Assembly: GCF_000520595.1 (NCBI RefSeq)
Contig: NZ_KI915007.1
Coordinates: 1 to 36,960 of the forward strand
Length of the DNA: 36,960 nt
Direction of reading: 5' to 3'
Source of the DNA: Arthrobacter sp. H5
Lineage (GTDB): Bacteria > Actinomycetota > Actinomycetes > Actinomycetales > Micrococcaceae
Numbering within the stretch: the first letter of the stretch is position 1; the number at the start of each line of letters is the position of its first letter. Below the pieces are notes generated by a model, which saw only the letters and a list, made by a program, of their open reading frames with translations, had not been told where the DNA came from and ran no database searches. This document shows positions 1 to 36,960 of the stretch, one piece after another. The translations under genes were made by a program, and so were the position numbers.

Positions 1-1042
1 CAACGATGGTCTGGTGGGTCCGCAGCGGCCTGCCAGCCCAGTTTCGGGTGATCTGGGCGAAAAGACGATGCTCGATTTTGTTCCATTTGCTGGCGCCCGG
101 GGGCAGATGGCAGACGGTGATCGTCAGGCCTGTTTCGGCGGCGAATTTGGCCAGTTCAATCTTCCAGGCGCGGATGCGGCTGCCGTTGGACCCGCCGGAA
201 TCGGCGCAGATCAGCAACCGGCCGACTCCCGGGTAGCGGACTTTTCCGACGGTTTTCCACCAGGAGCCCAGTGTGGCCACGGCGAAGGCCGAGGTGTCAT
301 GATCCGTTCCGACCGAGACCCAACCGGTATTGGCCGAGACATCATAGATTCCGTAGGGGATGGCCTTGCCCAGATCCTTGTCCATGAAGTCGTGGACGCT
401 GACCCGCTCGGGGGCCCCGGAGTGCTCATACTGGCGCCCGGCATTTTTGAAATCCCCGACCAGCTCCTTTTTCTTTGTGTCGACGGAGACCACCGGCTGG
501 CCCGCCTCCATGTGTTCACCGACCTGCCCGGCCAGGTACGTGAATTGGGCGTCCCGGTCTTCGTGCTGGGAGCCTTCGGTGACTTTGGCGTTGGACTGCA
601 GGCTATAGCCCGCCTCGCGCAGCATCCGTGCCACGGTCCGGTCTGAGACCGGATGCCCGGCCTCGGTCAGCGCACCGGCCAGGTTGCGGGTCGAGCGGGT
701 CGTCCAGACCAGCGCCGACATTGGGTCTCCCCGCGTTCCCGGGTCCACCAGTGCCTCCAGCTCGGCAACCAGCGACGGATCAGTGGTGGCCAGCTTCTTC
801 CGGCCGCCGCCAGGTGCCCGCACCCGCGACTGCGGCCCGGGATTCCCCGCCATCTCTCGGACTCCGCGGGCAATGGTATCGGGATGGACCCCGGTCGCCA
901 TGGCCATCGCCTTGATCCCGCCACGCCCCAGCCCGGTTGCCTCCACCCCCAACAACAAACGGCGCTGCCGCTCGTCCAAATGCGGACGCAACACCGTATA
1001 CCTCTCTGTCGCTGACTCCACCAACTGCTCACCCACGGCCAT
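1..1042 (-). CDS. ISAzo13-family transposase, 3' end outside the window
   Basis: DDE transposase that catalyses movement of an insertion sequence. I translated 347 codons from ATG at 1042 to the window edge without a stop. Features typical of the ISAzo13 (DDE_Tnp_ISAZ013) family are the basic GGGRKKL stretch near residue 80, RGDPMSALVWTTRS near 104, and the block VSVDTKKKELVGDFKN with its Asp at about 188. LLICADSGGSNG gives a second Asp at about 281 and PPGASKWNKIEHRLF a Glu at about 324, completing a DDE triad. No lesion is visible, so the protein may be active. It lies in the same orientation as, and just downstream of, a conjugation coupling-protein gene that it interrupts. The missing part is the last portion of the protein and the far IS end. 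Confidence 0.93.
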   Translation of the reverse strand, partial: MAVGEQLVESATERYTVLRPHLDERQRRLLLGVEATGLGRGGIKAMAMATGVHPDTIARGVREMAGNPGPQSRVRAPGGGRKKLATTDPSLVAELEALVDPGTRGDPMSALVWTTRSTRNLAGALTEAGHPVSDRTVARMLREAGYSLQSNAKVTEGSQHEDRDAQFTYLAGQVGEHMEAGQPVVSVDTKKKELVGDFKNAGRQYEHSGAPERVSVHDFMDKDLGKAIPYGIYDVSANTGWVSVGTDHDTSAFAVATLGSWWKTVGKVRYPGVGRLLICADSGGSNGSRIRAWKIELAKFAAETGLTITVCHLPPGASKWNKIEHRLFAQITRNWAGRPLRTHQTIV

Positions 1043-1080
1043 AACACAATCCTAGAGCCGACACACCATAAAACCTAAGT
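1..1080 (-). mobile_element. Partial ISAzo13-family insertion sequence
   Basis: The element comprises the transposase gene plus about 40 bp of upstream sequence. Homology of the neighbouring TraG/VirD4 gene stops near 1082, so the inner IS end should lie between about 1050 and 1082. The other end and any target duplication lie outside the window, so the exact terminus cannot be fixed here. Confidence 0.75.
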
Positions 1081-2059
1081 TATTATGTCGCGAGTCCTCA
1101 GGAGCAATATTGATCAGCGCCTCCAGCCCGGCAGCTTGCAGCGGGTAGTCGTGAGCTTCGAGGATCTGCACAGGTTCTTTGCTGACCTGGACAGTGACCC
1201 AAATGTAAACGTCGGTGATGGGCCGTTTATCTAGGGCAGCGGCCAGGAACATCGACGTCAGCAGATCCTCTGCTTTCGGATCGAAATAGGCGTCGGGTTT
1301 CGCACCAGGTACACGAGATCCCGACGCGAAATGCTGGGTTAGCCGTGCCGCTTTATCTTCGTCGGTCACGTAAGACAGAGGATTCCACCACCAGGTAGGT
1401 TCTTCCTGCGCAATTTTCTGAGGGTCGAAGATCCACACTGGAGCTGACACTGCGCGGACCCCACGGGTGGCATCAACCACGTCACGCTTGTTTGAGGTTG
1501 AAATGACCGCACCGGGAGCATCCAGGATCGCCAGGATAATCCGGGCCGAGGACTTACCCGTTCGCGGCCCCCAAATGTCGATGCTGAGATCTTCCCAGGA
1601 CTGGTAGAACGTCTGACCGGTGGAGACAACCGAGCCGACAACAATCCCCGGACTATCCTCTACACCCAACCGCTGCGCCGTGGCCTTGACACCACGTTCG
1701 GAGAACGTGGCCAAGTCTTTGCCCCGGCCCATGTACCGGGCAGCTTTATCAACACGAGCTTTCTTACCCGAGCGCTTCACCGACAGAATCCCGAACGGCA
1801 CCACCAGCAGCACCAGGGCCACACCCATACCCATAGCAATAAACGTTGCCTGTACCGGCCAAGGGATCTCGCCCTTGAAAAGCCCCGCTATCAGTTCTAT
1901 CGGGTGGGCCGGCGGTGCACTGATCCCGGCCAACGAGGAGCCCCAGTGCGCGGATACCCACGCCCCGCCCAGGAGCGCCGCAGCTAAGCCCATCACCGAG
2001 AACAAAAGAATGCCCTCGGTATAGCTCCCGGACGTACCTTTACGGTTTGGTGCGCTCAT
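1052..2059 (-). pseudogene. TraG/VirD4-like conjugative coupling ATPase, C-terminal half removed by IS
   Basis: Coupling proteins are hexameric membrane ATPases that bring DNA to a type IV secretion channel. The 335-codon remnant has two N-terminal membrane segments (about residues 16-35 and 68-92). A Walker A loop, GPRTGKSS, lies at about 164-171, followed by the family-like stretch AVISTSNKRDVVDATRG. Relatives are roughly 600 residues. Here the gene stops after EDSRHNN and runs into IS sequence (last residues LGFMVCRL), so Walker B and the rest of the motor domain are lost. Its ATG overlaps the stop of the upstream VirB4-like gene (ATGA at 2059-2056), indicating translational coupling in the original operon. 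It is almost certainly non-functional. Confidence 0.88.
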
Positions 2060-3647
2060 GCCGAATCTCCTGCCGTTGGCGGATCTACTGGTGTTTCGGC
2101 CATAAGGGATTCACCCTCAGGCGCGTCATGCCAGCGCTTATTTGTATCGTTGAGTTTCGCTTCAACACTGGTCAGCCCAATGTGAACGGGGATGCCGGGC
2201 CGTCCGCCTACTTTGATGAGGAACTTGCCGCGCCCGGGCGGTTCCACGTCCACGCCGCGTGAGTCCCACGCGGGCGGATCTTGCCAGGACACGAGTTTTT
2301 GCTGTTCCTGCCGTGAGAGCGGAATCGCTTTGGTCAGCAACGCCATTTCCGACGCCGGAAGGCCACCACAGATGACCATGCCCGAGCGCTCCACAAACCC
2401 TTGCGCCTTCATCCGGTCCTCTTCGGCTGGCAGGGCCAGCAGGTCACTCATCGTGTGGGAGATCATCACCTGTCCCACACCAACAGAACGGTTCAGGCGG
2501 GTCAGCGCGTCCACCCGATCCACCATGCCCTTACCGGCCCGCAGCGCCCGCCACAGCTCATCGAGGACCACGAAATAGTGACGGCGAGGCTCCAACCCCG
2601 CATCAGCAAGAGCGTTCGCGACGTTGACGGTACCGAAACCGTAGGACCAGCACGCCAACAGCACAGCGGCTTGGAGATCGGTTTCGGTCTCGTCAATAGA
2701 GGAAACATCGAACACCACGGCCCGGTCCCGCTGCATGGGATTAGTGGTGTGCCGGAGAAAATCTCCCCCAGCTTGCCGCCACCCGTGAGGCCCAGCAGGG
2801 TTGCCTCCAGTGCCCGCGTCTCAGCCTGATAGAGCGGCCAGTCTCCCCGATTGAGGGCAACTTGCTGCAACTCATCCGGACCGTCTTGGATTACTTTGAG
2901 TAGATCCCCGAGTACGGGAACACCTTCAAAGTGCTCATCGAGCCAGCGCAACGCCCGGTCGAGAATGGTCTGTTCCTGATCGGTAGGAGGCTGGTTCCGG
3001 CTGATCGTAATCAGTGCGACCACCATATTCAGGCGCCGCCCGTGCGCATCAGCACGGACCCGCACAGCAGCATCCTCGTGGCCTTCGCCCTCGAGGAGCT
3101 GCGCCACTTCAATAGCCTGACCAGGATCAAGAATGTTCAAATATCCGCGGCCTCGGCCGAGCGTGATGACTTGCCCGCCAGCAGCTCTCACCAGGTCAAC
3201 GTGTTCACCCTTCAAATCCCCCAGCACCAAAGGGTTAACACCTTGCCCGGCGAGGCCGAGCATCATCCGGCGGACCAGCGTGGACTTACCCAAACCCGGC
3301 TTGCCGAGAATGAACGCTGACGGGTTAGAGATCAGCCGTGCCCGCTGAAACCAGCTAATCGGATCACAGCAGACCGTGGCCTGAGTTTCCTCATGCCGCC
3401 CAATCGGCACACCAATCATGGGCGAGGACGTACCCGAGGAAAACGGCCACAGCCCACAGACCTGCACTGTCGTTCCCCGGTACTCCCGCACCGAGGGAAC
3501 CAGCGCCGCTGCGCCGCCGCCACGGCCACGCCAGCCACGCGCACCAGGTACTTTCTCCCGGATCACAGTGGCTTTCTTCTGCTTCTTCTTTTTCGGCTCC
3601 AACGGAGCCGCTTTGTGCTGGTTCTTCTGGATCTTCGTACGCGCCAT
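2056..3647 (-). pseudogene. VirB4/TraC-like conjugation ATPase, single-base frameshift
   Basis: This ATPase would power a type IV secretion apparatus. The first frame (3647 to about 2750) has a basic, Lys-rich N terminus, a Walker A loop GKPGLGKST at about residues 115-123 and GDLKGEHVDLVRAAGG. The second frame (about 2750-2056) continues the same protein with RAVVFDVSSID, the Walker B-like HYFVVLDELWRALRAG and QVMISHTMSDLLALP. The frames join near 2747-2751; restoring one base in GGCACACC gives an uninterrupted reading of GEIFSGT into TNPMQRDRAVVFD. Total length of 1592 bp is one short of a multiple of three. Either the gene is broken or one base was missed in sequencing. Lys-rich N termini occur in the Streptomyces-type homologues. 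Confidence 0.85.
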
Positions 3648-5165
3648 TTAGAGCGCCTCCCGAATCTCAGAGGGCAACAGGACGTGCTTAGGCAGCACCA
3701 AGCCAATCGGCAGGGACGCCGCAAACGCGGTATCTTGGCCCCCATAAGCGCGGCGTAGCAGCAGCCGTGCAGCACCGGAGGTTTGCTCAATGGCCGCAAC
3801 CGCGTCCGGTAGCCGGTCCAAACCGTTGACCGTGGCCGTGACCACCAGGCCGAAGTTCACCAACCCCGCACCCTGAGCCTCTTCTGATGCGGTTTGCGCG
3901 GCCGAGCGTGCATCGACCAGTGCACGGGCTGAGGGCCGGTTACCAGAGGTAATCCGGACATTGGCATTGTTTTGATCTCGTTCGACCAGCTGAGCCGCCC
4001 GGGCCGAATCCATCGGACGGTACAGCAGGGTCACCCTTTTGCGGTCCACATCCCCATGCGGGGCCAGAAGCTTGGAAAGTACGTTGGCATGGACCGAGCC
4101 ACGCGGAGCGCCACTCATCGTCCAGGACGCCGAATATGCGCCCTCATGCCGGTAGTTCTCCCAATTAGTCTGCGCACCGGAGGGGCCGACCTCACCCCAG
4201 GTGAGTTCTACCGGGTGTCCGGCGGCGTGTGCCTCATCAATGACCAGTGCCGCCGGTGGATCATAGGCAACCCGGACAACCTCACAGAGTTCCTGTGCAG
4301 CCATGGGACGGGCGATACCCGCCCCGGTGGCCTGCAACCGCTGCGACAACCCGGGAAGCCGTGAGGCGAGATCCTTGGCGACTTCCTCAGGCTCGCGTTT
4401 CCGGGAACCGGAACGCATAGTGGCATTGAACGTGAGGGTGATCCACGCCCGGACCGTCGCGGAGCCTTCCGGATACGTCCGGATGACCTCACGCAGCATT
4501 TCCTTGGCAATATCCGGTGCGTTCACGTCAATGTTCATCTCAACTTCATTGCGGAGCCGGTAGCCCGAATCAGGGGCCGTCTCCACCGTTACGGAAGCGG
4601 CCTCAATTCCGGCCTCATCACCAAGGGCTGAGATCCAGCCACCCCAGTTCGATACCCAGGCATCGACCTGTTCAGGATCGACCATTGACGCGCCGTCTGG
4701 TTCGGTGGAGAAGATCACCGTGTAGTGACTGGTGGTTGGCATATGGAGCATGGCGAATTTGCGGTTGTAGGAGTCCTCAAATTCATACAGCCGGGATTTC
4801 GAGGCGATGCCGGGGAGTTGGTCCATGCCCCAGTCAGTGACTCCGAGAGGGCCGGAACGGTACAGGTTCGTCCCTTTGCGCCGGGAGCGTTTGAACGCGG
4901 CCCGGGCACCTGCCCGATCCACAATCGTTTGACCGTGCTTGTCCTTGATGGTGAGCAACACGAGGCCGATACCAAAGATTCCCATTACGCCGAGGCCGAC
5001 GAAAAGGTTCCAGATTGCGAAAGAGATAATCCCGAACACCAGGCCGACGAGGATCAATCCCGTGCCGATGGCACCGAAGTTTCCCAGCCCGGCTGAGCGG
5101 GGAATCCGCCAATTTCCGTATGTCGGTTCCTTGTAATCACTTACTGTTGCTGCCACTTGGACCAT
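3648..5165 (-). CDS. SCO6880-family conjugation-associated membrane protein
   Basis: A 505-residue protein of the type found next to VirB4- and TraG-like genes in actinobacterial conjugative elements (SCO6880 family). Two closely spaced hydrophobic segments near residues 27-75 would anchor it in the membrane. The rest is a large soluble domain (SRLYEFEDSYNRKFAMLHMP, VDAWVSNWGGWISALGDE) that I take to be the N-terminal part of a split VirB4/TraC-like module. That last role is inference. The reading frame is intact. The start overlaps the end of the upstream VirB6-like gene by 29 bp, and the next gene begins one base after its stop, so it belongs to one operon. With its partners truncated it is probably not working. 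Confidence 0.82.
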   Translation of the reverse strand: MVQVAATVSDYKEPTYGNWRIPRSAGLGNFGAIGTGLILVGLVFGIISFAIWNLFVGLGVMGIFGIGLVLLTIKDKHGQTIVDRAGARAAFKRSRRKGTNLYRSGPLGVTDWGMDQLPGIASKSRLYEFEDSYNRKFAMLHMPTTSHYTVIFSTEPDGASMVDPEQVDAWVSNWGGWISALGDEAGIEAASVTVETAPDSGYRLRNEVEMNIDVNAPDIAKEMLREVIRTYPEGSATVRAWITLTFNATMRSGSRKREPEEVAKDLASRLPGLSQRLQATGAGIARPMAAQELCEVVRVAYDPPAALVIDEAHAAGHPVELTWGEVGPSGAQTNWENYRHEGAYSASWTMSGAPRGSVHANVLSKLLAPHGDVDRKRVTLLYRPMDSARAAQLVERDQNNANVRITSGNRPSARALVDARSAAQTASEEAQGAGLVNFGLVVTATVNGLDRLPDAVAAIEQTSGAARLLLRRAYGGQDTAFAASLPIGLVLPKHVLLPSEIREAL

Positions 5166-6516
5166 CCCCCGCTGCTTCGTCTGAAACCTTCTTTACTGCG
5201 TCCGCGCCCTTGGACGCAGCGGACACCGTTGCTCCTGCAGCCGCACCCACCGGGCCCGCGGCCGCGCCGGTTTTTGCTCCTGCTGCACCGGTTGCAGCGC
5301 TGCCACCGCCCGTTCCGGCTCCGGCCATGGCGGGAACACCACCGGCAGGCGCACCCGACGGTTCACCGGATGGACCGGTACTCTTGCCGCTGGTTGATCC
5401 CGGAGTTGGTTTGGCTCCACCGGGACCGCTGCCCGTAGTCGAGCTGCCTGAAGGTGAACCGGAGGATTTACTGCCGCCTCCCCCACCGTCGGTGTTTGAC
5501 TCACCGGTGGTGCTGCGGCTGGGCGGTGTTGGTGTTGCGTTGCCGCTTCCACGTCCTGCTGCACCGAGGGATCGTGCACCGGAGGGCAGCGCGGCCGCAG
5601 CCGCTCCCAGTGCTCCTGCGGCCATGCCGCCTCCACCGCCGGCGACGGCTCCCACCATCGGTGTCACGAAGCGCAGCAACGCCGGCAGAGCAAGCAGTGC
5701 GACCACCATCAGTGCGATGCCGGTGATCGTGTTCAGCAGGATATTGGCCCCGGCGGAGACGCCGTCTATCAGTCGGAAAGCGACCGCGTACACAATGGCC
5801 GCCGCGGGTTTGTAGAGGATGAAAGCCAGCGTCCAGCCAATGGTTTTCTGGAACCACTGCTTACCCATCTCCGTGTTCGTGAACGCCGCCGTGGTCGGCA
5901 GGATCCCCGCCAGAATGACGAGCATTCCGCTGCGGACCACCATCAGCACGATTTGGGTTATCGACGTGATAATTCCGATCAGCCCCAGGATGATCAGCAT
6001 GAAAACGGCTACTTCTCCCTCACCCATAATCAACATGGTCTGAATGGCCGTGGCGAACCCGTTCCCGTCCGTGGCCTGGTCGATGATCCAGGAAGAGAAT
6101 CCGTCGGCGGCCACGATCAGGAAAGCAATCACGGCGAGACCCATGCCTGAGACAAGGGTCAGGGTCAGTAGGGACCGGACGAGCTCACGGATGGGCGCGC
6201 CGCGCTGCTCCCAGACCATACGGGTGCCGCCGACGATGACCGCCAGGACAGCCAGTGCTGCCGTCCAGTACCAAAGACCATCCTGCAAAAACGCAACCGT
6301 TGGTGAACCGGTTACACCGTCATTCGTGGTCAGGTTGCTCGTCGGCATATCAACCCAGAACGTGGAAAGTGTTGTGACTATCTGGGACAGCGCAAAGGTG
6401 ATCGCGCGAGCCAAATTCTCGATTCCATCACCAACAGCGTTACCGATCCAGTCCCCAGCTAGTCCGCCGCCTTGGCACATGAGATCAAGAGGTAGGCAGA
6501 CTTTTTCCTCATCCAT
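5137..6516 (-). CDS. VirB6/TrbL-like polytopic conjugation membrane protein
   Basis: A 459-residue membrane protein that would form part of the inner-membrane channel of a type IV secretion system. Hydrophobic segments run from about residue 80 to 290 (for example WYWTAALAVLAVIVGG, LTLTLVSGMGLAVIAFLIVA, VAVFMLIILGLIGIITSITQ, ITGIALMVVALLALPALLRF). A long low-complexity tail rich in Gly, Ser, Ala, Pro and Thr follows from about 305 to the end, as is usual for actinobacterial homologues next to SCO6880. The N-terminal CLPLDLMCQGG contains two cysteines. Frame intact. The strong Gly/Ala bias produces long antisense open frames that are not genes. Confidence 0.82.
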   Translation of the reverse strand: MDEEKVCLPLDLMCQGGGLAGDWIGNAVGDGIENLARAITFALSQIVTTLSTFWVDMPTSNLTTNDGVTGSPTVAFLQDGLWYWTAALAVLAVIVGGTRMVWEQRGAPIRELVRSLLTLTLVSGMGLAVIAFLIVAADGFSSWIIDQATDGNGFATAIQTMLIMGEGEVAVFMLIILGLIGIITSITQIVLMVVRSGMLVILAGILPTTAAFTNTEMGKQWFQKTIGWTLAFILYKPAAAIVYAVAFRLIDGVSAGANILLNTITGIALMVVALLALPALLRFVTPMVGAVAGGGGGMAAGALGAAAAALPSGARSLGAAGRGSGNATPTPPSRSTTGESNTDGGGGGSKSSGSPSGSSTTGSGPGGAKPTPGSTSGKSTGPSGEPSGAPAGGVPAMAGAGTGGGSAATGAAGAKTGAAAGPVGAAAGATVSAASKGADAVKKVSDEAAGDGPSGSNSK

Positions 6517-6555
6517 CTCAGGTCCCCGACCATGGAATGTAGTTGTTCAGGTCAT

Positions 6556-7085
6556 TCACTGCTGGATGCCAGGGTTTCCCGTCTCCGGAATGACCAACTT
6601 CCAGTCACCGTCCTCCCATTCCAGAGGTGTAGGGAGTGAATCAAAGGCGCCTTCTTCGGTTTCGACACCTAAGTCGATAACTGCCGATTCCCCGTCATAA
6701 CGCTGAATCTGGAAGCCTTGAATCTGCAGTTTGGGGGCGTTTCCGCTCCCGACTCCGGACCCTGCTTCGATCTGTTCCAAAGCTCATCACGGGCAGTGCT
6801 ATCAGTGGTCAGGTCCGTGTAGAGACGTGTTGTGTTGCCGTAGAAACCTTCAGCCCAAATTTTCGCGGCGGCGAATAACGCGCCGGTTGGTGTTTGGGCG
6901 AAGCAAGACCGGAATCCACTGTCGTCGGTCACACCCGGGCCTGCGGTGTCCGGGGCCTCCGGAACGGCCATGGTTCCGACGAGTTCCCAGTCGCTTTCGG
7001 GGGCTGCGCCCAGGGCCGTTTTTTTGTTTCCCGGTAGCCCGCAGACGCTTTCCTCAGCTTCGTCCGCTCCACTGCGGGCCGCCTG
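6556..7085 (-). pseudogene. SCO6882-like protein remnant, 5'-truncated and frameshifted
   Basis: The protein family normally has an N-terminal membrane anchor followed by an extracytoplasmic domain, and lies just upstream of the VirB6-like gene in actinobacterial conjugation operons. Family-like sequence is readable from about 7068 (EESVCGLPGNKK, then ESDWELVGTMAVPEAP, GVTDDSGFRSCFAQTPTG and ALFAAAKIWAEGF). No start codon or membrane anchor precedes it, because the frame hits a stop at 7095 beside the end of the CoA-binding gene. A second lesion near 6780 shifts the frame: restoring one base turns DELWNRSK into DELLEQIEAGSG and continues to QIQGFQIQRYDGES and the end at 6556. The remnant therefore has a deleted 5' end plus a one-base deletion. 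Confidence 0.75.
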
Positions 7086-7086
7086 G

Positions 7087-7581
7087 CTATGCCGTTACCT
7101 GGCGCTTTGAGGAAATTACGCCGGTGTTGAAGCCCGCCAGATTGAGCCCTCCGTGGAAGCGGGCGTGCTCGATCTTGACGCATCGATCCATCACCACGTT
7201 CATGCCCGCGGCCTCGGCACCGCGCGCAACCTCCTCGTGCCAGGAGCCCAGCTGCAACCACAGAGTCTTGGCCCCGGCCGCCTTTGATTCTTCCAGGACG
7301 GTGGGCAGGTCAGCGTGTTTGCGGAACACATCCACGATGTCCGGCTGCTCGGGAAGGTCCGCCAGCGACGCGTAAACCGGCTGGCCCAGGATTTCCTTGG
7401 CCACCGGGTTGACGAAGTACAGGCGGTATGGCGATGAGGACTGAAGGTAGGTTGCCACAAAATAGGACGCACGCGATGGCTTGTCCGAAGCGCCAACAAT
7501 AGCGATTGACTGTGCGTTTCGAAGGATGTTCAACCGCTCCGGAGCGGAAGGCCCTTCCCATATGCGTGGTTCGCTGCTCAT
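7087..7581 (-). CDS. CoA-binding domain protein (YccU-like)
   Basis: A 164-residue single-domain Rossmann-fold protein of the CoA-binding family. It has the N-terminal nucleotide-binding stretch SIAIVGASDKPSRASYFVA, the conserved YFVNPVAKEILGQPVYASL, and near the C terminus MNVVMDRCVKIEHARF with GGLNLAGFNTGV. Length is normal for the family. The ATG at 7581 is chosen because it overlaps the metY stop (ATGA), the usual arrangement in actinobacteria, where this gene often follows metY. The biochemical role of the family is not established; co-transcription with metY suggests a link to CoA-dependent homoserine/methionine metabolism, which is inference. Its stop at 7087 is the breakpoint with the conjugation remnant. 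Confidence 0.88.
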   Translation of the reverse strand: MSSEPRIWEGPSAPERLNILRNAQSIAIVGASDKPSRASYFVATYLQSSSPYRLYFVNPVAKEILGQPVYASLADLPEQPDIVDVFRKHADLPTVLEESKAAGAKTLWLQLGSWHEEVARGAEAAGMNVVMDRCVKIEHARFHGGLNLAGFNTGVISSKRQVTA

Positions 7582-8963
7582 GCGCCTGCTCCTATCTGGT
7601 TGGAGGTCTCCACGCGCTCGTCCCTCGCTTGGTCGACCACCGGTGATCGACCAAGGCCGTCTGCGGCCGCGTGGAGATCCGTGGCCAGATTCAGCGCCTG
7701 ATCCAGATCCCACAGAATGTCGTCGAGGTCCTCAAGTCCCACCGAAATGCGGACGAGGTCCTCCGGAATGCCGGCTGCCTCAAGCTGCTCGGGGTTCAGT
7801 TGCTGGTGCGTGGTGGATCCCGGATGGATCACCAGTGTGCGGGCATCGCCTACGTTCGCCAGATGCGAGGCGATCTGCAGCGACTCGATGAACACCTGTC
7901 CGGCGGCACGGCCGCCCTTCACCCCGAAGCTGAAGACCGAGCCCGGCCCTTGGGGGAGGTATGTCTGCGCCCTGTCGAAGTGCACGTGCGTCGGCAGGCC
8001 GGCGTAGTTCACGTACTCCACGCGCGGATCGGCGTCGAGCCATTCCGCGACTGCCTGGGCATTGGCCACGTGCTCGTCGACGCGCTGTGCCAGGGTCTCC
8101 ACTCCCTGGAGCAACTGGAAGGCGGACATGGGGGAGAGGGACGGGCCGATGTCGCGTAACTGCTCGGTGCGGAGCTTGGTCAGGAACCCGTACTCGCCGA
8201 AGTTGGCCCACCACTGGATGTTGCCGTAGGAGGGCACCGGCTCGGTCATGGTGGGGAACTTGCCGTTGCCCCAGTTGAACCGCCCGCTTTCGACGACGAC
8301 GCCGCCCAGTGTGGTGCCATGTCCGCCGATGAACTTGGTTGCCGAGTGGATCACAATATCCGCACCGTGTTCGATCGGGCGGATCAGGTAGGGAGTGCTC
8401 AGGGTGGAATCGACGATGAGCGGCACACCGGCGTCGTGCGCTACTTTCGCCAAGCCGGCAATGTCGGCTATCTCTCCCGACGGGTTGGCGATCACCTCGG
8501 CATAGACGGCTTTGGTGTTCTCCTGGATCGCGGCCGCGTAGTCCGCCGGGTCTGTTCCGGGGACAAAGGTAGTCTCAATACCGAACCGCCGCAGCGTTAC
8601 ATCAAGCTGCGTCACGGTTCCCCCGTACAGCTGGGACGCCGCAACAATGTGGTCTCCGGCCTGGCACAGTGCGGCAAAGGTGATGAACTCCGCGCTCATG
8701 CCCGACGCCGTCGCGACGGCGCCGATCCCGCCCTCCAGCGAGGCGATGCGCTCCTCGAACGCCGCGACCGTGGGGTTGCCTATTCGTGAGTAGATATTGC
8801 CGTACTTCTGCAGCGCAAACAGGTTGGCGGCGTCGTTGGTGTCCTTGAACACGAATGACGTGGTCTGGTAAATGGGCACCGCCCGCGCGCCATGGGTGGC
8901 GTCAGGTGTGCCGCCGGCGTGCAGTGCACGCGTGCGGAATCCGAAAGTCCGGTCCTTGCTCAT
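7578..8963 (-). CDS. metY: O-acetylhomoserine sulfhydrylase (MetY), with repeat-derived C-terminal tail
   Basis: A PLP enzyme of the Cys/Met metabolism family that makes homocysteine and acetate from O-acetylhomoserine and sulfide in the cytoplasm (direct sulfhydrylation branch of methionine synthesis). The signature includes RALHAGGTPDATHGARAVPI, YGNIYSRIGNPTVAAFEERI, and the PLP-binding lysine at about 210 in SATKFIGGHGTTLGG. DLVRISVGLEDLDDILWDL lies near the normal C terminus. After that, about 30 extra residues (including SPVVDQARDERVETSN) are encoded by a palindromic repeat, making 461 residues. The start ATG lies five bases after a GGAGG that is part of a SAM riboswitch stem. It overlaps the CoA-binding gene by four bases. 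Confidence 0.95.
   Translation of the reverse strand: MSKDRTFGFRTRALHAGGTPDATHGARAVPIYQTTSFVFKDTNDAANLFALQKYGNIYSRIGNPTVAAFEERIASLEGGIGAVATASGMSAEFITFAALCQAGDHIVAASQLYGGTVTQLDVTLRRFGIETTFVPGTDPADYAAAIQENTKAVYAEVIANPSGEIADIAGLAKVAHDAGVPLIVDSTLSTPYLIRPIEHGADIVIHSATKFIGGHGTTLGGVVVESGRFNWGNGKFPTMTEPVPSYGNIQWWANFGEYGFLTKLRTEQLRDIGPSLSPMSAFQLLQGVETLAQRVDEHVANAQAVAEWLDADPRVEYVNYAGLPTHVHFDRAQTYLPQGPGSVFSFGVKGGRAAGQVFIESLQIASHLANVGDARTLVIHPGSTTHQQLNPEQLEAAGIPEDLVRISVGLEDLDDILWDLDQALNLATDLHAAADGLGRSPVVDQARDERVETSNQIGAGA
7605..7680. repeat. REP-like palindromic repeat inside the metY 3' end
   Basis: A nested imperfect palindrome: GGTCTCCACGCG at 7605-7616 pairs with CGCGTGGAGATCC at 7668-7680, and TTGGTCGA at 7629-7636 pairs with TCGACCAA at 7647-7654. 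A further small hairpin, GGCCG...CGGCC, lies at 7655-7668. The core is shared with the copy inside acs at 9511-9600 (common GGTCTCCACGCGCTCG and TGGTCGACCACCGG). It is translated as the metY C-terminal tail. Confidence 0.8.
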
Positions 8964-8970
8964 ACGTCCT

Positions 8971-9067
8971 CCATCGTCTCTGGCGGTAGCACCCTTCCGG
9001 CTCCAAAACGAGCGGGGGTTGCTGCGGCGTCAAAGAGCCAGATCTCTCGTGCCGCTCGGGATGGTCA
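8971..9067 (-). promoter_or_regulatory. SAM riboswitch (SAM-I/S-box clan) upstream of metY
   Basis: Read on the minus strand, the leader has P1 CCATC/GATGG, P2 GCGGC/GCCGC, and the conserved GACGCCGCAGCAACC followed by GGGTGCTA. CTGG in the P2 arm can pair with CCAG after the P3 arm, forming the SAM-clan pseudoknot. No clear P4 hairpin separates the pseudoknot strand from P1. The 3' strand of P1 runs directly into GGAGG, the metY Shine-Dalgarno, so SAM binding should hide the ribosome site and switch translation off. A homologous copy lies at 14104-14194. Confidence 0.88.
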
Positions 9068-9073
9068 CCTTCC

Positions 9074-9102
9074 ATAGTGGCAGTACGACGGCGCCGGTCC
9101 AA
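9074..9102 (-). promoter_or_regulatory. Candidate metY promoter
   Basis: Minus-strand -35 TTGGAC (9102-9097) and -10 CACTAT (9079-9074) are separated by 17 bases, just upstream of the riboswitch. The second SAM-controlled unit has hexamers at the matching positions, also 17 apart and also followed by GGAA and then TGACCATCC. That match supports the assignment; each hexamer alone is weak. Confidence 0.45.
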
Positions 9103-9180
9103 GATTGTTGCCTTGGGTTGCATTATGGGCGGACCAAATCGGGGGCGGCTGATCGTCAGCTTGACGTGGGGGCGGCCAGA

Positions 9181-9207
9181 AAACCAAGGGCCCCGTTTCG
9201 GGGCCCT
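9181..9207 (-). terminator. Rho-independent terminator after acs
   Basis: A perfect 9-bp GC-rich stem (AGGGCCCCG/CGGGGCCCT) with a 3-base loop is followed on the minus strand by TGGTTTTC. It lies between the end of acs (9289) and the metY promoter, so it would separate the two SAM-controlled transcription units. Confidence 0.7.
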
Positions 9208-9288
9208 GAACCCGGTAGCCGAAGCATCCGGGGGAGTGCAACCAGCGTACCAACTGAAGGCTCCGCCGATTGCAGCTGGTGCGCATCT

Positions 9289-11289
9289 TTACCGCCGCGA
9301 CAGCACTGCTGCGATGCCGGGCACGCAGGCCTCGTTCTGCAGGGACGTGGTGTCGCCGAGCGGCGAGCCTTCGTACAGCTGTGTCAGCAGCCGCCGCATG
9401 ATCTTGCCGGATCGCGTCTTGGGCACATCTTCAACAACGACGACGACGGCTGGCTTGGCAAACGGCCCGATCACTGCGGCCACGTGGTTGCGGAGGAGAT
9501 CGGCTATCGGGGTCTCCACGCGCTCGCAAGCGCTCGCCTGGTCGACCACCGGGATCGCGCGGGTGGCGCTCGCCTGGTCGACCATCGTGGGTGAGACCAC
9601 CGGGGACGTGAGGACAACAAAGGCGGCGATCGCGTGCCCGGTCAGTTCATCCGCGATCGGGCAGACGCCCGCTTCAACCACCCGCGGGTGCGCAACGAGA
9701 GCCGATTCGATCTCGATGGTGGAGAGCCGGTGTCCGGAGACATTGATGACGTCGTCCACGCGGCCGAGGATCCAGGTGTGGCCGTCGTCGTCGTACTTGG
9801 CGCCGTCGCCTGCCAGGAACCAGCCCTGATCCGCGAACTTTCGCCAGTAGGAATCCAGGTACCGCTGCGGGTTGCCCCATACCGTCCGTGCCATGGCGGG
9901 GCCGGGACGGTCCACCACTATGAGCCCGTGTTCGCCGGGCGCTGCTGGATCGCCGTCGTCGTTCACTATTCTGGTTCCCACGCCGGGCAGCGCCCGAGAT
10001 GCGCACCCGGGCTTGAACGACGTGTCGGTCGGCGGCGGCGAGAGGATGGCGGCGCCGGTCTCGGACTGCCACCAGGTGTCCACCACTGGAGCCATTCCAG
10101 CCCCAAGGTTCTCCCGGAACCATCGCCACGCCTCGGGATTAGTGGCTTCACCGACCGTACCCAACACGCGGATGGATGAGAGATCGTACTCACCGGGCAC
10201 GCCGTCCGGGAACCAGCCCATCAGGGAGCGTATCAGGGTGGGGGCGGTGTAGTAGCTGGTGACGCCGTACCGCTCGATGATCTCGAAGTGCCGGCCCGGG
10301 TGCGGCGTATTTGGCGTGCCTTCGTAGATGACCTGCGTGGCGCCGTTGGAGAGCGGACCATAGATTTCATAGGTGTGGGCGGTGACCCAGGCGAGGTCGG
10401 CCGTGCACCAGTGCACGTCATCGTCCCGCCCAGCTGGGTCGGGATCGCTGAACAGATACTCGAAGCTCCAGGAGGCCTGAGTCAGGTAGCCGCCTGTCGT
10501 GTGGACGAGTCCCTTGGGCTTCCCGGTGGTGCCGGAGGTATACATGATGAACAGGGGCGTCTCGGCGTCGAACGCCTGCGCGTGGTGCACGGGGGAGGCG
10601 GAGTTGACGGCGTCATGCCACCAGACATCCCGGCCCTCCTGCCAGGGAATGTCGCTGCCGGTCCGGCGAATTACAAGGACGTGTTCGACGACGGCGCTGC
10701 CCGCCACCGCGGCGTCGGCGTTAGCCTTCACCGGGACAGCGGAGCCCCGGCGGAACTGGCCATCCGTTGTCACCAGCAGTTTTGCGCCGGTGTCCTCGAC
10801 GCGGAAGCGCAGCGCCTCAGCGGAGAATCCACCGAAAACCAGTGAGTGAATGGCGCCGATGCGGGCGCAGGCAAGCGTGATGACCACGGTTTCCACCAGC
10901 ACAGGAAGATAGATGACCACGCGGTCGCCTTTGCCAATCCCCAGCGACTCAAGGGCGTTCGCAGCCCGGCACACCTCGTCCTGCAGATCGGCGTAGGTGA
11001 CGGTGCGCCTGTCGCCGGGTTCGCCCTCGAAATACAAGGCAGGCCTGCCGCCGAGCCCTGCTGCAACATGACGGTCCACACAGTTGTAGGCCGCATTGAG
11101 CGTCCCGCCCGCGAACCATTCGATCCGTGGGATGGTGAGGTCGCCACCGGGGACCGGCCGTGCAGGCTCAAAGGTGTGCGCCGTGTGCCACTCCGACGCC
11201 CAATCCAGGCGGCGTGCCCGGTCCTCCCAGAACGCGATTCGCTCTGCTTCGGACAGCTGGCCGGTTTCCGTGGCCAGATTTAGGTCCAT
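9289..11289 (-). CDS. acsA: Acetyl-CoA synthetase with in-frame repeat insertion
   Basis: Cytoplasmic AMP-forming acetate-CoA ligase (acetate + ATP + CoA to acetyl-CoA). ANL-family motifs are present: the phosphate-binding YTSGTTGKPKG, DTWWQSETG, the GDGAKYDDDGHTWILGRVDD hinge region and the C-terminal PKTRSGKIMRR with the lysine that is acetylated in relatives. Between AAFVVLTS and IADLLRNHVAAVIGPFAKP, about 30 residues (roughly 563-593) come from a palindromic repeat also seen in metY. This lengthens the C-terminal domain without breaking the frame. ATG 11289 overlaps the permease gene by 10 bp; GTG 11304 is an alternative start. It is the last gene of a SAM-riboswitch operon, which suggests it recycles the acetate released by MetY. 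Whether the insertion harms activity is unknown. Confidence 0.93.
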   Translation of the reverse strand: MDLNLATETGQLSEAERIAFWEDRARRLDWASEWHTAHTFEPARPVPGGDLTIPRIEWFAGGTLNAAYNCVDRHVAAGLGGRPALYFEGEPGDRRTVTYADLQDEVCRAANALESLGIGKGDRVVIYLPVLVETVVITLACARIGAIHSLVFGGFSAEALRFRVEDTGAKLLVTTDGQFRRGSAVPVKANADAAVAGSAVVEHVLVIRRTGSDIPWQEGRDVWWHDAVNSASPVHHAQAFDAETPLFIMYTSGTTGKPKGLVHTTGGYLTQASWSFEYLFSDPDPAGRDDDVHWCTADLAWVTAHTYEIYGPLSNGATQVIYEGTPNTPHPGRHFEIIERYGVTSYYTAPTLIRSLMGWFPDGVPGEYDLSSIRVLGTVGEATNPEAWRWFRENLGAGMAPVVDTWWQSETGAAILSPPPTDTSFKPGCASRALPGVGTRIVNDDGDPAAPGEHGLIVVDRPGPAMARTVWGNPQRYLDSYWRKFADQGWFLAGDGAKYDDDGHTWILGRVDDVINVSGHRLSTIEIESALVAHPRVVEAGVCPIADELTGHAIAAFVVLTSPVVSPTMVDQASATRAIPVVDQASACERVETPIADLLRNHVAAVIGPFAKPAVVVVVEDVPKTRSGKIMRRLLTQLYEGSPLGDTTSLQNEACVPGIAAVLSRR
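9511..9600. repeat. REP-like palindromic repeat inside acs
   Basis: It contains GGTCTCCACGCGCTCG at 9511-9526 and an inverted GTGAGACC near 9591-9598. Two direct copies of GCGCTCGCCTGGTCGACCA lie at about 9530-9548 and 9567-9585. It is related to the copy at 7605-7680 and read in the same strand and frame, so both proteins carry the peptide PVVDQA...ERVET. Confidence 0.8.
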
Positions 11290-12155
11290 CGGCGGATCGC
11301 CCACCGTTCCGCGATGCCCAGCAGTGCGTCAGTGGTCTTGCCGATGATCGCGAGCAGGATGATCGTGAGGAACAGGCGATCAACCCTCCCGTTCTGTTGT
11401 GAATCGGTGAGGAGGAACCCGAGTCCCATCGAGGAAGCGAGCAACTCCGCCGCAACGAGGAACAGCCACGCCTGTGCCAGAGCAAGGCGCAGGCCCGAGA
11501 ACAACGCGGGGATGATCGATGGTAACTGCACCTTGGTAAGGAGGCCGAGGCCCTTCAGCCCGAAGGCGCGGCCCGCCTCAACCAGGTTCCGGTCAACGTG
11601 CCGGAGTGCGAGGGAGACGGTGGTAAACACCGGGAAGAAGGCACCGATCGTGATGAGCGTGACCTTCGAATCCTCGTTGATTCCGATCCACAGGAGTAGC
11701 AGCGGAACCCAGGCCAGCGAAGGCACAGCCCGGATCCCTCCAATGGTGGGTCCCAAAAGGTTGTCAGCCAGCCGCGAAAGGCCGAGAAGCGCACCGAGAA
11801 CGACGCCGAGAATCGCACCCACGGCAAAACCAATCAGCACCCGCTGCGTTGAGATGGCAATGTGGATGCCCAGCTCGCCGCGTTCAATCAGTTCGACGGC
11901 GGCATTGAACACGGCGGCGGGCGGCGGCAGTTGCACAGCGCTGAAGACGCCAACGACGGAGTTCAACTGCCAGCCGGCCAGGATCAGCGCCGGAACAATC
12001 AGGCCCAGTAGCAGCCGGACCGGGCGCCGGCTCAACAACCCGCCGGAACCTTCGGGCTGGTGGGGTGCGCCGTCGTCGTTCTCGGCTGTGGCCACCGTGA
12101 CTCCAGTGGCCTCCAGAGCCTCCTTGCTGGTTGTCGTTGTTCTTTCCTGGGTCAT
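11280..12155 (-). CDS. ABC transporter permease, SsuC/sulfonate type
   Basis: A 291-residue inner-membrane permease of the binding-protein-dependent type. An N-terminal cytoplasmic stretch of about 45 residues precedes six or so hydrophobic segments (for example LLLGLIVPALILAGWQ, VLIGFAVGAILGVVLGALLG). The conserved cytoplasmic EAA-like loop, RNLVEAGRAFGLKGLGLLTKVQLPSIIPALFSGLR, docks the ATPase in this family and resembles SsuC/TauC. Its ATG overlaps the binding-protein stop by four bases, and acs overlaps its end. Substrate cannot be read from sequence; a sulfonate or other sulfur compound is inferred from family resemblance and the SAM riboswitch on the operon. Confidence 0.87.
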   Translation of the reverse strand: MTQERTTTTSKEALEATGVTVATAENDDGAPHQPEGSGGLLSRRPVRLLLGLIVPALILAGWQLNSVVGVFSAVQLPPPAAVFNAAVELIERGELGIHIAISTQRVLIGFAVGAILGVVLGALLGLSRLADNLLGPTIGGIRAVPSLAWVPLLLLWIGINEDSKVTLITIGAFFPVFTTVSLALRHVDRNLVEAGRAFGLKGLGLLTKVQLPSIIPALFSGLRLALAQAWLFLVAAELLASSMGLGFLLTDSQQNGRVDRLFLTIILLAIIGKTTDALLGIAERWAIRRWT

Positions 12156-13201
12156 GAGGAGGCCTGGATTGCGTCGGGATCGGCGTTGGTGACGAAGGAG
12201 TCGTCGAACAGGGAGGCAAGGGCCTCGTCGATCTGTTCCTGCGAGGACACGTCACCGGTTTCCACGAACACGGGGCCGATCTTTTCGAGGACTGCGCGTT
12301 GCGCTTCGCCTGGGGCGGGATCGACGTCGAGGTTGGTGCGTTCGATGATCACGGCATTGGCGAGCTCGACCTCGATTCCGGCTACGTCGGCGAGGATCTG
12401 AGCCGTTTCCTCTGGGTTCTCCTTAGCCCACGCGCGGGCCTTTTCGTAGGCGTTCACCACGGTCTGGGCGAGCTCGGGGCTCTCGGTAAGGAAGTCCTCG
12501 GTGGCGTTAAGGAAGCCGTAGGTGTTGAAGTCGATGTTGCGGAAGAACAGCTCCGCGCCATCCTGCTCGGCAGAGGCCATGATCGGATCCAGGCCGGACC
12601 AGGCATCCACGGAGCCGTTGTTCAGTGCCGCCCAGCCGTCGGCGTGCTGGAGGTTCTGCACGGTCACTTCGGACTGGTCGATTCCCGCGGATTCCAGGGC
12701 CTGCAGGAGGAAAAAGTAGGGATCGGTTCCCTTTGTGGCTGCCACTGACTTTCCCCGGAGGTCCTCGACCGACGTGATCCCCGAATCGGGGGTTGTTACC
12801 AGCGCGGACCATTCCGGCTGCGAGTAGATGTCGATGGCCTTGATCGGCGATCCGTTGGAGCGGGCGAGCAGGGCAGCGGAACCGGCGGTGGAGCCGACGT
12901 CGACCGCTCCAGCACGCAGTGCCTCGTTGGCCTTGTTCGAGCCGGCGGATTGGATCCAGTTGACCGTTACTCCCTCGTCCTCAAGATCTGCCTCAAGCCA
13001 GCCCTGGTCCTTGATGACCAGGCTCAGGGGGTTGTAGGTGGCGAAGTCGATGTTGAGTTCGGTGGCAGTGGCACCGCCCACATCGGTGGATGCGGCGTTC
13101 TCCCCGGCGAGGCATCCGGTCAGGGTGAGGCCGCCCGTTACGGCGAGCGCCATGCCCAGAGCTGCGCGGCGGCTGATGGAGGAAGGGCGGGTGCGGTTCA
13201 T
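12152..13201 (-). CDS. ABC transporter substrate-binding lipoprotein, SsuA type
   Basis: A 349-residue secreted lipoprotein that would capture substrate outside the cell. The N terminus has a twin-arginine-like SISRRAALGMALAV followed by the lipobox LTGC, so the mature protein would start at that Cys. The body is NMT1/SsuA-like: FATYNPLSLVIKDQGWLE, RAGAVDVGSTAGSAALLARSNG, VEDLRGKSVAATKGTDPYFFL and WAALNNGSVDAWSGLDP. It follows the ATPase gene after 71 bp and overlaps the permease start. A sulfonate-type ligand fits the family and the SAM-dependent control; nitrate- or thiamine-precursor-type ligands are possible in the same fold but less consistent with the leader. Confidence 0.87.
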   Translation of the reverse strand: MNRTRPSSISRRAALGMALAVTGGLTLTGCLAGENAASTDVGGATATELNIDFATYNPLSLVIKDQGWLEADLEDEGVTVNWIQSAGSNKANEALRAGAVDVGSTAGSAALLARSNGSPIKAIDIYSQPEWSALVTTPDSGITSVEDLRGKSVAATKGTDPYFFLLQALESAGIDQSEVTVQNLQHADGWAALNNGSVDAWSGLDPIMASAEQDGAELFFRNIDFNTYGFLNATEDFLTESPELAQTVVNAYEKARAWAKENPEETAQILADVAGIEVELANAVIIERTNLDVDPAPGEAQRAVLEKIGPVFVETGDVSSQEQIDEALASLFDDSFVTNADPDAIQASS

Positions 13202-13272
13202 GGTTTTCCTTTGGGTTTGGTCGGGCAGTCATAGTGCGGACGGGCACGACGACGGTCAACGGATTGGGAGCG

Positions 13273-14097
13273 CTAGTGGCCTTTGACGCCGAGAGTGTTG
13301 AGAAGCGAGCTGCGCATTCTGGCCAGTTCAACTGAATTGCGGTCGCGCGGGCGGTCGCCCGGTACGGTCAAAGTCCGGGAAATGGAGGCCCCAGCTTGTG
13401 CCGGGTCTGTGCTCTTGTCCAGCACTATGATCCGATCCGCAAGCTGGAGGGCTTCGTCGACGTCGTGGGTGACCAGGAGCACGGTGGTGGGCTGGGCGCG
13501 GTGAATGTCCAGCAGGAGGTCCTGCATCCTGAGCCGAGTCAGAGCGTCCAACGCACCAAAGGGTTCATCCAGGAGCAAAACGCCGGGATTACGGGCGAGG
13601 GCACGGGCGAGCGCGGCGCGCTGGGCCATACCACCGGATACTTCGCGGGGACGGTGTTCGGCGAAATCCGCCAGTTCCACCAGGCCCAGCAATTCTTCCA
13701 CCTTCGCCTTGCCATCCGGGGTGCTTGTTCCCTTCGGTAGCCCGATCGCGATGTTGGCGCGAAGCGAGAGCCAGGGCAGCAGGCGGGGTTCCTGGAAGGC
13801 GACCGCACATCGGTCGTCAATTCCATTGACTGGCGTTTCACCAATGAGTACCGCGCCTGAACTTGGAGCGTCCAAGCCGGCGGCGGCGCGAAGCAGGGTT
13901 GATTTGCCACATCCGCTCGCGCCGAGAATGGCGAGCACTTCGCCGGGTATCACCTCGAAGGTGATGTCCGTGAGGACGGTATGGGCGGCCGTACCCGAAC
14001 CGAATGCCCGGCTGAGCCGCGAGAACGTCACAGGAAGAGCTTGCTTATGCGGCAGGGCTGGTGAACGCTGCTGCCGGGAACTGATAACAGTACTCAT
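13273..14097 (-). CDS. ABC transporter ATPase, SsuB type
   Basis: A 274-residue ATP-binding subunit. Walker A is GASGCGKST, the Q-loop is VAFQEPRLLPWLSLRANI, the signature is VSGGMAQRAALARALARNP, Walker B is LLLDEPFGALD and the switch is THDVDEAL. The RLLPW sequence after the Q-loop is characteristic of the nitrate/sulfonate/taurine branch. First gene of the operon ATPase, binding protein, permease, acs. Its ATG at 14097 lies seven bases downstream of a GGAG that forms part of the riboswitch P1 stem, so its translation, and that of the coupled genes, should fall when SAM is plentiful. Confidence 0.9.
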   Translation of the reverse strand: MSTVISSRQQRSPALPHKQALPVTFSRLSRAFGSGTAAHTVLTDITFEVIPGEVLAILGASGCGKSTLLRAAAGLDAPSSGAVLIGETPVNGIDDRCAVAFQEPRLLPWLSLRANIAIGLPKGTSTPDGKAKVEELLGLVELADFAEHRPREVSGGMAQRAALARALARNPGVLLLDEPFGALDALTRLRMQDLLLDIHRAQPTTVLLVTHDVDEALQLADRIIVLDKSTDPAQAGASISRTLTVPGDRPRDRNSVELARMRSSLLNTLGVKGH

Positions 14098-14103
14098 GAG
14101 GAC

Positions 14104-14194
14104 TCCATCGGTCCTGGCAGTAGCACCCGTTCACCAAGGTGGCGGGTTGCTGCGGCTTCAACGATCCAGGTCTCTCGGCCGCTCGGGATGGTCA
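14104..14194 (-). promoter_or_regulatory. SAM riboswitch (SAM-I/S-box clan) upstream of the ABC/acs operon
   Basis: Homologous to the metY leader: P1 CCATC/GATGG, P2 GCGGC/GCCGC, conserved GAAGCCGCAGCAACC, P3 built from CCCG/CGGG and CACC/GGTG, then GGTGCTA. CCTGG in the P2 arm pairs with CCAGG after P3 (pseudoknot). No P4 is evident. GATGGAG both closes P1 and supplies the Shine-Dalgarno of the ATPase gene, implying translational repression by SAM. Confidence 0.88.
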
Positions 14195-14200
14195 AGTTCC

Positions 14201-14229
14201 ACTAAACGCTTTGCAATGGACCGGCGCAA
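14201..14229 (-). promoter_or_regulatory. Candidate promoter of the ABC/acs operon
   Basis: Minus-strand -35 TTGCGC (14229-14224) and -10 TTTAGT (14206-14201) have 17-base spacing. Position and downstream GGAA plus TGACCATCC match the metY leader, which is the main support. Confidence 0.42.
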
Positions 14230-14356
14230 TGTGTGTCGTAACACTGAGTAGCTTGCCTGCATTGGCCCGTAAAGTCTCGGTGCTCAGGTTCGTTGACGCG
14301 CGTAGCTGAGTGCGACCGAGCTGCAGTTCCTCAGAGGGCGCACATCGGATTGGTTC

Positions 14357-15130
14357 CTATGGAGTTGAGTCAGCGTCTCCGCCCAGCACGTCCACGTGCA
14401 CGTGGTCGAGGTGACGCAGGATCTCGTTGCTGGGCTCAGGTGCGTCGTAGTTGTGCCATTGCCCTCGAGAGATGTGTGTGCTCCAGAACCGGTCGTCAAA
14501 GATGACGTACTGGATGTTGAGGTCCTCTGCGTGAGCGACGAGCCAGTGAGCCAGAATCCAACCTTCACGCCGGTTCTCCTCAGCCACCGGGCGGAAAAAG
14601 ATGTCAATGGCCCGCCCGTCGTAGTGCGTCGAGTCCGCACCGTGCCCCTGACCAACGCCACCATGGGCGAACCCGCCCAGGCTTTGGCTACCGAACACTT
14701 CGGTCATCGATTCACGTAACTGTTCGGCGCGCGGTGTCAGGCCCGTGGCAGTCAGCTGCTGTTCCTGAAGGTCACTCGCGGCTGAGCCTCGACAGGTCAA
14801 GCTGGGACCAGCATCTTCGGACGGCCCGCCGGTTAGCCGCTTCAACACCGCCTCGTCGATGCCGGAGATGTCCGGTGCGTCCATCCCGCGGGCCAAGAGC
14901 GCCACCGCCGTGGTGGCCAGCTGCGCCTCATCACGGTCGAGCCCCACTTCTCCCTCCGAGGTCTGGACGGTGCACTCAGCGATTCCTAGCAGCGAGCCGC
15001 CCTCGATGCGCAAGCCGCTGAGCAAGCTGGGCCCGAGGAGTACCACTGCTGACGTGAGCAGCCCGAGCAGCAAAAGGTACAAAAGCACCCGAACGGGGTG
15101 GCGTCGGCCACCATGCGTCTCGGTGGGCAT
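14357..15130 (-). CDS. Membrane-anchored M15-like (ARB_07466-type) domain protein
   Basis: A 257-residue protein with one N-terminal membrane helix (about residues 13-35, VRVLLYLLLLGLLTSAVVLL) and an extracytoplasmic domain. The C-terminal part carries a zinc-peptidase-like pattern: STHYDGRAIDIFF (H-x3-A-x-D), then a Trp-rich region (GWILAHWLVAHAEDL, DDRFWSTHISRGQWHNY) and HLDHVHVDV. This resembles the ARB_07466-like/peptidase M15 fold, suggesting action on cell-wall peptides; activity is inference. ATG 15130 is preferred; GTG 15133 directly precedes it, and no convincing ribosome site is seen for either. It stands alone, between the SAM-controlled operon and a junction region. Confidence 0.75.
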   Translation of the reverse strand: MPTETHGGRRHPVRVLLYLLLLGLLTSAVVLLGPSLLSGLRIEGGSLLGIAECTVQTSEGEVGLDRDEAQLATTAVALLARGMDAPDISGIDEAVLKRLTGGPSEDAGPSLTCRGSAASDLQEQQLTATGLTPRAEQLRESMTEVFGSQSLGGFAHGGVGQGHGADSTHYDGRAIDIFFRPVAEENRREGWILAHWLVAHAEDLNIQYVIFDDRFWSTHISRGQWHNYDAPEPSNEILRHLDHVHVDVLGGDADSTP

Positions 15131-15575
15131 CACGAGTTCAGACGTCTGTTTGCGATGACGCGCCTTTCGCTGCGGTGAAATGTTCCAGGAATAACGGAGC
15201 AGGGAACTGCTGAATATTTAATCGACGGCTGTTTAATCAACGGCTGGGGCTTTTAGTTCCCGCGTGGCTGGGCCGCACTACCTATTGTCATCAGTTTGAT
15301 GAGTGATAGGCGCTCGAAGGCGCGTGGTGCGGCAATACCGGCAAGGGAACCGGTGCCCGGTTCGCAGTCAGCTGTTCGCGAACATCGATCTTCCGGGCGA
15401 CGATGGGCCCCCGCGTTAATTGTGCAACAGGCTGTTTACTCTTGAATCGCTCGTTCCAGGCGGACGCGAAAGCCCTCATGTACTGCGGGATGCTGCGCGA
15501 CAGTCCGGCCATGTCGGGAAAGCACCTCATCGGAGATGTTCAATCCGTTCTTCCGAGCGCCAACCTCGTGGAATG
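15131..15575. other. Junction region without an assignable gene
   Basis: It holds a palindrome CAGACGTCTG (15139-15148), a tandem repeat (15217-15246) and an interrupted inverted repeat CCTAT-TCATCA/TGATGA-ATAGG (15281-15310). A minus-strand open frame of 79 codons (15530-15291) ends inside that inverted repeat; I do not recognise its product. Permease homology begins abruptly near 15576, so this stretch probably contains a deletion or insertion breakpoint. Confidence 0.5.
15217..15246. repeat. Two tandem 15-bp copies
   Basis: TTTAATCGACGGCTG is followed directly by TTTAATCAACGGCTG; one mismatch. AT-rich compared with surroundings. Could be a duplicated operator or a replication slip; nothing decides between them. 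Confidence 0.6.
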
Positions 15576-15970
15576 GTTTTCTGAACCTCCCGTTCGCGGC
15601 CCTTCTGATGTCTTCCTACTTCTCAGGCATCCCTGACGAGCTGCGGGAAGCAGCTCTCGTAGACGGCGCGTCTGAAGCCAAGACTTTCCTGCTTGTCATG
15701 CTTCCAGTGGTGAAACCTGGGCTTGCGGCGGTAGGAATTTTCACCGGCATCCTGGCTTGGAATGAGTTCCAAATGGGCCTCACCCTAACGTCAGGCGGAG
15801 AGACAGCTCCTGTCACCGTTGGTATCGCAGGGCTGCTTCAGCCGTATGCCGTCACCTGGGGAGAAATGGCAGCTGCGGGAACTCTCGCCGCCATCCCGAT
15901 CATCGTCATGGCCATTTTCGCTAATCGTCAGATTGTAGCCGGGCTCACAGCCGGTGCAGTCAAAGGCTAA
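15536..15970 (+). pseudogene. Sugar-type ABC permease (MalG-like), N-terminal half missing
   Basis: Homology to carbohydrate ABC permeases starts near 15576 (FLNLPFAALLMSSYFSG) and covers the C-terminal half. It includes the EAA loop IPDELREAALVDGAS, VMLPVVKPGLAAVGIFTGILAWNEF and the last helix IPIIVMAIFANRQIVAGLTAGAVKG. Normal members are about 270-300 residues; about 130 remain here. The ATG at 15536 adds about 13 residues that do not look like permease. It is followed after 26 bp by its cognate binding-protein gene. The missing N-terminal membrane segments make it non-functional as it stands. The partner MalF-like permease and the ATPase are not in the window. Confidence 0.85.
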
Positions 15971-15996
15971 TGAATCACTGCAAAGGAGCAACAAAT

Positions 15997-17316
15997 ATGA
16001 AGAATCCCCGTTTAGTCGCCCTCATCGGAACCGTAGGTCTGGCAGCCTCGCTCGCCGCCTGTTCAGGGGGCGGAGGCGGAGGGGGTGCTCTCGGATCAGG
16101 TGAAACGGTCACTGTAATCACCAGCCAGGCGCCCTGGAACCCGGCATACGACGCCGTTGGCGCAGCCTACGAAGCCGAAACAGGCGTGGACGTCGACCTC
16201 CGCTCATTCCCCAACGATGAAGTCAAAACCCAGATGCTCAACGACGCACAAACTGGCACTCATAACTTCGATGTCTACCAGGTCAACGAAGTCGACATGG
16301 CACAGTTCAATGTCAGCGGGCTGCTCATGCCATTGCAGGACATCGACCCTGACTACCAACTCGATGAAGAGATCTTCACCTATGGCGGACTTCCGTATTG
16401 GGACGCAGAAACGAAGACATTCACTGAGGAAGGGGTACTGACCAATGTCCCCCTACTGGGAAACCTGCAGGTATTCATCTATAGGTCCGACATCTACGAG
16501 CAGTTGGGATTGGAAGTCCCTGAAACCTGGGCCGACACGATAGCCAACGGCCAGGAAGTGATCGATGCCGACGCTGCACGCTACGGCTACATCCAACGGT
16601 TCCAAGGCGTCCCCGGCACTCCTCAAGTGACCTACGACTTTGCCGGCATCCTGCTCGGTGAAGGCGGCAACTTCTTCCGCGAACAAGGAGTCGACTGGAC
16701 GCCAGCTGTGGATTCCGAAGAAGCTATCCGCGCAGCCACGATCTTCCGGGAGCTGGCACAATTGGGCCCGGATGACCCCAAAGCCGTTGGGCAAGCTGAA
16801 GCAATCGCCGCCATGCAGGCAGAAGATTCGGCCCAGCTGAGCGTCGTGGCCGCAGCCGCCAACAGCATGAACGATGAAGCCAACTCCAATGTCATCGGCA
16901 AGGTAGGTTTCGCGGAACTTCCCGGAAGAATAGCGGCGACCGGAACCTGGAATCTCGCGGTTCCAGCCGATCTTCCGGAAGAGCGTACCGGACCTGCGCT
17001 CGATTTCATCAAATGGGTGAGCTCGGAAGAAGGCATGGAAGTCTTCGTGGAAGCAGGCGGGATTCCCACACGGTCTGATGCGTATGACGCTGATGGTATT
17101 GAGGAATCGGCTCAGGAGTACCTGGATGTGGTTCGGTAGGCGTCAGAGACTGCACAGGGCCCGTTCAGATTCGAATTCATGGGTGAGTTCCTTACCGTTA
17201 CCGAGCCGATTCTGGCTGCCATCGCCGCCGGTGACGTGAGTCCTGAAGAAGGCATGACTCAGATGCAAAGTGAACTTACTGTCGTCGTTCAAGAGGCCGG
17301 CTACCCCATGAAATGA
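15997..17316 (+). pseudogene. Carbohydrate ABC substrate-binding lipoprotein with in-frame amber codon
   Basis: An extracellular solute-binding lipoprotein (family 1, sugar type). ATG 15997 has a well-placed AAAGGAG; the signal peptide ends in the lipobox LAAC, followed by a Ser/Gly linker. The body includes NFDVYQVNEVDMAQF and FIYRSDIYEQLGLEVPETW. The frame stops at TAG 17137, after QEYLDVVR. Reading on in the same frame gives 58 further sense codons to TGA at 17314. These include MGEFLTVTEPILAAIAAGD, SPEEGMTQMQSELTVVVQEA and GYPMK, exactly the C terminus expected for the family. One CAG-to-TAG change would explain it. The truncated 380-residue form may still fold partly. It probably served import of a sulfated sugar for the next gene. 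Confidence 0.87.
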
Positions 17317-17323
17317 CGGACTG

Positions 17324-17354
17324 GTGTCCTGGCACGTAGAAGGTGCCAGGACAC
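17324..17354 (+). promoter_or_regulatory. Intercistronic hairpin between binding protein and sulfatase
   Basis: A perfect 12-bp stem GTGTCCTGGCAC/GTGCCAGGACAC with a 7-base loop starts 7 bases after the original binding-protein stop (17316). There is no following T-run, so an mRNA-stabilising or attenuating hairpin, common after binding-protein genes, is more likely than a strong terminator. Confidence 0.65.
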
Positions 17355-17395
17355 TGACCCGTTGGCCGTACCGTACCGAACCACGAAGGAACCCC

Positions 17396-18697
17396 ATGCA
17401 CCCCCAGCAACCCAACATCGTGCTTATTCACTGCCATGACCTTGGAACGTGGCTCTCCTGCTACGGAATGTCCTCCATTCCCAGCCCAAACCTCCAGCGA
17501 CTGGCTGATCAAGGCATAGTTTTCGACAAAGCTTTCGCGACTGCACCACTATGCACACCGGCACGCTCGTCTCTTTTTACCGGTCTCCTTCCGCATCAGA
17601 ATGGCCTGATGGGTCTGACTCATGCGGGATGGCAATACCGCGCTGGTATCGAAACCCTTCCCGAAATGCTTGGAGAACAGGGCTACCATTCGGCGTTGAT
17701 CGGACTTCAACACGAAGACTTCGATGCCCGGGTCCTTGGCTACGACGAAGTGCACGGCCTTGGGTTCGTTCCACGCGCATTGGAAGTAGCCAAGAGAGTC
17801 GACTGGTGGTTCGAGCAACCGCACCCCGATCAGCCGTTCCTGCTCACTATCGGGATGTGGGAAGTGCACCGGCCGTGGCCAGTCGAAGACTACGAACCAT
17901 CAGATCCGAACCTGGTTGATGTGCCGCCCTACCTTCCGGATAATGCAGACACACGTCAGGACATCAGTGAATTTCATGGCGCCATCCGGCAGATGGATGA
18001 AGCTGTAGGCCTCATGCTGGAATCTCTCGAGAACTCTCCCTACCGGGACAACACCCTTGTCATCTTCACAACTGATCATGGTGTTGCGTTCCCGCGGGCT
18101 AAGAGCACACTATGCGACTCGGGAGTGCAGGTTGCACTGATCGCGCAGCTTCCACGCCAATGGAACGCACCTGCTGGACGGAGAGACCACATCGTGAGCC
18201 ATCTAGATATCGCTCCCACCCTGATAGAACTGGCCGGCGGGGTGCGGCACGATGAATTGGAAGGCCGAAGCTTCCTGACCGTCCTCCAGGAATCGGAAAG
18301 TCCGGTGCAGGAAAGGGAGCTAGTTCTCGAAAAGACTTACCACGATCGGTATGACCCTATCCGCGCACTCCGAACGCCAAAAGCGAAGTACATCCGCAAC
18401 TTCACAACCGGGCCTCGTCTTCCCCTTCCAATCGACCTTGAAGAAAGTGCCACACGTCGAGGATTCGGAGACAGCCACCTGTCTGAACGACCTATCGAAG
18501 AACTGTATCTGCTGGACAAGGACCCGTGGGAACTCAATGATGTTTCATCGGATCCCACTCATGATGACCTCAAATCTGCTCTGGCGGACCGCCTGCATCA
18601 TCATATGGTCCGTACGGATGATCCCTTACTGGAAGGAGTGGTCGCCACGCCGGAGCAACCTATACGAGCTCAACCGAACCGTGTCTCCGCTGGATAG
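17396..18697 (+). CDS. Type I sulfatase (N-sulfoglucosamine sulfohydrolase-like)
   Basis: A 433-residue hydrolase that removes sulfate from an organic sulfate or sulfamate. The formylglycine site is C53-T-P-A-R in ATAPLCTPARSSLFTGLLP. Metal and active-site residues follow the family: HCHDLGTW near residue 15 and FTTDHGVAFPRAK further on. The stretch LLPHQNGLMGLTHAGWQYR resembles human sulfamidase (SGSH) more than choline sulfatase; I infer an amino-sugar or glycan substrate, with modest certainty. No signal peptide is seen, so it is probably cytoplasmic and acts after import. ATG 17396 has GAAGGA five bases upstream. A matching formylglycine-generating enzyme is encoded at 19684. Confidence 0.92.
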   Translation: MHPQQPNIVLIHCHDLGTWLSCYGMSSIPSPNLQRLADQGIVFDKAFATAPLCTPARSSLFTGLLPHQNGLMGLTHAGWQYRAGIETLPEMLGEQGYHSALIGLQHEDFDARVLGYDEVHGLGFVPRALEVAKRVDWWFEQPHPDQPFLLTIGMWEVHRPWPVEDYEPSDPNLVDVPPYLPDNADTRQDISEFHGAIRQMDEAVGLMLESLENSPYRDNTLVIFTTDHGVAFPRAKSTLCDSGVQVALIAQLPRQWNAPAGRRDHIVSHLDIAPTLIELAGGVRHDELEGRSFLTVLQESESPVQERELVLEKTYHDRYDPIRALRTPKAKYIRNFTTGPRLPLPIDLEESATRRGFGDSHLSERPIEELYLLDKDPWELNDVSSDPTHDDLKSALADRLHHHMVRTDDPLLEGVVATPEQPIRAQPNRVSAG

Positions 18698-18722
18698 AGA
18701 CAAGTAGAGAGAAGCTGACGTT

Positions 18723-19687
18723 GTGGAATTGACTTGGTGTCGGTCGTTCGTTGCGGTGCATGAACTTGGGGGATTTTCCGCTGCCGCTCGGTCCCTGCAC
18801 CGCGCCCAGTCGCGGGTCAGCGCTCATATCGCTTCGCTGGAATCTCTACTCGGCGAATCCCTTCTGAACCGCGACGTTCACCCGCCGACGCTCACTTCCG
18901 CCGGTGAGGCGTTCCTGCCCCACGCCCGTGGAGCTATCGCGGAATGGACAGCCGCGCAGGCAGCAGTCGTAGCAAGGACAGGCCGGGTGAGCGGATCTGT
19001 AGCAGTGGGCAGTATCCCGAGCGTTAGCTCCCAGATCCTTGCACCGTTATTCGCCCGGTTCGCCAATATGCACCCTGAAGTTACTTTTGAAGTTCATGAA
19101 GGCCCAAATAGTTGGCTCGACGATGCCTTGACGCATCGGATGGTGGAACTGACCATTCGTCCGATGATGGAAGAACAACCATTGGTGGGTATAGATCGCC
19201 GCTCGCTGTTGACCGACCCTTTTGTGGTCGTGCTCCGCCGTGATGACCCACTCGCCGGAAAAGAAAAGGTGTCTCTTCAGGACCTGAAAAGCTCCGCAGT
19301 CATCACAACAGGAGAGGCGGGTCTCGATGCTCGAATAGGACGCGAATATCATCAATTGCTTGCCGAAGTCGGGGTTGACCGAGAACGCAGTATGGCAGTA
19401 ACCCAGCCGACCACCGTGTTTGCGTTCGTGAAAGAAGGACTGGAATAGGAGTCATCGGGCTACTCGCTGCACGGATGATGTGTGATCCCGGACTGGTCTG
19501 GAGACCAATCCGTGAAGATTCGGCGTCTCGACAGATCGGTATCCATTGGGCTCGCACCCGCCAACTCTCACCCGCCGGGGCAGTGTTCATGCAAGCACTG
19601 AAGAAATTTCTATCCGACGAAGTAGCCCAAGGACGTCTGCACCAACCGAACGGCATAAACCCTACTCATGGAGGTTCCGGTAAATGA
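18723..19687 (+). pseudogene. LysR-family regulator, single-base frameshift
   Basis: LysR-type transcription regulator. The N-terminal winged helix is clear (VAVHELGGFSAAARSLHRAQ, SRVSAHIASLESLLGESLLNR), followed by the effector domain (VSGSVAVGSIPSVSSQILAP, ITTGEAGLDARIGREYHQLL). The frame closes at TAG 19446 after VKEGLE. Adding one G to the GG at 19442-19443 restores GLGIGVIGLLAARMMCDPG and continues to LSPAGAVFMQALKKFL and TGA at 19687; the total of 965 bp is one short of a multiple of three. GTG 18723 is the start. The repaired stop overlaps the next gene by ATGA. It would control the sulfatase locus if intact; loss may leave the locus unregulated. Confidence 0.87.
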
Positions 19688-20637
19688 ACTTCTCGGCACC
19701 AGGAGGATCGTGCTGTACTCCTGACATTGCCCGTGCGCCCACGGCGGTGAAAGGCATAGCGTTCAAGGGTAGGGGCAGCCATCAGGTCGAACAGCGAATG
19801 CTGCCCAAGGCCTCCTTTCTTATGGGAGATTCCACTGGCGACGGTAATCCTGTCGATGGTGAGGAGCCGGTACATACCGTTGTTGTCGGCCCCATCGAGA
19901 TGGACGCAACGACAGTGACTAACCTTGATTTTGACCGGTTCGTGTCTGACACCCACTACCAAACCGACGCCGAAAGGTCGGGCGTTTCGGCGGTCTTCCA
20001 TTCCCTCGTCGTCGCCCCCGTCGAAGATGTCGTGGGCCGAGTTCGCCAGTCACCCTGGTGGGCGGGAGTCAGCGGTGCCGACTGGCGGAGACCCTACGGT
20101 AGGGAATCGAGCATAGAAGGCCTGGAGGATCATCCGGTGGTACATGTGTCATGGAATGATGCCATGGCCTACTGCGAATGGGCAGATCGTCGCCTGCCCA
20201 CGGAAGCGGAATGGGAATATGCTTCCCGCGGAGGTCTACAGGCGAAGCGCTATCCATGGGGTGACGAACTACCTGGTGGAGGTAAGTGGCCGACCAACAT
20301 ATGGCAAGGTGTCTTTCCCGCACAAAATTCAAAGGATGACGGGTGGGCTGCCACCGCGCCGGTGCGTTCCTATAAGCCTAACGGTTTCGGTCTATGGCAA
20401 ACCGTGGGAAATGTGTGGGAATGGTGCGCTGACTGGTTTGACACGAACTATTACCGATCCTCACCTCAGCAGAATCCGAAAGGCTCTCCACTAGGTAAAA
20501 GCCGGGTCCTTAGGGGAGGCTCCTACCTCTGCCACGACTCATACTGCAATCGCTACCGCAATTCAGCCCGCTCACACAACCGTCCAGAATCAACCTCGGG
20601 AAATGTCGGCTTCCGGACCGTAGGTCAAGCCAATTGA
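19684..20637 (+). CDS. Formylglycine-generating enzyme (sulfatase-modifying factor)
   Basis: A 317-residue copper/oxygen-dependent enzyme that oxidises the cysteine of the sulfatase CxPxR motif to formylglycine. FGE-sulfatase domain landmarks are FLMGDSTGDGNPVDGEEPVH, DHPVVHVSWNDAMAYCEWA, RRLPTEAEWEYASRGG, VGNVWEWCADWF and VLRGGSYLCHDSYCNRYRNS. The two catalytic cysteines (Cys283 and Cys288, matching the pair in Streptomyces and human FGE) are both present, which separates it from EgtB-like relatives. The start overlaps the repaired LysR stop. The first 40 residues are atypical, so a later start is possible. It should activate the sulfatase encoded at 17396. Confidence 0.92.
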   Translation: MNFSAPGGSCCTPDIARAPTAVKGIAFKGRGSHQVEQRMLPKASFLMGDSTGDGNPVDGEEPVHTVVVGPIEMDATTVTNLDFDRFVSDTHYQTDAERSGVSAVFHSLVVAPVEDVVGRVRQSPWWAGVSGADWRRPYGRESSIEGLEDHPVVHVSWNDAMAYCEWADRRLPTEAEWEYASRGGLQAKRYPWGDELPGGGKWPTNIWQGVFPAQNSKDDGWAATAPVRSYKPNGFGLWQTVGNVWEWCADWFDTNYYRSSPQQNPKGSPLGKSRVLRGGSYLCHDSYCNRYRNSARSHNRPESTSGNVGFRTVGQAN

Positions 20638-20695
20638 AACGGCGGAATCCGCGCCGCGGCCGGAGTGCAACGCAACGAGCAACACAACGACGAAT

Positions 20696-21097
20696 GTGCC
20701 CAGCCAGGAAATACTCAAAGAAGGTTTTCGCCGTGGCAGTTTCGAGTCACGAATCCTCTCTGGCGGAACGGAGCCGGATCCCCGTTTCACTCTCGCCAAT
20801 GAGCGGACGTTCCTGGCCTGGATCCGTACCTCGCTAGCGATGCTGGCAGGCGGAATTGCTGTCGAAGCGTTCACCACCGACATCTTTGTGCCCGAAATCC
20901 GCAAGACCGTCGCGGTTCTCCTCTTGTTCCTCGCACTGATCATTGGGGGAGGATCCTTTTTCCGGTGGCTCAATGTCGAACGCGCCATGCGCCGCAATGC
21001 TCCGCTTCCTCTGCCAATGATCGCGCCTGTCCTCGCGGCCGGCGGGGTCGTCGTAGCGCTCGTATTTATCGTATTCGTGATCATGCGACCGGCCTGA
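20696..21097 (+). CDS. YidH/DUF202-family membrane protein
   Basis: A 133-residue small membrane protein. The DUF202 hallmark TEPDPRFTLANERTFLAWIRTSLAM is followed by three hydrophobic helices (SLAMLAGGIAVEAF, VAVLLLFLALIIGGG, MIAPVLAAGGVVVALVFIVF). Function of the family is not known. GTG 20696 is the assigned start; sequence before residue 20 is not conserved, so it may be slightly shorter. It is separated by 58 bp from the FGE gene and lies 4 bp before a second DUF202 gene, as often seen in actinobacteria. Confidence 0.85.
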   Translation: MPSQEILKEGFRRGSFESRILSGGTEPDPRFTLANERTFLAWIRTSLAMLAGGIAVEAFTTDIFVPEIRKTVAVLLLFLALIIGGGSFFRWLNVERAMRRNAPLPLPMIAPVLAAGGVVVALVFIVFVIMRPA

Positions 21098-21100
21098 AGC

Positions 21101-21454
21101 ATGCGCCCACCCAGAGACAGTAAGACCAACCCGGAGCATATGGACACTGGCCTTCAGCCGGAACGAACCGACCTCGCCTGGAGCAGGACCACTCTCGCGC
21201 TGATAATCGCAGCGGCGATATTCCTACGCTGGATGCCCCACCACGGCTGGTTTGCCGGGGTCCTAGTCACTGCAGCAACAGCGACAGCCATCACCATAAA
21301 TCTGACAAGGAAACACCGCTTCCGCCGCGCCGTACTCGGCATCAACAACGAGCGGATGCCTGCGGACCTGATCTCCACAGGCTCTGTAGCATCAAGTGTC
21401 GTCGTGCTGGCCGCTGCTGGAATCTTCACCGTGCTATTCCTTCCGCTGCAGTAA
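21101..21454 (+). CDS. DUF202-family membrane protein
   Basis: A 117-residue membrane protein paired with the YidH-like gene. It has the short DUF202 motif LQPERTDLAWSRTTLALIIA and three predicted helices (TTLALIIAAAIFLRW, WFAGVLVTAATATAITI, VASSVVVLAAAGIFTVLFL). An internal ATG at 21140 (MDTGLQPE) gives a start closer to the family norm and is equally likely. The role is unknown; the two proteins may form a heteromeric membrane complex, which is inference. Confidence 0.82.
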   Translation: MRPPRDSKTNPEHMDTGLQPERTDLAWSRTTLALIIAAAIFLRWMPHHGWFAGVLVTAATATAITINLTRKHRFRRAVLGINNERMPADLISTGSVASSVVVLAAAGIFTVLFLPLQ

Positions 21455-21776
21455 ATCAGAGGGGCCGACGTAATGGGATGTTATCGGCCTTAAATGATGT
21501 CGGATTGTTGGCAAGGCGGGCCGCGCCCTTCGGACTCCTCGTGCTTTCTAGGTGCTGAGGCGTGCCTACGTCACCCCGTGCGGGTTGCTGTCTTTAACGG
21601 AGTATCAGGAGCTTGAGCTGATGGAAGTGATTGTAGAGTCTGTGTTCTGGGTTACATAGTGAGTACTTCGCTGGGCCTATCGTGGTTTCTATTCGGTCAA
21701 GCTGGATTGGCGGCCGAGTCCCGGATTGTTGAATGGATCTGAGGTTTTTCGTTACCTAGATAGGAGTACCTTTTAG
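21455..21776. other. Intergenic region, no gene recognised
   Basis: A weak hairpin GGCCGA/TCGGCC spans about 21463-21488, after the DUF202 gene. The rest contains only short frames without recognisable similarity. AGGAGT precedes ATG 21777 at usable spacing. A promoter for the flavin reductase gene is expected here but I cannot point to convincing hexamers. Confidence 0.5.
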
Positions 21777-22514
21777 ATGGCCGATAGCGTGAAGTCCGTG
21801 AGCGGTGACGGTGAGTTCACTGGTCTGAGGGCAGTGTTCCTTAATTGCACCTTGAAGCGTAGTCCCGAGTTGAGCCACACGTCCGGGCTGATCCGTCTGA
21901 GTGCTGATTTGATGCGGTCGAAGGGTGTCCATGTCGATATTGTGCGACCGGTCGATCTTCCGGTGGCGACGGGTGTGTACCCGGATATGAGAGATCACGG
22001 TTGGGACGAAGACGCCTGGCCGGCCATTTTCGAGAAGATTGAACAGGCAGAGATCCTGGTGCTCGCGGGACCAATCTGGCTTGGGGACAACAGCTCGGTG
22101 ATGAAACAGATCATTGAACGTCTCTACGCGATGTCAGGGATAACGAACTCTCGGGGGCAGTACGTCTATTACGGGAAGGTGGGCGGTGCCCTGCTGACGG
22201 GGAACGAGGACGGCGTCAAGCACTGCGCGATGAATATTCTGTATAGCCTTCAGCACATTGGGGTGGCCATTCCTCCGGCGGCGGATGCTGGCTGGATCGG
22301 AGAGGCAGGACCGGGCCCGAGCTATTTGGACGAGGGCTCGGGTGGCCCCGAGAATGACTTCACCAACCGCAACACCACCTTTATGACGTGGAATCTGCTT
22401 CATATGGCTCGCCTACTGAAGATGGCTGGGGGTATCCCTGCCCAAGGGAACCTACCTGACGCGTGGAAGGAAGGCGGCAGGTTTGGTCTGGAGGCGAATC
22501 CGGAATACCGGTAG
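21777..22514 (+). CDS. NADPH-dependent FMN reductase/flavodoxin-like oxidoreductase
   Basis: A 245-residue flavoprotein of the flavodoxin fold. FMN phosphate-binding and loop features are seen in AVFLNCTLKRSPELSHTSGL, ILVLAGPIWLGDNSSVMKQII and KVGGALLTGNEDGVKHCAM. The substrate (quinone, metal complex, azo or nitro compound) cannot be deduced. A GAG-rich C-terminal part (EGSGGPENDFTNRNTTFMTW) is typical for this subgroup. It is a single gene preceded by a 320-bp gap and convergent with the flavin disulfide reductase gene. Redox neighbours on both sides make a detoxification role plausible. Confidence 0.85.
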   Translation: MADSVKSVSGDGEFTGLRAVFLNCTLKRSPELSHTSGLIRLSADLMRSKGVHVDIVRPVDLPVATGVYPDMRDHGWDEDAWPAIFEKIEQAEILVLAGPIWLGDNSSVMKQIIERLYAMSGITNSRGQYVYYGKVGGALLTGNEDGVKHCAMNILYSLQHIGVAIPPAADAGWIGEAGPGPSYLDEGSGGPENDFTNRNTTFMTWNLLHMARLLKMAGGIPAQGNLPDAWKEGGRFGLEANPEYR

Positions 22515-22560
22515 CTTCAAGAGTTCGCGAGGACATCACCGCCGCAACAATTCCGGGCAG

Positions 22561-23913
22561 TCAGACGAGCGAGCCTAGATCTGATCCGACCGATGGGTAG
22601 GTGGCTGTTGTTGATTTCAGCTGTCGGGTGGTGAGGCCGTGTTTCATGGCCATGCTGATGGTGTTCGCTAGTTCGGCGTATCCGGTGCCGAAGAGATGCG
22701 CGCCGACGATCCGATCCGTTGACTTATCGATCAGGATTTTCGATGCGCTGCTTGTTTCCCCTGTGCGGTAGTTCGAGTACCAACGGCTGGTATCGGTGTA
22801 GCGGACGTCAATGTCCAGACCATTGTCCTTAGCCTCGTGTTCGAGCATGCCGAGGCGAACCAGTTCAGGAATTGTAAAAACTGTCGTCGGGGTGGCGGTG
22901 TAGTCCGGGATTGTGGTGGTTGATTTGAGCATGTTGGATGCTGCGACTTTGGCCTCGAACACTGCGACTGGGGTCAGCGGCATACCTGGGGTGTCAGCTG
23001 AATCACCGGCTGCGTAGACTGCGGGATTGGTGGTGCTCTGGAGATGGCCGGCGACATGAACGCCTTTGGGCCCATAGGCGACGTTGCCTGCTTCGAGGGT
23101 CAGTCGGGATAGGTCTGGGGTCCGGCCCGCGCCGTGGACGATGAGGTCGGCTTCAATCGTCGACGGCTTTCCAGCTTGATTTAGGTGTATGTGGAATCCG
23201 TTGTCTGTTCTGACGATGCCTGTGACGGTCGTGTTGCGCTGAACTATGACACCTGATTCTGTGCCGCGCGCTATTAGTAGATCAACGAGGTCTGGGTCGA
23301 AGTTCTTCAGTGGCCGGGCGCGGCGATCAAGGATGTGTGTGGAGCTTCCGGCTCGGGCGGCGATATGAGCGAATTCGAAGGAGATGAAACCTCCTCCGAC
23401 GAAAACGATCCGGGGCGGCAGCCGCTGAAGGTTGAGGAAGTCGGTGCTGTCGATGAGATGTTCTGCCCCGGAGAAACCCAGCGGTCGGGGTGCGGCTCCG
23501 GTGGCCACAAGAATTTTCGCGGCTTCGTAGGATGCTCCGGCGATGTCGATTCGTGTCGGGGCGGTGAAGGTGGCAGCCCCGTGGAGGGTTTGCACTCCAT
23601 GTGATTGGAGGTTTTCCTCTATGGTCGCGGGGATCGGTTGGGTGAATCCGTGTTTGTGTTCCATCAGTTCCTGCCAGTTGATGGACATGGTTCCGGGGTT
23701 CACCCCTTTACCGCTCATGAGCCGGGCGGCCTCTATTACTTCGGCGCCACGCCTGAGGATTTTTTTGGGATCGCATCCGCGCAGGGCACAGGTACCGCCG
23801 TAGGGAAGGGAATCCACGATTGCAACGTTCCACCCATTCGACGCGCATTTGGTCGCGGCGGCGATTCCAGCCATCCCGGCACCAATGACCAGAAGGTCAA
23901 CATCAGTAGTCAT
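22561..23913 (-). CDS. FAD/NAD(P)-dependent disulfide oxidoreductase (glutathione reductase-like)
   Basis: A 450-residue class I pyridine nucleotide-disulfide reductase. It has the N-terminal FAD site VIGAGMAGIAAA, the redox pair Cys42/Cys47 in GGTCALRGCDPKK, the NAD(P) site VFVGGGFISFEFA and the second FAD motif VYAAGDSADTPG. The C terminus ends TYPSVGSDLGSLV, where classical enzymes have HPT...E, so the usual His-Glu catalytic base is missing. There is no N-terminal metal-binding domain and no C-terminal vicinal cysteines, so it is not a canonical mercuric reductase. ATG 23913 has AAGAAAGAG upstream, just after the thioredoxin-like gene; both are read from the MerR-type promoter. Confidence 0.9.
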   Translation of the reverse strand: MTTDVDLLVIGAGMAGIAAATKCASNGWNVAIVDSLPYGGTCALRGCDPKKILRRGAEVIEAARLMSGKGVNPGTMSINWQELMEHKHGFTQPIPATIEENLQSHGVQTLHGAATFTAPTRIDIAGASYEAAKILVATGAAPRPLGFSGAEHLIDSTDFLNLQRLPPRIVFVGGGFISFEFAHIAARAGSSTHILDRRARPLKNFDPDLVDLLIARGTESGVIVQRNTTVTGIVRTDNGFHIHLNQAGKPSTIEADLIVHGAGRTPDLSRLTLEAGNVAYGPKGVHVAGHLQSTTNPAVYAAGDSADTPGMPLTPVAVFEAKVAASNMLKSTTTIPDYTATPTTVFTIPELVRLGMLEHEAKDNGLDIDVRYTDTSRWYSNYRTGETSSASKILIDKSTDRIVGAHLFGTGYAELANTISMAMKHGLTTRQLKSTTATYPSVGSDLGSLV

Positions 23914-23914
23914 C

Positions 23915-24250
23915 TCATATCTCTTTCTTGTCTGAAAGGTCGGCCGTAGCCGTAGCGGGTGGTAGCGCTGCCCTGAGCTGGTCGATGGTCGGGGCGCCGG
24001 CTGGTCCGTCTGGGGTGAGGTATCGACGGCAGGCCAAACCGACTGGTGTGCCAGGGCCGGCAAAAACGTCGATGTCGTTGATTCGGATGCTCGGCGACCC
24101 GTGAAAGCCAGCCCGTTCGGCGTCGTCGGCGGTTTCGATTTTTTGGAGTGAGAGGACGATGTCGGTGCGTTCCTCAGCTAACGCGACGAGTCGTTCGTGG
24201 GCGAGGGTCCAGTTGGGGCAGTCATCGAAATACTGCAGGGTGATCTTCAT
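23915..24250 (-). CDS. Thioredoxin-like small protein of MerR-linked operons
   Basis: A 111-residue protein with a thioredoxin-like fold signature: the beta strand ITLQYFDDCPNW (a single Cys in C-x2-W, not CxxC), FHGSPSIRINDIDVFA with the cis-Pro, and GLACRRYLTPDGPAGAPT. It is common in actinobacteria beside MerR regulators and flavin disulfide reductases; its partner or substrate is not established. ATG 24250 lies just after the MerR-type promoter at 24288-24257. It is the first gene of the two-gene operon; the disulfide reductase starts one base after its stop. Confidence 0.82.
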   Translation of the reverse strand: MKITLQYFDDCPNWTLAHERLVALAEERTDIVLSLQKIETADDAERAGFHGSPSIRINDIDVFAGPGTPVGLACRRYLTPDGPAGAPTIDQLRAALPPATATADLSDKKEI

Positions 24251-24256
24251 ACCTCG

Positions 24257-24288
24257 ACTGTAAACCTTATAGTCAACTATAAGGTCAA
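24257..24288 (-). promoter_or_regulatory. MerR-type promoter/operator
   Basis: A perfect inverted repeat ACCTTATAGT-CA-ACTATAAGGT (24264-24285) lies between a minus-strand -35 TTGACC (24288-24283) and a -10 TACAGT (24262-24257). The spacing of 20 bases is the overlong spacer typical of promoters that MerR-family activators untwist. It sits between the divergent merR-like gene and the thioredoxin-like gene. Confidence 0.88.
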
Positions 24289-24303
24289 GGGTTAGACTAA
24301 GGC

Positions 24304-24711
24304 ATGCGTATTGGGGAAATCGGAGCGCTTGCGGGCGTCGATAGTCAGACCATCCGGTTCTATGAGCGTGAGGGTCTCCTGCCGGATCCTCGCCGCGACT
24401 CAAACGGCTACCGCAGGTATGATTCCGCGGTTGTGGGTCGTTTGCGGTTCATCCGGTCGGCTCAGGGAGCAGGACTGACGTTGGCTGAGATTTCGAGCAC
24501 GCTGCGGCTACGCGACGCAGGTGAGGTGCCGTGCGCCCACGTTTCGGCTCTCCTCGAACAGAAACTTGTCGATGTTCAGGTTCGTCAACGCGAACTTGCG
24601 GCCTTGTCCGCTGAGCTCAGCGAGCTGATCGAGACGAGTCGGGGCCTTGACCCTGCTGATTGTTTCGACGCGGATGTGTGCCACATCATCACACCGTCGA
24701 AGGACATGTAG
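24304..24711 (+). CDS. MerR-family metal- or thiol-responsive regulator
   Basis: A 135-residue activator/repressor with the MerR winged helix (MRIGEIGALAGVDSQTIRFY, EREGLLPDPRRDSNGYRRYD), a dimerisation coiled coil (about 80-113) and three cysteines. These are Cys77 (VPCAH), Cys120 and Cys126 (ADCFDADVCHII). The layout resembles Cys82/117/126 of the mercury sensor, so a thiophilic metal is a reasonable effector; it is not proof of mercury. It is divergent from the operon it should control and binds the palindrome 19 bp upstream of its own start. Its stop codon lies inside a terminator stem. Confidence 0.9.
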   Translation: MRIGEIGALAGVDSQTIRFYEREGLLPDPRRDSNGYRRYDSAVVGRLRFIRSAQGAGLTLAEISSTLRLRDAGEVPCAHVSALLEQKLVDVQVRQRELAALSAELSELIETSRGLDPADCFDADVCHIITPSKDM

Positions 24712-24744
24712 ACCCTGCCGCGAACGGACGGCAGGGTCTACATG
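24705..24744. terminator. Bidirectional terminator between merR-like and AhpD-like genes
   Basis: A perfect 16-bp stem CATGTAGACCCTGCCG/CGGCAGGGTCTACATG with an 8-base loop includes the TAG stop of the MerR-like gene. The T-runs are poor, but the perfect stem between convergent genes supports a terminator. Confidence 0.75.
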
Positions 24745-24758
24745 GGTTTATGGGGGAG

Positions 24759-25301
24759 TTAGAGGCTTGGTGCGGCTGGGATGTCCAGGTCGGTTTCCAC
24801 GAGGTGGTTGAAGTAGTTGGTGAACAGGTTCAGGGCCACGTGGGTGGAGAGTTCCGTGAGTTCGGTGTCGGACCATCCGGCGTCTAGGGCGGTTTGCCAG
24901 TCTGCGTCTTTGACGGCTCCCTTGTTTGCGGTGGCCTGGCGGGCCAGTTCCAGGAGAGTCGCGAGTTTGTTGTCGAAGTCGATCTCGCCCTTGCGGATCG
25001 CGATGGTCTGATCCTCGGTGAGCCCGGCGGCTTTGGCGCCCATGGTGTGTGCGGACTGGCAGTAGGTGCACTCGTCGACGTTGCCGACGACCAGGGCAAT
25101 GGCTTCCCGGGTGCGTGCGTCGAACGTGCCGTAGTCGCCGATGACCTGCTGAAGCGCCACGTAGGACTGCAGGACAACGGGGGAGTGGGCCATCGCGCCG
25201 TGAATATTGAGGACCTTCCCAAACTGTTTCCCCAGGGCAGCGAGTTCGTTGCGGCTTTCTTCGGGGGCGGTTTCAGGGGTGTGGATGGTAATACGGGTCA
25301 T
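24759..25301 (-). CDS. Carboxymuconolactone decarboxylase/AhpD-like protein
   Basis: A 180-residue all-helical protein of the CMD/AhpD family. The redox motif Cys78-x2-Cys81-x3-His85 (DECTYCQSAHTMGA) is that of AhpD-like peroxidase or disulfide relay proteins. Downstream is GWSDTELTELSTHVALNLFTNYFNH. True decarboxylases lack the CxxC, so a peroxide/thiol role is preferred. ATG 25301 has AGAAGGA at good spacing; upstream in-frame sequence is not part of the protein. It lies 106 bp downstream of the Crp/Fnr gene, same strand. E. coli YnjA, in the ynj cluster, belongs to the same family. Confidence 0.9.
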   Translation of the reverse strand: MTRITIHTPETAPEESRNELAALGKQFGKVLNIHGAMAHSPVVLQSYVALQQVIGDYGTFDARTREAIALVVGNVDECTYCQSAHTMGAKAAGLTEDQTIAIRKGEIDFDNKLATLLELARQATANKGAVKDADWQTALDAGWSDTELTELSTHVALNLFTNYFNHLVETDLDIPAAPSL

Positions 25302-25407
25302 GGGTATTCCTTCTTTTGGTGTGATTACAGAAAACGATGAGGTGGCGGGCTGTCGCGGGCACGACAGAAAGTTTGGCGTTGGGGCTGACGTTGCGGTGCC
25401 CGAGGGG

Positions 25408-26208
25408 TTAGAAGGTGGTGCGGGAGATTCGGCGCAGTCCTTCGGCGTCTTCGATGATGATCCGGCCTCGTCCTTGCCTGAGCAATTTTCTAGCGGCGAA
25501 GTCAGACATGGTCTTGCTGGTGGCTTCGCGTGTTGCTCCGAGCAGTCCTGCAAGTTGTTCATGAGTGAGTTTCACGGCGACGGAGTGCGTGAACCTGTTG
25601 CGGGGGGCGGCGTCGGCGAGTTTGCATAAGGTCGCTGCGGTTCGAGCTGAAAGGGGGCGCAGGGCCATGTCCGTAAGACGTTCTTCCAACCGGGCTACTT
25701 GTTCGCCGAGTAGGCGGGAGATTTTCACCGCCAGTTTGGGGTTTGAGAGGAAGTGGTTTTCGACCTCTGCTGCGCTGAGCTGGCACACGGTTGATTCTTC
25801 AAGCGCTTCGGCATAGTTGTCGTACATTTGCATGCCTACGAGCAGCATCTCACCGAATACCGCTCCGGGTTCAAGGATTGCGATGGTGAGGGTTGTCCCA
25901 TCCTCGGCAACCCGGAAAATCCGGATCCGCCCGGCTTTGAGAATGAACAGGGCCTTGATGGGTTGACTCTGGCTGAAGACGAGTTCGCCACTGTGAAAGA
26001 GTCGAGGCGGAGACATCCTGTCGAGGGTATCCATGTCCTCGGTCGTGAGGTCAGCGAATAACTCCACGGCGTTGAGGCAGCTGAAGGGCTCCCCGGTTTC
26101 GGCCAAAGATTCTCTCTCCCGTTCGTGTGGCGCCCAGGGCGTCGTAGGTTTGCTGGCGGCGGACACAATTGTGGTGGAGCAGGCGGCCTTAAGCCTGGGC
26201 GTGGTCAT
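25408..26208 (-). CDS. Crp/Fnr-family transcription regulator
   Basis: A 266-residue regulator. A cyclic-nucleotide-binding-type beta barrel occupies about 45-160 (ELVFSQSQPIKALFILKAGR, TLTIAILEPGAVFGEMLLVG). A C-terminal winged helix follows (VKLTHEQLAGLLGATREATS, KTMSDFAARKLLRQGRGRII). There is no N-terminal cysteine cluster of the FNR iron-sulfur type (only isolated Cys10 and Cys44), so oxygen sensing by [4Fe-4S] is unlikely. The effector is unknown. Its ATG at 26208 overlaps the stop of the upstream membrane protein gene (ATGA), giving translational coupling. It may control the AhpD-like gene downstream. Confidence 0.9.
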   Translation of the reverse strand: MTTPRLKAACSTTIVSAASKPTTPWAPHERERESLAETGEPFSCLNAVELFADLTTEDMDTLDRMSPPRLFHSGELVFSQSQPIKALFILKAGRIRIFRVAEDGTTLTIAILEPGAVFGEMLLVGMQMYDNYAEALEESTVCQLSAAEVENHFLSNPKLAVKISRLLGEQVARLEERLTDMALRPLSARTAATLCKLADAAPRNRFTHSVAVKLTHEQLAGLLGATREATSKTMSDFAARKLLRQGRGRIIIEDAEGLRRISRTTF

Positions 26209-26669
26209 CGGCCGCGCCGGATGATCAGGGCTGCCACTAGTCCCAGAATAAGGCCATAGACTGCGTGCCCCATCAGCGAGGCACCGGATCCTGCGTCGAG
26301 GGAGAAAATGGGCATGCCCATCATGGTAGGCATGATCAACAGCGGACCAAGAACCCACCACAGCATGCCGTAGACAAGGCCCACGACGGCGCTGATGATC
26401 AAGCCTCTTTTCAGCAATCCAGCACCGGGTATCGTCAGCGTGAGGCCGATCAGGACCGAAATCACCAGATGGACCAGGAAACCGGCGATCGCCGAACTTG
26501 ACCCGACCAGTGAGGCAATCATGCCCAACATGCCCATCATGGCCATCAGGAACCCAAAAACGATCCCACCAGCAAGACCGCCTAAAGCCCCGGCCATCAT
26601 TCGGGTGCCAATGGACGGGCCGGTGTCTGTGGATCTTTTCGCCCGTGTCCCGCTATGTGCTGAAGCCAT
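26205..26669 (-). CDS. Small polytopic membrane protein, unrecognised family
   Basis: A 154-residue protein with a polar N-terminal 20 residues and about four hydrophobic segments (ALGGLAGGIVFGFLMAMMGM, SAIAGFLVHLVISVLIGLTL, GLIISAVVGLVYGMLWWVLG, LMGHAVYGLILGLVAALIIR). It is rich in Met and Gly (MAMMGMLGM, MPTMMGMPIF). I do not recognise a named family. It is translationally coupled to a Crp/Fnr regulator, suggesting the two act together, for example as membrane sensor and regulator; this is inference only. Confidence 0.75.
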   Translation of the reverse strand: MASAHSGTRAKRSTDTGPSIGTRMMAGALGGLAGGIVFGFLMAMMGMLGMIASLVGSSSAIAGFLVHLVISVLIGLTLTIPGAGLLKRGLIISAVVGLVYGMLWWVLGPLLIMPTMMGMPIFSLDAGSGASLMGHAVYGLILGLVAALIIRRGR

Positions 26670-26686
26670 GTCCCTGCCTTCCCTTC

Positions 26687-26698
26687 GTAGGTACCTAC
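26687..26698. promoter_or_regulatory. Candidate operator, perfect 12-bp palindrome
   Basis: GTAGGTACCTAC lies 18 bp upstream of the membrane-protein/crp-fnr operon, beside a TATTCT that could be a -10. It does not resemble known Crp or Fnr half sites. Its location is the only support for a regulatory role. Confidence 0.35.
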
Positions 26699-26778
26699 CG
26701 AGAATAGACAGGGCAGAACCGAGACTTCTGCAATTCAGGACACAGAGGGCTCAGACGACGAAATAGTGCGCCCAGTTG

Positions 26779-27839
26779 TTACTGGGTGACGGCCCACCCG
26801 GTGGTGTTGACGAGTTGCAACCCGACATGTTGACCTATCCCGATGTCGGGGTCGCCTAAGACTTCGACGGTGAGCGCTGGTGCGAGTCCGTTGGGTCCGG
26901 TGGGTTCGTTTGGTCCGTGGCTGGTGACGTGGACTAACGTGTGGGCGCCTAACGATTTGATCCCTGTCACGGTTCCCGCTGCTGGTCCGTCCGCGGGCCC
27001 GATGATGCGGATGGCTTCCTGTCGGACGGTGAGGAACGCGGGACCGTCCCTGAGCCCGGGCTGCACGGGGAATCGGCCCAGCGCTGAGTGGTGGACCCCT
27101 TGGGCTAGCCTGCCTGGTACGGCGTTGAGGCCTCCCAGAATTCTGTTGACTGCCAGTGTCGCCGGTTGATAGTGCAATTGGGCGACGGGACCGTGTTGCA
27201 GGATCCGCCCGCTATCAAGGACCGCGATCGAGTCGGCGATGATTGATGCTTCCCGGCGGTCGTGGGTCACCAGAACATTGTCGGGGCGAGTTCGGTGCGA
27301 ATATCGTCCATCAGCGAGTACATCTCGTCCCGTAGCCTGGAATCGAGGGAACTGAACGGTTCGTCGAGGAGGAGGATGCGGGGGTTCCTCGCTAGTGCCC
27401 GGGCCAGTGCAACGCGCTGTTCCTGCCCGCCGGAAAGCCGTCCCGGTGAGCGGTGCGCGAGGTCTGCCAACTTCACCAGTTCCAGGTACGCCATGGCATG
27501 ATCCCGGGACGCTTTGCGGGACTGTCCGGCCATTCTGGCGGAAAACGCGACGTTATCGACCACGCTCAGATGGGGGAAGAGCAGCGGTTTCTGGAACACC
27601 AGGGCGACGCCACGCTGTTCAGATGGGACACCACTCAGGTTCTCACCATCGACGACCACCTCACCCGAGGATGGATCCTCCAGGCCTGCGGCGATCCTCA
27701 GTAGGGTGGATTTCCCGCTGCCGGAGGCGCCGAGTAATGCCACACAGCGTGATGACTGAACGGTCAGGGAAATCTGATGCAGTACTTCAGTGTCACCGAA
27801 GGAGCGCGAGATGTCGTTGAATTCGAGGTGGGAGCTCAT
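26779..27839 (-). pseudogene. YnjD-type ABC transporter ATPase, single-base frameshift
   Basis: ATP-binding subunit of the importer encoded upstream. Present are Walker A GASGSGKST, ALVFQKPLLFPHLSVVDNVA, signature LSGGQEQRVALARALARNP, Walker B LLLDEPFSSLDS and switch THDRREA. The first frame ends at TGA after ELAPTMFW. One missing base near 27275-27277 (ATGTTC instead of ATGGTTC) would give TMVLVTHDRREASIIADSIA. The second part continues to 26779 with a C-terminal TOBE-like extension, giving 353 residues when repaired, longer than E. coli YnjD. Total 1061 bp is one base short. If the lesion is real, the transporter has lost its switch histidine and C-terminal domain. Confidence 0.87.
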
Positions 27840-28663
27840 TGTCGTCTTTTCCTTGCCGCGGGCAGGGTGAGTCCTGCGAGCAGGATCAAGGGAGGGATGA
27901 TGATGGCCACCGATAGTGCTGTGGTGAGTTGTTCGTTTCCGGTCGTCGAGGCAGCGGATCCCAGCAGCAGAGGCAGGGTGCGTAGTTGTCCTCCACCGAT
28001 GAGCAAGGTGGAGATGTAGTCGCCCCAGCCGACAAGGAAGGCCAGGAAAAAGGCGCGGGCGGCTGCGCTGGCAAGCAGGGGGTAACGGACATGGCGGGTG
28101 GCCTGTCCGGGGGAGGCGCCCAGTGAGCGGGCCACCTCCTCGAAGCGGTGGTCGTAGCTTGCCAGGGCGCTGCGGAACATGAAGGCCGTGTAGGGCAGTG
28201 CCGTCACTACCAGGACCAGGGTCACCCCTAGTGTCGGTGACACGTAGAGCCGCAGGAGAGCAATGTTCACGCCCATCACCAAAGCGAACGGTGGGATAGC
28301 TAACGGGACCAGGAGAACAAACTCGACGAAGCGGCTAGGGATGGCAGGTAAGGCGCGTACGGCGAGTGCTCCCAGGTAGCCCAGCGGTGTCGCGATCACG
28401 GCCACTCCCAGCCCCAGCGAAAGCGAAGACACGGCAGCCCGGGCAGTGTCTGCGGTGGCGAGGTCGGCGAACCCTTGCAACGAGTACGACGACGGCAGGA
28501 CGGTCGGGGCACGCCATTGACCGGCGACCGACCACAAAAGTACCGGCACCATCGGCGCCACGATCCACGCTACGAGCAAGCAACCCAGGATGACCCGCAT
28601 GGGGAACCCGCCGGGCAGGGTGCGGCGCATCGATGGTGACGCTGGCTGCAGGACGGGAATCAT
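27836..28663 (-). CDS. ABC transporter permease (YnjC-type, second permease)
   Basis: A 275-residue inner-membrane permease with about six hydrophobic segments (for example VILGCLLVAWIVAPMVPVLL, FVEFVLLVPLAIPPFALVMG, VTLVLVVTALPYTAFMF). The ATPase-docking EAA-like loop is FEEVARSLGASPGQATRHVR. ATG 28663 overlaps the previous permease stop (ATGA), and its own end overlaps the ATPase gene by four bases. Upstream in-frame sequence is antisense noise and is excluded. In E. coli the YnjC permease is one fused protein; here it is two. Substrate unknown. Confidence 0.85.
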   Translation of the reverse strand: MIPVLQPASPSMRRTLPGGFPMRVILGCLLVAWIVAPMVPVLLWSVAGQWRAPTVLPSSYSLQGFADLATADTARAAVSSLSLGLGVAVIATPLGYLGALAVRALPAIPSRFVEFVLLVPLAIPPFALVMGVNIALLRLYVSPTLGVTLVLVVTALPYTAFMFRSALASYDHRFEEVARSLGASPGQATRHVRYPLLASAAARAFFLAFLVGWGDYISTLLIGGGQLRTLPLLLGSAASTTGNEQLTTALSVAIIIPPLILLAGLTLPAARKRRQ

Positions 28664-29538
28664 CGCAAGCTCCGATGACGGCGAAGTACCAGGATCGCCG
28701 TGCTGATCACGGCTACACTGACGGCCACGGATACCAGGGCGGTCACCATAGCCTGCGGACGGGCAGCGAGATCGACGGAGGTGAACAACCTGACGGCTCG
28801 GACCGGAAGCGGTTCGGGGGTGGTGGGTCCGAGCAGCCACGCGGCTTCGTACGAGCCGAGGGTGTACACGAAGACGATGGCGGCAGAAACTGCTAGCGAT
28901 GGCACCGCGAGGGGCAGGACCACCCGGATGATACGCTGACCCGCGAACGCGCCGAGAGTGGCCGCCGCGTCGCAGAGGTCTCCGACGGAGCGCGAAATGC
29001 TGCCGAGGACGACCAGGGCTACGAATGCGGACTCTTTCCACGCGTACTCGGCGATGACGGCCACGAACCACGGCCCGGAAACCAGTGCTGGGAATGCGTC
29101 GGGCATCCCGAGTAGTCGTTCAAGGAATCCGCTGTCAGAGAGCAGCAGCCCGATAGCCCCTGCCCCGATCACATGCGGAATAGGAATCGTTGCGGCACTC
29201 AAAGTCTCAACTATCCGACCCGTTCTGGGCATGGCGAGCACATAGGCGGCAAGCACAAAGCCCACCACCAAGGAGAGCAGAGTGGAAACCGCAGCAATGT
29301 AAAGGGAGATAGCGCTCGAACGGACCAGCTCGTCAGCATCACCGGCCCACGCGTCCGCGCTGAACTGGGGAGGACCGAAAAAGGGCATCAGTCCGACGCT
29401 TTGCAACCCTGCTGCGGTCAGCGATACCCCAACAACGACGACGATGGGGACTACCGCCGGCAGGGCCAGGAGGGCAGCCCGTCCCTTGACCGGCGCCCGC
29501 CTCCCGGCCGTGGAGCTGAAGCGACGTCTTGCCGCCAC
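28660..29538 (-). CDS. ABC transporter permease (YnjC-type, first permease)
   Basis: A 292-residue permease of the iron/thiamine/spermidine-like importer class. Hydrophobic segments include ALLALPAVVPIVVVVGVSL, LYIAAVSTLLSLVVGFVLAA, VIGAGAIGLLLSDSG and LAVSAAIVFVYTLGSYEAAW. The EAA-like loop is LCDAAATLGAFAGQRIIRVV. GTG 29538 is the start. It overlaps the upstream binding-protein frame by 88 bp, unusually long for this arrangement, so the start or the upstream 3' end may be affected by another sequence error. Confidence 0.83.
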   Translation of the reverse strand: MAARRRFSSTAGRRAPVKGRAALLALPAVVPIVVVVGVSLTAAGLQSVGLMPFFGPPQFSADAWAGDADELVRSSAISLYIAAVSTLLSLVVGFVLAAYVLAMPRTGRIVETLSAATIPIPHVIGAGAIGLLLSDSGFLERLLGMPDAFPALVSGPWFVAVIAEYAWKESAFVALVVLGSISRSVGDLCDAAATLGAFAGQRIIRVVLPLAVPSLAVSAAIVFVYTLGSYEAAWLLGPTTPEPLPVRAVRLFTSVDLAARPQAMVTALVSVAVSVAVISTAILVLRRHRSLR

Positions 29539-30694
29539 GCCTCATTCAGAGCCGGCACCCATTCGGAAGCCAACTCACCGTGAGCATTGCGTGAGAGTTC
29601 CTCATAATCCGGGACGATCGGCGATTCCGGTAGCTGGTCGAAGAGGCTTCGTTGGGTTGGGGTGAGAAGATCCGTGTCCAGGACGGTGAACTGCCCCCAC
29701 GTTCCCGGATCTGCCTTCGCGGCCTGCTGTTCGGGCGATAGGGCAATGTTGGCGACCACCATGGCCCCCGCGGCATCCGCGGCGTTCACCGGCAACGCGA
29801 GGAAGCTCGCATTACCCACAGTGCCCTCCTCCAGGGTGAGAACCTTGGTCGACGGAGGTAAAGCTCCCGATTCGACCAGATCGGTGAGAGTGGCAGGGCC
29901 GTAGGTCATGGCGATGTCCACTTCGCCGTCGGCGGAGAGAGTGTTCAGCGCCTGCTCGTCCCGGGGGTAGGTGGCACCTTCCCTCCAGAGCGACGGCTTA
30001 AGCTCCGTGAGGGCTTGTAGCGCTGCGGGCGCGTGCTCGGCAAACGCTTCGTCGGAGTAGGTGAGCGGCACCTGGACGGCTCCGCCGGCGGTGCTGAGCA
30101 TGACCTCGCGCAGGAAGACGCTGCCGGTGAAGTCCGGCGGTCCCGGATAGGTGAACCTGCCCGGATGCGCTTGGGCCCAGTCAAGGATGCCCTGAAGAGA
30201 CGTGGGTGGGTCGGTGATGGCGTCCGAGTTGTAGAAGAACGTGAACTGTGCTTTATGCCAGGGAGCTTCGCAGCCGTCCACGGGGGTGCCGAAATCGTTT
30301 AGAAGCAGGCTTCCGCCTGTTTGCCGGTACTGAACGTGGAACCGTTGGCCCAGATCAGGTCCACCGGGCCGTCGGCACGGCCGGCCTGGAGCTCGCTCAA
30401 TACCCGGTTCAGCGCGTCGGGGGCGTCAGCGACAGGAACGCGGCGCAGTGTGACTCCCCGGTCCTGGGCGGCGGGCGCCAGAAGGTCATCGACGTAGGCG
30501 TTGCCTTTCGCATCTCCTCCGAACATCCACAGATCCACGGTCTGACCATCTGCCGCGGCGAGAACCTCGTCGAAGGTTCCAAAATCCTCGGCGGGCTCAA
30601 CGCTGGCGCCTGAACAACCTGTCAGTACTAGCGCGAGAATCGCGGCAACAGGCAGAAGAGAACGCCAACGTGCCGGGCTGAGAGATGGGTGCAC
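29451..30694 (-). pseudogene. YnjB-type substrate-binding lipoprotein, single-base frameshift
   Basis: Extracytoplasmic solute-binding lipoprotein of the YnjB family. The signal peptide ends in lipobox LTGC. Family features are TVDLWMFGGDAKGNAYVDDL, RRVPVADAPDALNRVLSELQ and GPVDLIWANGSTFSTGK. The frame closes at TAA after KQAEACF; adding one G near 30306 (TGCTTC to TGGCTTC) gives KQAEAWLLNDFGTPVDGCEA and continues through HPGRFTYPGPPDFTGSVFL to 29451. Total 1244 bp is one short of a multiple of three. YnjB-type ligands are not firmly known. The repaired protein would be 414 residues. It is divergent from the TVP38 gene. Confidence 0.86.
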
Positions 30695-30789
30695 GGGGGA
30701 TCCTTCGAAGGTCGGGTCTGCAGCTTCAAGTATCCTCGATAGCGGACCGACGCCCGAACCGGTACCTGAGCAGCGGATTGCGGAAAACT

Positions 30790-31470
30790 ATGCGGCGAGA
30801 ACATGTGCACGGCCAACCCCGGTCTGCGAAACCGATCCGCAAGCTCCTGATTTTAGTTACCGTCATTATCGGGGCAACCATCGTTGTTCTCTTCGTGCCG
30901 ATCCTGCCCGTGAACGAGATGCGCGATCTGGTAGACCGTGCCGGCTGGTGGGGGCCGGTGGGATTCATGGCCGGGTACGCAGCCCTGACCCTTGCACCGC
31001 TTCCCAAGAACATCCTCTCCATCGCGGCCGGCATTTTGTTCGGTTTCGGGCCGGGACTGGTGATCGTCTACTGTGCCGCGATGGCCGGAGCATCCGCCGC
31101 GTTCTGGCTGGGGCGCGCGCTGGGCAGGGACGCGGTCGAAAGGCTCACCGGCACCCGCATTGCCAAAGTTGATGCACTTCTGGCCAAACGGGGATTCGCG
31201 GCCGTCATCGGGGTCCGGCTGATCCCGGTGCTGCCATTCACCGCGATCAACTACTCTGCAGGACTGACAGCGCTCGGATGGTGGCCCTACTTCCTTGGAA
31301 CGATGATCGGGATTCTTCCCGGGACGGTGAGTTTCCTGGCGTTGGGAGCGTTTGGTCTCGAACTGGGCTGGCCAGCCCAACTGGCAGTGGCGGTTCTGGG
31401 CGGACTGACCCTCGCCGGAGTCATGCTCGCCGTCCGATCCCGACGAAAAACAAGGAGCACAAATGTTTGA
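30790..31470 (+). CDS. TVP38/TMEM64 (VTT domain, DedA superfamily) membrane protein
   Basis: A 226-residue polytopic membrane protein. The conserved VTT block is seen in GFMAGYAALTLAPLPKNILSI, AAGILFGFGPGLVIVYCAAM, ASAAFWLGRALGRDAVERL, and the basic/proline stretch VIGVRLIPVLPFTAINYSAG. DedA/VTT relatives are linked to lipid scrambling or flipping in bacteria and eukaryotes. ATG 30790 is chosen to leave room for divergent promoters with the YnjB-like gene; an in-frame ATG at 30685 would overlap that gene's start. Its end overlaps the CDP-alcohol phosphatidyltransferase gene by 8 bp. E. coli YdjX and YdjZ, next to ynjA-F, belong to the same family. Confidence 0.9.
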   Translation: MRREHVHGQPRSAKPIRKLLILVTVIIGATIVVLFVPILPVNEMRDLVDRAGWWGPVGFMAGYAALTLAPLPKNILSIAAGILFGFGPGLVIVYCAAMAGASAAFWLGRALGRDAVERLTGTRIAKVDALLAKRGFAAVIGVRLIPVLPFTAINYSAGLTALGWWPYFLGTMIGILPGTVSFLALGAFGLELGWPAQLAVAVLGGLTLAGVMLAVRSRRKTRSTNV

Positions 31471-32092
31471 TACCCGGCTACGGCCGCTCCTGGCGCCTCT
31501 GCTGAACCGTGCGGCAGCAGCCCTGGATGTGCCATGGATTAGCCCGAACCGGTTGACCGGACTGAACCTTCTGCTCGGATTAGCATCCGCAGGATTCGCC
31601 GCAGTCCAATGGTGGTTACCCGCCTTCATCGCCTGGGCGCTGTGCCGGCTCGCGGACGGCCTGGACGGACCGCTAGCCCGACGCCGGGCCAAACAATCGG
31701 GTTCTGGGCACGACTCGGGGCAGGGCGGGTTCTGGGACATCTCCGCCGATTTCTTCGTGTACGGCGCGACCGTCATCGGCGTAGCAGTAGGCGTAACTGC
31801 AGAGTTCGGAGCCCCCTGGCTCCCATTTCTTCTGGTTTTGTTCGCCTATTACATCAACGGCAGCGTGTTTCTGGCATTCTCTTCCATCGCTGAGAAGAAT
31901 GGGCGCCAGATCGACGATGGACGGTCGTTATCCTTCCTCGGCGGGCTCGCGGAAGGAGCCGAAACCGTCCTAATCCATAGTTTGTGGCTGCTCTTCCCAG
32001 CCGCTGCCTGGCACATTGCCTCGGTGTGGGCGGCCCTGGTCATGATCAGTGCGGCACAACGAATCTTCGCTGGCTACCGAGCCCTCGCCTGA
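31463..32092 (+). CDS. CDP-alcohol phosphatidyltransferase family protein
   Basis: A 209-residue integral membrane enzyme that would transfer a phosphatidyl or similar group from a CDP-linked donor to an alcohol, making a lipid headgroup. The signature is D65-G-L-D68-G69-x2-A72-R73, then G88-x3-D92-x3-D96; all four Asp are present. The distance between AR and the second half is 14 residues rather than the usual 8 or 9, filled by a polar Gly/Ser/His loop. Overlap with the TVP38 gene indicates co-translation. E. coli YnjF is in the same family. Acceptor alcohol unknown. Confidence 0.88.
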   Translation: MFDTRLRPLLAPLLNRAAAALDVPWISPNRLTGLNLLLGLASAGFAAVQWWLPAFIAWALCRLADGLDGPLARRRAKQSGSGHDSGQGGFWDISADFFVYGATVIGVAVGVTAEFGAPWLPFLLVLFAYYINGSVFLAFSSIAEKNGRQIDDGRSLSFLGGLAEGAETVLIHSLWLLFPAAAWHIASVWAALVMISAAQRIFAGYRALA

Positions 32093-32114
32093 TAGAACTC
32101 GACACGTGCCGCTG

Positions 32115-33551
32115 CTACTGCGCGTTCCTTTGACGTTTCAACCGGTCGGTTCGCCACCGGTTCAGACCAGCCAGGGCTTTGACAGCGACCCTCGCAGCCG
32201 GTGATTCCAGCCCTGACCGGGCATGGGCTACTGCCGCATTCCACAACGCATCGTTGTAAGTCGGGTAAGGGTGCGTGACGCCCGACAGGGCGCGGGTGCT
32301 GAGCCCTTGGTCCACGGCGAGCGTGAGTTCTGCCAGGGACTCTCCGGCCCTCGGGCCGACGATCGTTCCGCCCACGATGCGCCCGCCCTTGCCGATGATG
32401 ATCCGTGTGAACCCATTGGTCTGGTTTTCAGTGATCGCCCGGTCGGTGTGAGCGTGTTGGATGGTTGATGTTGTATGCGTTTTCGTGCGGGCCTCGGTGA
32501 CGCCGACGGCGGCGACTTCAGGGGAGGTGAACGTGACCCGAGGAATGACTTTACTGACTTTCCATCGGAGTCCAAGGATCGCGTTGGAGGCAGCTGTGCT
32601 GGCGTGCACCCCGGCAAGGTGGGTGAACTCCGGGTACGCGGTGACATCGCCGGCGGCCCAAATAGTCGGATTTGATGACCGCATTGCTTCGTCGACCACC
32701 ACCTGGCCGGATCCATCGCAGTCCACTCCGACCAGGTCAAGGCCCAGACCCCGCGTCCTGGCCTTCCTTCCCGTCGCGGCGAGGATGACGTCCGCAGGGT
32801 ATTCTTGGCCGTCCTTGGTGTGGACCACGGTTCTGGTGCCGTCGTTGTCGTTGCTGATCCGGTCCACGGCGGCGTTCTCGATCACCTGCACGCCGTCGGA
32901 CCGCAGACTGTCACGGACGAGGGCCGCTGCGTCGCGGTCTTCCTTGGGCAGGATCGCGGAGCGGGCGAGGATCACCACCTGTGAGCCGAGCCGGGCGAAC
33001 GCCTGCCCCAGCTCACACGCGATCGGGCCGCCTCCGATAATCACCAGGCGCTCCGGAAGGGTCTCCAGGTCCCAGATGGTCTCCGACGTGACGACCAGTG
33101 GTGCGTCATCTAGTCCAGGAATAGGGGGAAGTGTTGGTGCGCTGCCGGTGGCGATGAGAGCCTGCCGGAAGCGGATTTTCCTGCCGTCAACAGTGGCTTC
33201 ACCTGGGCCGGTGAAGCGGGCGCTGCCTGACATGACAGTGACGCCTGCCGATTCGAGGGCTGCCGGGGAATCTTCTGGTTCAATCGCGGCGATGGCGCTC
33301 GAGATGCGTTGACGGACGGCAGCAAAATCAGTGCTGCTGCCGGAAAGGGACCGCTCCGTGGCTGAGGTTCCGGCCGCGGAGAGGAGCGTTTTTGACGGTA
33401 CGCAACCGGTCCAAAGGCAGTCCCCACCAGTTCGGGCGTATTCCACCAACACCGTGCGGGCACCCAGACGAGCAGCCGTTTTCGCCCCCACAATGCCCGC
33501 GGTTCCGCCCCCGATGACCAACAAATCAATTACTTCGGTGCTGTCTTCCAC
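32115..33551 (-). CDS. FAD/NAD(P)-dependent disulfide oxidoreductase (mercuric reductase/Lpd-like)
   Basis: A 478-residue flavoprotein. Motifs are FAD site VIGGGTAGIVGA, redox pair Cys45/Cys50 in GGDCLWTGCVPSK, NAD(P) site IIGGGPIACELGQAFARLGS, second FAD motif IWAAGDVTAYPEF, and C-terminal THPYPTYNDALWNAA. The His of the HPT-type motif is present, but the usual following Glu is not obvious. There is no N-terminal metal-binding domain and no C-terminal Cys pair, so mercury reduction is unlikely. GTG 33551 has AAAGGG upstream. In other bacteria such reductases occur next to, or fused with, TVP38 proteins, which fits this position. Substrate unknown. Confidence 0.88.
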   Translation of the reverse strand: MEDSTEVIDLLVIGGGTAGIVGAKTAARLGARTVLVEYARTGGDCLWTGCVPSKTLLSAAGTSATERSLSGSSTDFAAVRQRISSAIAAIEPEDSPAALESAGVTVMSGSARFTGPGEATVDGRKIRFRQALIATGSAPTLPPIPGLDDAPLVVTSETIWDLETLPERLVIIGGGPIACELGQAFARLGSQVVILARSAILPKEDRDAAALVRDSLRSDGVQVIENAAVDRISNDNDGTRTVVHTKDGQEYPADVILAATGRKARTRGLGLDLVGVDCDGSGQVVVDEAMRSSNPTIWAAGDVTAYPEFTHLAGVHASTAASNAILGLRWKVSKVIPRVTFTSPEVAAVGVTEARTKTHTTSTIQHAHTDRAITENQTNGFTRIIIGKGGRIVGGTIVGPRAGESLAELTLAVDQGLSTRALSGVTHPYPTYNDALWNAAVAHARSGLESPAARVAVKALAGLNRWRTDRLKRQRNAQ

Positions 33552-33647
33552 AAGGCTGCCCTTTCGATGTGTCGGCCCGGTTCCCTCTTAGCCTAGGCTG
33601 TTCTCACCATCAACTCCGCGGGGCGCGGAACCACGACTTGCCATGGA

Positions 33648-34307
33648 GTGATCCCGATCGCCGGTAAATACAGCACCTTCGCACCGTTTTACGATGTGAT
33701 GTCCGGCGAATACCCGGTCTATCGGGCCGGCCGTGAGACCGGCATCAAAATGCTCCGCCAACCCTCCGGCGCCCAGGTGCTCGACGTCGGTTGCGGTACC
33801 GGGCTGAACTTCAGTCTCCTCCAGAGCCAGATCGCCCCGGGTGGCACCATCGTCGGAATCGACCGCAGCCCAGAAATGCTTGTCCAGGCCCGCCGGCGGG
33901 CGGAGCGCAACGGATGGACCAACGTCATCCTCATCCAGGCCGACGCAACCGAACTTTCGCCCACCGACATCGGCTCCCGGATCGCAGCCCAGGGTGGCCG
34001 GGCACACTCCGACGCTATCCTGGCCACCTACGCGCTGTCCCTCATGAAGGACTGGGAAACGGCGTGGGCCAACATGGTCTCGCTCGCTGCTCCCGGGGCG
34101 TCCCTATGCGTGGTGGACATGCAAAAACCAGTAGGCCTTTCCGCAGCCCTGACGCTTTTGGCTAAAGCGGCATGCTGGCTCGGCGGATCCGACATCGACG
34201 CCCACCCCTGGACGGCCGTGGAGCGGGACTGCGCCGACGTCAAGGCGGCCTCCGCCCGTGGCGGACACCTGCAAATCCGTACCGGAACGCGCAACACAGA
34301 CGCCTAA
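33648..34307 (+). CDS. Class I SAM-dependent methyltransferase (PmtA/UbiE-like)
   Basis: A 219-residue soluble or membrane-associated methyltransferase. It has the N-terminal YSTFAPFYDVMSGEYPVYRA, SAM motif I VLDVGCGTGLNFSLL, acidic ribose-binding VGIDRSPEMLVQARRR and NVILIQADATEL. DAILATYALSLMKDWETAW follows in the catalytic region, and SLCVVDMQKP near the end. The build resembles phospholipid N-methyltransferases and UbiE-type enzymes; with a phosphatidyltransferase and a VTT protein nearby, a lipid substrate is my inference. GTG 33648 is assigned, but its ribosome site is poor. It lies divergent from the disulfide reductase gene with 96 bp between. Confidence 0.85.
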   Translation: MIPIAGKYSTFAPFYDVMSGEYPVYRAGRETGIKMLRQPSGAQVLDVGCGTGLNFSLLQSQIAPGGTIVGIDRSPEMLVQARRRAERNGWTNVILIQADATELSPTDIGSRIAAQGGRAHSDAILATYALSLMKDWETAWANMVSLAAPGASLCVVDMQKPVGLSAALTLLAKAACWLGGSDIDAHPWTAVERDCADVKAASARGGHLQIRTGTRNTDA

Positions 34308-34437
34308 CCGCAACCCGCAGGAGCGTATGGTTGTGGCACTGGGATGCGACGCTGGGACTGCAACAAAGTGCCGGCCCAAGGGTAGGCAGGACACGCACTC
34401 AACACAGTGAAGTGATTTCAGGTGAAGGAATTAGCTC

Positions 34438-35819
34438 ATGTTTTCGGATTTCCTCAGGGAACTGGAATTACGCACCCGACCCGTACACCCGGAGTCCCGG
34501 GCCGCGATGCAGGCTCGCTGGGATGCTCTCCCTGACCACGTCAGAACCCCGAACCAGTTGCTGGGACGTGGGGCCGTTGGATGCGAAGGGACTCACGGGG
34601 TTTTCCCAAATGTAATCTGACCTGTTCACCCTGCTACCACTCGGCGGAGGCTAACCAGGTCCGTGTGGATGGACCTCATACCCTTCGCGAGGTGGCCCGG
34701 CAGATGGAGTATCTTCGCAGTGTCCGCGGTCCCCGCGCCCATGCGCAGCTCATCGGTGGTGAGGTGAGCCTCCTGGATCCGAACGACCACGCCGCGGCGC
34801 TGGAGGCGATGCGAGCCAACGGCCGTGAACCCATGTCTATGACCCACGGCGATTTTGATTATGCCTATCTGCTGGCCGTGGTCCTCGGCCCCGACGGGAT
34901 GCCGCGCTTCGACCGGGTGTCCTTCGCCGCTCATTTTGATTCTTTGATGAGGGGACGACGCGGCGCCGTCCGGCCAGGCAGCGAAGCCGAACTGGAACCC
35001 TTCCGACTGAAGTTCACGGAAATGTTCATTGATCTCCGCCGGGACTATGGTGTGGAGTCCTATCTCGCCCACAACATGACCGTGACCCCGTCGAACCTGG
35101 GCGAAGTGGCTCAGGTGACCGCATCGGTGCTACCGATGCCCTACAAGATGCTTTCTTTCCAGCCTGCTGCTTTCATGGGGGACGACCGCCACTGGAAGGA
35201 GGACTTCGACGAGGTCAGTATCGACGACGTGTGGGAGCAGATTGAACAGGGAGCCGGGCAGAAACTGCCCTGGCAGGGCACCCAGTTCGGTGACCCGCGA
35301 TGCAACCGCTATGCGACCGGAATATCGGCTGAGGGCACTTTTGCGGTCGTCATTGACCCGGCAGACCCAGCAGATATTGCCGCACGAGACCGTCTGCTCA
35401 ACCACCACAGCGGCATGTTTTTCGGAGGCCAACCGCGACCGGTCCTTGCAGTGCGTGTCCTGCGTGCAGCACTGCGACACCCTGGCGACGTGGCTGTTCT
35501 CGCCGGGCTCGGTCGGCGCGTTATCAAACGAGCCGGAGGAATCCGGGCGGTGTGGCGTGCGTGGCGGAGCGAAAGTCTCGGCGTCAAAACCTTCGTTGTG
35601 CATAACTTCATGGACTCCGAGGTCGTCGCGCCCGCGTGGGCGCTCATGGAACAAGGTGAAGTCAGCGGCGACCCCGCTGTCCGCGAAGCCCAGGAACGGC
35701 TCGGAGCCTGCATGTACACCATGGCCCACCCGCAGACGGGCCAGCTCGTGCCCGCCTGCACCCAACATTCCGTCCTGGACCCCGCCGAAAACAGGGAACT
35801 ACGGACTTGCTCCCTCTAA
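34438..35819 (+). pseudogene. Radical SAM protein, single-base frameshift just before the FeS motif
   Basis: Radical SAM enzyme. ATG 34438 has GAAGGA at good spacing. The first frame (HPESRAAMQARWDALPDHVR, VGCEGTHGVFP) ends at TGA 34618. Adding one C to the CCC near 34605 reads VFPKCNLTCSPCYHSAEANQ, placing Cys59-x3-Cys63-x2-Cys66 for the SAM-cleaving [4Fe-4S] cluster. The remaining frame is intact to 35819: AQLIGGEVSLLDPNDHAA, NMTVTPSNLGEVAQV. C-terminal cysteines in RLGACMYTMAHP, LVPACTQHSVLDP and LRTCSL may bind a further cluster. The total of 1382 bp is one short of 461 codons. I do not recognise the reaction. Probably intact if the missing base is a sequencing error. Confidence 0.85.
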
Positions 35820-35854
35820 GAGTCAGAAACGGGTGACCACCCGCCCCATGACAT

Positions 35855-36154
35855 CTAGTGAGGATCCACGGTGTCCGCGTCGAAGTGAATCATTCCCACG
35901 GACGTGACGTGCACTTGTAGCAAGGCCAAGACGGTGCGTCCCTTCTCGGTGTTGGGGAAAACCTCGGTGTGATCGCTCAGAGAGTCCCATCCCACCCGAA
36001 GCAAATAGATGTCGGGCTGGTCGACGCTGGGATGCAGGTCTACCGACCGGCACCCCTGAACCCCCAGGAGGTTCTCCCGGATAGCGGGATACGTCGCACG
36101 GAATTCTTCATGCCCGTCGGGACGGATAGTGAGTTGAGCATGTTCATAAATCAT
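35855..36154 (-). CDS. ABM-domain protein (antibiotic biosynthesis monooxygenase-like)
   Basis: A 99-residue single-domain protein with the dimeric ferredoxin-like fold. MIYEHAQLTIRPDGHEEFRA, GCRSVDLHPSVDQPDIYLLR and VGWDSLSDHTEVF match the family pattern of alternating strands and helices. Such proteins are mostly small oxygenases or heme/quinone binders; no specific activity can be assigned. It is convergent with the radical SAM gene and lies 41 bp downstream of the thioredoxin gene on the same strand. Confidence 0.82.
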   Translation of the reverse strand: MIYEHAQLTIRPDGHEEFRATYPAIRENLLGVQGCRSVDLHPSVDQPDIYLLRVGWDSLSDHTEVFPNTEKGRTVLALLQVHVTSVGMIHFDADTVDPH

Positions 36155-36195
36155 GTACTGGTCCTGCCTGTCGTGTGATTGGTGTGTCTCACCAG

Positions 36196-36570
36196 CTAGC
36201 TGCCAACTCGGGATTTGCTCTCCACGAGACCATCACGGATGGCCTGCATGTCGAGTGCTCTCACATCGGTGATGACTTGTTCCAGGGCGGCCGCGTCGAT
36301 CGCTCCTGGCTGTGAGAAGACCAGCACCTTGTCACGGAAAGCCATCAAGGTGGGTATGGAGCTGATGCCAGCCTGCGCGGCAAGTGTTTGTTCGGCTTCC
36401 GTGTCGACTTTCGCGAATGCAACATCCGGGTGTTTGTCGGACGCTGCACTGTAGGTGGGGGCGAACATGCGGCAGGGTGCACACCAGCCGGCCCAGAAGT
36501 CGATCAGGACGATCTCATTGGTGTCGAGGACTGATTCGAAGGTCTTGCTGGTGATGTCAATGGTTGCCAT
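36196..36570 (-). CDS. trxA: Thioredoxin
   Basis: A 124-residue thioredoxin. The active site is Trp29-Cys30-Ala-Pro-Cys33 in IDFWAGWCAPCRMFAP, and the cis-Pro is in ISSIPTLMAFRDKVL. A short C-terminal extension (residues 107-124) goes beyond the usual end. ATG 36570 has AAGGAG at good spacing. It reduces disulfides in the cytoplasm using a thioredoxin reductase not found in this window. The alanine in WCAPC, instead of Gly, occurs in several actinobacterial secondary thioredoxins. Confidence 0.93.
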   Translation of the reverse strand: MATIDITSKTFESVLDTNEIVLIDFWAGWCAPCRMFAPTYSAASDKHPDVAFAKVDTEAEQTLAAQAGISSIPTLMAFRDKVLVFSQPGAIDAAALEQVITDVRALDMQAIRDGLVESKSRVGS

Positions 36571-36631
36571 CGGATTACTCCTTATAGTGAACGGGGTCTG
36601 GAGAGGAAATGCTGCCAGGGCGTCGCCAAGT

Positions 36632-36960
36632 TCAGGCGGAGATAGCAGCCAGGGCCTCGTGGGTGGTCATCACGGCGCCCGCGATGTAGTTAAAATTGGT
36701 GATCGCGGCGGCATACCCGTCTCCCAACTCGGGGTGCTGCGCGGCCGCTGTGGCGTCAGAGACCACAGCCACGTCGAACCCCTGCTCCAACAGTTCCCGT
36801 AGGTGGCTTTCGACGCAGAGGTTGGCCGACATTCCCGCGAGGATTACTTTGCTGATCCCACGCTTACGCAATTGCAGTACCAGGTCGTTTTGTTCGGGTC
36901 CGTACACCTTATGAGGACTGCACACGACGGTCTTTCCATCCTGAATGTATGGCTTGTACT
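36632..36960 (-). CDS. Isochorismatase-like cysteine hydrolase, 5' end outside the window
   Basis: The C-terminal part of a cysteine hydrolase of the isochorismatase/nicotinamidase superfamily. Visible are VVCSPHKVYGPEQND, LRKRGISKVILAGMSANLCV with the catalytic Cys after the cis-peptide region, ESHLRELLEQGFDVAVVSDA and TAAAQHPELGDGYAAAITNF. The frame is open to the window edge, so the true start lies beyond 36960; the internal GTG at 36925 is not the start. The catalytic Asp and Lys, which lie N-terminal in the family, are not covered. Substrate unknown. Confidence 0.85.
   Translation of the reverse strand, partial: YKPYIQDGKTVVCSPHKVYGPEQNDLVLQLRKRGISKVILAGMSANLCVESHLRELLEQGFDVAVVSDATAAAQHPELGDGYAAAITNFNYIAGAVMTTHEALAAISA

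Follow-up and report, generated by a model that had tools for sequence, protein, structure and literature searches.

The window, by which we mean the whole analysed stretch of 36,960 nucleotides, contains a cluster of nine core gene families and three accessory genes. All gene families named in the original prediction, which had been made from the sequence alone, were recovered in their places:

24759..25277, minus strand: AhpD-like protein of the carboxymuconolactone decarboxylase family (PF02627), accessory
25408..26100, minus strand: Crp-type regulator (PF00027 and PF13545), accessory
26205..26669, minus strand: small membrane protein, assigned by eye, no match in Pfam at E 1e-4, accessory
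26779..27839, minus strand: ATPase of the ABC importer (YnjD position), divided between two reading frames, 27267-27839 and 26779-27270
27836..28690, minus strand: importer permease B, in frame (PF00528, 59.8 bits, cut-off 26.4)
28660..29538, minus strand: importer permease A, in frame (PF00528, 24.4 bits, slightly below the cut-off of 26.4)
about 29512..30694, minus strand: YnjB-type substrate-binding lipoprotein, broken (NF008633, 281 bits for the C-terminal part alone)
30790..31470, plus strand: VTT/TVP38-TMEM64 membrane protein of the DedA superfamily, in frame (PF09335, 92.8 bits, cut-off 33.9)
31463..32092, plus strand: CDP-alcohol phosphatidyltransferase of the YnjF type, in frame (PF01066, 34.6 bits, cut-off 22)
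32115..33551, minus strand: FAD/NAD(P) disulfide reductase with CxxxxC motif, in frame (PF07992 and PF02852)
33648..34307, plus strand: class I SAM methyltransferase, in frame (PF13847, 61.7 bits)
34439..35819, plus strand: radical SAM (rSAM) protein, family unnamed, frame broken twice, with an N-terminal piece at 34439-34615 and the main piece at 34581-35819

The start codon of the VTT gene was picked from an alignment with relatives. The VTT and transferase genes overlap by 8 bases.

A decaying copy of the cluster

Alignment with relatives showed that the reading frames of three genes in the window are broken. The gene for the binding protein is 61 bases shorter than that of a close relative and changes frame, the ATPase gene has one frame break relative to in-frame counterparts at loci L018 and L021, and the rSAM gene has two, with unbroken relatives encoding proteins of 466 and 478 amino acids. 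The frames of both permeases, the VTT protein, the transferase, the reductase and the methyltransferase are intact. Ten genes around the cluster align whole or nearly so, in single pieces, to those of the relative G010, so that random sequencing error is less likely to have produced the breaks. The cluster in the window is thus a decaying copy, its single-base breaks being given as they stand in the assembly. This gene breakage had been overlooked in the original prediction. Elsewhere in the same genome, contig C75 carries an in-frame set of importer, VTT, transferase, reductase and methyltransferase genes, with a binding protein that scores 442 bits against NF008633, and contig C50 encodes an unbroken rSAM protein of 478 amino acids with no core partner within 20 kb. 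A plasmid origin of the cluster was considered and rejected, as no near match was present among 72,556 plasmid records, and no phage relatives of the rSAM protein were found at E 1e-5.

Families of the encoded proteins

The C-terminal piece of the binding protein exceeds the cut-off of 203 bits for the YnjB family. A single fused permease of about 511 amino acids, as in YnjC, is absent; the window and the other loci with permeases have two separate ones, and permease A comes closest to the NCBIfam families of 2-aminoethylphosphonate and molybdate permeases, whose cut-offs it misses by a wide margin. Assignment of a substrate from a model of the binding protein was abandoned because its Foldseek matches were spread over several ligand classes, with about equal likeness to binding proteins for iron, polyamines, thiamine, dinucleotides and other ligands. 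Alignment A7 of binding proteins comprised 22 of 61 sequences and the residue-conservation set 50 of 61 within length limits; under such limits, the corresponding sets contained 60 of 63 transferases, 43 of 49 VTT proteins, 30 of 35 methyltransferases and 69 of 77 reductases, each together with the window protein.

By passing the PF09335 cut-off, the VTT protein qualifies as a member of the VTT/DedA superfamily, and it scored 22 bits against the profile of the undecaprenyl-phosphate transporter UptA (NF052604, cut-off 250). The transferase passes the PF01066 cut-off with a complete catalytic motif, D..DG..AR..G...D...D, which we take to be that of CDP-alcohol phosphatidyltransferases; its residues D65, D68, G69, A72, R73, G88, D92 and D96 were invariant in all 13 aligned sequences. 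Relatives with solved structures include AF2299 and the DIPP, PIP and PS synthases. A designed repeat protein that headed the solved-structure matches had no passing stretch and was taken as spurious. No cytidylyltransferase was detected among the nine core families, with some neighbouring genes unassigned to a family.

The reductase shares the two-domain FAD architecture with CxxxxC motif with the MerA and dihydrolipoyl dehydrogenase family, and C45 and C50 are kept in 69 of 70 aligned sequences. However, it scored 362 bits against the MerA profile TIGR02053 (cut-off 454) and has a tyrosine in an H-x-YPT motif, at the position of the catalytic histidine in lipoamide and glutathione reductases. 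For the methyltransferase, none of the 25 best-scoring NCBIfam families, out of 51, reached its cut-off. Its predicted resemblance to PmtA was weak (37 bits against NF045882, cut-off 390) and did not extend to family membership. Only two cysteines, one of them inside the GCGTG motif, are common to at least half of 31 aligned methyltransferases.

The rSAM family likewise reached no NCBIfam cut-off, and the window piece scored 22.3 bits against PF04055, below the cut-off of 29.5, whereas the cysteines of the CX3CX2C motif are invariant in 48 relatives (alignment A4, 48 of 79 rSAM proteins). Among the 50 Foldseek matches listed, proteins titled as radical SAM appeared at ranks 7 and 10, and ranks 1, 2 and 4 were AbmM and a sactipeptide enzyme, which are also radical SAM enzymes; all these matches were weak and mixed with non-radical barrels. 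The motif is common to this family, TrsS and Tes, but actinobacterial members scored only 28–29 bits, far below the respective cut-offs: the match to TrsS reached 28 bits (NF045646, cut-off 490), and membership in Tes was rejected with a best score of 29 bits (NF045702, cut-off 450; eight of ten members matched) and no Tes among the 50 Foldseek matches listed. Tes was the best match in a PDB profile search, at an insignificant E of 0.71. Relatives from Proteobacteria, in which the seven invariant cysteines recur, scored 100–106 bits to TrsS and 72–90 bits to Tes, both still below cut-off, and hhalign aligned the actinobacterial and proteobacterial groups over 329 columns with E 5e-27. At two annotated proteobacterial rSAM loci the neighbours are DUF547 and arsenosugar-annotated genes and not a ynj importer; the Roseomonas locus also has a VTT protein and an FAD reductase.

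Conservation and kinship with the E. coli ynj genes

When named genomes were scanned with the rSAM profile, 264 relatives came up, and the best 79 loci were kept; they are weighted to Micrococcales and Geodermatophilaceae, as we place the scanned genera, and related genomes among them do not count as independent. BLAST and community clustering, rather than curated models, were used to define families, and genes were called with a home-made codon-score caller that gives approximate boundaries and missed the rSAM gene at one of the 79 loci (L132). Close to the rSAM gene, the FAD reductase was found at 68 of the 79 loci, the transferase at 63, the binding protein at 60, the VTT protein at 48 and the methyltransferase at 35, with 58 adjacencies of transferase and reductase. 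The reductase and ATPase groups both include some distant members; at 40% identity or more, the reductase (compared with the window protein) remained at 62 loci and the ATPase at 61. Accessory genes were less frequent: DUF427 at 20, HAD at 19, Crp at 17, the small membrane protein at 14, AhpD at 13 and an ECF sigma factor at 11 loci (DUF427, Crp and AhpD identified by Pfam, HAD and ECF sigma by eye). The loci show 37 gene patterns, some of them cut by contig ends. Reductase, transferase and binding protein occur together at 44 loci that span 19 kb or more; these fall into 15 arrangements, and 32 of the 44 into three near-identical ones. Named isolates that carry the set belong to Microbacterium, Arthrobacter, Rhodococcus and genera of the Geodermatophilaceae; in 13 of 14 loci titled as belonging to the latter family, one of them a 5-kb contig, the VTT gene is absent from the stretch.

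In a phylum sample of 396 genomes including our own, a YnjB-type binding protein exceeded the cut-off in 36 genomes, the transferase in 28 and both in 21 (Fisher p about 1e-19, uncorrected for relatedness). Among the ten rSAM genomes of this sample, six have the transferase (p about 1e-5, or 1e-4 without our own genome) and three have neither YnjB nor transferase. In nine further rSAM genomes from seven families, the fetched stretch included one core partner or more at five loci (L056-L060), and none lay nearby at four (L061-L064). Linkage of the gene set is far above chance, and the neighbourhood is conserved beyond this genome; adjacency in this genome only, which would have spoken against the original prediction, is thus refuted. 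The AhpD-like protein that the prediction had pointed to recurs as described above, whereas the reductase, regarded there as a follower, belongs to the core. The rSAM gene is less constant than the core: no match was found in three genomes of the same genus (G015, G018 and G019) that keep the other genes. In stretches from G001 and G011, VTT, transferase and methyltransferase genes are present and importer and reductase genes absent.

The proposed kinship with ydjXYZ-ynjABCDEF of E. coli K-12 was borne out by the score of the binding protein, the 38% identity of YnjF to the transferase and the E. coli gene order. Both have a YnjB-type binding protein, permease, ATPase, YnjF-type transferase, VTT and AhpD-like proteins, and the importer lies close to the transferase and VTT genes in the window, in most of the 79 loci and in E. 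coli. In the E. coli group, by contrast, the permease is a single long protein, VTT proteins number two, and YdjY and the sulfurtransferase YnjE are present, with no FAD reductase, methyltransferase or rSAM protein annotated. Six proteobacterial plasmid loci were opened, of which five contain importer and transferase and two a fused VTT-FAD reductase. Those of a Klebsiella IncR plasmid (NZ_CP092394) and Pseudoalteromonas CF6-2 share importer, transferase, VTT and reductase with the window, but VTT and reductase form one protein, the permease is a single long one and neither rSAM nor methyltransferase is annotated within the stretch. The window reductase is 39% and 35% identical to the reductase domains fused to VTT in Proteobacteria. 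According to PMC10127716, such reductase fusions are the commonest ones of COG0398 DedA proteins. The Klebsiella locus additionally resembles actinobacterial loci in its annotated sigma-70-family factor, AhpD-family and HAD proteins, and lipid-type neighbours comprise MCE/PqiA genes in a Roseivivax locus and a sterol-desaturase-family protein in the Pseudoalteromonas locus. That rSAM and methyltransferase are an actinobacterial addition, as had been suggested, agrees with the lack of annotation of either in the six loci, whose gene tables are incomplete; relatives of the rSAM protein do exist in Proteobacteria, however, in the surroundings described above. Judged by sequence, the cluster is a decaying copy of a version of the E. 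coli system that is conserved in actinobacteria. For the unexplained E. coli genes from ydjX to ynjF this provides partners conserved in a distantly related phylum, and an rSAM family that reaches no NCBIfam cut-off joins the E. coli-type gene set. A search of titles and abstract openings found no prior description of this set; YnjBCD is mentioned in PMC9207381.

Possible functions of the gene set

The gene set may import a small polar compound and use it for the synthesis or remodelling of membrane lipids, a tentative reading that we favour but give not quite an even chance, with reactions, substrate and step order taken from the protein families. The YnjB-type lipoprotein and the ABC importer would bring in the compound, at a guess a phospho- or phosphono-alcohol, and the transferase would couple it to a diacylglycerol backbone with the phosphatidyl group of CDP-diacylglycerol. 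The VTT protein might equilibrate the new lipid between the sides of the membrane, rSAM protein and methyltransferase could tailor its headgroup or chain, and the FAD disulfide reductase may hold a lipid group, a thiol or a metal centre in the reduced state. The linkage of the locus, the co-occurrence in the phylum, the transferase motif, the VTT-reductase fusions, the MCE/PqiA and sterol-desaturase neighbours and the scores of the proteobacterial rSAM relatives to TrsS and to Tes, a lipid-coupling enzyme, all point in this direction. The low scores of the actinobacterial rSAM proteins to TrsS and Tes, the mixed likeness of the binding protein, the partnerless rSAM loci, the rSAM genomes with neither YnjB nor transferase, the lack of VTT in Geodermatophilaceae loci and a link of E. 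coli ynj genes to Suf Fe-S assembly in PMC3930520 argue against it.

A serious rival, although we consider it rather improbable, is a module for redox or oxidant defence, in which reductase and AhpD would drive NAD(P)H-dependent reduction of thiols or peroxides for membrane lipids or quinones, VTT protein and transferase would renew damaged phospholipid and the importer would bring in a protective solute. The reductase is the commonest partner and matches chlorine- and hypothiocyanite-defence enzymes, at about 202 bits and thus far below the cut-offs of 740 and 650; the recurrence of DUF427, HAD, Crp, AhpD and ECF sigma genes, the annotated companions in the Klebsiella plasmid locus and the connection of COG0398 DedA proteins with aerobic metabolism in PMC10127716 are likewise consistent with such a role. 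It leaves the rSAM protein, the methyltransferase and a headgroup transferase with conserved motif unexplained, however, and AhpD occurs at only 13 of the 79 loci.

Distinctly less probable is that separate modules travel together without a common pathway, namely an ordinary importer of nutrients, a pair of lipid genes and a pair formed by rSAM and methyltransferase. The genomes that keep the core without an rSAM match, the G001 and G011 stretches and the solitary rSAM gene on C50 would fit separate modules, but all 15 arrangements keep the parts together, co-occurrence extends to the phylum level and the VTT and transferase genes overlap. More doubtful still is a pathway for lipids of arsenic or another metalloid, akin to arsenosugar phospholipids, with an organic group added to the element by the rSAM protein and a phospholipid made by the transferase. 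It was raised by distant rSAM relatives, one in Roseomonas near a TIGR04282 'arsenosugar' glycosyltransferase, a VTT protein, FAD oxidoreductases and a MauE/DoxX protein, and another on a plasmid of Burkholderia glumae, where ArsS is a neighbour (450 bits, cut-off 300). Profile searches of our genome did not support the known arsenosugar route, with best scores of 21 bits for ArsS (TIGR04167, cut-off 300) and 53 for ArsM (NF008823, cut-off 263). The methyltransferase with its two common cysteines is unlike ArsM in cysteine pattern, and no arsenic gene was recognised among the recurrent neighbour families, a minority of which were scanned.

Within the preferred reading of lipid synthesis or remodelling, the cluster might represent a new bacterial membrane-lipid pathway, in which the YnjF-type transferase converts the imported polar compound to a phosphatidyl lipid, the Tes/TrsS-related rSAM protein changes the lipid or its headgroup by forming a bond from carbon to carbon or to a heteroatom, and VTT protein and disulfide reductase act on the same lipid. 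We regard this specific version as unlikely; if it holds, the ynj genes of E. coli would constitute the unmodified core of the pathway.

Linkage and occurrence of the gene set

The genes at 26779-35819, in the part of contig C35 of the Arthrobacter genome (G000) that forms the window, agree in reading frames and family profiles with the gene description of the original prediction.

Layout of the cluster in the window
Within 26779-35819, minus strand: importer
Plus strand, 8-base overlap: VTT protein and CDP-alcohol transferase
3' part of 26779-35819, after VTT/transferase, minus strand: FAD disulfide reductase
After the reductase, plus strand: methyltransferase and radical SAM protein (rSAM)

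A scan of named genomes returned 264 relatives of the rSAM, of which the best 79 loci were kept.

Partners in the 79 rSAM loci (loci with partner; loci with partner at least 40% identical to the window protein)
Reductase: 68; 62
Transferase: 63; 63
ATPase: 62; 61
Permease B: 60; 58
Binding protein: 60; 59
Permease A: 59; 57
VTT: 48; 48
Methyltransferase: 35; 35

The neighborhood survey proposed with the prediction showed that the set is not confined to its own genome: all seven partners other than the methyltransferase were present in 40 of the 79 loci, and three loci had no partner at all. Reductase, transferase and binding protein occurred together in 55/79 loci and in 44/51 of those spanning at least 19 kb, and all 63 transferases were closer to the window locus than to four other CDP-alcohol loci of G000. 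The commonest order (18 loci) was rSAM, importer on the opposite strand, VTT, transferase, reductase (opposite) and methyltransferase; of the 14 Geodermatophilaceae loci, all but one lacked VTT in the stretch. Because this linkage is strong and widespread, the cluster looks, as judged from sequence, like one system in most carriers. By eye, an ECF-sigma-like protein, a possible regulator, was seen in 11/79 loci, often adjoining the reductase (L149 and the L153-L169 range, e.g. L155, L159, L162, L163, L164 and L167).

Counted with the own genome included, rSAM relatives occurred in 6/57 relatives' genomes and 10/396 phylum genomes, the transferase in 12/57 and 28/396, and YnjB above the cut-off in 36/396. 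With kinship ignored, YnjB and transferase coincided in 21 of the 396 phylum genomes (p about 1e-19), transferase and rSAM in six (p about 1e-5; about 1e-4 with the own genome excluded) and YnjB and rSAM in six (p about 6e-5). YnjB and transferase were both absent from three of the ten rSAM genomes in this sample (G154, G197, G434). Among nine rSAM neighborhoods outside the genus, from seven families, one or more core partners lay in the stretch of each of L056 to L060, and the stretches of L061 to L064 lacked them all; G342 carries a transferase-bearing set on another contig (L188).

Decay and duplication within the genus

The window copy itself is broken, on the evidence of its reading frames compared with L021 (G030) and L020 (G010). 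Relative to these, 61 bases are missing from the binding protein, which also shifts frame, the ATPase has one frame change and the rSAM two; the two permeases and the VTT, transferase, reductase and methyltransferase genes all stay in frame. In the G010 alignment, ten genes flanking the window cluster match at full or near-full length, and the stretch from the ATPase end to the methyltransferase is lost at the matching locus; G010 has the eight genes other than the rSAM at another place (L180), with the ATPase called as two pieces. Decay was seen again in G034 (single contig; split rSAM in L024, G034:C1) and in the second copy of G030 (L025, G030:C66), where the reductase lacks its middle, a permease is split and the rSAM is broken. 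On contig C75 of G000, importer, VTT, transferase, reductase and methyltransferase are all in frame, and C50 encodes an unbroken rSAM of 478 aa, with no core partner within the 20 kb fetched. Further copies of the set, whole or partial, were noted on C75, C50, C59 and C43 of G000 (L018, L019, L187): the C59 contig end carries methyltransferase, reductase and transferase, and C43 another YnjB-type protein.

The rSAM, and perhaps also the methyltransferase, look like additions to the set. For the rSAM this is because three close relatives, G015, G018 and G019, retain the remaining eight genes of the set and have no rSAM match in the genome.

Putative role and its rival

Lipid work is our best guess for the role of the set, because the transferase, VTT and the Tes/TrsS-like rSAM point there, as do some neighbors elsewhere. 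The catalytic motif of the transferase is conserved in the alignment, and among its relatives with solved structures are inositol- and serine-lipid phosphotransferases (the top row of that structure search looks spurious). The rSAM shares seven cysteines among ten members, three of them from the genus (C62, C72-C76-C79, C302, C438, C454; L019 numbering), which are also present in two proteobacterial relatives aligned with them (24-28% identity); the actinobacterial and proteobacterial profiles align over 329 columns (E 5e-27). Two scanned proteobacterial relatives scored 100 and 106 bits against TrsS (cut-off 490). Genes near the proteobacterial relatives encode ArsS, DUF547 and DUF427 proteins in Burkholderia glumae; in Roseomonas they encode a glycosyltransferase annotated as arsenosugar-related, a DUF547 protein, VTT and FAD oxidoreductases; the Cupriavidus relative adjoins a DUF547-like gene, named by eye. 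The AlphaFold model of the rSAM (pLDDT 80.7, pTM 0.84) gave weak fold matches to AbmM (E 9.8e-4), a sactipeptide enzyme (2.7e-3), BlsE (1e-2) and a viperin-like protein (1.8e-2), interspersed with unrelated barrels. The substrates of AbmM, BlsE and viperin are cytidine compounds, which is no more than a hint.

A redox module is a real rival to the lipid reading, since reductase, AhpD, DUF427, HAD and ECF sigma proteins recur in the loci, and we regard it as rather improbable. The reductase CxxxxC was kept in 69/70 aligned sequences. The remaining members are a binding protein with a lipoprotein-type cysteine in 49/50 and two further cysteines in 50/50 aligned sequences, whose model (pLDDT 83.1) resembles many binding proteins, and a methyltransferase that is generic by family profiles.

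Proteobacterial kin and other window genes

The cluster transferase, which matched 59 records of a plasmid collection, shares 38% identity with E. coli YnjF. Six of these records, all proteobacterial plasmid loci, were examined: five had importer genes in the stretch, with a sulfurtransferase in between and no permease listed in the Klebsiella pINF355 locus, and three had VTT, fused to a reductase in two. Neither rSAM nor methyltransferase is annotated in the six loci, whose gene tables are incomplete. Against the two VTT-fused proteins the window reductase reaches 39 and 35% identity, compared with 30% against the other MerA-like protein of the window. L175 (NZ_CP092394), on an IncR plasmid of bovine Klebsiella, combines a ynj-type core and fused VTT-reductase with a sigma factor, AhpD and HAD; comparable transferase matches also turned up among entries from Salmonella, Citrobacter and E. 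coli. In L177 and L179 (Sinorhizobium meliloti, Qingshengfaniella), pst/pho phosphate genes are found within a few kb of the transferase, a hint at a phosphorus-containing substrate.

Elsewhere in the window, large reading frames occupy the minus strand at 1052-6516, where four scanned frames (226-505 aa) had no Pfam match at E 1e-6. The stretch 22561-24711 contains a second MerA-like reductase, a small protein that by eye is thioredoxin-like but matches no Pfam family, and a divergently oriented MerR regulator, in an order shared by G010.
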